The notes under the pieces were generated by a model. The model was not told the DNA's origin. It made no database searches and worked only from the letters and a program-made list of their open reading frames with translations. Below, piece by piece: positions 1 through 64,000 of a stretch of DNA of 64,000 nucleotides (its first letter is position 1; each line of letters begins with the position of its first letter). Origin of the DNA: Polytrichum commune (taxonomy: Eukaryota > Streptophyta > Polytrichopsida > Polytrichales > Polytrichaceae); the NCBI GenBank assembly GCA_950295325.1, contig OX485809.1, positions 40,393,081 to 40,457,080 of the forward strand, given 5' to 3'. The position numbers and the translations under genes were made by a program.

Positions 1-1458
1 TGTAGGTGCCTATCTCCGCCCTACGTGGGCCCTCTGCCCCCCCCCCAAATCCCGCTGCCCTGGAGCCCTGCCCGGGGTAGCTGCCCCCTTAAACCTAGGC
101 CGTCGATGGATCCCGGGGGCCTCCATGGCCCAGATTCAATCTGCGCCTGGGGCCATGGAGCGACCCAGTGACATGGCTGCGCGGGGTCCACCTCGCCACA
201 CATAGGTAGGTAGGTAGACATGTAGGTAGGTAGATATATAGGCAGGCGGGTTTAGTGGTAGGAGAGGGGCGTTGCGTGCTCTAGTGCTCCAGTCATTTTC
301 CTACCTACCATAGATTCTAAAAGCCCCTTGTTTTGTGACCTCCCCTCTTACCCACTTCTTGTCCCTTGTGACACAAAACTCATCCACAATTCATCCACCC
401 CCCCACACACAGATATATATAAAAGAAAACATTAGGGAGCTACGATTGTTTTCTTTACGCTTATTCTAGTATAATGATATGGTGGAGAATGCAAACCCTT
501 TAATGTGAAAGTGTTGAGCCAACTATGTAGGATGATTTCAATGTGGATGGAAGCAAGAGCCAATTCCCAATCCAATCCAATCCACATAACTTTAGTTAGG
601 AAAAAGAATCAAAGTATGGTCATGAAGTATCTACCTCCTTACATACCTCCCTCACTACATCTTTACTTCTTTTCCTTGTGACTTTCCCACCTACTTATAG
701 ACAATGTTCTAGGTTCAACGTTAACACAATGGGAGGACCTATGTGATCACTTAAAACATGAAATAATCTTCACTTATGACATCTTATAACATCTACATCC
801 AAGCTCCGAATCCAAAAATTGAAATGACAAATCACGGTGATTTGCATGTGTTCCTTAACCAAACGAAACAATTCCCAATCCAATCCAATCCAACATTGTA
901 TGTGGAGTTCATTTGAGTGAGAAATAAAAATAGAGTCTGGCCTCGACCGACCGACCGACCTACCTACCTACTTCGTCCTTGCGACCTTCCCTACTCTGCG
1001 GCCGCAGTCTCTTGCTTGAGGTTCCGATTCGAGGTGATTCTACGCGATTCTTGACGATCTTTCACTGTGAGTGGTGGTTTGTGGAGCTTCACCGCGGTCT
1101 ACGCAACTGTAGGCCTGCGACGAATCACAGACTCGCCGCTCTCTGGCGACTCCTACATTCACCTCAAATTAACTTGCACTCCTCAATTTACTCAACTCTG
1201 GTCGCGGTCACCATGGCGTCGCTCAGATTTGGGTTTCTGTAAGTAGTAGCACGACCACTACCAGTATGGTGGGTTGCGTGCACTTAATAGGTTAGCATCA
1301 TCACCTACTCCCTTGCTTCACGCCATCGCCATCTGCGTCCTCCGTTTCGTGTGCTGCTGCTTAGATTCCATCCAACTCCTTATGTTTCGTCTATGTGGTC
1401 ACCACCACCACCTTCTTCCTCTTCTTCAGCTGGTGCTGTTTCTTCTTTTTCTTCTTTG
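1..1458. other. Non-coding left edge and upstream region of the protease gene
   Basis: I see no convincing gene here. The stretch holds TAGG/GGTA microsatellite tracts near 204-236 and a complementary CCGA/CCTA tract near 945-972. A short phrase of repeated CCAAT (ATTCCCAATCCAATCCAATC) occurs twice, near 563 and 871. A good start context at 1213 (ACCATGGCGTC) opens nine codons that end at a strong donor-like GTAAGT. This could be an upstream 5' exon of the protease gene, but no joining partner in frame could be identified. Confidence 0.4.
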
Positions 1459-2061
1459 CTTGTCTCCTGGGTTTCTTTTGCTGCGAGGTCTTGCCCAGGA
1501 GCAGTAATCCGAGGGGAAGACGTGGTGGGGGCAGGGTTGGTTGTGGTTTGAGGAAGTTTGAATGTCTGTTAGGAGTTTTGAGGATCGAGGAACAAAATCA
1601 CGTGCAAGCTCCTGAAAAGTTCGTTTTTCTTGTCTTCTGGGCTCCTTTTGCTATTGGGTCTTGCCCAGGAGCAGTAATTTGAGTGGCAGAGGTGGTGGTG
1701 GTGGTTTGGGGGGGGGGGGGGCGCGGGTTGGTGGCGGTTTGAAGAAGTTTGTAATATTTTAGGTGTTTTGAGGATCGAGGAATGAAGTCTCTTGCAAACT
1801 CCTAAAATCCTCATTTTTCTTGTCTTCTGGGCTTCTTTTGGCGTTGGGTGTTGCCCAGAAGCAATAATTTGAGTGGCAGGGTTGATGGTGGTTTGAGGAG
1901 GTTTGAAATTCGTAGGAGTTTTGTGGATCGTGGGGTTTAGGAGGCTCAATTTGCTTGTCTTCTGGGCTTCTTTTGTTGCAATACTTTGAGTGCCACAGCT
2001 GGGGGGCCACGGTTGGTGGTGGTCTGAGTTTTTGAGAAATTTTGAGGATCGTGGGTTTCGG
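1459..2061. repeat. Four degenerate tandem repeats upstream of the protease start codon
   Basis: Four units begin at about 1459, 1629, 1819 and 1953, each with a CTTGTCTTCTGGGCTTCTTTTG-like phrase (broken here to its core CTTCTGGGC). Each then has a TTGCCCAGGAGCAGTAA-like phrase (weaker in the last unit), a G/T-rich stretch, and TTGAGGATCG near the end. Unit lengths run from about 110 to 190 bp. The last unit ends about 20 bp before the first ATG of the protease gene, so the array probably forms its leader or proximal promoter. Conceptual reading frames through it are low-complexity and are not proteins. Confidence 0.7.
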
Positions 2062-2080
2062 AGGTTTGTTGGGAGTCATC

Positions 2081-5000
2081 ATGAACGGCCTTCATGCGCT
2101 GGGGAGTGGTGTAGCACCAGGTTGCAGCATATCGCTGTTGAAGTTAACCCCAAGTAGCCATCTGGGGACGCCACTGAACAGCTGCAACACTTCTGGGCTG
2201 GTGCCGAAGGGAGCCTGCAGTTCGGTGAAATGGCGCCGACGGGATGTTGTAATGGCGAGTCAGAGATGGCAGGGGGAGGAAAAGGAGAAAGATGGGCCGA
2301 TGACGGCAAGGCTATGGAGAGCCATGCAGGGAAGCACAGCAGGAGTAGTAGTCGCCACTGGTGCAGCTCTTGCCATGTGGGCACAGTCATGTGCACCTGC
2401 TGCGATGGCGGAGACGTTCACGATTACCTTCCCGGGCTCACACATCGGAGAGGTGAGAAACTTGGAATTTTCTTTCATGCCATGTGATTCCTCCAGGTTT
2501 GTTAGGGAACTTGCTGCTCGAGTGTTCAATCACATCCCCGGCCTCTCAAGAGACATCTTAAGATTTATTCTAACATCATCTAAGTTTCATGGGATCTAAG
2601 ATGCCATCAATAAGTTGTGAGATTTACAGAAGAGACAACATTTACGATCATCTTCCCGGACTCGCACATTGGAGAGGTGAGAAACTTGAGAAGAAAGTAA
2701 GGTGGAGGGCTAGCCACACATAGCTTGAGCTCAATCTGGAAGGTAAACAATTTGGACCTTATACATGTGCTTCAAATGGTGGAGCTGTTGGTTCCTGCTT
2801 ATTTTGGATGGATTATGCAGTTTAATCCCAAACTTTATGAACTTGTAGTCATCGGACTTGATTGATATGACTACAAGTTCAAGTTTGGGCATGAACTTGG
2901 AAATCAATGCAAAAAGAAAGTGGGGACCAACCTTGAGACAAAGCTCCACCATCCTAGGCAAACGCAAGGGCTCGAATTCTCTTTTACCTTGCCCCACCAA
3001 CCTTGCAAGCTTGAGCTTGAGCTCAAGTTGTGTGTGGCAAAACCCCATGGGTCAGAGGTTATTGCTTGCTAAGGATTTGAAGGATTCTTTTTCATGCAGG
3101 TGAATGCTGTGCAGCGAACTTTGGTCGAGGCTTGGGGAATTGTTCGGGAGACCTACGTAGATCCCACCTTCAATAATCAAGGTATCTCATTTCCTCCTGC
3201 TTTGGCGATCCATTCTGTGTCTTGGAAGATTGTGCTTGCAGAAGAACCAACCTTGGGGTCAAGTTTTTTTTGCGAGTTGCTCAAGTGGTTGCTTGTGAAG
3301 TCTTCATGTGGGACAAATTTCAAGAGTGGTGTATTTGTCTTGTACTTGCTCTTGATACATTTGTTGTCGCCAGATTGGGATCTGAAGCTACAAGAAGTCC
3401 TGGGCGAGACTTTGAGCGTAAAAACCTCAGAAGATGCGTATGGCAAGATTCGCAGTATGCTTGCCACTTTAGGGGATCCCTTCACTCGAATTGTTAGTCC
3501 TCAGGTAAGGATATTGTTTGGTAATTTATTTCATGCGTCTCTTTGCCTACAAGAGAGCGAGATCATCTTGGCTGATGTGTGGGAAAGTAGATCTAATTTA
3601 GTATGTGTATCTCTGTAGGAATATGCAAGCTTTCGGATCAACAATGAAGGTGCTCTGGAAGGAGTGGGTTTGCTTATTGCTTCAGATCGGGACTCTGGGC
3701 GCTTGGTAAGTGGCTCCATCTTTCTTATTGTCCTGTTCATCACGAGCTTGTGGGTGAGATTTTGGTCCGAGGAGCTGAACACTCCCAGTTGAGTGAGTGC
3801 TTCATGGGTTTATGTTTGCCCCAAAAGGTGCTTCATGAATTGTCATCTGAATTTCTGACTGTAACCATGGCCTTGCAGGTAGTGCTTTCTCCAATAGAGG
3901 GTGGTCCTGCTCAGCGAGCAGGAATATTGTCTGGTGATGAATTGGTGCAAATTGACAGTAAGCTTCATCAACTCTTTGAACTTTTCATGCAGTCACAAAA
4001 TGAGACAGGGTTGCGTTTGTTGTACCACATAAGAATGGCATTTAGTGTAATGGGTTGTCTTGTTGTGAGTCAGTAAGCAATTTTACTACCAATTGTAATG
4101 TGCATTGTCTACGTTTGCGTAAAAGGTGATGGATTTTGGCAATATCTGATGTACTGCACTGACAACACAAACTCCATCTGTTGTACTGCAGATGTGGCAC
4201 TTGCAGGCATGAATAATGAGGAAGTGGCTACCAAGCTCCGAGGACGTGCTGGCACCTCTGTCACTTTGAAAGTCCGCAGAGCTGTGAGTATGATAAAGTT
4301 TGGTCTTTTTCTTCATCTCTTTCTTTATGTTCCTGTAAATTGAAGTCTAGGGATTGCCTCTGTTTCCTTATGGTACCTTGTTCAATGGATTTTTGGGACT
4401 TCAATGTTTTGGTTTCTGTTTATGGAAATGTTCTGTATCGTAATTGTTATAACGTCCTGGTCTCAGGTGAACGGGACAACGGTGCCTGTGCCTGTGGAAT
4501 TGACTGAGGTAACATTACAGCGGGAAACGATACTACTTTCTCCTGTATTCTCTGCAGTTATTCATCATGCGTCACCCAGTGGCCAAGACATGAAGACTGG
4601 CTATGTTCGCTTGTCTGCATTTTCCCAGGTTTTTCTTCAAACTTTCTCTTGCAGATTCATTCTAGGGTTGCGATTTCATATTTCTGAATGCAAAGATTTA
4701 GAGATTTTTCTTGTAATCTCAATCCTTGGAGATAATTGGATGAGGTGTCAAGATTCACTACCAGGGTAGAGCTGCAAGTTTGCAGACATGAGTACTTGTA
4801 AGTATGTAAGCTGGTATTTTGGTGCTTACAGTACTCAGTGTTTACTCTTGGGTGAATTTGGGATTTTAGAATGCTGCAGTCGACATGGAGAAAGCAATCT
4901 CAGAACTGGAAGATGCAGGGGTGGAGTCATACATTCTTGACTTGCGCAACAATCCAGTATGCTTCCTCTTCATATGCAGCATTCAATCACAAAAGGCTTT

Positions 5001-6054
5001 GTAACAGATCTGTGTTGTTGGCAATTGATTCAGGGTGCCCACTATATTGTGAATGTTCTTAGATCTGGATAAAAGGTCGTCCTCAGGATATATGGTTAGG
5101 CTAACAAGTTCAGAGTACTTAAGTCACCATGGTGATGTGCAGGGTGGACTAGTGAAAGCGGGCCTTGATGTGGCACAAATGTGGTTAGATGGGAACGAAA
5201 CCCTTGTCAATACAATAGATCGAAATGGATTTACGCAGCCAATCAACCTAGTGGGTGGCCATGCTCTCACCCATGACCCCTTGGTCGTACTTGTCAATGA
5301 GGGGAGTGCAAGTGCAAGTGAGATACTAGCAGGAGCCCTGCATGACAATGGCCGGGCTGTTCTAGTTGGAACAAAAACATATGGAAAAGGGAAGATACAG
5401 GTATGAAGTTCTTTGCGTTGTTGTAAGGCTGATGTGCATGACTTACAAGCATTGTTTTTGGATGTTTAGGAAAGAGTAAGATGAGTCCAAATTTGAGATA
5501 CCCATAAGGAAATAAAACAATCTATATTTCTCTACAGCTCAGGTTTGAAGAAGCTTTCTCAGATTACTGTGACAGTAGGAACACAACAGAGGATTCATAT
5601 GATCGACTCAAGCATTGAGGTTATATGTCGTAACAAATATGAACTTCATGTCACAACTACAAGGGTTAGTAAGAGGACTGTCTCTGAATGAATGGGTGGA
5701 CACTTATGATTGGAATCTCATGGTTTATATGAAACTCAACATGAGTTAAACATACCACTTGTTTAGCCTATTCTTTATGTCGATGTTGTTTCTTATATGT
5801 CTTGCTTTGCGACTTTGCAGAGTGTTACAGAGCTTCGAGATGGGTCAGCACTCTTTGTGACAGTTGCTAAGTACTTGTCACCTGCACTCCACCAGATTGA
5901 TCACATTGGTATTGCCCCTGATGTGAAATGCACCCCTGATGAAGTCGTACCAGTTTCATCATCAGGTGGTGGTAGCACCACAACTACAGGAATTCTGTCA
6001 CTGGATGGTGACTCATGTATCATAACAGCCGAACACCAGTTGGACCTCCAATGA
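2081..6054 (+). CDS. CTPA: Thylakoid-lumen carboxyl-terminal processing peptidase (CtpA / D1-processing protease family)
   Basis: This is a serine peptidase of family S41A, the type that trims the C-terminus of photosystem II D1 precursor in the lumen. Ten exons can be joined with consistent phases: 2081-2452, 3100-3181, 3374-3504, 3619-3705, 3879-3957, 4192-4283, 4467-4628, 4870-4956, 5143-5400 and 5821-6054, giving about 527 residues. Exon 1 encodes a Ser/basic-rich chloroplast transit region, then a hydrophobic stretch ending AMA-E at about residue 109-113, which fits a bipartite lumen signal. The [10 protein letters not shown]...[11 protein letters not shown] stretch is typical of plant CtpA. 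A PDZ domain spans about 200-285. The catalytic Ser lies in NEGSASASE (about S421) and the Lys in KTYGKGKIQ (about K446), spaced 25 apart as in the family. All key residues are present, so the gene looks functional. ATG 2081 is the first in-frame ATG. Family assignment is firm; the exact paralogue is not. Confidence 0.93.
2627..2698 (+). repeat. Diverged copy of the exon 1 / intron 1 junction inside intron 1 of the protease gene
   Basis: A stretch near 2632-2698 repeats the end of exon 1 and the start of intron 1 (2405-2470): a GAGAC start, then a TTTACGATCATCTTCCCGG segment and an ATTGGAGAGGTGAGAAACTT end, including the GTGAGA donor. It lies about 230 bp after the original. It could be a decoy donor or the relic of a local duplication. 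It is not needed for a full-length product. Confidence 0.65.
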
Positions 6055-8160
6055 GGTTACCACAATTTGTTGACATTACAGCACACGCAAGATTCATGAA
6101 AGGGTGCATAAGAACAACCTCCAGTTGTTCTAATCTGGCCCCAGGTGTATATATGTGTACAGGATTGGGTTCAGAATGGGTGTTGTCTAGATTGTGAACT
6201 GATACAATCGGATGCACTGCACCTCTGTACGTAGTCATTCATTTATTGGTGTGGATTTGAATTTGGTATCTCTCTGTAGTGCCAAACTTCCAGCTTGTCC
6301 ATATTGGGGCATACATTCTTATGTACATTACAATTGATACTAATCATTGTTTCATTATAAAATTTAAAAGGTCTTGATTTATTGTAATACTGGCTGTTGA
6401 TCAGGACTTGGAACTCCCATTGCTATGTACTTTCCAATCTGTAAATGCTGGTGATGGGGCTGGAATTGTAACCCTTCAGGTGGAGGGATTAGGTTTTGGC
6501 ACATATCGTAATTGGGGTTTGCTCTATTCTCACAATGGAATGATTTATAGTGTTATGGCTTTCCTGCTGTCAGGTTGTCGGTGGTACAGCCAAGTATGGT
6601 GTACACTGTTATGTTCCAGATAAGTGCAGAGTTTTTTTTGACTTAGTTTGAGCTACATTCAATCCCACTTGTTCTCCTGTTCATCCTTCCCAGAAGTTCA
6701 GTGCTGAGAGAACCTAGAAAATAGACATGCTTCCCATGCAGGCAGGCTAAATGCAAAGAATACTGAGCACAGTAATCTCTGAGGAGTAGTTATATTTTGT
6801 GGATGAATTCTGGCAGACCTGCCATTCCCCCTAACACATACTTTTGTATGTGTTTTGACTCAAATCATTGACATTCAGTCATTTCTGCAAACCCTTGAAA
6901 CTTTTCTAAATTATCATCATTTTGTGCATCCACGGGAATGTAAATATAATGTCGTTGATGAGGATTACTGTGAGTCAAAGCCTAAGTAACTTGAGATTTC
7001 CTTGTGGTAAGAAGACCTGGAAACGGTAATTGAGCACTTATGCACATGAAGTTCAACTGCATGGGTCAATGCTTGAATGCTTTGAACCTGAGAAAAACAG
7101 TTTTTTCAGATACTCTTAGATATGTGATTCATATACTAGTAATGTCCAAATAGGAAATGAAAAAAAATGCTTGAATCCAAGAGAAACAAATGATAAATTC
7201 ACTGCACTATGCAAGAAAACAAGAATATAACTCTTTATGCACTGTGATAACAATATGTCAAGATTTTTGAAAACTAGGCTTATGCTCTAGTACTTGATAT
7301 TGCAGTATTAAATGTGCCCTCTCCTAGAGATGACAACAAGCAGTTAGGGCAGTTGGAAAGCCAAGGACACTTAGAGGTCAATCCTACATGAACACAGAGC
7401 TTTGGCATTCTGGATTGCCTAACCAGTGTTCTTCACCAATCAACCTTTGTCCCTTCAATTTGTACGTAGTACTCGTCTACCAGGAGGGGCCAATGCTAAA
7501 CCTCCCTAGTTCTGGATCAGTATCTTAGATAAACCCAGTCAATGCTCTTAAATTAGGGTTTTCTTGATTAAAATGTGTAGGGCTAAAATTTAGACTCAGC
7601 CCCCAAAATCGTCCAATAAACCCAATTTTAGATTTTCGCAAAGTTGTTCACAGGTGGTCCTGGGATTCATTAGGACAAACTAAAAGCTGGTCTCTATGTA
7701 CTCGACAACGATATTCTTGGGAACAAAGCAAACTTATTACTTACATGAGCACTATGAGGGACGGGAGGAGAGAGATGAGCTCAAATCTTCAAATTTCGTA
7801 GATTTGACAAGAGAGGGGAGAGAGCGAGAGGCTGAGATCTACGTATGCGGTAGATTCTAGGAGAGACGAAGAACACGAGAGGGACAGAGAGAGAGCGCGC
7901 GCGAGCTTGAAACCCTAGAAACTCTTTCGCCATAGCCATGCGTACTTCCCGCACCATTATGGTTACGTTGCGTTGCAATTGTTGCGGTTTCGGGTGACAA
8001 GTGCATCACATCGATCCCTTGTAGACGTATCTTTACATCTGGCGATGTAGATGGTGCCTCTTTATTGTTATTGTCGGAGGCGGAGGTTTCTTCTTCGCAC
8101 GCATGCATGTTCCGGGAATCACTGTCATCATCCTCCCATCGCAGCATCATCGTCAACATC
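6055..8160. other. Intergenic region between protease and ADA1 genes
   Basis: The first few hundred bases are probably the 3' untranslated region of the protease gene. Several short frames exist here but none resembles a protein or has exon-like borders. From about 7740 the sequence becomes GA-rich and then CAT-rich leading into the ADA1 start, as expected for promoter and leader sequence. No terminator or RNA gene is recognisable. Confidence 0.5.
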
Positions 8161-9976
8161 ATGCCTCCCATGGCACAGCCGCATCAGCATCAGCAACGGC
8201 TCCCTCGAGTCAATTTGCAGGAGTTCAAGTCCATGTTCTTGAAAATCTTGGGCCCCGCGAAGGAGTCTCATTATTCTAGCCTGCTTGCCCGGTTTCTAAG
8301 CTTCCGGCTGTCCAAGGAGGAGCTCGATAGATTGGTCCCCTCGACAATCGGCAAGGAGAATGTTGTCCTGCATAATTCGTTCGTCCGGGCGATTTTTACC
8401 AATGCCACCTGCGCTGAGCCCCCCGCCCCTCCTTCCTCAACGTTTGACCCATCCAAACCCTTGAAAGGTTTGTGAAACTCCACAATTGGCTTTAGATATG
8501 AATATGTCTGCATACGCATTTGCTTCTGAAAATGCAAGTGTTGACGTTGTGAGGAAGGTGTTTGTGTATAGCGTGAAATATAGGCAAGTGATGTCTCTGT
8601 ACATGTGATTTGATCATCTTTTGTGTCTTCCAAGGTTTCTGGATAGAATGATTCAGTGCTTTATGGTCATTCTTTTCCAATCCACAAGCTGGTTCTTTAA
8701 CAACCTCATTGTGTCGGCAATAAATATGGGCAACGTATGCCTCCACTCTATGCAGTCGTTTGATCATCTCTTCTGTCTTCGATGGTTTTTGAATAGAATG
8801 ACGTAGTACCATATGCTTATTCTTTTTGAATCTACAAGGCGGGTTTCAGCGACCTCATTGTGTCGGTGAGATACTTATAAGATTTGGAATAATGTAACAG
8901 CATCTGCTGCAGGTGTCCGGCGGAAACCAAGTACACCTGTATCAGGTGGTGATGATTCCCCACCTTCGGGTTCATCAGGACTTCAAAGCGGTCGATCAAA
9001 CGGGGATGGCTTTGGAGCGTCTCCGCGTAAAGGACGCTCAGGCATCCGTGACAGGAAAGCGGCAGAAAGGCCTAGTCCACTTGGCAATCATAGGGGGGAG
9101 GCTTCCACAGCGTTGTTGCAGGGTAGTGAAGACGAAGCATCGAGGGTTTTGGAAAATGGGCACCATGCTCTTGCAGATCTTTCAAGGCCACTGCAACAAT
9201 CACAGTCCACCATTGAGCATTCAAATCAGGATGCCTGGACCAGCCTCCCACCTGCAAAACGAGCTCGGAGCAGTGATTATCAAAATTACAGCGATTACCC
9301 GAATTATGATGGGAAATCTGAAGCTGATGTCCCAGGTGCAGATGAAGAGAAAGAAGATGAAGAGGATGATCAGGGGACTCTTTGGATGCCCTCTCAAGGT
9401 AGGGTTCCTTTGGGTATCCCATTCTGTAAACCTAGCGCAGGGGGGCCAGCTATGGCGCCAGCAGTGTGTATGCCTCAAGGACCCATCACACATTCGTTGC
9501 TTGGGTATCCTTTGGATGGTGAGTGCAATGACACCATTCTGCCAGATCCAGAGGCTTTGAGACAACGTATGCAACAGGGTGTTATTATAGAGAATGGTTT
9601 GGATGGCTGTGATGCGGACTCTCCAGTCATAGTTAGGGTAGCGCTTGAAATTTACTTACAAAGAATACTGAAGACTGTTATTGAGCTTATGCAATCAAAG
9701 CGGTTGACAAACAAAGAGACTCAAGGTTCTCCCAAGGACATTGGCAGTGCAGAGAACACGTACAGTAAAGAAGGAGGTGTTTTCCGACACGAAAGACTTG
9801 TGAACGGGGTTTTGGCAGGGGAGGAGAGACTTTCTCAAGGAGAAGAGATGGCCACAACAAATATGGTCATGCCGCTGGATTTCTATGTGGCTATGGAACT
9901 CAACAAGAAGTTATTTGGAGATAACTACCCCATGCTCTTGGAGAAAGCCTTGCTGCGAGTTTTCTGGGAGCAATAG
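8161..9976 (+). CDS. ADA1: SAGA complex subunit, ADA1/TADA1 (SAGA-Tad1) homologue
   Basis: Exons 8161-8467 and 8913-9976 join in phase to give about 456 residues. The N-terminus contains the SAGA-Tad1 signature: PRVNLQEFKSMFLKILGP, then YSSLLARFLSFRLSKEELD, then GKENVVLHNSFVRAI. The exon junction reads KPLKGVRRKPSTP. The middle has the NGDGFGASPRKGRSGIRDRK stretch seen in plant ADA1 proteins, and later PLGIPFCKP and a LPDPEALRQRMQQ helix. ADA1 pairs by a histone-fold region with other SAGA core subunits and supports H3 acetylation-linked transcription in the nucleus. ATG 8161 was chosen because the upstream in-frame ATG at 8065 adds a Ser/His-rich stretch not seen in the family. The product ends in FWEQ. 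Family assignment is strong from motif order. Confidence 0.88.
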
Positions 9977-11480
9977 ATCTCTCGCATAATCCCCCCTTGC
10001 CATCATCATCATCTGTATGTACCTGTATGAAAGTAGAGCCTTGTGAACAAATGACTATTTCAGAACCTCTGATCAGTCACAAGTATCCAGGTTATCTAGT
10101 TATGAAGGTTGGAGTGGGGCTGAAGCACCTTTAGTATTCTGATAAGAGGGTTGTGGTCTCTCTACAAAACCAGTGGTGTTCAAAGTAGAAGAGACCAAGA
10201 GGAGCGGCAATGTTGTGCCAAGTTCAGGTTCATCTTGTAAAGGACAAAGATATTGTCATGAAATGCATTCACATGTTTCCTGAGCAATTGGGTGATGCCA
10301 AAGGTTGTGGTTTAGAATCCTCTCAATTCAGACGCCGTCACCCTTAACTAGCTCCGCAATTCAGGCTCTTGAGCGTATGAGTACTGCTTTTGGTCCAGAG
10401 ATTTGCGATTTTGTTCTGCCTACTAGCATAAATAGTGGTGGTAGCTCTTTTCTCATTGACTGTAGCAAGTACTATTTCGGGCAAATGTGACACTTGTATT
10501 TTATTACCAGATTACCTCACTAATTGTAGTGTTGCAATCATGAGCATGCAGCTGTTGTATTCAGTTTTTTTTTAAATTTAATTAATTTTTTTTTATCATT
10601 AGTTTGCATTTTCTTTCATAAACCATCAGTAGTAGATGTCAAGCCAAAGGGATTTGGCACATTGTGAATGTGTGCATAAGCCACACTGTTCATATTGACA
10701 TGTCAAATTGACCGCTTCTAAGTGGTTGTGGTTAAAGTCATGAGCACAGGTTGGGTAATGAAGTTGTAAATATGAGGAACCAAGCCACGAACATTTCTGA
10801 TAGAAGGTCTTCTGTATCATTCTCAGTTGTCTTCAGCACTTTGTCCCCACTTGTGCTTCTACAGAAAAAGTTTGTAGAATGGGAAGTGAGGAAAATGACA
10901 GGCACGAGGCAGTTCTCAAGTATTGTTGTCCTATAGCTTCTCTGAGGGTATACCTTAATTGTTAATTCATGCTCCTGTGTTTATGTCACTGGAATGCTTT
11001 TGGAGCGTATCTAACCATTTCTCGATACGCGCACATGAAATTATGCACCCTGCACTTGGTAACCTTGACTTTCACTTCATTATTTTAATTCGAATCTCAG
11101 CTTGGAAGTAGTGGCATGATGGACAGTCAGCCTAATCGCCATGTCCATTTGCAGACCAATACAGTACTGCCTGCTGAGATAGCTAAATAAATAACTAAAT
11201 AATTTTCAGATTGAAAAATGAAGAAAAAAGAACCTTGAAACTCTTTCTAAAACTGTTCTATCAACAGAATTTACTCGATATGAATATACTTATTACTAGT
11301 CATAGACAACAAGGCCAGAGTCTCCTGGTATCCAACAAGACTGTTGTTTGAGAACTTCAACAATCATTTCAACACAATTTGAGAAAATGTATCATGCTAG
11401 GGCTTAGGGTTCTTGTGATACGTTGGGGTTTAGGGTCTTTGAGAAAATATGTCAATACATAATTTTTATAGTAGGGGCAT
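9977..11480. other. Intergenic region downstream of ADA1
   Basis: This begins with the likely 3' untranslated region of ADA1. It is AT-rich with short T-tracts near 10565-10600. I see no gene, repeat array or RNA gene. Confidence 0.45.
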
Positions 11481-12285
11481 CTATTCCCGATCAGGATCCA
11501 ATTGGCTATCTATAGGGTATTGGAATTTCGATTAGGCTGGGACTTAATTTTGATCAAGTCAACACCAATAGTACCATGATGCATTGTCATGGTTTTGAGT
11601 GCTGAAATGAGGAGGAATGAGTGCTTAAAATGAGTAGTTTTGGCAGACTCTAGCCGTAGGTAACATGTTTGGGCCAACTTTTGGCTTTAAAAATTCACAG
11701 TTATTTTAATTTAAGGAGTAACATTATCAAAAAATTGTATTCCTCTTAATTTCTATCTTCCTACACAGGAAAAAAATTGCACCACCGTATACTTCTCCAT
11801 ATATGATGCAAAATCTCTTAAGTGATTGGTTATGGGCGCCTTTACTCTAGTTTGAGAAATGAGAATGTTGCTTAGCACCTCATAGATTGTACAATCTTAC
11901 TCATAGATTGGAGGCGCCCATAACTAATCATTCAAGAGAGTTTGCACCAAATTTGGACAAGTATAAGGTGGTGCAATTTTTTCTCGTGTAGGAAGATAGA
12001 ACACAGGATGACTGCAAATTTTTTGGTAATTTTATTCCTAAACTTGAAATTATTGTGATTTTTTGAAGCCAAAAGGTGGGTCAAACACATCACCAATGTC
12101 TACTATAGCCTGCCATGACCGCTCATTTTAAGACAAATTCCTCCTCACTTTAACCCTTAGAAACTATGAAACGTGAAAGCTTATTTTACCCACCCACGAA
12201 AAGAAATTACTGAAATCAATACCACCCTGATCGAAATTATGACACCTTGTAGATTTTCCCCCGATGAGGTCCTAATCGGGAATAG
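11481..12285. repeat. Long imperfect inverted repeat (foldback or MITE-like element)
   Basis: The two halves are reverse complements with many mismatches and small indels. The outer end CTATTCCCGATCAGG at 11481 pairs with CCTAATCGGGAATAG ending at 12285. The inner TGGGCGCC at 11833-11840 pairs with GGCGCCCA at 11913-11920. In between, GGAAGATAG pairs with CTATCTTCC, and TTGCACCACC pairs with GGTGGTGCAA. The loop of about 72 nt holds TCATAGATTG twice. Arms are about 360 bp. No coding capacity is visible. It could be a foldback transposon or a hairpin small-RNA source. Confidence 0.8.
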
Positions 12286-13573
12286 GTGGTCCAACTCTAG
12301 TCCTCTTTGCTTGCTATCTTTAAAATGTGCAAGTGTCATGGTGGAGCATACGTAGGCTTTTCTGACTTAATGTCGGGTGATGTAAGCCTTTAAATTCCAT
12401 GGGATTTCGTCGTTTGCCTTCAAGTTGTCAAAGATCACACACACTGCATCAACCAACAGGGAAACCCGACCTCTAGTCATATGAACTGCTTGAAGTTCAA
12501 GACTTTAGGGAAATTTTCGTTCATTCCAGAGAAGTCGATGAAATATACCTCAAATCAATAAAGAAAAACCGAAAGATCACGACTTGTAACCGGTTGGACT
12601 TGGAAACACCAGGATTTTGACTAATTATGCCTGAAACTCTCCTTGGACACTACCCTGCATCGCAACATTTGTGCTAGTATGTAAGTTATAAGTACGTGAA
12701 CATCCTTCCATAGTCAAATCAATTTTGTCATCTCTGCACTTAATCCTCCAAGAAGTGGAGAACAGGGCAGTGCAGGAGGGTTAACTTGCATTTTATTTTA
12801 TTTTATTTTTTCCCTTTGTTATAGTTATCAAAAGACATGATTTGATCCTGCCATGGAAACTAATAAAGAACTGTCACGGTATGCGGCGTCGACGGCCGCA
12901 CCTTATCCGTTGGGTTTCATCCATCTAGATTTGGATGGATGAATCTAGATGTGGAGAGGAAGGCTCCTAAGTGAGGAGCCTCCTCCTTGGCTTGGCATTC
13001 TTGCCAAGTCAAGTCAAGTCTTGTGAGTGAGTGTGTGAAGAGAGCTTGTGTGAGGTGAAGATTACATGTTGTTGCAATAAATCTTGAGTTCTTCTTCCCC
13101 TACTTACACTCTTGGATTCTCCCGTGGTGGAGTGAGAGATAGCTTGATTTATTGTGTGCATTTGAAGAGAGATTTAGAGCTTTTATGAGTGTTTGACTCT
13201 CTTCCTTCTCACTTGGCAAGAATGCTTCATTTTTTATATTTTCTTCTTCATTCTTGATATATAACACACAAGGAAATGCGTGAGGACAAGGAGTGGCGGA
13301 GTTTTGAAGTATTGGAGCGGAGAACACCGTGGATTTGTGAACACGATCGCTATTTACACGACAGAACGGTGTATGCTGATTCAGCTGGCTGTCAACGGTG
13401 GAGAGTTTTATAAGGAAGGATTCTTGATGAGCTCAAAAACTGGGTTTATATGATAATAAACTTGTAGGGCAGTTTTGAATTAACTTAGGTCTGGATTACT
13501 TTGGTGGGTTATGCTGTCTTCCCACCTGAGTTTAGCTTAGCCTAAAAGTTCGTCCTTAAAACACAGCCTTTAC
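12286..13573. other. Intergenic, no gene recognised
   Basis: This is AT-rich DNA without exon-like structure. A GC-richer block at about 12875-13330 has short direct repeats (TCAAGTCAAGTCAAGTC-type and GTGTGTG-type) and might be an old retroelement terminal repeat, but I could not find matching ends or a partner copy. Confidence 0.35.
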
Positions 13574-14160
13574 CAGGGGTGGAGCCAGGGGGGGTGGGGG
13601 CTCAGCCCCCCTGATATCAATAGTCGAAAACTATTCCAAAACGACTACATATTTTTCTTTCTAATTTGTGCTTGCAATGTTGAAAATTTCGAGACATGTA
13701 ATACACCGTTGGATTTCAAGACCTTTCCAACGGTATATTACAAGCCCCTAAATTCCTAAAATCTTAGTTGGTAAAACCAAAAAAAATATGAAGTTCTTTA
13801 GCGACTGCAGAGCAAGCTGGTCAAAAGAACTGCAATGGGAAATCGATAGCGATTCTTTTTCGCAATGTTTCCTACGAGGGCATTGAAGGAAAGTCGGGCA
13901 TCTGCTTACTATTGGCCATGTCTATTGGCAGTGATTCGATGGTCAATTTGATGATCATCTATATCGAAAAGACCATTGCCAAAACTTTGGATATTAATGA
14001 CATTATCAAAAAATTTATAGGGATGTCAGCTCGACAAGTCCAAATCTCTCAATAAATAATCAAATTCGACCACTTATTGAATTTTGAAAATAAAATATAC
14101 ATTAGATATTTCCATATTTTGAGGTCAGCCCCCCTGGGTCAAAATCCTAGCTCCGCCCTG
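13574..14160. mobile_element. Non-autonomous hAT-like element (587 bp)
   Basis: The left end reads CAGGGGTGGAGCCAGG and then a G-rich run and CTCAGCCCCCCTGA. The right end is the inverted form, with GGTCAGCCCCCCTGGG followed by CTAGCTCCGCCCTG. This is the classic CAGGGGCGGAGC terminal repeat of plant hAT elements. The flanks GCCTTTAC (13566-13573) and GTCTTCAC (14161-14168) match at 6 of 8 positions, fitting an aged 8-bp target duplication. The interior has no transposase frame, so this is a deletion derivative or MITE. Confidence 0.82.
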
Positions 14161-17100
14161 GTCTTCACACCATCAATGCTATCTAATCCCGGGCCTAGTT
14201 GACAAAGGACGCGACATGGTTTAAAAGCGGAGGTTTTAAGCTTCAAGCACTGACCCTCCCATCAGTACCTAAAGATGAGGAAAGAAGTAGAACTTTTTAA
14301 AGTGTTGCCTCTGACCCTTGTGATTGGTTGCTTTTAGTCTTAGCATGTTAATCCAATTGATTTTGCAACAAACAATACTATAGACTCATGCAATAATGCA
14401 GGAAGTAACTTCTATTGCAAATGCAGAATATACAAGTGAAATATGTTACAACAATTGTCTGTAACTGTGTCCATCCTCTAGAACCACTAAAACTAGTATC
14501 TATGAGTCTATCATCCACACAAAACTAACTCAAATCTTCCTGTCTTGCTTGAGGTAACTCCTGCTTTCGACCATCCAGAAACTTATGGAGTTGAAACTTC
14601 CAGAAACACGGTGGTGAGCTGCTGACGTGGCGTAGGCCATGACGAGCTGCTAACGTGGCACATGCCGTGGAGTTGCTGCAGCGGAGCTGGAGAACGACGT
14701 GGCGTGGTGCTGACGTGGAGTTTAGCTATTAGAATAATCACGATTAATTACAACTAGACAACATAGCATTGAGAGCACGAGGAACTCAATTAACAAAAAC
14801 CAATGATAAGATATTATGACCCAACCCCACTTGACTTTTGGGCGTTGTGATTTTAAATGCTAAAGCCTATCCCACTTGTAAGGTTGGGCCCCTTCACAGA
14901 GCCTGTGGTTCGGTTCGGGCTATTTTGTGACCCGGTACGTAATGGTTGGTTTTGATTTTTCTCTGAATTCCTACTTGTGGTTCGTTTTAGTTGAGGAATT
15001 GTCACATCCACCCTAACACTGCACTCTTCTAAACCTCTCCTTGTTGTTGCTAAACTAATCTCCTAGTTCTGGTATCGCTCTCTCCACCACCGAACTACTT
15101 CTCTTGCTTTAGATTCACGAATCGAAGCACATGGAGTCTCTCACCAGGGTAGCAATCCCCCGCGCTTCCTGATTTCGCTATCATTTGGCAGAAACTAGCA
15201 CTACTTGAAGCTACAGTGCGGCAGAGTTCGGTTGCTTGTTGTGATCTCCAAGTAGTCGGAGGAATCTTGTTTAGCCTTTAGCAGATTCGGCAATGTCACA
15301 CAGAGTCCACTTATCTAAATCTCTACAGTAATCCGCACTAGTGTGATAGAAACCTAGCAAGTAGTCAGACCTCACATTATACAGCGAAATCAACAAAATA
15401 AAAATAAAATCGGCAACAACGGCAGCTGATATTTGCAGCGCTGCAAACAGTGCCCGAAATTAGCCAATGTGCACACAAACTAACCAATGCTCCAAGGAGC
15501 ATGTTTTCTCGCTTCTGTCTCGCAATGCACCGCATTGGACAAAGTCTGGTATACCAAATTAATTTCTTTGCCCCTTGTACACGAAATCTTGGAGGCCCTG
15601 GGCACATACACCAGGCCCTTGGGACCAATTGCAGTCTCCATTATACCTGAAAACCTCCCCTATGTATCATCTGAGCATCCAAGCATTTGTTCTGTGAATC
15701 ACATGGGAGCATTTTGGCATTTGAAGGGTTTAGAGTTTGAGCATTTGAAGAGCTTCTGAGCTCAACCTTCGAGAAGGGCAGTAGTGACAGAAATAAGGCA
15801 AAGCAAAGTGAGCAAAAACATGATGCAAGTTCAGTGAGTTCGGAGAGTGGTGGCAGACAGATGACCTGCATTGTGCATTGTGTAGTGGGGAAAAACAGGA
15901 GGAGCGCCACTAAATCCCCAAGAGCTTGTTGGATTTGCCGTTGTTGGAATCCGGTGTGCAGATTGCGGAGCAGGCAGTAAGTGGAAGTGTTGATTGAGTT
16001 CCATATTTAATGGCTGGTATCATTTTCCCGGGGATGTCAAGGGTAGCGGAAGCGGCATTTGATTGTTGCATTTTCGCAACTGATTTGATTTTTTAGCTTA
16101 ATCTAGGGAAGAATTCACCGTAAACTAACAACGATACAAGTCTAATGAAATCGCAGCATGATCACAAGTTTAGCCGAGCGCTAGAAACAATCGTGAGGAA
16201 AACTGGGTCCTGCCCACCGAAGCCAGGGTTGGAGGTTATTAACGTTAGGTTTTGGCCTGGACACGTGGCCTGCTAGGTAGGCTCGTCATTAGTTGACGCT
16301 GTAGGTGGGAAAAGTGGGTAAATAAAAAATCCTGCCTAGCCAAAAACCCCTTAGATGAAGTCAGGTGGGGCGGAGCCATTAGATTGAGTGGTAAAGCATT
16401 TTGAAATGGGAGGAAAAAACTATTCAACATGTCATTGCTTAGTAAATAAAACAATGAACATGTGTGAAAGCTATTTAATTAAATTCTATTTGAAAATCTC
16501 TCCAGCAAGTTCTTATAAGTGCACCAAGAAAATGCCCTTTCCATAACCGTGAGAGCTTTACATGATTTTGGTTATTTGGTAAAGCCATGTGGGAATGGGC
16601 CTTTATTTAGGTTGCAAAAAACAATAACCTCCAGATAGAGGGTCGTATCAAGTGAGTGCAGGAGTTACACTTAGGACAGGAAGACAGCATGGTAGGATAG
16701 ATGGATGTATATTTTAAGTTTTTTCATCCACATCCATATCCATCCTTACCACTGGAGACGCTATCCATCGTCTCCCTTCTCGCTCTCTCAGAATTCGAAG
16801 CAGCCCTTCTGCTGCTCCACCGGCGCAATCAAATTCTAGCCCCTGTCTCTCTTCGAAACTCTTGACCAAATCTCATAAACTTCCTGCACGCCGTCTCGTT
16901 CGCGGCCTTCCGAAAACCTTCCGAAATTTCCCGAATTTGTTTCTGCCTTTCCTGAATTTGTTTGAATTGTTTCTGAGTTCTCTCGGTGCTTAAAAGTTTC
17001 CGTGAGCTGAGGAGGTGGAAGCGCGTTGTCAAGCTCAAGGAAGGTGGTGTGTCGCCAAGCGGAGTGAGATTTCCACTGCATTGTGATGATGTGTTGCCGA

Positions 17101-17422
17101 GGTAATAATTCCATTTTTGTTTGTTTTTTTTCTTTTTTCTTTTCTTATTGCTTCTTGCACGCCCTGCTATTTTCTGATCTCAAGTTTCTTTGGACGCTTT
17201 GAATCGTTTTGAAAAGATTCTGAATTCCTGGTCTGCGAGAACATTTGCAGGTTGTAGGAGCGGGTAGGGTTTAACTGTAATTTGATGTGTGAACCAGGGG
17301 TTTAGGACGTCGTCGTTACAGAGGTGGTGGTTGTGGAAAGATGATGCAGCGAGTGGGGGTTGTGGTTCATCATTTGCATAGTGGGTCAGGGTGAGAGAGA
17401 AGCATTGGAGAGTAGAGTGGAA
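14161..17422. other. Intergenic and promoter side of the CRM gene; ACGTGG cluster
   Basis: No gene is recognised. Four ACGTGG boxes lie within about 100 bp (near 14625, 14654, 14697 and 14714), the core of ABA-response and G-box elements, though their repeated GCTGACGTGGC context may simply be a local duplication. From about 16750 on, the sequence is C/T-rich and then becomes the leader of the CRM gene. The stretch 15370-15760 has short frames only. Confidence 0.4.
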
Positions 17423-20400
17423 ATGGGAGGGCTTGCTGCCGTTGCGGCATTTCCAGTACGCCAATTAGGTCCCACGCGAAGCTCATGTCACCAGCTCTCA
17501 TCCGCTTCTTGTTACCTAGGCAGAGCCTCTAGGTCTTCGCTCCTTCTCTTCCTCCATCGCAGGAAGTTTCCTGTTTTGCACTTGAAGAAGGCCACACAGC
17601 ATTGTAGTAGTCTGCGGGTATGCGCTACGTCAGTCACAGAGCTGGACGGAGAGGAATCACCGCCCGTTAAGCCTGAGAAATGGAAGAGGCAAATTCCCAA
17701 TCCTAGAGAAAAATTCAGTTATCCTCAGCGAGGACAGAATTCTAACCTTGAGTTTCCCTGGAGATCAGCAAATGATGAGCCTTCGAGTGACAAGGGAAGC
17801 TCGAATAATTCTAGGCAAAAGCGTGCCTACACATCTGCACCTTCGAACCTTAAGCAGGATAAGTTACAAGAACCTAGGGCACGTAGTTTTGCACAACAGA
17901 GGCCTTCGGAAGGGAGGCGTCCGGCAAGGTTCAATACAGATGTGCCTTGGGACACAAACAGACGTTCGTTGGATTCTTCCAGAGATGATGATCAAGCTAC
18001 TTCTACGAGCAGGGGAAGAGGTGGCGAGACAGCGAGAGCAGGAGGACGATACACTGCGAAGAGTAGCACTTCTAGGAATTCACAGTATGACACTGGACGC
18101 AACATGCATAGGGCGCCATGGGAACAAGGGCCGCCTCGAGCTGGTAGAGCTGTTTACATGGACACCAGACCACCGGTTCCAGTAGATAGGGATTTTGAAG
18201 ATGATAAAGTGATGGAGGATTTCGAAGCAGATGAAACTTATGACAAGGACACAGAATTTGGCATGAATGATCCTCTATATCGGACCGAGAAAACTGCTAT
18301 GGTTCGAATTGTAGAGAAGCTGCGCAACATTCAGAAAAACAATAATGCTGCTACAAGACCAGAAACGGATTCCAATAAGAAGCTTCTTGCTACAGATACT
18401 TCAATCTTTCTGCCGAGGTAGATACCCTATGGGGACGGAATGTTTGGACGTTAGTCTGGATTTCGATGTTGAGCTGATTACGTAGTCTTTGTTATTGTTA
18501 TGGGGTCCTGAAGTACAGGGAGATTTTACTCGTTGGTGCCAACTGGGAGGTTATGGACCCTTTGTTGATGAAAAATCCAATATTTAGAGAATTTTAATAC
18601 TTGTTCTGCTTTCATAATACATTCTCTTGCTTGACCATCATAATAAAAAACTTAGTTCTACTTCATTGATGTTATGTGGCAGTGAGTGTTCTTAGTCAGG
18701 CATGGATACTTATTTGTTAAATTGCAGACCTGGCGTTCCAGCAAGCCCAGGATTGGATAGAAGATGGAGCAATGCTGACCATCCTGTGCCAAAGCGAGCA
18801 GGACACGCTTCAAGTGATCCGTGGCAGCTGAAGGATGCGTCCTTCCCTTGGGAGAAGAATGAGGATGAGATGGACCAAGAAGAGGAACCCGTTGAGAAAA
18901 AGAAGAAAGTCAAACCACCCTCTATGGCAGAGCTTACAATACCGCAAGATGAGCTTAAGAGGTTACGAGGACTTGGATTGATGGTAAGACAAAGGCTAAA
19001 GATTGGCAGACAGGGCGTTACTCCAGGCATTGTGGAAGCAATACACAATGGGTGGCGCACTTGTGAGATAGTCAAAGTGAAATGTGATGGCCCCTGTGCG
19101 CTGAACATGAAAAGAACTCACGAAGAACTTGAGGTTAGTAGTGTTCCGAACCAGTCTTCTGGTCCCCCTTGGAACAGGCTTATCACTTTGGGGGGAAATG
19201 CTTTATGCATTACATAATGCATACTGGTTGTACATCTGGCTTGTGTGCTTCAAATGGGCTCACTATTGTTGAGCACAAAACTTCAATGTGTATGGAATGT
19301 GGTCTTTTGTTCATTAGCAGAACCAGAGGTCTTCTCTATACAGTTTGTGCTCCCTTTGGAACTCATACGTTTAAAGCGTTTGAAACAATTATCAAGACTT
19401 TTGCGGATTCCTAACAGGGAAGCTTGTCAAATCCTTCTTAGCAAAAATAGGGTGCTTTCTTGATATCATAGATCTATGAATACCTGCATGCTTTCTGTGT
19501 CACCTGATACTTCACATACTTTGCACCCTGATTAGGAGGTTCTATTTTGACTGGATGTGACTTTGCAGAGTTTAACAGGTGGTTTAGTGATATGGCGGTC
19601 AGGGAGTGCAGCGGTAATCTACCGTGGGAAGGACTATGTTCCTCCCTCGTTGCTCCAGATGCAGGAAAGGGTGGAGGCAGAGAGGATGAAACTTATGTCA
19701 CTTGATTTGGATGAGGATGATGAAGAGGAGGTCAAGGAAGGGGAGACATCTGATAGTGGAGATAATGACTTGGGGGAAAGTGCGACACCTGATTTAGGTT
19801 AGCTATTTCAACCTGGTTGTCTATACGAATGTTCATCAAATTCAATCCTCACTAGGGACTGTGCTCTTGTATATTGGTGGGTTACTTTAAATCAGTCCAC
19901 TGGAATTGTCAAGTACCTCTGATCCTTTTTCTTTGTTGAGCACTTGAGAAACTTATCTCATATGGTTTGAAAACAGTTGGAGATGGGAAAAGCCCTGCGC
20001 AGTTGAAGAAGGAGCAAGAGCTACAAATGGTGGAGGAGATTTTAGAAGGACTTGGGCCTCGGTATGCAGATTGGACTGGGCAGAGACCTGTGCCTGTTGA
20101 TGGGGATTTGCTACTTTCTCCAGACTTTGAATTCAAGCGACCCTTTAGGCTACTTCCTTATGGAGTGAAACCAAAACTCAATAACTTTGAATTGACAGAG
20201 CTGCGCCATCTAGCACGACCCATACCTCCCCATTTCGTTCTTGGTTAGTATCTGAACTTTGAGTCTGGATGTCATGTGTGAAGGCTGCGAATGCATTTTG
20301 GCAATATGTCCTAATTTTTCCTGCAATTCTGAAATGATGTATGACTGCATGTCTGCATTTGTAGCAATCGACAAGGATACGTGATTTGGAGATCCTCTGG

Positions 20401-20668
20401 CCTTAGGAGTTCTGAAGATTACACAAGCTTTCTTAATTTTTTTTTGTCTCATCACAAGAAACATGTCTGATCATCTAAGTACTGTCTGTGCTGAACAGGC
20501 AGAAACAAGGGGCTCAGTGGACTGGCTGCAGCTATTGTCAAGTTGTGGGAGAAGAGTGAGATTGTCAAACTAGGTGTTAAAAGGGGTGTACAAAATACCA
20601 ACAATGAGCGAATGGCTGAAGAATTGAAGGTCTGTTCTATTTTCGATTCAACCTTTTTATTATGTATA

Positions 20669-20705
<37 letters not shown>

Positions 20706-23700
20706 CATGGAACACCACTCTCAGACAATTTGAAGTCTGCGAAAGCTTGATAAAATGTCCGCCTGTGGTTGATTTTCTTGAGATGGTGGTCTGCAGAGGC
20801 TTACAGGAGGAGTTCTTATAGCAAGGGACAAGGAATTCATAGTCTTATTTCGAGGAAAAGATTTTCTTCCTCCTGCTGTTCAGGCAGTTCTAGAGGAGAG
20901 AGATCGTATGGCTCGAGCTCTACAGGAGGAGGAAGAAAGGGTTCGTATGGGTGGTCGTAGCAAGATTGTGCAGCTTGCAAATGTACAATCAGAATCCAGG
21001 TACAAGGATACTAGTATTTTTTTTATCACACTTGTCCATTGTTATCTAAAGATCAGTGTTGTTCTTCTCAATCGGCTGCAATTTCCTTTTCAGCAGGTAG
21101 CCAGCCAGCTGCATAAGGTTAGAGTCAATTGTATCACAGGGGTTGTCCTTCACAGTAACAATCTTTCCATTCGGTGTCTTGTTCATTGAACACTGCTTTG
21201 AATATTTTTGAAGGATTACCTGATTACTGTGATGTGGATAAAGCTTTCTATTGTAGTTTCCCACATTTTAAGGTTTCCATTCTTTAATACAAGTGGCATT
21301 TCTTGGCTGAAGTTTTTGATGTGCATAGTACTGGTACTGTCCTCTTTCACTTCCTCTCCTCTGTTGATTGCTGCCAGCTGCCTTCAGATAATTGTGACAT
21401 CATGTTATTGGCAATGGGCTCCTGCAGTGGCATGATGTTCTATTGGGCACAAGTATAGTGTTTTTTTGTGCTCTTTACTTACGTTCCTAGACTTTACAAA
21501 TGTTATCTTTTATGGACCTTATATCAGTGATGGTTGATTTTTGTGTTTTTCTCTTGTGGTCTGTTATTCACTTCATCACATGTGTCTTTTAGGTCCTTAT
21601 TGTGGATTGCTCATTTTTTTCCCTCTATCATGGACAGCAAGGTAGGAACTCTGGAAGAAGCCTTGCAAGCAAAGGCTGCATGGGAATCCTGGCAAAGTAG
21701 TGAGGGACATCGCAAAGAAAGAATTGCTGCTCGAAAGGCTGCAAGATTTCAAGCCACTCAGAAGATAGAGAGAAAAGTGATGCTTGTAAGTGTATCTTAC
21801 CTCTTGCATTGAAATTTCACTTTAAGGCAACTTGCTTACAAACAGGAACTTGTGATGTTAAAAACATCACATTGGGATGATGGACTGCACAAAAATTACA
21901 TTGCATCAATAGCTTTGATTCAGGTCACTATCACATTGATTCCTGTATCTAGCGCACTCTTCTGAACACTGACTTAAATTTTTTTTTGATGTCTCTTCTC
22001 TCAGGCTTCTCAGAAGAAGCTAAAGGCTGAGAGCGAATTAGCAAAGTTAGACTCAAAGATGAGGCTTGCTGGGGCCCCTATAGATAGGGAGCATCTTTCA
22101 GATGAGGAGCGGTATATGTTTCAGAAGTTGGGCTTGCGAATGAAGGCCTATCTCCTCCTAGGTGAATCTAAACTCAACATTATTACTTGATATTGCAGAG
22201 AATTGGCATTAGAAGGCAAACACATACTTGAACATGTCAGGTATCATTGAAATCAAGCAACTGTATCTGTCAGAGGCCTGTATTCCTGACTGGTAACCAG
22301 GAGTTTAGTTATCTGCAGGACTGTTGACTTGGAAACTTTTGAGAAGTGAGTTGCAAGGGCCATCAAGGAGGAGGGTGTTTTATTATGTCTTCCTTTGCAG
22401 AGTGCTCTCTCCTGTCAGTTTTGATAGCTGGTTAATTTAGTATTTGAATGTCCTTGGTCCTCATCAGTTTCTTTCCTTGTACTGTACTTTGTGAAAAGAG
22501 GATCTGCATTACCTAATGTGGTCATCTTGTTTGATTAATGCAGGAAGGAGAGGAGTATTTGATGGTACTGTGGAGAATATGCATTTGCATTGGAAACACA
22601 GAGAGCTTGTTAAAATCTTGGTGAAGGCACCCTTAGATGAGGTTGAGCAAACTGCTAGGATGCTTGAAATTGAGAGTGGAGGGATTCTGGTTGGCATCAT
22701 TACCACCTCAAAAGGACAAGCTGTTATTGTTTACCGCGGCAAGAACTATCAGCGTCCACCTGAACTAAGACCTAAGAATCTGCTCACAAAGAGGCAGGCC
22801 TTGAAACGCTCTCTTGAGGTCCAGCGAATGCGGGTACATTGTCATGCCATAATCCATACATGTGTTTCTCCATTTTTTTCATAGCGTCTCATTCATTTTG
22901 TTGTGAATAACTGGATCCTGACATGTTCATACAGCAACACCATGCTTACAAGGGATCTGGCTATAATAGCAAATTTCTTACTGTGAGGGTGTACCTGTTT
23001 ATTGCACACTTAAATATGTTTAAGGTCTGCAAGTCTGACTGGGGAATCAGTTGCAATAGGACATTAGAGAGTAATTTGCTACTTGTTGTTTTATTTCACT
23101 ACTGCACATTGGTTTCTTATCTCTTATTGTCATTGCAGTCTCTGGAGAAGCATATAGAGAAGCTGGAAGAGGAGATTGAGAAGATGCAAGTAGGTCTGGT
23201 ACGTTATCTCATTGTCACACATACATCCTTTTATTATCAGTGTTATTGCACTCTATTAGGCATCAATAAAGCTGAGACTGGTGCGCATCTATTCTATGTC
23301 ACAAAGGATCATTGATTTGGTTCAGCAACCTCCCGTATTCTCAGAAGGTCCTTCCATTTTCTCAACCAATCCTAGTATGTCTTGGTCATCCCACTGTTGT
23401 CCAAGTGTTACTGCAGCTTGGATTTGAGCGGCCCCACGCTGCCTCATTTGTATTACTCACAACTTTTTATCTGACTACAAGTGGATAGATTTTGATAGAT
23501 GGGCCTTAGTGATATATTCAAACTTTGCAAAAGTGCCTAAACTGCTATGGCTTGGAAGAGGCTTGCAGTAGAGTCTCTGCTGCTGGCATGGGTAGAAGCT
23601 GAATTGACAAATAGTTGAAGCAGGTGTTACTTTACTGAGCCATCAGATTCTGCAGACCTCTTAATTAATTCTTCATGGTTTTGTAAGTTGCTGGTACTAA

Positions 23701-25087
23701 TGTCGAAATCTGGATGATTTTGTTGAGCAGAAGAAAATGGAGAGTTCAGATGAGGACCTTGAGGATGAAGATTCAGGAGGATCATTTGATGATATTGATG
23801 ATGCAGAATTAGGGCTAGAAACATATAACAATGAATATAGTGGAGATGAACCTCCCCTCTTCAAAGGGGACCAGCCCAAAAATAAAGTTAAACTAGATCC
23901 CATTTTCAGGGCTGAGCCACTGACACGGAAAGAACGGTCAGCTCTTCGGCAACAAACATTGAAGCTGGGCAAACCTGCTCATTTCAACATCGGTAAGTAC
24001 CATTCACATTTGTGGTTATCTGTGGTTATTTGTGGTTCCATGTCATTGAAAGTTTGGTCAGTGAGGCTTGTATGAGGCTTGTAAAGGTTTTCTTATTTTC
24101 TCATTTGAAAGGTTCACAGATATCTTTATATACACCCTCAAATTTTTTGGATACTGACAATCTGAGACTGGTGCACTAAAACAGGAAAAAACAATGTGGA
24201 GGAAGGCGTGACAAAATCAATCCGCCTCTACTTTCAAAAGCATGCGTTTGTCAAAGTTGGTGTCAAGGGCAGATCTCGGGGCACCACTGTGGCAGAAATT
24301 GTGGAAGCAATCGAGGTATTTTCATGTCCCTGTGTTGATGCTATAGAAAACCAAGAGTTGTCAGCTTTGATGTGACTTACGAAATGGCTCTATCATTTTG
24401 ATGATGTTCTGCCATTGATCTTTACACGAGCTCTGGTTGAAGGTATCATTATTCTACTGTGAGATGTCTGATCATGTCCATACACCAAATTGAAGTCTAG
24501 AGGCTCTGATTTTTTGTCATCATACTACACACCACTGCTTTGAATGAATTAGACTCGCAGTCATGTTTTTAATTGTTCACACGAGTTTTCAGTCTCTCAC
24601 ATCTGCATTTTATTCTTTCACCTGGTTTGTTCAGGAGACTACAGGGGGTATACTTATCTCAACAGAACCAAGCAAGCTCATATTTTATCGAGGGTGGCCT
24701 GCTGGTGAAGAACGCCCAGACATGTCCACAGATGAGGAAGGAGATGGGGCTCTTCACAAAGAGGGTCAAGACTCAATGGCCATTAACAACCTTATCAAGG
24801 AGTCGTCTGCTTCTCTTGAGCAGTCTAACATGCATGACAAAGGGGACGATGGGGCTGAAGATGGAGAGGACGATGGCTTGGTAGATGAAGACGACATGGG
24901 CATTGATGCTTGGGATGAAGAGGAGTTTGATGAAGACGAGCCAGAAAATGAGGGTGAGCTTGATGGAGATGAGACACAATGGTTGGAGTTTGATGAGAGC
25001 GATAGTGAACACTATGAACCAGACAATCTGACCCTTGAAAGGGTGAATGTGGCAGCAGATCACACTGACCAGTCAAACTCTGGATAG
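17423..25087 (+). CDS. CFM2: Four-CRM-domain chloroplast group II intron splicing factor, CFM2-like
   Basis: Thirteen exons join with consistent phases: 17423-18417, 18728-19133, 19569-19797, 19977-20243, 20499-20629, 20797-20999, 21638-21785, 22005-22161, 22544-22833, 23139-23189, 23731-23992, 24185-24315 and 24635-25087, giving about 1240 residues. The N-terminus is Ser/Arg-rich with few acids, as in plastid transit peptides. Four CRM RNA-binding domains fall at about 397-500, 593-705, 815-915 and 1020-1110. Each has its Gly-rich loop ([32 protein letters not shown]) and a closing GG(L/V/I)..YRGK or FRGK strand; the last reads FYRGW. Four CRM domains point to CFM2 rather than the three-domain CRS1/CFM3 group. 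Such proteins bind group II introns of plastid transcripts. The tail of about 125 residues is strongly acidic. The end of exon 10 could also be 9 nt later. ATG 17423 is the first in-frame ATG. Confidence 0.9.
20668..20706. repeat. TG/TA microsatellite in a CRM-gene intron
   Basis: A TG dinucleotide run changes directly into a TA run inside the intron after CFM2 exon 5. It has no coding effect. Confidence 0.85.
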
Positions 25088-26574
25088 AATGAAAGGTGAC
25101 ACCCACTTATGCAAATGTGACATGATTGAATAGGATAGAATTTTCCCTCTAGTATTCTTGAGGGCACATTATTGATTCACTTACATGCTCAAAAGTTTTG
25201 AAAAGAGTAGAGTTATCCTTAAAGTAAAGCAGATGAAACCATGGATTTAGTCCCAAATTCTGCGTCCATGAGAATTAACACAAAGTCACCCAGTTTTTCT
25301 TAGTGCTCAGATTACCATACACAAAGACTTGTGTTGGGCTACTAAAAACTGGCTTTTGAGCTTGTCCTACTAGGATGGGTGGGCCAAGCTAGTCTTGCAT
25401 TGGCTGATCCAAGATTTAGGATGCTGGGTCCCATGCATTCCCTATTTTAGATCTTAAAATTCTCTCAAAAGTTTTTGAGGTGGAAAGAGGAGGTCCCAAA
25501 AGTTATACCCAACTTCAAATAAGGCTCCGATGCACAATAAGCTCTTAACAAAAAGTTTTCTCAAAGAAATCAAACCCACGGTTTCGTCCCTCTTTGAGGG
25601 ACTTTAGAGATAATTCTTTTGAATGTCTTGGAATGGAATGTGTTGTTCTTTTGAATAGGGTAGAACATGATTGAACATACTCACGGCAAGATATTAGTAA
25701 GTGCACTTGAATGCCAAGTGTCATGAGGTGACACTAGTAGTGAAGTTGTTGATTATAAGTGTAACCTACCACTCAACCTCAAAATAAGGTAAGTGACATC
25801 ATTACGCATGCGACACTAAATGCCAGAAATGGTGTAGTGTGTGGCCTGCGACCACACCAGGCCCATTCACAGAGCCTCACTGCCGATCTTGTGTGTTATC
25901 ACAGCAAGCTCATGAGCGCTTGAAGAACAGATCAATGCTGCCACTGCTGTGTGAGATTGATTTGTTGTCTTGAAATTGAGTTTGCAAGTTCAACTCTTAA
26001 GCTACCAAAGACGATGATGCGACACTCATTTCTGTCGATTCTCCCAAATATAATTCCAAGTTTTGTGGCAGTCTCGTGATTTATGAGGCTATTCTCTCCA
26101 CAGAAAACAGACTGTTGGAGTGAAGTGACTTGCGTGTGTTTCATCATCGGTCTATGGGGTCGAAGGAACTAAGGTAGATGGGTCTTGAATGGTTGATTTT
26201 TTTTTCCCAACTAGCCCACTTTGCCTACAATTTGAACATGCGAATCCAGATTAACATTTTAGTCACTTTCCTCATAATTTTAGGAGCTCAAATGATTGTC
26301 ATCTTCGTTATAAAAGTGAAGATGCTCATGCTCATTAAATGGTCATGTAGGTTCCCCCCAATTTTGTTGACTATGGAACTGAGAATGGATATCATATTTT
26401 GCACACACTCCAGTCTTTCTTAATCACATGTCTTTTCTATATATGTTTTGGAGCCACACCAAAAAACATATCCTACTATACCAACAAGCCTATGTCTAGA
26501 AATTACTCAAAACCTTCCATATAAATCAAGCTCATTCATTATATGCCCCTATGATTGGACGTAATAAAATCCAC
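25088..26574. other. Intergenic region after the CRM gene
   Basis: The first part is the presumed 3' untranslated region. A small palindrome, GTGTCATGAGGTGACAC, sits near 25719. I see no gene. The region from about 26180 may be older retroelement sequence continuous with the copia remnant, but no motif supports it. Confidence 0.4.
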
Positions 26575-27333
26575 GATGACCATTACCACCCTTGTGAAGA
26601 GGAGGAGGCGGAGATTATAGACAAAACCAGATTCCTCACTGCGGTTGGAGCCTTTATATATCTTACCGCTCATACAAGGCCAGATATTGTTTTTGCCACA
26701 AGTATCTTGGTAAGGCATAGTCAATAACCAACTACAAGACACTGGAATGGAGTAAGCATTTGATGCGATACTTACGTAGTACAGAAGATCTTGGACTACA
26801 CTACAAGAAGACTGAAAATCCAAAAATTACAGGATTTGCAGATTTTGGATTTAAGATTGACGAAATTGCAGGAAAATCACAAACATGATACATTTTCCTG
26901 AGAGATGGAGCACCCATCTCATGGAAGTCAGTAAAATAAAATGTTACTGCCATTTCTACTAACCATGTAGAAATACTCGCATTTCATGAAGCAGCTAAAG
27001 AAGTTGTATGGCTCAAAATGATGGAAGGAATCATCACCAAGCAATATAGAATTCCAACAAAAGACCAGCCAACAATCATCTATGAAGAAAATGCATCATG
27101 CATCAGACAGATGACAACTTGATTTATCAAAGTAGATAGGACTAAACATATTAGCCCTCATATTTTTAGTTACACACAAGACCTAGTTGAGAAAGGACAA
27201 ATAGAAATTAGAAAAATAGAATCAAAACATAATGTTGCAGATATGCTAACCAAAACACTATTTGCCTACAAACACAAGAAATTAGTATGTATTGCAGACA
27301 TGAAGTCATTACAAGAACTCATATCTTCCTAAA
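26575..27333 (+). pseudogene. Decayed Ty1/copia reverse transcriptase end and RNase H
   Basis: One frame reads TRFLTAVGAFIYLTAHTRPDIVFATSIL, the usual copia stretch before RNase H (given here only by its core YLTAHTRPDIVFA). After frame shifts come MRYLRSTEDLGLHYKK, PISWKSVK, EAAKEVVWLK, TKHISPHIF and ESKHNVADMLTK, all in the order of a copia RNase H domain. Stops and shifts show it is dead. Its 5' part (gag, protease, integrase) is absent. It is followed by a polypurine tract and a 3' LTR. Confidence 0.88.
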
Positions 27334-27420
27334 GTAACAGTTTTTTCTTTGTTAAGGTTTTATCTCATACGGTTTTTCTTGATAAATTTTTTAATGAAAT
27401 TATCTCAGGTTGAGGAGGAG

Positions 27421-27684
27421 TGTTGTGACTGTTGTGACAACATAACAACTAGAAGATCACCTCCATTACTAGAAAGGTAAAAATACCATGATGAGAAGGT
27501 CCAGGGTTAGGAAAGGAAGGTTGTGCCTCAGAGATATATAGGTAGTGACACTTGTCAGTTTATTAACACACTTCTTATTCTATATAAAGGGAACCTCATG
27601 CCTCTCTCGGCATATAAAGAATTCTATCTACACATACTCTGTATTTCTATCTACCTTAAGCAATACTTGCCTTTCTCCATAACA
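27421..27684 (+). repeat. 3' LTR of the copia remnant
   Basis: A purine tract (TGAGGAGGAG, 27411-27420) is followed by TGTTGTG, and the unit ends CATAACA, giving matching TG...CA termini over 264 bp. A TATATAAA box at about 27580 fits the LTR promoter. No matching 5' LTR was found in the window, so the element is truncated on its left. Confidence 0.72.
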
Positions 27685-30600
27685 TCTAAAATGAAATCAA
27701 AATTTGAACTGAACATAATACTAACTACACATAAACAATGTAGTTACACAACTATAGATCTGAAAAATCTATCAAATGCAAACTCATGAGATGATTCGGC
27801 AATTTCAAAACCTGACAAGTGCCTGCAAAGACCTAAATTGAATTTCGAATTGAACTCTGAAATAGAAATTTTAACTCTCAGATTGAACTTTGAATTCTGA
27901 AATTAAAAATCTGAATTTAAAAATCTGAAATCTGAAAATCGAAAATCAAAAATCAAAAATCTGACAATCTGACAATCTGAATTCCGAAATTGAAATCCAA
28001 ACTCTGAAATTGAAATATTAACTCTAAACTCCGTCAAAACCGATTTCATAACTTCAAAAGATTGGAAGCATCGACTACATCAACAACATTAACTACATGA
28101 AGTTATCTTACATCATCAACATTATTATAACAAACTCTCACTTTGATCAAAATTTGGATTTAACTCCTGTTGAAACCACTCCACCAAAAACCCCTCTGGC
28201 CGAAACCAACCAAAACACTCTGCCTTGGTGTAGCCGAAATTGCAAGCCAACTCCAACCAAATGACTCCAGAACCAACCTCTCTGAAACTTTGTCCAGGCT
28301 CCGAAGCGCCTGACTTCAAGTTTGCAACCCTCCAGCAGTAGTTCCTTGAACAACAACTCTGAAAGCAACCACTTTGAAACTCCAACCAGATTCCAAAATG
28401 CTAGACTCCCTCAAACAACAACTCTGAAACTCCGACCAAACCAAAATGCTAGACCCTGAGCCTGCGACCCTCAAAGAGAAGCACTTCGACCCTTGAACAC
28501 CAAAATCAAAATCAAATTGAAACTAGCAAAAAAAAGCAGAAGCGGAAGAGCGAGCAGAAGCGGAGAGCAAGTAGAAGCGGGAGAGCAAAGACAAAAACCC
28601 CAATGGAGGACTAAGATACTTTGGCCAAGGGACTCAAACTCCTTATAATCGTGACAGGGGGTCTTTGGGTGCTCGGGGCTTGGAGCCTCAAAACCCTAAT
28701 CAGCCCAAAACCCTAATCGGCCCAGTAACAACGGAAATAACCCTAACTTAGCCTCCGTGATTTTTGACCTTATGAGTCATGCCTCTAGTCTTATCCTAGT
28801 AAAAATTTCCGCCCTATCCCTAGTCCCTTCGGCTAATTGCCTTAAAAAAAAGAAGTTGGCTTGGTAAATATCCTAAACTATGATGCTTCAACCGACCATA
28901 TTGCCGATCTATTCTCCCTTGAACCGGTTGATTTCTGACCTCGACAATTTTACATCGGTACCTCATCCGAATTATTACGAACTCATTCGGAAATTTCCAA
29001 AATTTTTTGGCTAGCTCATAACTAAACCTCGGTATTCCCCGTACATTGATGACAACATGTAGCTGGCTGGATTTAGAATCACTAGGATCTTGACTCTCTA
29101 TGCCCAAAAACTTCCCGGGCACTCGTTGCTTGTGAATAATAAAGGGGGCAAAAAATATTGTATATCAAAAACTTCTTTATTAATCTAGAAGTAAGATACT
29201 AGCCATTTGCATCGGAATGATGTTTAAAACTACTACTGAATAAAATAAAAACATAGCAACAACAACTAGGAACACGCCTGTCACATTTCTCTCCTTTATA
29301 CCACGAAAATTGTCATGAATGCAAACCACCAAAGAAGTCAACCCACACCCTCGCATTGCGCCATGTGTCAACATGTGGAGAGTCTTCTTCTTCTTCTTCT
29401 TCTTCTTCTTCTTCTTCTTCTTCCGTTTGTTGAATGTTGGTACAAGCGTCCGCCACATCGCTTGGGAAGGCCAAGTGGAGTGGACCACACTAGTGTACGC
29501 GACTGGAGAACAAATTCAAATTGTCCTCACATCTCCTCTGCGTTATTCCATAGTGTCACATGCTACACTAATTCTATAGTATCATGCATCCATGTTAACA
29601 CTACAAAACTCCGTAATACCACGTGCACTTTGGTTGCCACAAGTGTGATACTACGGAGTTTAGAGTGTAATACTTTACCAAGCAAAGTCATTTATGTTCT
29701 GTAACGTCCAAATAACCATTTGAACATTTATGAGTAAGGTGAGCGTGCCTAATTCAAACAATGGCCTTAAATGGCCGCCTAGAAACAGGTTGTAAACGAA
29801 CAAAAGGGGTACCAGAATGTTCAGTCACAGGGTAGGCAGCAAGTGCCGGCAGTCTGGAGTCTGTTGCAGTACCTTAGTTGCGGCGCCACTAACTTAACCC
29901 TCCTCGGCAGTGAGGGCGCAACCACTTCGGTGGCATCTCATAAACACTTGGGGGCTGCCCAAAACTCAAATTCGGAATAGGCTTAACTTAGGCAAGTTCA
30001 TGCAGGCGAGGTCATGAGGTCAAGTTTACGGAACCCGAGAGTCAGGTTGTTCAAAAAAATCACCGAAAATAAATCAACCATCTGATGCTTGAAACTTTGT
30101 GGCTGCTGCTGCTGTTTCGACACAGATTTACTAACCCAAAGAAAGAAATAATCAGTTCTTTAATTTGATGCAGCCATAGGCGTATGTAGAACAGCAAATA
30201 GTGTGTGTGTGTTTAACACCCGGTTGGTTACCTTCAAACTTGGAGCTCCTCAGTCAGACGTTGTTGCACTGCGTATCTCCGAATAGGAACACACACTAAT
30301 TGGGGATAATCAGTGTGGTGGAATCTCGAGTTGTCCTTGAACCGCTTCCTCGTGTGCCTAATACTTTAGTAGAGGAGAGATTGCATTGTGTATCCCATTA
30401 CATTGAAACACCTCACTTCGATATCACCTATAGGCCCACGACCCACAGTTGTTTCCTCTGTCAAGGTGGTAAGCTTGCGGGATGGAAGACTTAGGGCCGC
30501 TTTACACATGAGCCAAGAGCCGTGACCTTGTGATGGTGAGGACCCTTGACTCTCATCCAAAGGCCGTACCATGGGTGTTGGGAAAGCCGTTTTATGTAGT

Positions 30601-31600
30601 CACGGGCCCTCAAGTATAGTGTGAAGTGAGAATGGACCATGTTTGTGTTGAACCCTACAAGAATTTAAAGGAAGTACATCTCCATCTCATATATTTACCA
30701 TTGCAGGTATTGAATTCATGTTGTTGTTTTCATGTGTGGTGCTACTTTGTAGAACCCAATATTAATGCATATTTTGTTGGCGGAAAAGAGGGGAGGATTT
30801 GGTTTAACATAACATGTCTCAAACTTTATCAACTTGAGAGAATTACTTGGTGGTGTTTGTCTGTCGTGGAATCTGTTCAAGAATCTGTCTTTACAATCTT
30901 TCTTGAAATTTACCCTGATGGAAAAGTATTTTAAAAAATCTTGGTCTCCCGAAATTTGCGTCAAGCCCACCTCTTGAAGGTGGGCATGACAAAAATTCCG
31001 GGAGATCATGAGACCTTATCCAACCCCCGCCATGTAGAACTCCATGTAGACTTTTCATTCATGAAGTCTTCTTTGGGCCTTTAGGCCTTCACCTTCGTGT
31101 GTGAAGTGAACTTGGACGGTCTCCGCCCTTTCGACCAATGAGAACCCGAGCGTTGCTAGGGCATGAGCGTAGAGCGTAGAGTGTACATTTTCTGAATTTT
31201 GAGCGGAGAGGAATTATTTTAAGCAATTTTTTGTCCAAAAATAAAAAATTATTTTTGGGAAACGTATATTCCTCAGAATATTCGAATATTATAGTCTTAT
31301 GACCATGGAATTCAGTACCCATAACCGTGCAAAATGGGCTTGACATGGAATAAATTTATCTGTGACCGAGTTTTGGAGGAAATAGAAGACTTCATTGAAT
31401 AGAACTAAAAGGACACATGTTCACGGAACAACACAAGTGAAGGACAAGTACAAGTGATTCATAAATTTAACATAGCGAACAAATAATATATATTTATATA
31501 TACGTATTCACTAAATTGTGAAAATACATAGAGTGACGTGTGTCATACACGTTTATGAAAAAGAACATATATATGAGACTAATAAATAAATCTGCTGAAT
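27685..31600. other. Gene-poor stretch between copia remnant and MULE gene
   Basis: Bases 27790-28030 are a low-complexity run of degenerate GAAATCTGAAA-type units. A TTC microsatellite lies at about 29385-29424. The remainder has no exon-like frames. A minus-strand frame of 100 codons near 28820-29122 has ordinary composition but no recognisable motif and I do not call it a gene. Confidence 0.4.
30943..31006. repeat. Small hairpin-forming inverted repeat
   Basis: GTCTCCCGAAATTT followed by GTCAAGCCCACC pairs with GGTGGGCATGAC and AAATTCCGGGAGATC across a 6-7 nt loop, with a few mismatches. It lies about 600 bp beyond the stop codon of the MULE gene. It could be part of that element's end or an unrelated hairpin. 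Confidence 0.6.
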
Positions 31601-34600
31601 TTAAACTGTAGCATGGGCTAAGATCCCCCTTTCAAGAATTGTTTTCACCTCCTTGAAACTGAGGGTAGGCGCATGCATGAAGAGGTCATGGTCGGCCTCT
31701 AGTTTGCAGACTTGTACGTAGAGATAGTAAAGATGCTTACAAGGTCGGAATGGACACCCGCGTCTACCCAGCTTAGCCATTGTCTCTTTGAACGCCAGGC
31801 AATTGCAGTCTGGGTAGGCACTGATTGAGAGATGGTAAACTGACTCCGTGGGAGCTGGTTTAGATTGCAAAGTTACAACGCATCCAAAACCGGGTTGAGG
31901 TATCATTACTACCTTTAGAATACTTGCCTTCATTGCTCTAGCGGAATCAATGTTCTGCATGTGCTTCGAACTGGCACAAGTGATTGAGCAGCGCATGTTC
32001 TTTGACTTTCGTGTTTTTGGATAAACGTCCGCATTATCTGGCATTGGAACCTGTGACAGATCCGGTGGCGGTGCTACACTGTTGAACGTGCGGCTCATAG
32101 GAACGCTTTGCTTTTGGGGAAGTTGAAATCCCGCATTCTCCAACGCCTCAATCTCGGAACGTGTGAGATTGGTCCCTATCTTCACAGGCCAAACCGACGG
32201 GATGGGAGGTCGTTCCTCGTAATCCGAAAATGGCTCTATCCATCGTCGACGATGCCCCTTCACACACCTCTCAATATCGTCAGCACAGAAAAAAAACTGC
32301 TCCACCACCTTCTGGTTACCTTTTTGAGGGTGGGTCCAAAGGCCAGTGTATGTGGGAGCTGGGGTGCTCTTCCCGTTTTGGACGATACGGGATGTACACT
32401 TCTTTCGAGTGACAGCCATCTGCGCCCAACAAGCCTTCGCAGAAACCTTATTAAGTCGGGCAATGTGCCATAGCTTCTCATTCACACGAGTCTCCTCCAC
32501 GGCCGTCACCCGTCCAATATCTATGCCAGTTGAGGCAGGGGGCTGTGTTGGGCGTTCCACTTCCACTTGAACTTCCTCATGGATGGTACTCAGATTTTGA
32601 GCACGAGCACGTGTCACCCTCCGACCCACTCGAGGACGTGAAAAATTAACAGTGTCTGGCCTATGAGTTTCTTCTTCGGCGCCAAGGGGAAGATCCGGCT
32701 TCCGTTTCCTTGACCCAAAAACCTCAGCTCCTTCGAGGTGTGCGTCTCGAGTACAGAAATCTTCGGTTCCGGGCATGTTCAAGACGGCTGCGTTCAGGGT
32801 AGTCGGATCCCCGGTTCGGTGAGCTCGGCGTTGGGCTGTGCGAAGTCGAAGTTCTTCTCTCGAGGGTCCAGAGCCTACCGCTCCACCTTTGAGGTATTGA
32901 TAGTACCCCACCACTTGTAGGAATGCTCTAACGTAATCGTCGACGGCTGCTACGTAGAGATCGCCACCCCTATTGCCGGACGCTTGCAACCATTTGTTGT
33001 GAACGGTCTCAGCAAGGTTGCAAGAGGGCATTTCAGCTAGTTCATCCGGAGAAAGTTTCTTCTCCTGTACGAAACAACTGGTTAAGAAATGTTCGGAAAC
33101 TCAAGTGAGCAAGGAGGAGTCGTGGTGGGCCATGCCATTTAAAAGCAAAAGATTTAATATTGTTTAGATACTACATTAGACGCAGAGAAAAAAATGCAAA
33201 CTTAAAGAATTGAATAATTTGAATGAAAGAGTGTATACTTACCAGTTCCATGAAACCACCCCACTGCCTGTATCGGAAATGCCAAAACGCAAGCCAATGG
33301 TTCAAATGGTGGAGGCCTGCGTCAGAGGTGGCACCCGAAGATGTCCACCAGGCTTTGATTGCCAAGTAACGTGTTTCAGCCTCTGCCACAGACCGTGCAT
33401 CTTTGTACTGCATACACAATTTCTTGTGTTGATCTTGCAATTCGTGCACGATGTATTGTTTGGTGTGTTTTTGTAGGGATTGCGCCCAATGGAAATAACA
33501 CGTTCGCTCGCGGCCTTCCATGGGTATCTTTGGGTCTCCGGATCCGTATATGATACGCACAGCGTTCCAATTGGCTTGAGCACTATCCGCCATGAAACCT
33601 TTGAACTGTGGCTTGTGTATTCCATGCCTACCCATGACGTGGTTAAGGTTCTTCCAGAACACGAGTTGAGCATCTTTGTCCTCAGACTGGAAATCACAAC
33701 AAGCAATGGTGAGTACACGTTGGTAAGAGGAGTCGTACACGTGGCAGGCCATGGTGGTCCAGTTGGCAACTCGTTTGACGTGGTCAAACATCATCCATGA
33801 GTGCTCTAAATCGCCGCTAGGTTGCATTCGGCGGACAAGGTCAACACCGCTGCCAGGTCCCACCTCGGACATCTTGAATATGAAGACCTTGTCGGAGTCG
33901 TCACCTTGGCCTGGAAACATGTTTCGTTGCACGTAGGCCCAGTTGCTAAGCCCTCTGAGCTTAGTGATGCCATCAAGAACGCCATATCTGCGTAGATACT
34001 TGAAACTGTAGACACGGTTTTTTAAGTTAGGGGAGTTGAGCTCCTTGCAACATTGGAAGATAGGCTCTAGCTGTTCCAGAGAAAGTAAGGTGGGAGGGTC
34101 GTCTTCTTCGCGGAGCAAGACGTTACCTAAAACATCCTTGCTAGTTTCCAAGACTATTTTGGAAATGGTAGCTTGCGGGTTGCGCTCAACATGTTGTTCG
34201 ATCAAATTGTCTATTATCTTCCGCGTGCCCCTATAGTCTCCTACCTTGACAGGATGTTTATGGTTGCCTACATGGACGCAAGCACGCTCTTGCGTATCAT
34301 CTCCAAAAACGTAGAAGATTTTTGCATCACAAGAGGCTACACAAAAAGGAGGTTCTTTACAAATCTTACAGACTATTGTTGAAGTTGGAGGTGGAGCGTC
34401 TGCAACAGGGAAGGCATCTTTGGAAGAACCTTCGAACTCGACCTCGTTCAATCCAAATGCGCGTTCAGGCCGCTGCAGAAACCCACATTTGGGATTGTGG
34501 CATTGAAGATGACCTACACAGTTAGACGACCGGAATGACAGCCCCAACGTGTTACTGATGTTAGTAGTCATAGTCTTTGTCCACATATGGCCATCGTAAC

Positions 34601-35354
34601 GTTTGTCCATACCTTCCATACATTTAGCATTCTTCTGGACGGCAGATGGAAGGGTGGGAGGAAGAATGAAGATTACATCCCCATTGAACGACGGTGGCAA
34701 GAAATCTACGTACTCAGTACGGATGGAATCATAGTTCAGTTTTTTAAGGACTGACTTTCTTCCAGGCATACTACCCAGGGAACGAAGGGAGGGAAGAATG
34801 TTTATCAGTTTAGTAGTTTGCGAAGGTATAAGGAAAGGAGTAGTCCTACGTGAATCTTGAGAAGAGGAGGGAGATGGACGCTTAGCACTCGACCGGATTG
34901 ATGGATGGGAAGGCCTCCCCTCATCATCAGAAGAATCGGACAAATCGATGCTAACGCGGAGACCTGGTTCGATCTTGACACGAGACAGTAAGGGGGCTTC
35001 AGTGCACAGTGTGGAGGAACTGCGAGGAGTGAGTAGGACTGTAGAAGCGTTCATGGACTCCGACAAGCCAAAGACATGATACCTTCCGGGCTTGAGTTTC
35101 CAAACGCGAGCATTATTCTCTAACGTTACGGGCTGGACGTATAAGGAATAAAGGACATTTCGAGTTTCTGGATCGACAACATCTGTCTCTAACCACAAGC
35201 TATCAGCATCGAAACCATAACGAATGGATAGCCACTGGGGAATGAGATCAGCGGTTCCATCAGGGCCAGTAGGTATGCATGTAGGGATAAGAGATCCAGG
35301 AGAAACAAGTTCGATGGCATCGAAGAGTGGAGCTTGGACAGCAGCGGAAGACAT
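31601..35354 (-). CDS. Mutator-like (MULE) transposase with SWIM zinc finger
   Basis: Two exons, 35354-33243 and 33064-31601 on the minus strand, join in phase 0 to give about 1191 residues. The N-terminal 270 residues are Ser-rich and contain VSIDLSDSSDDE (about 134-145), a SUMO-interaction-type motif. A Cys/His-rich DNA-binding region covers about 279-367 (CVGHLQCHNPKC ... CVHVGNHKHPV). The transposase core at about 515-705 has MFDHVKR, ACCDFQSED, GFMADSAQANWNAV (likely catalytic Asp near 590) and CYFH (the C-x2-H typical of MULEs). A SWIM finger (CNC ... CKH) lies near the C-terminus. No stop interrupts it, so it could be functional. The start at 35354 is preceded by a TATA box. It may be the transposase of the outer B-element. 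Confidence 0.9.
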
Positions 35355-35412
35355 TGAGAAACAATTTGACAAAGCTATGTGAATGCAATTGGAAAAGGGG
35401 GATTGAAAAAAC

Positions 35413-35424
35413 ATAATGGGATAT
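35413..35424 (-). promoter_or_regulatory. TATA box of the MULE gene
   Basis: GTATATATCCC on the minus strand, about 60 bp upstream of the chosen ATG at 35354. This spacing leaves a short leader and supports that ATG over the longer frame starting at 35465, which would lie upstream of the box. Confidence 0.5.
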
Positions 35425-35516
35425 ATACATGAGAGGTTGATGAAATCGTTGGACATCCCAGACATGTACAGGATGTAGTCAGAAAATGTTTGGTTAATTA
35501 TGGGAAATATTAAGAA

Positions 35517-35954
35517 TCATGGAGTGCCAGACGAAAATGGGGCATTTTCCATATGGGGCCCTTTGCCATATTTCTCACCGTCATGTTTATGACAATGGTC
35601 AATCCCTAAACTACGAACTGCAGTGCATCCTGCGCAATCGAGTTTCTGACCTTTGGCACTCCTTAATATGGATCTAGAATAAGTGCCAGGTTTAATAACC
35701 CCTGCTCTAGAATAGGCATGAATCTTGAAAGTAGACTTGTTCTGTATCAGTGTTGCATCAACTGCCCGCAAAGATGGAGTCTGTGGTTTAGGAGTGTGAA
35801 CGACGACCGCCGGAGTAACTAAGCAGTCAGGTGGGTTGGCAATCTTCATGTTGTTGACGTCTGCAGAACCATCGATGGACAACGTGGTGTGAAGTTGACA
35901 TGAACTAGAAGCACCTAATGGAGCAAGGCTTGGGAGACGTGAGTCAGTACCCAT
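35517..35954 (-). CDS. Small Cys/His-rich protein of unknown function upstream of the MULE
   Basis: About 145 codons on the minus strand, starting at ATG 35954 (MGTDSRLPSLAP). The first 100 residues are unremarkable. The C-terminal third carries LDCAGCTAVRSLGIDHCHKHDG, a C-x2-C followed by D-H-C-H-x-H. It could be a zinc site and recalls the start of HNH/endonuclease VII folds, but the rest of such a fold is not visible. A TATATAA on the minus strand near 36006-36013 suggests a separate transcript. Alternatively it is an extra 5' exon of the MULE gene, though its stop argues against that. It may be an accessory gene of the same element. Confidence 0.5.
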   Translation of the reverse strand: MGTDSRLPSLAPLGASSSCQLHTTLSIDGSADVNNMKIANPPDCLVTPAVVVHTPKPQTPSLRAVDATLIQNKSTFKIHAYSRAGVIKPGTYSRSILRSAKGQKLDCAGCTAVRSLGIDHCHKHDGEKYGKGPHMENAPFSSGTP

Positions 35955-36017
35955 TGGAGAAGAATATGATGAGATGACATGAAGGAAAGGGTACCAATAA
36001 TTGGGTATTATATACAC

Positions 36018-36594
36018 CTTGGGTAGACACCAATACCCAAATATATGACAACCTATTAGATCAATTAATAGTCAATATTTATTCATGTCAATTCTAGACA
36101 ACCTGTTTCATGTAGGATTAGAATGTACTCCAGTAATAGTCATTATTTTTTTACCACCAAATATGATACATGTCAGTATAGACTAATTTTCCTACGCACT
36201 AAAAAATAACTCATTCTTGATAACCTAATATATGCTATGCCGAAATGATGAAGTTAAACCCTAAAGGTGTATGTACCTTTTATGGAAAAATAATAAATTT
36301 GAAAATTTGTGGAGGCCGTCATTGTCAGGAGAGATGCGTAAATATATCGACAAATTCGAAATAGATTAGTAACTGATGTCAGTGTTGTCAGTGATCTAAT
36401 CTCGGATACCGCGTTTTATTAAACGCGGGAATATAATTCGATGACATAGCTTGATAGAAATTAAATACAAAGAAAAGGGATACGGAGGACTAGCTTGGGA
36501 GACATGAACGTACGATTAGTTCCGGGAGGAGCATCTCGTGAGAGTAGCTAGTGTGCATGAGAGTTTGTGTAGGAGTAGAGAAGTTCGGGCATTG
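36018..36594. other. Intergenic region between divergent transcription units
   Basis: AT-rich DNA separates the minus-strand pair (MULE and small Cys/His ORF) from plus-strand exons starting at 36595. It is positioned to act as a bidirectional promoter. No motif beyond the minus-strand TATA near 36006-36013 stands out. Confidence 0.4.
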
Positions 36595-37331
36595 ATGGGG
36601 CATCGAGACGCACACATGAAGGAAACAGGGCACACAACAGTCTCTTCAGCGGAGCCGTCACGGAAGCCTAGGAAGAGGAGGGGCAGGACGAACTTCAGCA
36701 ACTCGAAGCAGAAGAGGCGCGTTGCGAGGGATCTGAAGAAGAAGGACACCCCGAGCATTGAGGGTCGTGGAACTCCATCGAACTTGAGCGACGAAGCGGA
36801 AGAGGATCAGGGAGGAACTTGGAGAGGGAGATGTAAAATACGGTCGTTACACCTAGAGTCGATAGCAGAAGCTGAGGACGCGGACAAGATTCACGGGACC
36901 TCAGTTGCAACAGCGATGGACGAGAGCGAACAAGAGAAGGAATCGAGTAGCAGAGCGAGTGATGCTAGTAAGATGGACTCACCTCAGCAGACAAGTGATC
37001 CTCCCGCGGACGATGTAAGTGTTTTCCTTGGAGGCTTAAGCTTCTGTTGAAACCCTAATCATTGCAGTAGTTTGAACTAACGCGAGATATATTTGTGATT
37101 CATTAGCGAGAAGATAGCCCTGATAGAGGACATATCTATAGGGACACGGATGATATAGAATTTCCAGATCACGAAGTGACAGCTTTAGAGGGAGAAGAGA
37201 AGCGCGCAAACTGTATTACACCGGTTATGCGGGGAGGCGCGGGACATCTGATGGAAGCAAGAGCGCCAAACAAAGAGGCCTAGAGGGAGCAACCCAAAAA
37301 GGCTCGATCGGAGACACTCGATGATTCACAA
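36595..37331 (+). CDS. Probable 5' exons of ParB-methyltransferase gene 2 (left part of a split gene)
   Basis: Exons 36595-37014 and 37107-37331 have good donors (GTAAGT, GTAAGG) and an acceptor, all in phase 0, giving about 215 codons. The product is low-complexity: a basic patch (KPRKRRGR, KQKRRVARDLKKK), likely a nuclear localisation signal, then Ser/Glu/Asp-rich sequence. A TAG at 37281-37283 interrupts exon 2, although the frame continues open to the donor. The next downstream plus-strand exon of matching phase in the same palindrome family is at 60856, whose product starts with similar acidic sequence. I infer both are one gene, split by the 19.5-kb A-element in its intron. Alternatively this is an independent truncated gene. 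Confidence 0.55.
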
Positions 37332-37434
37332 GTAAGGCAATCATTCCATTTGCATCTAGACTTCTCATTGCTGACTGAACATGAAACTGCATTCAGTTAA
37401 ATTCCCCGGCTTTTGATAGAGGTGAGAAATTCAC

Positions 37435-38338
37435 CAATCCCACAGATCCGTGGGATTGGAGATTGTATTTCTTGTTGGGAACAACAATTTACTCCCGATT
37501 CGTTAGATTAAATTTTGCCTACCACATCAAGCAACGATACCGACATTCATCAATCCCACGGATCCGTGGGATTGATGCATGTGCATACATTTTTACATCG
37601 GACCTAACATTCACCAATCCCACGGATCCGTGGGATTGGCAAGTGTTTACGCAGTTGAGCAACGATGCCGACATTCACCAATCTCACGGATCCGTGGGAT
37701 TGATGCATGTGTATACATTTTTACATCAGAGCTAACATTCACCAATCCCACGGATCCGTGGGATTGATGCATGTGCATAAATTTTTACATCGGAGCTAAC
37801 ATTCACCAATCCCACCGATCTGTGGGATTGGCAAGTGTTTACGCAGTTGAGCAACGATGCCGACATTCACCAATCCCACGGATCCGTGGGATTGATGCAT
37901 ATGCATGCATTTTTACATCGGAGCTAACATTCACCAATCTCACGGATCCTTGGGATTGGCAAGTGTTTACGCAGTTGAACAACGATGCCGATATTCACCA
38001 ATCCCACGGATCCGTGGGATTGATGCATGTGCATAAATTTTTACATCGGAGCTAACATTCACCAATCCCACGGATCCGTGGGATTGGCAAGTGTTTACGC
38101 AGTTGAGCAACAATGCCGACATGCATCAATCCCACGGATCCGTGGGATTAATGCATGTGCATACATTTTTACATCGGAGCTTATATTCATCAATCTCACG
38201 GATCCGTGGGATTGAATAGTATGCACATTGTCATGCAACAAGACAAACATTAATCACACGGATCCGTGGGATAGGAGAATGTCTACATTTATAGGCAGTG
38301 GGGCTCACGTCTTACAATCCTACAGATCCGTGGGATTG
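37435..38338. repeat. Palindrome-B tandem array, exact 64-bp period
   Basis: The perfect palindrome formed by CAATCCCACGGA and its reverse complement (24 bp, BamHI site at the centre) starts at 37551 and then every 64 bp exactly to 38191 (11 copies). Flanking copies sit at 37435, 38251 and 38315, and a half copy near 38379. Spacers alternate between two types (ATGCATGTGCATACATTTTT and GCAAGTGTTTACGCAGTTG), giving a 128-bp higher-order unit. Several copies have one or two changes. It directly follows the donor at 37332, so it lies at the start of an intron. Confidence 0.95.
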
Positions 38339-38399
38339 ATGAATGTGCATAAAATCTCACAGAGGAGGCTATAGTCTTCAATCCTACGGGTTTTGATTT

Positions 38400-39977
38400 T
38401 CCCAAAAAGTGACATTTTTCATGATAAGTCAGTAAACTTTATGAATTACAAGAATCTATACACCATTTTCTTTTAAATAATCTAGTCTATTTGGAACTAC
38501 ACTAAATAGGTTGATTAGTGTTGGATGAAGATTAGTGTTAGAGCCAATAGTTACCCAAAACACTAAATGTCACTTGAAATTATAATTAGTGTTAGAATTT
38601 CCTTTGTCTTTATTTTGCATTATCTGAGTTGGGTTCCATTAAGTTTAAATTTTTGTAATATCAAATTCCTAGCATATTACATTTTATATGACGCTCACAT
38701 ATCCTACCTCCAATTCTTCATTTGAATATCTACAAAAAAATCTTCTAACACTAAATGCGCTTATGTAAATATTCAAAGTTACTAATTGGTACAAATAGTG
38801 TTAGAGTTGACATTTGATGTTCTAACACTATGAAGACAATTGACATTTAGCATTTTCGTCGTCTATTACTGTTTCCGACACTAATCTACATATTTAGTGA
38901 AGTCCTCCGACGGTAAGGAAGGAGAATCTTTGGAGCTGCCCGAGGGTGAGAGGCGGGCAGCGGAAAAATAGGAGGCCTTGAGGGGGGTCCGGGGAGAGTT
39001 GGGGCTTCTCTCTCATTTCTCTCTCTCTCCCCCTCAGGCTGGCTAAGAAACTCTGAGGGCTAAGCCCTGCCGGTTTACGAAGCCGGGAAGAGGGTGCAGT
39101 CACGGGAGGTGAGAGCAGGCTGGCGACCAATTCTATCTACGCCTTCACATCAGCTCACCACTCATTGGGTGGATCAGGTGCATGCTCAGTGAAAGTTTTG
39201 TCCCGCGCTCACATACTAGTAGAGGCAATCTTTAGGGATGAAATGTCTTCCTTTAAGGCCGATCCACGTCATGTAATATAGATATCAGATCATTCGAAAT
39301 GACAAGACCCACATCCTAGCGATACATCGAACTCTCTCTACAGATTCTCCATTTGTTAACAATGATTTCAAATTGATCAAATGCCTACCAAACAGAGGGT
39401 TGATAGTTGCAAGATCTACAGGATTTCATTAAGAGTTCAAATAAGTGTTGAATGAGCCGTGAGCTAAGTGTTTAGTTCGCAATGAAATTAAACATTACTA
39501 GACCCTAAAGCGCATGTATTGAAGCACGGCATTGGCTCAACATTAAGTGCTGGCCACTTGCATCTTGAGATATACTGAGAATTAGTCTACTCGAGGTCAT
39601 GGAGATGAATCAGCAACGAACCTGTAGGGGGTCAAGTACTTTTTATTTGGATGAATGATAGGTACGCTCGTATGCGGTATTCCTTCTCTTCGTTCCAAAG
39701 AAAGAAGATGACCTTCTCATTTTATTAACATTCACATTAATGTTGTGGAACTGTGGAACTCAAGATGAGTTGTCAAAGTCTCATATGCTTGTAGTGTCCA
39801 CGATGAGCCTTGTACAACGTCTTGTGTGGACTTCAATTTTTTAGGAGTAAAATTTCTGCGATCGTCCACAGAGTGGAATATAACTTCCATGGTTGTTTGT
39901 AAATAATGCACACAGAGGTCATCTCAAAATGCAAGTGACTCTGAGTTTCATGTTGAGTGACTGTTGATACATAGATA
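38400..39977. other. Presumed intron or flank of the outer element, left of the A-element
   Basis: No gene is recognised. Bases 38500-38890 contain TTAGTGTTAGA and its inverse TCTAACACTAA several times, a weak inverted-repeat pattern. Bases 38890-39130 are GC-richer with a C/T tract, then AG followed by an exon-like stretch, but no open frame of interest follows. Confidence 0.4.
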
Positions 39978-39997
39978 GGGATATTAACTAAAATGAG
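39978..39997 (+). repeat. A-element left terminal inverted repeat
   Basis: GGGATATTAACTAAAATGAG, a perfect 20-bp inverted match to the right end, followed by weaker similarity for about 60 bp including an internal TAAAATGAG ... CTCATTTTA inverted pair. Confidence 0.88.
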
Positions 39998-40181
39998 ACA
40001 AATGGTCCGCTCATTTTAATGTGGGGAACGTGATGGGAACGTCATGATTGCTTCTTTGTACGATAGAACACCCGTGGAGGATTTAGGGACCACAAACAAT
40101 GTGTTCCAATGACACCGGACAAACAATCAATTGTAATATGGAGGATCCCATCAAAGAAGACAAAAGGATTGTGCCTACACT

Positions 40182-40201
40182 CCATGGGTGAACACCCGTG
40201 G
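40182..40201. repeat. Palindrome A, diverged copy near the left end
   Basis: CCATGGGTG and CACCCGTGG arms around AA. More decayed half copies lie at about 40066-40077 and 40421-40443, all in the 3' flank of the DUF7869 gene. Confidence 0.75.
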
Positions 40202-40471
40202 ATAATTTGTTCCCACCATACACATTGGAGGACTCCCACATATTAAACATATTGGCAATTATGACAATGCACGTGAAAATTCACAAAAAAATGACTTTAA
40301 AATTGGTGTCACGAACATCCGTGGGACAAATGTCAATGTCTATGGCTCTCTAATTAATGCTCACAAAATTAAAATTGAGCACCAAACTAGGTAACTTGAT
40401 GGTGTCATCCATCTAGCCCACCCACGAGACATCACCCGTGGATACCGAGGAATGAGCAATGCAGCTTTAAG

Positions 40472-43400
40472 CTAGAGGTCTTCTGTTGGTATCGCATCCT
40501 CGAAAATATCTGCATCAGTCATTTTCTCTCCTCTAGTGCATCGATCTAAATTATCCTTCGCGAAGAGAATTTGCCGAGCTGGGATGAGTACATTGTCATC
40601 GGAGGCATTCCTTTGTCTTGCCCATGATGCCACAACACAGTCTAGGGATTGATGGGCTGGTGCATAGTCCTTGAGCCTCGTCCATCGGAAAGATTTTGCC
40701 GTGTCCCATTCCTCATAACGTTCATCCAAGGTCTTCTTGTTCCTTTGGCCAAGGACCGGTACATAATAGACAATCTCAATGGAACGAGGATTAGGACCGA
40801 TATGCGCCAAATTCGGCTCAGAAATCACTCGTCCCATCCACACTGGATTAGGACAATCCTCACTAGGACATAGTAACACATAATGGCCGACCTTGATATG
40901 TGCGCCGGGATGGAAGGTCTCTACAGGTCGAGAACTAGCTGGCCCCACGTAAGCATAGTCAGTGAGGTTTTCCTCAAATAGATGCACATTATCCACATGT
41001 AGAGCTGGTGCAATGGAAAACCGTGTAGCGGGCCAAAAATGCTCGCTAAGTTCAGATGGAGTTGGTAGTAAAGGTTGATCCATAGCCGCAAGCACATTCT
41101 CCCAATATAAAATTGTTGGCGCAATGGACTCCATATATTGACCCGAAATATCTTGATCTGCCGTATCCTTCCAATACTTAATAAACCCTTGCACCCCAAG
41201 CTTTATGTTCACGGAATCTTTCATCGCCCTTTTCGGAACGGGACGGGGACACCCTATAAACACATACATACAATTGAGCTCAGAGCAGTACCACAGACTA
41301 ACTGCCCACGGGTGATCACCCGTGGGCCACACACTTCACACAATGATTTTTCCTAGTGCACTTCCAAAGCAATACAAAGAAGGGACCCACTAACCTGTAG
41401 GGAACATTGTCTTCTTTGTGATAGGGTCCACATTCCAAAGAGCAATTCCTCCATCAGGCACCCAATTTGGATCTGTACAATACACTTTGTACTGCATCAA
41501 TGGAACTCCTTGAGTGTCCACATAAAAACGGAATTGGTGCGCCTTGGAATGCCCAATAAGTCGATCTTGACCAAACTCATTGTAGTACCCCTTCACCCAT
41601 TCCTTGAAATCAGCAACCTCGTGGATTAAGGACGGGACAATAGTGGGTTCCCCAGCAGCCATGAACGATGCCATGAGATCTGGGAGTGTATGGCAATCCT
41701 CAATCTTCAACCTTTGTCCAAACCTCCCAAACATTGCATCCACATCCTCATGCGTATGTCCAACAATGAGGAAAGACACTCTGACTTCCCGAAATATTCC
41801 CTTTGCAGTCAGAGCTGACCAAAACAATATGTTGTATTTTGATTTGTTGTCCTTCGCACAATTGTCCATTTGAACAAGCAAGAGGGGTGGCAAACCTATA
41901 GCAGGAATATTGTCGAGCGGTGGCAATGGAAGTACTCTTGAACACTTCTCCACACCAACCACCAGTGCGTCGTGTAAAGGATCACCTATGGACGAAATAG
42001 GAATGTCTCTACTAGAGCAAACAGGTTGTATTTCAAGTTGACAAAGCAACTTCATAATCGAGGTGATAGTGAAGTTGGCATCGGATGGGTACATATCAAG
42101 GACATAATGCGCATAATTCACATCTGAGTGACCATGTGTAATCATCCCCGCAATAGATATGGGAAATCGCTCGTATTTGTCAACTCGTTTGTTTTTGTGA
42201 GCGAAAACGGGAAGCGCCGTTTTCCCATAATCCATTTTGTCATGGATTATACAAAGCACCTCATTGGGAGCATACTTTGACAAAATCCTATCTTTATAGT
42301 AACTGTTTCTATGAGCCTCCTGCAACGTTAGATGTCGAAGGCTAGCATTCGAGATGGCCAAGTGACCAGCTGTGTTTTTTGTGTGTATTCGCAACAAATC
42401 CTTGAAAGCTGCACAAGTTCCACAACGCGAGAAGTTGTCACCGGGGCTCTTTATAACATATTGCTTGTAATGTTGTCGATGTAGGCGGCTGAAGGTGGAC
42501 GTAGAGATAGGCGTGTACCCTAAGTCTCCGTCCAAGTTGTTCACTTCCTGCAACAAGTTGCACCACGTTGTTCCCACAGGCAGCATCTCTGTTCCTATCT
42601 TCTCACTAGTTGGAAGAGTCCGAGTCATATGGGGCATGGCGTCCGCCCTACCCTCAACCAATACTCCAAGGGTGGCTCGTGCCTGCACTGTATTCGCCCG
42701 TGGTTTTGTAGTTCCTGTATTTCCATGATCTCGGGATCTAATCCCCATCAAGCTTTCGGCCTTGTTCCTATTGAATTGTGCCCTTGATATCATATAGATG
42801 TTCATCCATGCACGAATGCATATTGTTCTCCCTTCCACAATAACCATATCACGGCCGTTTTGCTCATGTTTCTGGATCGTTTGGAACACCGACTGGGCTA
42901 TGAGCTTCCGACCATTGAATGGCAATGCGAAGTAGTGTTTCCGAATACTCATCAACAAAGGCCTTGGGAATACCTGGCAACAACGCTCCGAACAACAATC
43001 CACCGCTGATAACATCCGTGCATGCTCCTCAGTGGCTCCCCAAATTTTCTTCCCTGCTGGCCGAGTTGCACACATCCTCGCAGTGTTGTATTGGCGTTTT
43101 CCAAGCAAGCGCCGATGACTTTGAGCTTCCCGGGTCGCATTATGATGGACCAACAATATTTCCGCCAATGTATGTCCTTCAAATTTGGTGAGTGAAAGAG
43201 GCCAACGGTGCAAAGTGTTCTCCCAATCCCGCGAAATAACATTGTCGGTTGGGTTCATGATAATAACTCCAACATCCTCAGCCCCTAGGATGCTATTGTC
43301 AACACAATCCAACGGATTTGTGTTGCAAATCAATCCATCACACAAAGCATGGCCCTCATCATCAAACAACACAACGGCCTTCCCCTTCAGTTCCGTCCTC

Positions 43401-44530
43401 GACAACCCAATGTAATGTGGAATCTGAACATCGATATCAAGGGTTGTCAACACACATTGAACACAAGCTCACGGGTGTTCACCCGTGGGGGACAACATTG
43501 ACATATCAGCAGAATGTCCAAACTCATATAGCGGGTGAGCTCTACACCTCTCTTCACGCTACTCAAAAAAGTATGTGTTGCCTATCATATTCACATTGTG
43601 AGAAGTGCCCTTCTTACCAGTTCGCTTAAAGCCCCCACACCAAAACTAACATCCCTAACACTGCATTGTCAACAATTATTACTACGCATGTAGGTGTCAC
43701 ACTTGCTGGCTCAAGTGGTAACAAAATAGTAGCCATACAGGATAGTGCCAATATTCATGTTTAACGAATATCATCGTCATCATATATCAAAATGAATCAC
43801 GAAACTTCCAACTCGTAATTCACAACATATTTCACATACCTAACAGTGGATCTACAAAAGATCATAATTGCATCTACAACTATTGAGTATGTCACACACA
43901 TGATACACGGCCATCTTGTAACCTCACATATGTAGGGACAACTAACATACATATGATCTACTTCCACGGGTGAACACCCGTGGGGCCTTCCATGCATCTG
44001 CATATAGGAGTCTTCCACGGGTGAACACCCGTGGGCGCCCCCCACCGGGTCCGCGTATCTCCCACGGGTGAACACCCGTGGGGGCCCCCCACCGGGTCCG
44101 CGTCTCTCCCACGGGTGAGCACCCGTGAGCCCCCCCACCGGGTCCGCGTCTCTCCCACGGGTGAACACCCGTGGGGGCCCCCCAACCGAGTCCGAGTCTC
44201 TCCCACGGGTGAACACCCGTGGGGCCCCCACCGGGTCCGAGTCTCTCCCACGGGTGAACACCTGTGGGGCCCCAACCGGGTCCGAGTCTCTCCCACGGGT
44301 GAACACCTGTGGGGCCCCAACCGGGTCCGAGTCTCTCCCACGGGTGAACACCTGTGGGGCCCCAACCGGGTCCGAGTCTCTCCCACGGGTGAACACCCGT
44401 GGACTACTATGCCGTACAGTTTGGGGGTGTACGGACATGGGGTTGCCACGGGTGCACCCGTGGCAGAGTGGGAAAGCGAGTATGGTAGAACTCAGCTCAC
44501 CTCTTCCACCATGTGAGGCACACTCTCCAT
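40472..44530 (-). CDS. DUF7869-domain protein, candidate transposase of the A-element
   Basis: Three minus-strand exons join in phase: 44530-44501 (ten codons, MESVPHMVEE), 43423-41395 and 41253-40472, giving about 946 residues with no internal stop. The core at about residues 525-575 reads VQMDNCAKDNKSKY, then VSFLIVGHTHEDVDAMFGRFG, the hallmark of DUF7869 proteins. The D-N-C ... D-N and H-x-H-x-D-x-D residues look like a metal site, so a nuclease or transposase role is plausible but unproven. An upstream Cys pair (FSRCGTCAAFKDLL) precedes it. Intron 1 holds an 11-copy palindrome-A array and intron 2 a single perfect copy. A TATA box lies about 80 bp upstream of the ATG. The exon 1 junction is inferred from splice sites and phase. 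Confidence 0.8.
41305..41326. repeat. Palindrome A, perfect copy in DUF7869 intron 2
   Basis: CCCACGGGTGA and its exact reverse complement, giving a fully symmetric 22-bp palindrome with TGATCA at the centre, inside the 141-bp intron 41254-41394. Confidence 0.9.
43470..43487. repeat. Palindrome A copy near the 3' end of DUF7869 intron 1
   Basis: CACGGGTG / CACCCGTG arms around TT, about 50 bp before the inferred acceptor of exon 2. Confidence 0.85.
43964..44463. repeat. Palindrome-A array 1, eleven copies in DUF7869 intron 1
   Basis: Ten copies recur about every 44-50 bp from 43964 to 44405, with spacers of the form ACCGGGTCCGCGTCTCTC, and an eleventh shorter copy (CCACGGGTG/CACCCGTGG sharing the centre) sits at 44446-44463. 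Almost all have AA at the centre on the plus strand, so TT in the sense of the minus-strand transcript. Three neighbouring units share the same change (CACCTGTGG), which indicates recent unit duplication. Confidence 0.95.
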
Positions 44531-44603
44531 GGTTGCTCCTCAAGGGTGAAGGGTGAAGGGTGGTGGACTCAAATGAGGAAAAAGAAATGACCCTCCAAAT
44601 GGT

Positions 44604-44615
44604 GGCCTTTATATA
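44604..44615 (-). promoter_or_regulatory. TATA box of the DUF7869 gene
   Basis: TATATAAAGGCC on the minus strand, about 75-85 bp upstream of the ATG at 44530, supporting that ATG and the very short first coding exon. Confidence 0.6.
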
Positions 44616-46977
44616 GGTCGTGAGCATGGCCTCCAATTTCACATGAGGAAGTACATTGCATTCCCTCCAATCTCGTAAGTACTTAGACGTCATTCCCTCC
44701 AATTCCAAACGCCATGAGCTAATCACGTACTAACCTTCCTCATATTGAATAATGATGACCTTCGGTAGTGGGCTAAGACCTCGTATGTACATGGAGTGAA
44801 AATTTGGTACAAGGCGAAGGAGAGTCTTCGCGGTACCAATGATCATTGTGTAAGCTTTGCATACACCTCATACCACTACCGAGCATACTCATGCCAACAT
44901 TACAATATAGTTGATTACAATCACAAGAATCATTTGTAACTAACCTACGACGAGGAGAAATTGGTAGAGTTGCATAATTCTTCCGTTGACGCATGACAAT
45001 TAAGGGGTTAATATCCCAGCAAGTGTAACACACTTTTTTGTTAATCCAAATTCTAAACTTACATAATGTCACCTTTTGGGAAAAAAAAATTGAAAGTTAT
45101 ACTCCCACATAAAATAGTGGTTGTTTGCACATATATATACATGACTCCTTTACACATTGAGGTCCCCCCTGAGTTGAGGTGATCCAAAGTGATGTGAGAG
45201 GTTCGTCATCAATGAGAAGCGTGTTTTTCTTTTGAATTAAATCTTCAACATTCCTTTTAGAGATATGAACCACCTAAGATATAAGACCATGCCATGGGCC
45301 AAGGAATAAATGCACATTAACTTCTACTTGATATTGTGATATGATCTTGTCTTTTTCTCACGGTGTTTTTTAGTCGACCACCAATTATAACATAATAATG
45401 TCGCAAGCATAATAATGTCACTTACCTAGTTATAATGAGAAATTACCTATTATTCCATACCCCACAATACTTTAAAGATGTCCAATACTTACAATATTGT
45501 GATAGTATGTTGTGAAATATTTTGTGACTTACAATGAGCGATGCAATATTTTGTGACTTATAATGAGTGATGGAGTAGTTTGCAAAATAATGTCAATCCC
45601 GCAGCCCCCATTATGATTCTAAATAATGTTATGAAATGAATCATTTATAGGCCTAGTGGGTATAATATCACAAAATATCAATCATTGTTATGATAGTTAT
45701 GTAATGTCCTTGTTTCTCTCATATTATGTGCTACATTATACTATTGCAATGGTGCAAGCATAGTAAAGTGGACCAAGAAAGTGCTCCGGTATATGAATGC
45801 CATGATTTTCTTGGTCAAACCCCTATAAGTAGTAGCAAAATGTTGTTTAAAATATATATAAAAACATTATCCAAACGATTTTGAGTTTGGGGATTATTGA
45901 ACTACTATTTAAAATTGGGGTTAAATACATTTGAGTAACCTTTAAGTAACCTTTCCAGAATGTCGAGCTCCAATCCATGGGTATGACTTGTGGACTTGCC
46001 ATAAATATTTTTGAAATCACCTTTAAGGAGAATATAATGGCGTAATTTTGGACCGTGTAGCCATAGATGTTGGAGGCATGTGGGATTTGTTGTTGGCAAT
46101 GTTCAAATTTAGTACTTTGGTACTTAGGTTGTCAATCCATGCCTACAACCGACCCTACAATGACAATCATATTTTGAGAGTTTGTGATTGACTATGCTAG
46201 GTTATAATAAGAATCTATGTGATAGCATGGTTATACTTACGTGAATACCGGTCCCTTAGATGTGCACTTTCTAAAGGACATTCGAGGCCGTAAATATGCA
46301 AGTCAACCAATACATTAACTGTACAACCACACTTGAAAGGTCAAGTATGAAGTTGAGTTTAGGCACATGGGGTGGGATTGAGATATATGTTGGAGTAGGC
46401 AATATCAATCAAGTCAAGTGATAGGGTATTTCAAATTCGTGGGATCTCGCAAACAATGGGTTTAGGGTTTAGGGTTATTTCTTTCCTTATCATTAGTCTA
46501 ATTTGGGTCATCATCATAAGTTTGCTCTTCATTCTCTTCTTCTGAGTGATATGTTGGAGTTACTACACTAAATATTTTAGTTAGTGTCGTATGGTATTTT
46601 ATGTCATTCTAGCAACATTTCTAGTGACATTTATTGTAATCAAGGTTACAAATATTTGTCATCCCAACTTACTTTTAGTTCTTCCAAATGCCAATGAATC
46701 CAACAAAGTTTGGTATATTTTGCATCCGTACATTTTTGCAATGAAATGTAGTCATGGATGATTAAAATTTGGATCATAATCACAATGTCGACAATGTTGT
46801 AAATTTGTGATGCCCAATGTTTTTTTTTGAAGGAATGACAAATAATCTTAGGTTTGGATTTATTGTTGATGACACTAAACGGGCAGTTGACAATTAGTAT
46901 TGAGCAACACAAATAGAGTTGATGACTCTAACTACAATTATGTTTATTGTGTTGTGGAGGTACGTTACATGGATGAT
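44616..46977. other. Non-coding interior of the A-element, left part
   Basis: AT-rich DNA with no recognisable gene. It contains two and a half TTTAGGG units near 46457-46477. Short frames on both strands lack motifs and exon borders. Confidence 0.4.
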
Positions 46978-48240
46978 GCTCCCGTCTAGGTAGTAACATG
47001 ACATAGAAGGATGGAATATATGTGGGAGTATTTGGATGTATTGAGGGCCCAGTGGAGGGGTGGCAAGTGGGTGTGGGTTGACTTCTTTGGTGGATTGCAT
47101 TAATGGCAATACTTATGATATCAGGGAAAGAATGTGACAACAAGGAATAAGATTTGAATTGAGAACATCCACACTCTAGGGTTTCAAGATGTTTCATCGC
47201 ATTCAAGTATGCCTACCTAGACCATTTTGATATGAGTTCTTAATTGGGTTCTTGATATGAACACCCGCTTCAACGTATTTGCATCTTACAACATTCTCCA
47301 ATATCGATGACACATGGAGGATGGAGCCGGCTAGGTAGGAACATGACATAGAAGGATGAAATATATGTGGGAGTATTTGGACATATTAAGGGCCCAGTGG
47401 AACTTTGGCCCGTGGGTGCATAGTTCCCAACCCAGGGGGTGTACTATGACAGACATGTACGATAATATGCCAATGCATAGAAGGCTCAAGGGGTGGACGC
47501 TCCATACCACGTAGGAACATATTAAAGTGTAAGAAGGGGTGTCACTTGCCTCATACTAGCACAAAATATACATAAGTGTTAGTTTCATCGTATTCAAGTC
47601 TTCATTCATTATTGTCATATGGTGGTAGTCCTCAAGTTCCTAGAACACTCTAAATTGAGAATTTCGCATGTCTCAAATTCATATATGGACCACAACAACA
47701 TGGTCTAATGCTTGGGTCTTCCTACCTAAACCACTTTGAACCCGTGTTCTTAATTGGGTTCTTGATATGTCACACGGAGGATGAAGCCGGCTAGGTGGGA
47801 ACATGACATGGAAGGATGAAATATATGTGGGAGTATCTGGACATATTAAGGGCCCAGTGGAACTTTGGCCCGTGGGTGAATAGTTCCCATCCCAGGGGGT
47901 TTACTATGACAGACATGTGGGATTATATGCCAATGCATAGAAGGCTCAAGGGGTGGACGCTCCATACCACGTAGGAACACATTAAAGTGTAAGAAGGGGT
48001 GTCACTTGACTCATACTCATACAAAATATACACAAGTGAGAGTTATTAATTTTTCTAGTGTGTATAACTACAAAGGATACAAAGAATTTTGAAATAAATG
48101 TAGATGTACACAAGGGGACCCTAAGGTTTCGGAGTTAACTTAACAATGTATGTGTTAGTTTCATCGTATTCAAGTCTTCATTCATTATTGTCATATGGTG
48201 GTAGTCCTCAAGTTCCTAGAACACTCTAAGTTCTTAGGTT
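46978..48240. repeat. Direct repeats of a 270-bp segment inside the A-element
   Basis: Bases 47311-47580 and 47771-48040 are close copies 460 bp apart, both with GGAGGATG.AGCCGGCTAGGT, GGGCCCAGTGGAACTTTGGC and GGGGTGGACGCTCCATACC. A diverged fragment lies at 46985-47060. A second shared segment (TAGTTTCATCGTATTCAAG ... AGTTCCTAGAACACTCTAA) is at about 47580-47654 and 48155-48231. No coding capacity. Confidence 0.85.
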
Positions 48241-48289
48241 TTGCTCCTTAGACTGTGTCTTGGGCGTTGCGATTTTGTCATCGCCGGAT

Positions 48290-49500
48290 TGATGCAACTC
48301 TTGATGATGGGTATGATGTTGTTGCATAAGCAAATCAACTTGAATTCTGACGTGATATTATCAAAGAAATTAGGGGGTTGGAGTGATGCCCACCCCCATG
48401 CTAGAATTTCAGATTGCACATAAATATAACTATACCCCCCTTTTTTAAAGAAATCAAGAAATCCAAAGGAACCCATCTTGGCACTAAGATGGTGAATATG
48501 AGATTTCTTGATACTTAAAAAAAAATTGCCAACACATTTGGGCTTTTGCTTGACATTAAAATTTGAACCTATATTGTGGGGGTGGGGATCACTCCAACCC
48601 CCTTTCAATCCTTGGCTAGGCTTATGCTTGGGTTTGATGTGGCATTAGCAAATCAATTTGAATTATGATGTAGCATCAGCAAAGTAATCAGGGGCCTAGA
48701 GTGATGCCCACCTGCACACCATAATTTCATATTACATGAATGTAAGTAAAGTTCAAACATGTGGGCAAGGAACTTTGGGAATTTGTTTTTAAGAATACAT
48801 CAACAAATTCAAGAAACATAATCAAGCACCAATAGGGTCTTCTGTGATTTTTATTTAATTTTAAAGAAAAATTGTCAACATATTTGGCTTCTTTTCATTT
48901 ACATTGCATTTGAAACTCTAGTGTAGGGGGGGTAGGCATCACTCTAGTCCCCCTTTCCAATGCTTGACTAGGCTTATGCTTGCGGTTTGTTGTGGCATTA
49001 CACTCATGAGGTTGTTGTGTACTTAGGCTTGGAACACAATATTCATTAAAATGAGAGTTTTCCAGTGAATTGAGAGTACATAAAGCAACCTATTAATCCA
49101 AGAATGAAATGAAAACCACTGGATAGCTATAGAGCACAAGTAAAAAAATAACATTTGATTTTCCGCCATAAATTCCACCGTAGTTTCCATTAAAATGAGA
49201 GTATGTTAAGCTGGGAAATCGACTCATTTAGGTCGACTCAACCTAAATGAGTTGATTTTCCAACTTAACATACTCTCATTTTAATGGAAACTACACGTTT
49301 GAAGTATAATCTAGTATTTATCAACCTAACATGACTTTTAGGTGTCCAGGTGGCCAATATTATTTTGAGAGGATCCCACTCTCTCAAAATATTGAATATC
49401 GTGTTTTGGGTATGATGTGGCATTAGCAAATCAATTTGAGTTTTGATGTGGCATTAGCAAAGCACATGAATGTGAATAAAATCCAAACCCAGAGTATATT
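48290..49500. repeat. Repeated inverted-repeat units (MITE-like)
   Basis: Two successive units each open with a phrase like AGGGGGTTGGAGTGATGCCCACC (48372 region and 48690 region) and close with its inverse (near 48585 and 48930). Each is preceded by GATGTGGCATTAGCAAATCAA-type sequence, which also starts a third partial unit near 49405. They look like tandem miniature elements with ends of about 30 bp. Confidence 0.65.
49180..49294. repeat. 115-bp near-perfect hairpin
   Basis: The left arm GTAGTTTCCATTAAAATGAG and onward is matched by its inverse ending CTCATTTTAATGGAAACTAC, with the two arms meeting at an ACTCATTTAGGTCGACTCAACCTAAATGAGT-type centre (given by its core GGTCGACTCAACC). Only a few mismatches occur. 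The TAAAATGAG motif is the same as in the A-element terminal repeat. Confidence 0.88.
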
Positions 49501-49544
49501 TGTATGTTAACAAATTATGTTAATGACTATATGTAAATGCAACT

Positions 49545-49911
49545 TTTTATTTATTACCAAGTGCTGAAAATTATGTTACCAAGTGTTGATAATTATGTTA
49601 CCAATACTTGGACATATTGCTAAGTGATATTAATTATCTCACTAATACCCAGATTTCGTACTAAGCACTGATAATTTTCTTACTAACTCCCACCTATCTT
49701 ACTAGGACGTAGTTAACCAAATCTTAATACGTAGTTATCTTACTAATACGCAGTTATCTTACTAGCTAATTATCTTACCAATATTTAAATATCTTACTAA
49801 GTGCCAATAACTATATCACTAATACTTACTTATCTTACTATGTACTACTAATTAATATACGAATGTGATGCCTACATTACTAAGTACTAATAATTCTTTA
49901 TCACTACCTCC
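49545..49911. repeat. Degenerate tandem repeats of TTACTAAGTACTAAT type
   Basis: Irregular units of about 20-30 bp with ATCTTACTAA and TACCAAGTG variants. Low complexity, no coding potential. Confidence 0.7.
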
Positions 49912-50079
49912 CTAAACCATCATACCGCCCAAACCCCCTCCGCATCGTCCTTAAGCCGCCGATTCCGAAATCCCTTCGCATCCCGAGATCTCATCCACCA
50001 CGTCCCTTCGTACTAATCACTCATTATGTGGCCTTTTACTTCCACCATCCCGTCATTATGGCGTTTCTTGAATGGGACC

Positions 50080-51071
50080 CACTCTCTCATTGTCTCTCTC
50101 TCTCTCATTCTCCCTCACTCTCATTCTTCCTCTCTCTCATTCTCCTCTTTCCACCATTGAAGCTTCCGACCCAAAGCTCCACTTCAAAACTCCCTCTTCT
50201 TTCTTCCACCACTTTTCTGGACTCTCTTCATTCTTGCTGGACTCTCTTCATTCTTTTTGGACTATCTTCATTCTTTTTGGACTATCTTCATTTTGGACTC
50301 TCTTCATTCTTGCTGGAATACCACTTTTCTAAATTCTTGTCATTTCTCTTTCTCTCCACATTTCTTCATTCTCTCCATTCTCTTGTTCCTCCTACTTTTC
50401 TTGTTTCTCTTATTTCTCCACCCTCTACTCACTTTCCTGATTCTCATTCTCTTTCTTGCTTCAACTGACTTTCTTGATTATCTTCTTTCTGTAGCTTCTA
50501 CTCACTTCTCCATTCTATTGCTTCATCTTGCTTCCACCCACTTCTCCATACTCTTGTTCAAATCCAGAATGTGGCATTGCTGAAATGTGGAGAAAAGTGA
50601 GAGGATGAAGAAAGATTGGAGAGAAGTCCAATTCTGGTACTTGTAAGCAATCATTTCATTCTCCTAATCTTCCATTCTATTCATGCTTTGGTTGCATTGT
50701 AGTGCTTGTGAAGTCCAATTCTGGAATTGCTGTTTGTGGTGAACCAGGGTTTGTTTGTTTCTGATGGTAGGGTTTCAATTGTGAGAATGTGGTGCATTTC
50801 TGGTGCACTAGGGTTTCAATTCGTTGGAGAATCTCACACCCAAATATGTTAGAGAAATTTAAGTGAGTTGTGTGATGCTTGGTTGTGATGAATTGAGTGA
50901 AATGCTAGAGGAATGCTCAAACTAGGATGCAATGAGGGTGTGTTCCTAATAATGTGAGACCAGAATTTCTTGTTTTTTTGCTTTGAGAGCATGAATGTAT
51001 TTCACATGGAACTAATCTTTTAGGGTTTTGTTATGTGCAGAAACAAACATTGGATTTGAACAACATTAGGC
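50080..51071. other. Pyrimidine-rich stretch and leader region upstream of composite gene 1
   Basis: Bases 50080-50560 are strongly C/T-rich with repeated TGGACTCTCTTCATTCT-type units, giving Leu/Phe/Ser-rich frames that I treat as non-coding. Such CT tracts are common in plant promoters and leaders. The remainder up to 51071 has no gene. Confidence 0.45.
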
Positions 51072-51093
51072 ATGGCTCCACCAAAGAATCCTG
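51072..51093 (+). other. Possible 5' exon or upstream ORF start of composite gene 1
   Basis: ATGGCTCCACCAAAGAATCCTG followed by a strong donor GTGAGT gives seven codons (MAPPKNP). Joining it to any visible downstream acceptor leads quickly to a stop, so it probably acts as part of a spliced leader with a short upstream ORF, not as the N-terminus of the main protein. The intron that follows carries palindrome-A array 2, paralleling the short first exon plus array of the DUF7869 gene. Confidence 0.45.
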
Positions 51094-51167
51094 GTGAGTA
51101 TGCATAAATTCTCATTACCTTGGCCCTAGGTGTGAAAGGGGTTGTCTGGAAGTGGTTATTTCAAGGG

Positions 51168-51507
51168 CCCACGGGTGTTCACCCGTGGGCCTCCTCACTC
51201 GCAACTGGTGGTGGGGTATGCCCACGGGTGTTCACCCATGGGCCTCCCCACTCCTAACTGGTGGTGGGGTTGGCCCACGGGTGAACACCCGTGGGCCTCC
51301 GCACTCCCAACTGGTGGTGGGGTATGCCCACGGGTATTCACCCGTGGCCCTCCCCACTCCTAACTGGTGGTGGGGATTGCCCACGGGTGAACACCCGTGG
51401 GCCTCCCCACTCGCAACTGGTGGTGGGGTATGCCCACGGGTGTTCACCCGTGGGCCTCCCCACTCCTAACTTGCGGTGGGGTATGCCCACGGGTGAACAC
51501 CCGTGGG
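51168..51507. repeat. Palindrome-A array 2, seven copies with 53-bp period
   Basis: Copies start at 51168 and recur on average every 53 bp to 51486, separated by spacers such as CCTCCCCACTCCTAACTGG and TGGTGGGGTATG. Central bases alternate irregularly between TT and AA, so units lie in both orientations of the near-palindrome. It lies between the leader exon at 51072 and the exon with the histone-like start. Confidence 0.95.
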
Positions 51508-51689
51508 CCTTTCCATTCTCTTGGAGGGGGCCATTTTTGGGTAGTTTTCTTTTGGCTTTCTTAGCTAACACAACATTGTTCCACCACAGGTTTATGTTTT
51601 TGAAGGTTATAGACAAGACCATGTGGTAGACAGTTGGTGTTTTATTCAGGTGCATAGAGGTGTCGCAGTGACCTCTCATTTGAATATAG

Positions 51690-54600
51690 ATGGCAAGAAC
51701 TAAGCAAACGGCTCGTAAAGGTATAACCACAATACCTATGTGCACGTCAATGTTATATGAATTCTAAAATTATGAAAATTGTACACTATGCGGAGTACTA
51801 ACACGTGCATTTTCGTCTTCAGTATCTGGGGGCGTGGGAAGAGCGGTGAACTACGATATTGAGGTGTTGGGCCCAGAGTTGCAATGGTTCATGCAGTACA
51901 GTGGTTTCGGGGAGACAACGGTCCTCTCGCTATATACGAAGACTGGGCCTAATTCCACGTGGAGGAAGTTCCTAAATGCAAAGCATGTGTTGGACATCCA
52001 AGCGGATGGGAGCCGCGTTCTGATTATGTGTAAGTCGTCAGAACGCAAGAAGGACTTCAAGGTTGCAGGATTAGTGGATACATTTTCGTATGCGGATGTG
52101 AACGAAGAACTCAACAATGAGGGAGAGAACATCCGCTCATTAAACGGTGAATTTCTCACCTATTGTATAGAATACAGCGAGACCAACAAGCATACAAGGT
52201 CCGCGGAGGAGAGATCAATCATGATCGAGCAAGACTACAAGGCTGCTCTACGGCGAGTGACGGTAATAGTTGAGGAGGCGAAGGCGGCGAGGTTGGAGGA
52301 AAATTTGAGGAAGAAGCAAATCCGAAACGGGAAGAGGAAGGATCAAGGTGAGGAACGTGCTATGTCGTCTAGGAAGAAGACAAGACCCGCCGAAGATCAT
52401 GAAATGATTGTCGAAGACACACCCGCCGAGGATGTTGTGGCGAAGAGAGGCAAGAAGAAAATTGTCGAAGATAGTCCATTTCTTGAGCTCGAGAAGATTC
52501 CGAGGCAATCAATTCATGGGCCTCCAGAAAAATCGGTTGGAGACAGATTGATGGATATGGAATTGTTTAAGAACAAGTACAACAAGGTTTGGATTTTTGG
52601 TGAAGGCGTCAATGGATTTGTAAATATTGCAAATATAGAGCGGGGCGATGCAGGGTATAACTGCCGGCCCATATCCGACGCACATTTGAGGGAGATGAAG
52701 ACATGGTTATTCAACTATGCCTTCATACCGAAGATCCATCCCAACTTCTTGACAATCGTTCCATCGGATAGGCGAAGGAAACCTACAAATTTTGAGGAGG
52801 TGAAGAACAAATCGTTCCACGTGGTGAATGGACAACACACGTTAGCAGCATGTTTGGAGTATGTGAATGATGCGGCCAGCACAGATGAGATGAAGAGGTT
52901 TTTCTCGACATGGCCCTGTAATGTGGTCTGGGCCCCTGAAGGTGATGACGACCCTCTGTTTCACTTTTCTGGTGTTCTAAACCTGGATAGTGAGTATAGG
53001 AAACATTTCCCATCATTTACGGAGTGCATTCAGCACGCCAGGAAGACGTGGATTAGGCGAGGAAGGCCTGACCGAACCGTACGCGAAAAGTCCAACAATG
53101 CGGAAGCGTTTAAGAAGTGGAAGGTATATTCCAAACTTGTGACTTTTGAATTTATCAATTGCTTGATCCCCACGGGTGTTCACCCGTGGGCCACTATGAT
53201 GCTGTTGGTGATTGATAGAAATAGAAGGAGTTGTATACATGGGGATTGATATATGGCCGCTATTTGATACAAGCATTTGTTACGTGCGTCATGTGGACGT
53301 TCCGCGTGGAGAGGGAGACCAACCTCGTCATGAAGCACGTGTTGCCCGTGTTGAGAGATGACATATGGGAGAAGTGGGAGAAGATATTCAAGGAATACGA
53401 GAGTGGCGAGTACGTGGACCCTAAGACCGGGCTTCGTATGAAAGATACGAAGGGTTTCAAACCAAGGAAGGTGGTCAAGAACGATCTGAAGCAGTTTCGA
53501 GGCTTGACAGAGATGGAGCTCGACAAGGCAGCGGATCAAATCCTCTCCGCCAAAGATGGAGAGGATTACCCTAGGCATACCTTGAAGACTGTGCGCGATT
53601 GGGCGGTGAATAGGAAGAAGAAGAATGAAACCTATATCGGAATGGCACAGTGTTTAGACCCGACCCCAATGTACATCGTCAATGTGGAGCAGAAGGAGAC
53701 TATTGATCGGAATTTGTGGAGATTGTGGAAGCGAGTGAATAACTTTGGAAAACTCCAGCGAGAACGACTTGTGGACTTGCTTGGAGCGGAGTACCTTCTT
53801 GCCGCCATGAACCCAACAAGGAAGAGACTACCTATTCCCGACCGGTTCAAAGAAGGAGTGCGAAACATACTAGGTAGCCATAATACGGAGGTTTCGCCCG
53901 CCCATGTCGTGTTGTCTATTGACAACAATTACGCGCTCAGCGGTGGGACAGTGATCGCACCAGTACTGCATGCTTACATGGACACACGTTTTCTGCCCGG
54001 AGTCTAGGCGGGAATAGGTAGTGGAGGTCGTATGATGGAGGTTGTCGACTCCACACTGCAAGGTCTTCGTCGCGCTTTTCCTGGCATTTTGGAGTCCCCC
54101 CAATTGTGGACTGTGATTTCGGAATATCCGGACCGGCATTTCATACACAATGTTCTGAAGACACACTTGCCGAGAAATGTGAGATTTTGTGACGCAGTCT
54201 ACCATGGAACCAAAGAGGAGAAAATTGCTTCTCGCGATTGCTTCTTCGAAGCAAGTGCTCTTCGTGTTACAACCTGCGTTTTTCCTAGTAGAGGCGAGGC
54301 AAGTTCGGAGGTGGCTGTGCGGCTCTGTGGAGGACGGAAGATGCTGGACGTGCATGAGCCTGGGCGATATGCACGTTATTCAGAGAAAAAGGCTTATTCC
54401 AATGAGGAGGCCAAGTCTTTATTCAAGGGGGAGTTGAGAATGCAGACCTATATAGATATCATCAAGCCTTCTTGTCTTGAGGGGTCATTTTTTCTGAATA
54501 TTTGTGGAGGCAACAAGGCGCATATAGTGGCACATGTAAGTATTGAGCATCTTCTCCCAATTGTGATATTCTGGATATACCACGTTATGTAGATGATGTC

Positions 54601-57600
54601 CTAGAGAGCCATATCCTACACCAGGTAGGAAGGCCCACGGGTGAACACCCGTGGGCCTGGACATGCACCTGCCTTATAACCCCATGTTTGATAGCTCTCC
54701 AGATTGTTATTTGTTTCCGAATCAATAAGTTGGGAATTTCACAATAACGAATTTGACATTTAATGGCTTTCTCATTCAATGGATGTGTTCAGGCCTTGGG
54801 TATGAAGGTAGTGAATATTGTGCCCGTGGAGATGGTGGAGGTGGCGAAGACAAAAATGATTTCCGCACTTGACTGGAGCCTACAAAGGTGGAATGAAGAA
54901 GGTAAAATCGCTGCCCGAGACCCGGAAGAAGAAGGAGAAGATGATATCGATATTGAATCGATTATTGAACGCGCATTGCGTCGCAAGCCTGTCAATGATG
55001 CTCCCCTGGAGGAGGAAGAGGATGAAGAGGATGAAGAGGAGGCGGTGAATGAAGACAACCCAGTTATTAACCTAGGGGAGTCTGAAAAGGAAGTGGAAGA
55101 GGAAGAGCAAGAGGAAGAGCAAGAGCAAGAGCAAGAGGATGCTGTGGCCGTTAACGCCGCAATGGCGGACGCCATGGCGGAGCTCCTCTCGGAGGCCGAG
55201 GAGGAGGCCTTTAATTTCAAAACTTCAATGGTGATTCAGGAGGACATGCCACAGGTCGAGGTTCCCCACGGGTGTTCACCCGTGGGGGGTGTGGAGGGGG
55301 AGAGGTTGGGGGAGGCGGTGGGGCAGGAAGTTGTTCATAGGGAGCCTGAGCATAGTGTTAATATCGCGGTGGGATCTTTCTCGTCTGGGATCCCATCTAC
55401 ACCCGGACGTGGGTTTGTTGAAGTTGATACTTCTACACGAAATGAAGAACAAGCAGATGTTCGTCCTATGGGAGAATCCGAGGAGGAAGAGCGTCCACGG
55501 TCCGCGGAAGAGCCTCAATTGGAGGCTAATCCTGGCAGAAGGTCTACATCGAGACCATCTGCAAGGAAGAAGGTGAAAGCTCCCCGAAGGGGGAGGTCAT
55601 CTCTACGTCCCCCTAGAGTTGTAGAACTTTCTCGATCTGCGGAGGCCATGGATCATTCTAGTCTTGAACGCGAGGTTGAATTTGGCGAAGTAGCGGATGT
55701 GGAGGATGAACTTGTGGACGTAATCATGTCTGAAGCTGCGCATGACGAAGGTGTGAGCACGGATTTGAACGTCAGCTCACCTGTGGAGGAGGTCGCCGCT
55801 GCCGTGCTCGAAGTCCTAGGCCAAGGACGAATACACAGAGATTCCCCTGGTGTTGTGGTTGCAGAGGAGCCCACAGCTAGTGAAGCAGAGGTGATCATGC
55901 GAAAACAAGTCATATGCTTGGATAGTGATGATGATATGCCCGAGAAATGTGTGGAACTAGACGTGAGGGTGAAGGTTAGAGATCGAGTTCCACATCGGGT
56001 TCGGGGGACGTTTGCGGACTACATGACGGACGATTCCGAGGACGAAGACTATGGGATGCCAGGGTACAACAGAGTTAAACTCAACTTTGTTGATTACCCT
56101 CACCCTATGCTTGCTTCGAGACCCGACACGGGCAAGGAATCGGATGGGAAGGAGAAGGTGCATTTTGCACCATTTGTGGACAAATTTTTGGCAGAGGTTC
56201 CCGAGAACGTGCGATTGAATCTTGCGCATTTATACAAGTCGTATGACTATCACAAGATGTTCGCTTATCTCTCCACTCCAGCGTTTTGTGAAGCAGTGAA
56301 GGTGAAACATGTTCTACATGCCGCTTCATTGAAGAAAATGAGAAAGAGATGGACCGCGTTTGAAGCTCCAAAACATCGTGGAGGACGAGGTCAATTCCCG
56401 GGATCCTCCGCCGCTCAAGCTGGCAGTGTTGTGGATTCTACCATGGAGATCATCGACGTCAGTGAAGTGCCAGATTCTCCAAGGAGGGATGTCCATGTTG
56501 GCCCTGTTGCTGAGGGTCAACCGTCTTCCTCCAATTTGGTTGCGGCAGAACGGGAGGTCATTCCCCCGAGTTCTCATGACGACCCTGCACTCCTAGACCG
56601 AGCTCCAGGTATCATATATGGTGTTATTTGATTGGAATTGGTCCCACGGGTGTTCACCCGTGGGTCCCCTGGTTTGTAGTTTACAATTTCCACGCAAATT
56701 GTTAGATCATGTCCAATACTTGATTGATATTTTGCCCACGGGTGTTCACCCGTGGGAGAGTATGGTTTTCAGCATGTGGATCTCATAAGTTATGTGTTGA
56801 TGTGGTCACAGGTCCTACAGCCACGGCCGAATTACCTCCTTCGGTACGATGTTCTCCCCTAGCTCGCAAAACTAATCAATAAATGTGCAAGCATTATTTT
56901 CTATTGCGGATGCATACATATGTCAACCCAATCTGTTGTTTCCTAGTCGAGAAATATCCATTAGAATCTATTGTTTCCTTAGATTAAAAACCTTTAGAAT
57001 GACTTGAGATTTTGTCATCGCCAGATACTCACCTCTCCAAGCACTGTTGTCCATCGGAGAGAGAAGATATGGTTAGTGCTGGATGTCAACGGGATCCTTG
57101 TGAGATCAACAAAGTGCGACAATGTCAACACCAGGAAGTCTCTTGAATCACAATATAGCCCCCTTATAACTGGGGAGTTGGCTCCCCTCTTTCTCCCATA
57201 TAGTGCCTTAATACCTAGGAAAGGACTGGGACGCTTTCTGCGTTTTGTTCTTTCGAACTTCCATGTTGTCATCTGGTCGTCGAAGCTCATGAAGAATCTC
57301 CAGCCAATTGTGCGACACTTCTTCAAAGGGTGTAGACATCCAGAGTATGTAATTGGGCAAGAACTATGTGACACTCTGAAGGATGAGAGAGGACAAGTTC
57401 TTCCTAGTCCTATGAATTCCGATTCAAGCTTCTTCGTGAAAGACCTGAGCGCATTTTTTGAGTGGAGCCGGACACATCCTCTGCCGCACATGAAGCAACC
57501 CTCTCATAGGACCACACTACTTGTTGATGACTCCCCTTACAAATGCATCCCAAACCCTCCTGGGAGCTACGTCAACCCTCCCCCATTTCTGTCGAACCAA

Positions 57601-57789
57601 AGCTTGGACACTCTGCATAATTACCTACAAAGGCTCTTGAGTTCTGAACAATATGTGCCAGATTTTGTGGGGAGCAACCCTTATCCATTAGGCCAGGGAC
57701 CCTTCAATCTAGAGTTGCCAAATTCTCAGATTTATAAGCAATCATTAGCTAGACATACAAGTCTGAAATCTGCCCGTATGGTCCCATAG
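51690..57789 (+). CDS. Composite gene 1: H3-tail mimic, ParB-like, DNA methyltransferase-like, FCP1-like
   Basis: Six exons join in phase: 51690-51720, 51823-53123, 53225-54535, 54793-56608, 56812-56843 and 57025-57789, giving 1751 codons plus stop. Residues 1-10 are MARTKQTARK, identical to histone H3 with its initiator Met, then VSGG. Residues 288-350 are ParB-like (GYNCRPISDAHLREMKTW ... VNGQHTLAACLEYV). A beta-class methyltransferase-like region follows, with motif IV as VVLSIDNNYAL (677-680 is DNNY, not DPPY) and a motif I-like LNICGGNKAHIVAH/ALGMKVVNIVPVEMVEVA at about 868-898. Then come an acidic stretch, HGCSPVG from an exonic palindrome (about 1040), VICLDSDDD (1254) and, from 1517, an FCP1/HAD-like domain (LVLDVNGILV, VVIWSSK, VDDSP) with Asn at the second catalytic Asp. 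TAG at 54005-54007 (codon 705) interrupts exon 3. Domain joins rest on splice phase; two adjacent genes are the alternative. Confidence 0.68.
53169..53190. repeat. Palindrome A in intron 2 of composite gene 1
   Basis: Full arms CCCACGGGTG / CACCCGTGGG around TT, in the 101-bp intron 53124-53224. Confidence 0.92.
54005..54007 (+). other. In-frame TAG in exon 3 of composite gene 1
   Basis: The frame is open for about 780 bases before and 528 bases after this TAG, up to a good donor, and both sides belong to one methyltransferase-like domain. It is therefore a premature stop in this copy, consistent with a C-to-T or G-to-A change. Readthrough or recoding cannot be judged from DNA. Confidence 0.8.
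54634..54655. repeat. Palindrome A in intron 3 of composite gene 1
   Basis: Full arms around AA, within intron 54536-54792. Confidence 0.92.
55265..55286 (+). repeat. Palindrome A inside a coding exon
   Basis: Full arms around TT within exon 4 of composite gene 1. Its 22 bases are read in frame as part of VPHGCSPVGGV, in a poorly conserved-looking acidic linker, and the frame stays open on both sides. No splice sites flank it closely enough to remove it. Confidence 0.88.
56643..56756. repeat. Two palindrome-A copies in intron 4 of composite gene 1
   Basis: Copies at 56643-56664 and 56735-56756, both with TT centres, fill much of the 203-bp intron 56609-56811. Confidence 0.92.
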
Positions 57790-58025
57790 GCGCAGATGTC
57801 TGTGTAGATCCCTTGTTGGGGCCGCAACTCGCTCGTACATTGTATGTGAAATAAGTGGAACTAAAACTTTTTGGACTTTTTGGAAGTTGCTCTGGTTTTG
57901 TGGACTTATTTCATGCAAACATGATATGGTGATGAATGTATGCCACTCGGATTCTACTACCTTGCAACACTGTTGTGTTAGAGAAGTTTCGACTATTTAC
58001 AACCACATTGAACGTTTGGCATTAT

Positions 58026-58046
58026 CCCACGGGTGTTCACCCGTGG
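58026..58046. repeat. Palindrome A downstream of composite gene 1
   Basis: Full left arm and a right arm lacking its last G, TT centre, about 240 bp after the stop of composite gene 1. Confidence 0.88.
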
Positions 58047-58258
58047 CAATGTGGTGGTTGATTCAATGAATGTACCAGAACACTTGGACAATGTTAGTTG
58101 ACAACTTGGGAGTTTGGGTTGTTATGGGGAACATTAATATGTAGGACTTAGTCGGCTATAATTCAATTATTTTTGCACATGTTCATCTTGCACCCACTGG
58201 CTCCTCTTGCACATAATGTCCTGCTTCCATGGAATCTTATGTTCTTGTACCATAACAG

Positions 58259-58819
58259 CATTCCCCATTTCCAACGCGACCTAAGAACTATATTGCCACT
58301 CCACCTCGCGGACACCGTCCTCCGGATGCTAACGCCGACTTCGCCGAAGTGACATCTCCATGCCCTAAGGTAATTTATTTTCCACATGAATCTCATTTTT
58401 TGTGGTTGTGTTTCGTCCTGGGGATTCTAATATCATTTTGGCCTATGTTGTGTTAGACACATATGCTCCAAACAAGCGATGTTGCGCTTGCGGTGGCTGT
58501 TCCGGTCGCGGTCGTGGTTGCAGCTCCGGTCACACGCGCTCATGTGAAGAGACACCTTTCTCTCCAAACCACACAGCCTAGTGAGCCCACGGGCTCGGGA
58601 AATAGTTCTGGATGTTGGAGGTGTAGTTCACCCAATACCACCTCATCCATGTCTGATTACATGGCTGCAAGGGTGAAACAACTTCGAGAAGCTACAGCTT
58701 TGACGGCGGAGAAAAAACGGCTTGAAGAACTCAAGCGCAAGCAATGTAGTGTAGCTCAAAGGATACCCCATGACAAGATGTTGAAAATGATTACTGATTC
58801 ATACTCCTCTTGTAGATAG
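58259..58819 (+). CDS. Small two-exon ORF of unknown function near the right end of the A-element
   Basis: Exons 58259-58369 and 58457-58819 have AG and GT borders and join in phase 0 to give about 157 open codons to a stop. No clear start codon was found upstream, so it may be 3' exons of composite gene 1 by alternative splicing, or a separate gene. The second half contains a charged helix-like stretch (MSDYMAARVKQLREATALTAEKKRLEELKRK) given here by its core VKQLREATALTAEKKRLEEL, likely a coiled coil. In another frame, exon 2 starts with a Cys-rich run (CCACGGCSGRGRGC). Confidence 0.4.
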
Positions 58820-58844
58820 CCGGACCTTTATGGTTATAGATTGT

Positions 58845-59382
58845 CTACGGGTGTTCACCCATGGATACAACAATTCATCTACTTTGTGACATATTTTGTT
58901 CACACTGTGCCAATTTTTATCAAATCCAAATGATGTTTTGACCCTTAGTTGTGTAGTCGGGTATGACTTGTAGACCTTCCTGCAAGTGTTATGGATCTTG
59001 CATCGTGTGTTGCATGCCGTTGGTTGGTCACGGGCGTTCACCCGTGGTTGGATGTTTTTGTATTAAGTGCCCATGATGGTTTTTATGATTACACCCATTA
59101 TATTTGCATACATTTGTTCACATGCGCATGGTTGTTCCTTAGTGGTGTCGACTTATGTTGTGTTATGGATATAGGTTCATTTGTTGCGGGGTGTTGGTTG
59201 GTCACGAGTGAACACCCGTGGTTACAAGTGGGCTAAGTTTCACTTTCGGCAAGTACAAGGCATTCATCTCACTTATATATATACACCAATGTGCATGAAA
59301 TAGTGTGTTAGTCTATCTCAATGACCTTCCTCTTGTTCTAAACCTTGTCAATGATGGCAATTCACGGGTATTTACCCGTGAA
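58845..59382. repeat. Four diverged palindrome-A copies near the right end
   Basis: Copies at 58845-58864, 59029-59047, 59203-59220 and 59361-59382. The last (TTCACGGGTA, a short centre, then TACCCGTGAA) has changed outer arms but keeps the symmetry, which suggests the palindromic form has been kept while bases changed. Confidence 0.8.
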
Positions 59383-59439
59383 GCACGTTCCCAATGCACG
59401 TTCCCATCGGTACGAATTGTCTCATAATGGTCCAATTGG

Positions 59440-59459
59440 CTCATTTTAGTTAATATCCC
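59440..59459 (-). repeat. A-element right terminal inverted repeat
   Basis: Exact reverse complement of the left 20-bp end. Just inside lie TTGGTCC-like and TGGGAACGT motifs matching the left end in inverted order. Confidence 0.88.
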
Positions 59460-60742
59460 CATATAGCCTCCACGGTTTAATACCTTTCCAGTTCTAAATC
59501 AACCATTTAGATCTTGCAACTCTTAATTAAATAACCACCCTTTGTTTGGTCAAGATGAATTCATGTTGTAGTTTGATGCGTTTTAATCAATGTGAAATCA
59601 GTGGACAAATAAATTTAGAAGTGTGTGCTGGTATGTGGGAAATAATCAATTACATTGGGAATGGATTTCATCATCGGAGTTTAATCTGTATCAGAAAATG
59701 GCTGTAATCTAAACTTTGCAAAAAAATCGTTCAAGCTTGGTGAGGGTTGTCCATTCAAGGTATTAATGGTGTAGATCCAATGAATTTTGGAGGAACGTGC
59801 AAGAAATGGCTGTCACTTGAACTTTGCACAGGAAAATAAATGGACCTCATATGGGTGCCAGACTTGATTTTGTTTTCTTCCTTCATCTCACAACATCTCT
59901 AATACTGTTGGATGCAATTTGCATATCACTTGATTACCCACATTATGTACACTTGCAGACGCTTGCTGGAAATTCACTTGAAAGTAGGCTAGACTTTGAG
60001 AGGTATTTACCAGTGTTGGGCAGGTATATGACTTTGTTAATAACCTCAGGCTTTCTGTGAGTACAGGCCTTTATCTACATTGCTTCTTTCTCTCGATTCT
60101 GTGATCTGAAAGACCGTCCTCGCGAAGTTGATCGATAGGGGAATGCACAGATTTCTGATATGCGGTGGAGCGGTTGTTGGATTAGGTTCCTCGTGGTTCA
60201 ATCTTGTGAATTGGCTCAAATTGGTGATGTCTTGGACTAATCCGGCTGCTGCTTGAATGACTACAGAGCTTGCTGGAAGAAGGTGAGGAGATGACTGTTG
60301 TTGGGCACGTCAAGGAGAAGAAATTCCTTCGTCTCAGGCGCTCCTTGTGAGGGCCACAGGGAAATTGCCTAGTGTTATTCTAGTAATTAGGATAAGTGGT
60401 GCAAGGCTGCAGCTGCATGAAGCTTAATTCCATTAGAATGTTACTTTAGAGATGCACATGATCATGCTTGGCTACCTGTAGAAGGGACTGCTGTCACAGT
60501 GGTATTAAAGGTGGGGATGCAAAAAGCAAACTCTATGTATGAGCAAAGCATTTGTAAATGCTCTTGAGAAAGTGAAAATCAATAAAGAAAAGGTGTTTTA
60601 CACACCACTTGTGATCAAGTCAGCTGAGAAATGGAGGTAAGGGGTGACCAATTGAAGTTTAGTTGGTGAGGGAGGACGCCCCCCACCCAGCAGATTTTCA
60701 CTCGTCAGGCACCTCGGTTGCGGCTTCGTGGACAATTTGCTC
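59460..60742. other. Presumed intron or flank of the outer element, right of the A-element
   Basis: No gene is recognised. The stretch is ordinary AT-rich DNA with short frames only, ending at the single palindrome-B copy. Confidence 0.4.
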
Positions 60743-60766
60743 CAATCCCACGGATCCATGGGATTA
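60743..60766. repeat. Isolated palindrome-B copy
   Basis: Matches the palindrome of the 37.4-38.3 kb array with two changes, including CCATGG for CCGTGG. It is the only B copy outside that array, and lies about 90 bp before exon 60856 of ParB-methyltransferase gene 2. Confidence 0.9.
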
Positions 60767-60855
60767 AGAGATATGGTCAAATTTTCACAATTTCTTTGCT
60801 GCTTCATCTCATTAGTCTTTCATTTTGTTAATGCCATTTGTTTCTCTCTATGTAG

Positions 60856-63800
60856 GAGTTGGAGGGAATGGATCTCTCCGATGATCTTGTGGTCTTGGAG
60901 CCCTCTGTGGAGGAGGAGCAAGTGGAGGATGCTGTGGACTTGAACAACGTCGAAGAGCTGGAGGATATTGAGGAGGTTGTTCCAGAACAACTCAAGCAAG
61001 TTGACCGGGTGAACACCGACGTGCAGGAGGTAGTTGATTTAGACACTTATGTCTTCCGTTCTTGCACCTGCCCTCCTTTAGAGTCGGTGGTTGAGTTATT
61101 CTCGTGTGTACTAAATTGAATCGGATGTTTGTAGACTCCCTCTAGACTTCCCGAGGAACCTCCCGAGTCGGCTAACCCCGAGGAGAGTGAGGTCAATCTT
61201 CGAGCGAAGCAGAAACAAGATTCGACGGCAGTCATCAATCGCCTCCGCATTCGGCCTCTTGAGAAGTCTCGACTTTGCATCCCCCTCTGCCGCTTGCGGG
61301 ATTTGCCACTCGTTCGGCCCATCAACGAGTTGGATGTCCAGAGGTTGGAGAACGAATTTGTTACGGGGTACCGAGATGGTGACCGTGTTCTCTATGTTTC
61401 CATCTACAACAACAAGGACGACATCTTGGAGGTCACGGAGGACATCTCGTCCACCTGGAGTCCGTTGTGGAAGCTTGAGAGTGAAAGATTCGATGCACGG
61501 ATGGCCGCCGACCCCGATCTTGTCCACTTTGTGGGCAAGATGTTCTACGTGTGGGAGGGGAACCACCGGTTGACCGCTTGGTGGCGCCACGTGAACATGC
61601 TCCATCCTACGGAAGAGGCGTGGCATATCTCTCCCTATTGTATTGCCTTGGATTCGGGGAAGCATAGTGGCGTTCTCATGAATGCCATGAACGACGTGAA
61701 TTGGTATGTCTCTCTCTATTCTTTGCTACTTCATTCTTTGTTTGTGAGTGTCTTCTCATCTTGTCTTCTTCAATTTTTTGTAGGTCTATCGAGAACGACC
61801 ACGTCAAGTCCAGCCTCCCCTCCAAGCTTCACCGCATCCGCTACTTTGGGACCTTGGAGTTGGAGGACTTCAAGGACCTCATTTCCAAGGAGGACTACTT
61901 GGCTTGTATCAATGCCAAGAGGAAGCACAACACTTGGTACCCCTTGACCATCGACGTCTTCGTCTCCTTTCTCTACAAGGTAATCACTTCCCCACACTTT
62001 GATTTCTCTCCTTTCAATTTCCATCTTCTTCGTTGGCTTACCTTTGCTTGCAACCAGAGAGAGATCTCCGCCGCCTCCGACGCTGCAGCTAGAGCTTACA
62101 AGGATGAGACTCCGGCCGATCAGAATGAGAAGTATGTGGCCATTGCCAACTCCGAGAATACCGACGCCTTCTTTGATGAGGTGCTCCTCTTCATCTTCTC
62201 TTCTCCTTCGATTTGTCCTTCATGATTTCTTCTCGATTTTGCTAACTCACCTCCAATTTCCTCATCTAGATCAATCGGCACTTCTCGGTGAACACAGTCC
62301 CGGACATGACCATCGAGAAGCTTTCTAAGGTGGCCAACACTCATGTCCCGTGTCATTTCAAGGCGAAATGGCTCCGTTGGTGGAATTCCACCATGACTGT
62401 CCGAACCGGCAACAAATTCCCTTCCATTGTGCCCCTTAAGGAGAGGGTCCTCGAATCCTGGCTTCATAAGGCCTCTTTCTGGGCTCAGGTGAATCTCTCC
62501 CCTCCTTTGGATTGATTGTTTTCTCTACGGTTGTCTTCCTCATTTCTTGTTTTTCATTCTATGACTACAGTTGGAGGACAGGGTTGATTTGGAGTTCAAG
62601 TCCTTAGAGGCTAGCCTTGGTCGCGCCATCAATTGGGATGTGCAAGGGGGTGTGTTACGTCCACCAAAGTTCGTGGATGGATGGAGGATCCTTCTCTGGG
62701 ACCACGCCTTCCCGCATTACTTTGAGGAGAAGTCAAACACGAAGTTCCTCAAGGGCACGAACCTCACTGAGATTGAAGATGGTATCAAGATCATTCACCG
62801 TGTCCTTTATAGGTATTTCTTCCTCCTCTCCACTTGTCCTTCATTTTCTTTGCAACACTCGAACTTCTCTCATTTTTTCCCATGTCTTTTGCTTTAGGTA
62901 CATCTATCACGAGCTTATTCCGAAAGAAGCTCTTTCTGCCTCCTTTCTTCCGGTCTATGTCGAGGAGTGGGTTCTGGACTCCTCCCCGAATTTCATGTAC
63001 ACTAACGAGCACGATGTTTACCCATTTGCTCACCTCAAGCATGCAGGGTGGTATTTGGACTGTTCGAAGGGGTTCGTTCCTCCCTCGGAGGTTCATTTGT
63101 TCACCTCTTTGAATGCTGAGGCACCCGCTGATGTTGTCTTTCACGAGCCCGTGGTCCCCGAGGAGTCGGTGAAGGGTACGAAGGCATCGAAGGTTGTTAA
63201 GGAAATCAAAAGCAAGAAGGTGAAGGCGGTCTCGGGTACTCAAGCTTCCCAAGCCACTGTGTCTACTCGTTCTGCTACGAAGGCCGCCGCCGAGGCTTCT
63301 GCTGCACCTGCTGCCACCTTTGTAGGTAGCCCATCCCTCCCTCTTGCCTTGCATGCCCCCGCTCCTTCTCACAGCACAGCCACTGCCCCCTCTTTGACTC
63401 GCAAGAGGAAGGCATTCGCAGCAGCAACGAGTGCTACATCCTCTGAGACTGCTTCTACCTACAGTCTCATTGAGAATGTAGACATCGGAGTGCTCATGGA
63501 CCACTACACGAAGACCAACTCCCACCAAGCGGCCTACCTTCGCATCGAAGAATTCATTGTCAAGGTAGGAGTCCACTTCTTTTTTCATTCTTGCATTCAT
63601 TTCTATCTTGTGAAGCATTCCTCTTCTCTTCTCAACCTTCTTCTTTGCTCTACAGGTTGGTGTCGGTCGGACTCGCCTTAACAGGAATCCCAAGTCCCAT
63701 TCCGGTATCGACCTTCTCCTTGTCGATGTACCGGACAATCTCCCGATGCCCGCCATCTCGACTTCGCCATCCGACATTCCAGCGTGGAACCGCCGGGGTC

Positions 63801-64000
63801 CGAGTTTCTTTGATGATGTCTTTACTTTCGTAGAGGACAACCTCCATGACAACGGTGTCCTCGTCATCATGCACCCCGATGCCCCCAAGATGCACGACGA
63901 CATTCGTGATTGGGCCTTGGAATGTCACTTTACTATCGCCAGGGACTGGTGGGGCGTGAATGATCTTCACCTTACGTCCGCACAAGATCCCAAGATGTTT
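60856..64000 (+). CDS. ParB-methyltransferase gene 2 (3' part, runs off the window)
   Basis: Eight exons join in phase: 60856-61029, 61135-61703, 61784-61979, 62058-62180, 62270-62488, 62571-62812, 62898-63564 and 63656 to the window edge. The first is acidic (LSDDLVVLEPSVEEE). The second is ParB-like: IPLCRLRDLPLVRPINELDV at its start and VWEGNHRLTAWW, the G-N/H-H-R type motif. Exon 7 ends in a Lys/Ala/Ser-rich linker. Exon 8 is methyltransferase-like: LLLVDVPDNLP at the motif IV position (DVPD in place of DPPY), then NGVLVIMHPD and IRDWAL...TIARDWW. The remaining motifs lie beyond 64000. It is unlike composite gene 1 in sequence but has the same domain order. Introns are short (about 80-105 bp). 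The 5' exons are probably those at 36595-37331. Confidence 0.75.

Follow-up and report, generated by a model that had tools for sequence, protein, structure and literature searches.

A histone H3 tail mimic predicted at the start of a DNA transposon gene

The window analysed here, 64,000 nucleotides of DNA (C7:40393081-40457080) from a 408 Mb genome whose contigs include seven of 42-78 Mb, raises a question: does a gene of a mobile element begin with a genuine histone H3 tail, and what might the element gain from one? The segment at 51690-51720 on the plus strand (ATGGCAAGAACTAAGCAAACGGCTCGTAAAG) encodes MARTKQTARK plus a final G, that is, H3 residues 1-9 after the initiator Met, exactly as the original prediction had read it. 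K4, K9, R2, R8 and T3 are all retained, and S10 is replaced by V, which was likewise foreseen. The string MARTK occurs only once in the window in all six frames, and base composition predicts 4.5e-9 occurrences of MARTKQTARK in the window and 7e-5 per Gb, counting both strands, so the view that chance identity is negligible holds. A search of the genome with the H3 protein gave no match anywhere in the element, the remainder of this gene included; the protein is hence otherwise unrelated to H3, as claimed, with no sign of the histone fold of H3.

In order to avoid selecting on the peptide itself, the genome was searched with exon 2 only, which returned at least 101 matches (98 of the 801 candidates were scored). 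The exon count rests on the 57 copies in which the alignment to exon 2 starts between residues 1 and 33 and so keeps its 5' part; the sequence upstream was read in all of them. The mimic exon is recognisable in 55 of these 57, with a decayed remnant in L074 and none in L077, and it is also present in the homologous protein P0003 (source jgi); the refuting condition named beforehand, other copies lacking the exon, thus does not hold. Among 54 copies counted for the peptide (L063, L074 and L077 being set aside, of which L063 carries T7), 37 encode MARTKQTARK, 13 MARTKQTTRK, 2 MAKTKQTTRK, 1 MARTKQIARK and 1 MARTKQTSRK. Pattern searches of the whole genome concur: the exact MARTKQTARK pattern finds 54 sites (17 H3 genes and 37 element copies), and a broadened one finds 72 (the same 17 and 55 element-type exons, with C6:42679128 taken by exon pattern alone), while the reversed control yields 0 in both cases. 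Adding L060 to those 55 gives 56 exon sequences, in every one of which A1, T3, K4, Q5, R8 and K9 are invariant; the variants are A7 to T in 17 and to S in 1, R2 to K in 2, and T6 to I in 1. Some of the copies that have lost A7 still have an open exon 2. The peptide is intact in all seven copies of subfamily A, to which the window copy belongs, and in all four of subfamily E. P0003 retains MARTKQTARK but reads through the intron that follows, and as its identity to the host copies compared does not exceed 82%, it probably represents a separate lineage. Of the 42 homologs found, no other shows the exon, most gene calls beginning inside exon 2.

Whether this short exon is joined to the remainder of the gene is best judged from the way its splice signals have been kept. 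Intron 1 (51721-51822, plus strand, 102 nt) has its donor GT at 51721, a TACTAAC branch site and its acceptor AG at 51821-51822, and the join is in phase 1. The reading frame agrees with the proposed in-phase addition of VSGG at 51823, giving a predicted product that begins MARTKQTARK-VSGG-VGRAVNYD. The donor, the TACTAAC-like branch site and the acceptor are all retained in the subfamily representatives (A to E, with the window copy as A); across diverged copies the intron measures 97-108 nt, and in diverged subfamilies the branch sites lie about 25-28 nt 5' of the AG. A GT directly follows the exon in the copies inspected, save for L077, where the exon was not found, and L073 has lost the acceptor AG. 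Upstream of the mimic exon, a likely 3' splice site of the 5'UTR at 51640-51649 reads TTTTATTCAG here and TTTCATTCAG in most other representatives; since this TTTYATTCAG acceptor is kept, the full exon 1 is probably 51650-51720, with 51690-51720 as its coding part. The start of exon 2 is also informative. In the distant relatives L092, L093 and L094 (21-29% identity), an ATG lies a few bases past the likely splice acceptor, at the exon 2 start; the matching position holds M in subfamily E and P0003, and V or L in subfamilies A-D. With the old start Met lost in A-D, an upstream start is needed, which the mimic exon, being in phase, could supply. VSGG would then most simply be former leader sequence, and the coincidence of its GG with H3 G12-G13 may be due to chance.

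We infer from these signals that the mimic exon is spliced and translated. It could be argued instead that the exon is never joined to exon 2 in life and that MARTKQTARK is merely part of a short upstream ORF, as the intron of P0003, which happens to stay open, might hint. Given the donor, phase, branch site and acceptor kept in introns that have otherwise diverged (the AG of L073 being the exception) and the disappearance from exon 2 of what was presumably the original start Met, we consider this very improbable.

Between the five subfamily representatives the exon has accumulated at least eight substitutions, all of them synonymous, although the representatives were picked among A7 copies, which favours such a result; subfamily C has an A7 copy (L085) and a T7 copy (L071). 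Under neutrality the probability of this outcome ranges from 1.4e-5, assuming that one in four random changes is synonymous, to 6.6e-4, assuming 40%. The adjoining intron is 43-55% identical in seven of the ten pairs and 73-83% identical in A-B, A-C and B-C, values given without a random baseline. By the Nei-Gojobori method, exon 1 has 2-5 synonymous differences and no nonsynonymous one in each of the six pairs of A, B, D and E, as against a pN of 0.08-0.17 in exon 2. Exon 1 is not unique in its conservation, because 26 of 427 ten-codon windows are equally free of residue change in A, B, D and E, and two of the 26 overlap exon 1. Subfamily B by itself shows little sign of constraint. Of the 22 CHG sites there, the one in codon 7 varies most, with A7T in 10 of 31 copies; this may be decay driven by methylation, or else an inherited variant in which the H3K4-side features of the tail persist and those for K9 readers do not. 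Taken as a whole, the sequence comparisons make it very probable that the transposon gene has a genuine H3 tail kept by selection.

The host H3 genes bear on how the tail was acquired. The ten first codons of the element gene and of the host H3 genes encode the same residues, but similarity ends with the tail, the codons differ, and the element has an intron at K9. Among the 17 exact-start H3 genes compared (three divergent H3-like loci on C3 and C7 being left out), 14 keep one open H3 frame from end to end, and in the other 3 the frame is interrupted close to codon 27 or codon 57. As none of the 17 has an exon end at K9, the idea that a host H3 exon was simply captured finds no support. Set against five of the coding types present among the host H3 genes, the element exon departs from them at 6-9 of 27 positions, and its R2 codon is AGA where host H3 has CGN. 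An old partial capture and a convergent build-up of the tail would fit this pattern equally well.

Two readings that deny the tail any role as a mimic meet the same evidence. In one, the exon is a relic of captured H3 DNA, a coding start and perhaps a promoter, whose peptide serves only as start codon context. The exact identity over ten codons and the GG found past the splice at H3 positions 12-13 would suit such a relic, yet a peptide without function should be free to decay, and no such loss is seen in subfamilies A and E; the synonymous-only divergence among representatives, the missing intron in the 17 exact-start host H3 genes and the differences from host coding types also speak against it, and we regard it as unlikely. 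In the other, a short basic N-terminus, serving localisation or stability, has come to equal H3 by accident. Basic peptides are common in nuclear proteins, but any basic mix would do for such a purpose, whereas K4, Q5, R8 and K9 are fixed in all 56 exons, and the exact string is expected far less than once per Gb; an accident of this kind seems scarcely credible.

The carrier of the gene is a DNA transposon of 19,488 bp at 39975-59462, with a 4-bp target duplication, sitting inside another repeat. Five copies at 98-99% identity begin at 39965-39975, two end at 59462 and 59464, and the ends were refined with the target-site duplication and two empty sites. ATAG stands on either side (39971-39974 and 59463-59466), and a second copy on C7 is flanked by ATTA in the same manner. 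The terminal inverted repeats (39975-40008, plus; 59429-59462, minus) match at 30 of 34 positions. The empty sites, L102 and L103, are paralogous loci without the insertion, and over 197 bp their sequence agrees with the joined flanks at 99.0% and 99.5% respectively; together with the inverted ends and the duplication, they establish the element. Divergently to the mimic gene runs a DUF7869 gene (41390-43453, minus; PF25273, E 5.5e-46), which carries a domain of unassigned function and is presumed to be the transposase. Among 56 copies of the mimic gene (all those read but C6:5458949), 49 have a divergent DUF7869 gene upstream within 60 kb, at a distance of 12.9-16.9 kb in 32 of them; eight lie more than 19 kb away and may belong to other copies of the element. 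The window also holds CRM domain and SAGA-Tad1 genes, a gene content that suggests a plant.

Beyond its tail, the mimic gene can be followed through several further exons. Exon 2 (51823-53123, plus) encodes VSGG, possibly a PH-like folded region, a basic linker and, by eye, a ParB-like NGQH stretch. This stretch has no sequence match in Pfam, PHROG or the PDB, and the predicted structure of the ParB-like part has pLDDT mostly below 50. Exon 3 is modelled at 53228-54535 (plus), with support from the homologs P0040-P0042. The window copy may be broken, because exon 3 has an in-frame TAG at 54005-54007; none of the three homologs has a stop at the matching position. The modelled exon 4 (54793-56631, plus), similar in P0042, encodes an acidic region with VICLDSDDD, which we take to be a SUMO-interaction-like motif. 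An ORF with similarity to NIF/FCP1-like phosphatases (57004-57789, plus; PF03031, E 8.8e-12) is perhaps a further exon of the same gene; a copy of subfamily B on C5 contains this phosphatase region too, at 86%.

If the protein does contact DNA, the element itself contains candidate sites. One palindrome occurs 29 times inside the element and not once, allowing up to four mismatches, in the other 44.5 kb of the window. Seventeen of the 29 sites fall in two arrays, one at 44011-44402 (period 45, 8.5 copies) and one at 51166-51510 (period 53, 6.5 copies), the latter inside what is probably an intron in the 5'UTR of the mimic gene. The palindrome core is TGTTCA/TGAACA in the A and B loci inspected and mostly CGTTCG/CGAACG in D and E.

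We suggest that the mimic gene is an accessory gene of the transposon, with an anti-silencing role like that of the VANC proteins and a built-in histone tail, and give this mechanism as a whole a probability of roughly 0.45. After Met removal the protein would begin ARTKQTARK, an H3-tail mimic (ARTKQTARKVSGGVGR being the A7 form of the tail peptide). Its DNA-contacting part, ParB-like by eye, would bind the palindromic clusters of the element, where many H3 tails would then be displayed as decoys or docking points for the host enzymes and readers of the H3 tail. The element would thereby withstand heterochromatic silencing and maintain expression of its transposase. DNA binding, tail recognition and anti-silencing are here steps that we infer. 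The H3K4 side of the tail would most likely be engaged, and the K9 side could be as well. Chromodomains require A7 to bind methylated K9, and 18 of the 56 exons have T or S in its place, so a role for K9 readers appears less secure than one for the H3K4 side. A stricter version, in which fake tails are tiled along the arrays to form a parS/ParB-like centre so that H3K4 and H3K9 enzymes and readers hit the decoy and not the nucleosomes, strikes us as doubtful.

It is also conceivable, if on balance unlikely, that the tail serves targeting and not anti-silencing: methylated by the host and bound by a reader, it would act as an address label that takes the element's protein or integration complex to chosen chromatin. 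The near-invariance of the residues used by H3K4 writers and readers (A1, T3, K4 and Q5 in 56 of 56, R2 in 54 of 56) would serve this purpose too, and there is a plant precedent in the chromodomain-carrying LTR retrotransposons (PMC3350952). Against it, the candidate transposase is a separate gene, and the palindrome arrays better fit a DNA-binding factor that acts in cis, as the anti-silencing mechanism proposes.

Histone mimicry is known in viruses and in host proteins, and established mimics of the H3 tail include influenza A NS1, the self-methylation site of G9a/GLP, K126 of DNA ligase 1 and SNAG domains. By sequence, the element protein fits the definition of a histone mimic: as in these cases, a short part of a protein that is not a histone resembles H3 and could in principle be engaged by H3-directed enzymes and readers. 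In contrast to such mimics, which are short or inexact, it has residues 1-9 exact at a predicted free N-terminus, and it is carried by a transposon gene in dozens of copies. Among the matches listed in open-licence PMC full text, we found no description of a transposon protein bearing an exact H3 tail under selection. The ParB/sulfiredoxin-like proteins and their parS sites offer a second likeness, in the NGQH[TS][LV]AA stretch, its plausible surrounding pattern and the palindromic candidate sites; the eukaryotic transposon setting and the missing profile or structure match set the element protein apart from ParB.

Another close parallel is with the VANDAL elements of Arabidopsis. According to PMC5735166, VANC, a second protein of a DNA transposon, evolves faster than VANA; short element-specific motifs stand in tandem in non-coding DNA, including an intron of the element's own gene; and motif types vary between related families. 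The present element resembles them on each count. Exon 2 of the mimic gene is about 81-85% identical between A and B and 71-73% between A and D or E, compared with 91-94% and 85% for its DUF7869 partner, and thus diverges the faster of the two. Unlike VANDAL, the element has a DUF7869 gene in place of VANA, a 4-bp target duplication, a longer palindromic motif and the H3 tail. Identity with VANC proteins is ruled out by domain content, neither DUF1985 nor DUF287 having a Pfam match in the exon pieces (E to 0.01) or in P0040-P0042 (E to 10). How transposon anti-silencing proteins act once they have bound DNA is stated as an open question in PMC5735166. The tail could be exchanged or mutated one residue at a time and comes with the natural variants A7T and R2K, which would make this question testable, in an element that may be using a fake histone tail against the machinery that silences it.

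We also note several features next to or apart from the element. A neighbouring repeat (matched over about 31.1-39.1 kb) has its own palindrome array at 37532-38215 (CAATCCCACGGATCCGTGGGATTG, period 64); elements of this genome may carry private palindromes. Two distant relatives of the mimic protein (L093:60-900, L092:279-690) adjoin repeats of yet another palindrome, with the core CACTCGATCGAGTG. A second ORF of ParB-like appearance (VWEGNHRLTAW, by eye) lies at 61135-61944, in the sequence that received the insertion. Finally, gene pieces on the minus strand at 31601-36017 contain, by eye, a SWIM-like CxC...CxH stretch, and the repeat that holds them has eight other matching places at 94-98%.
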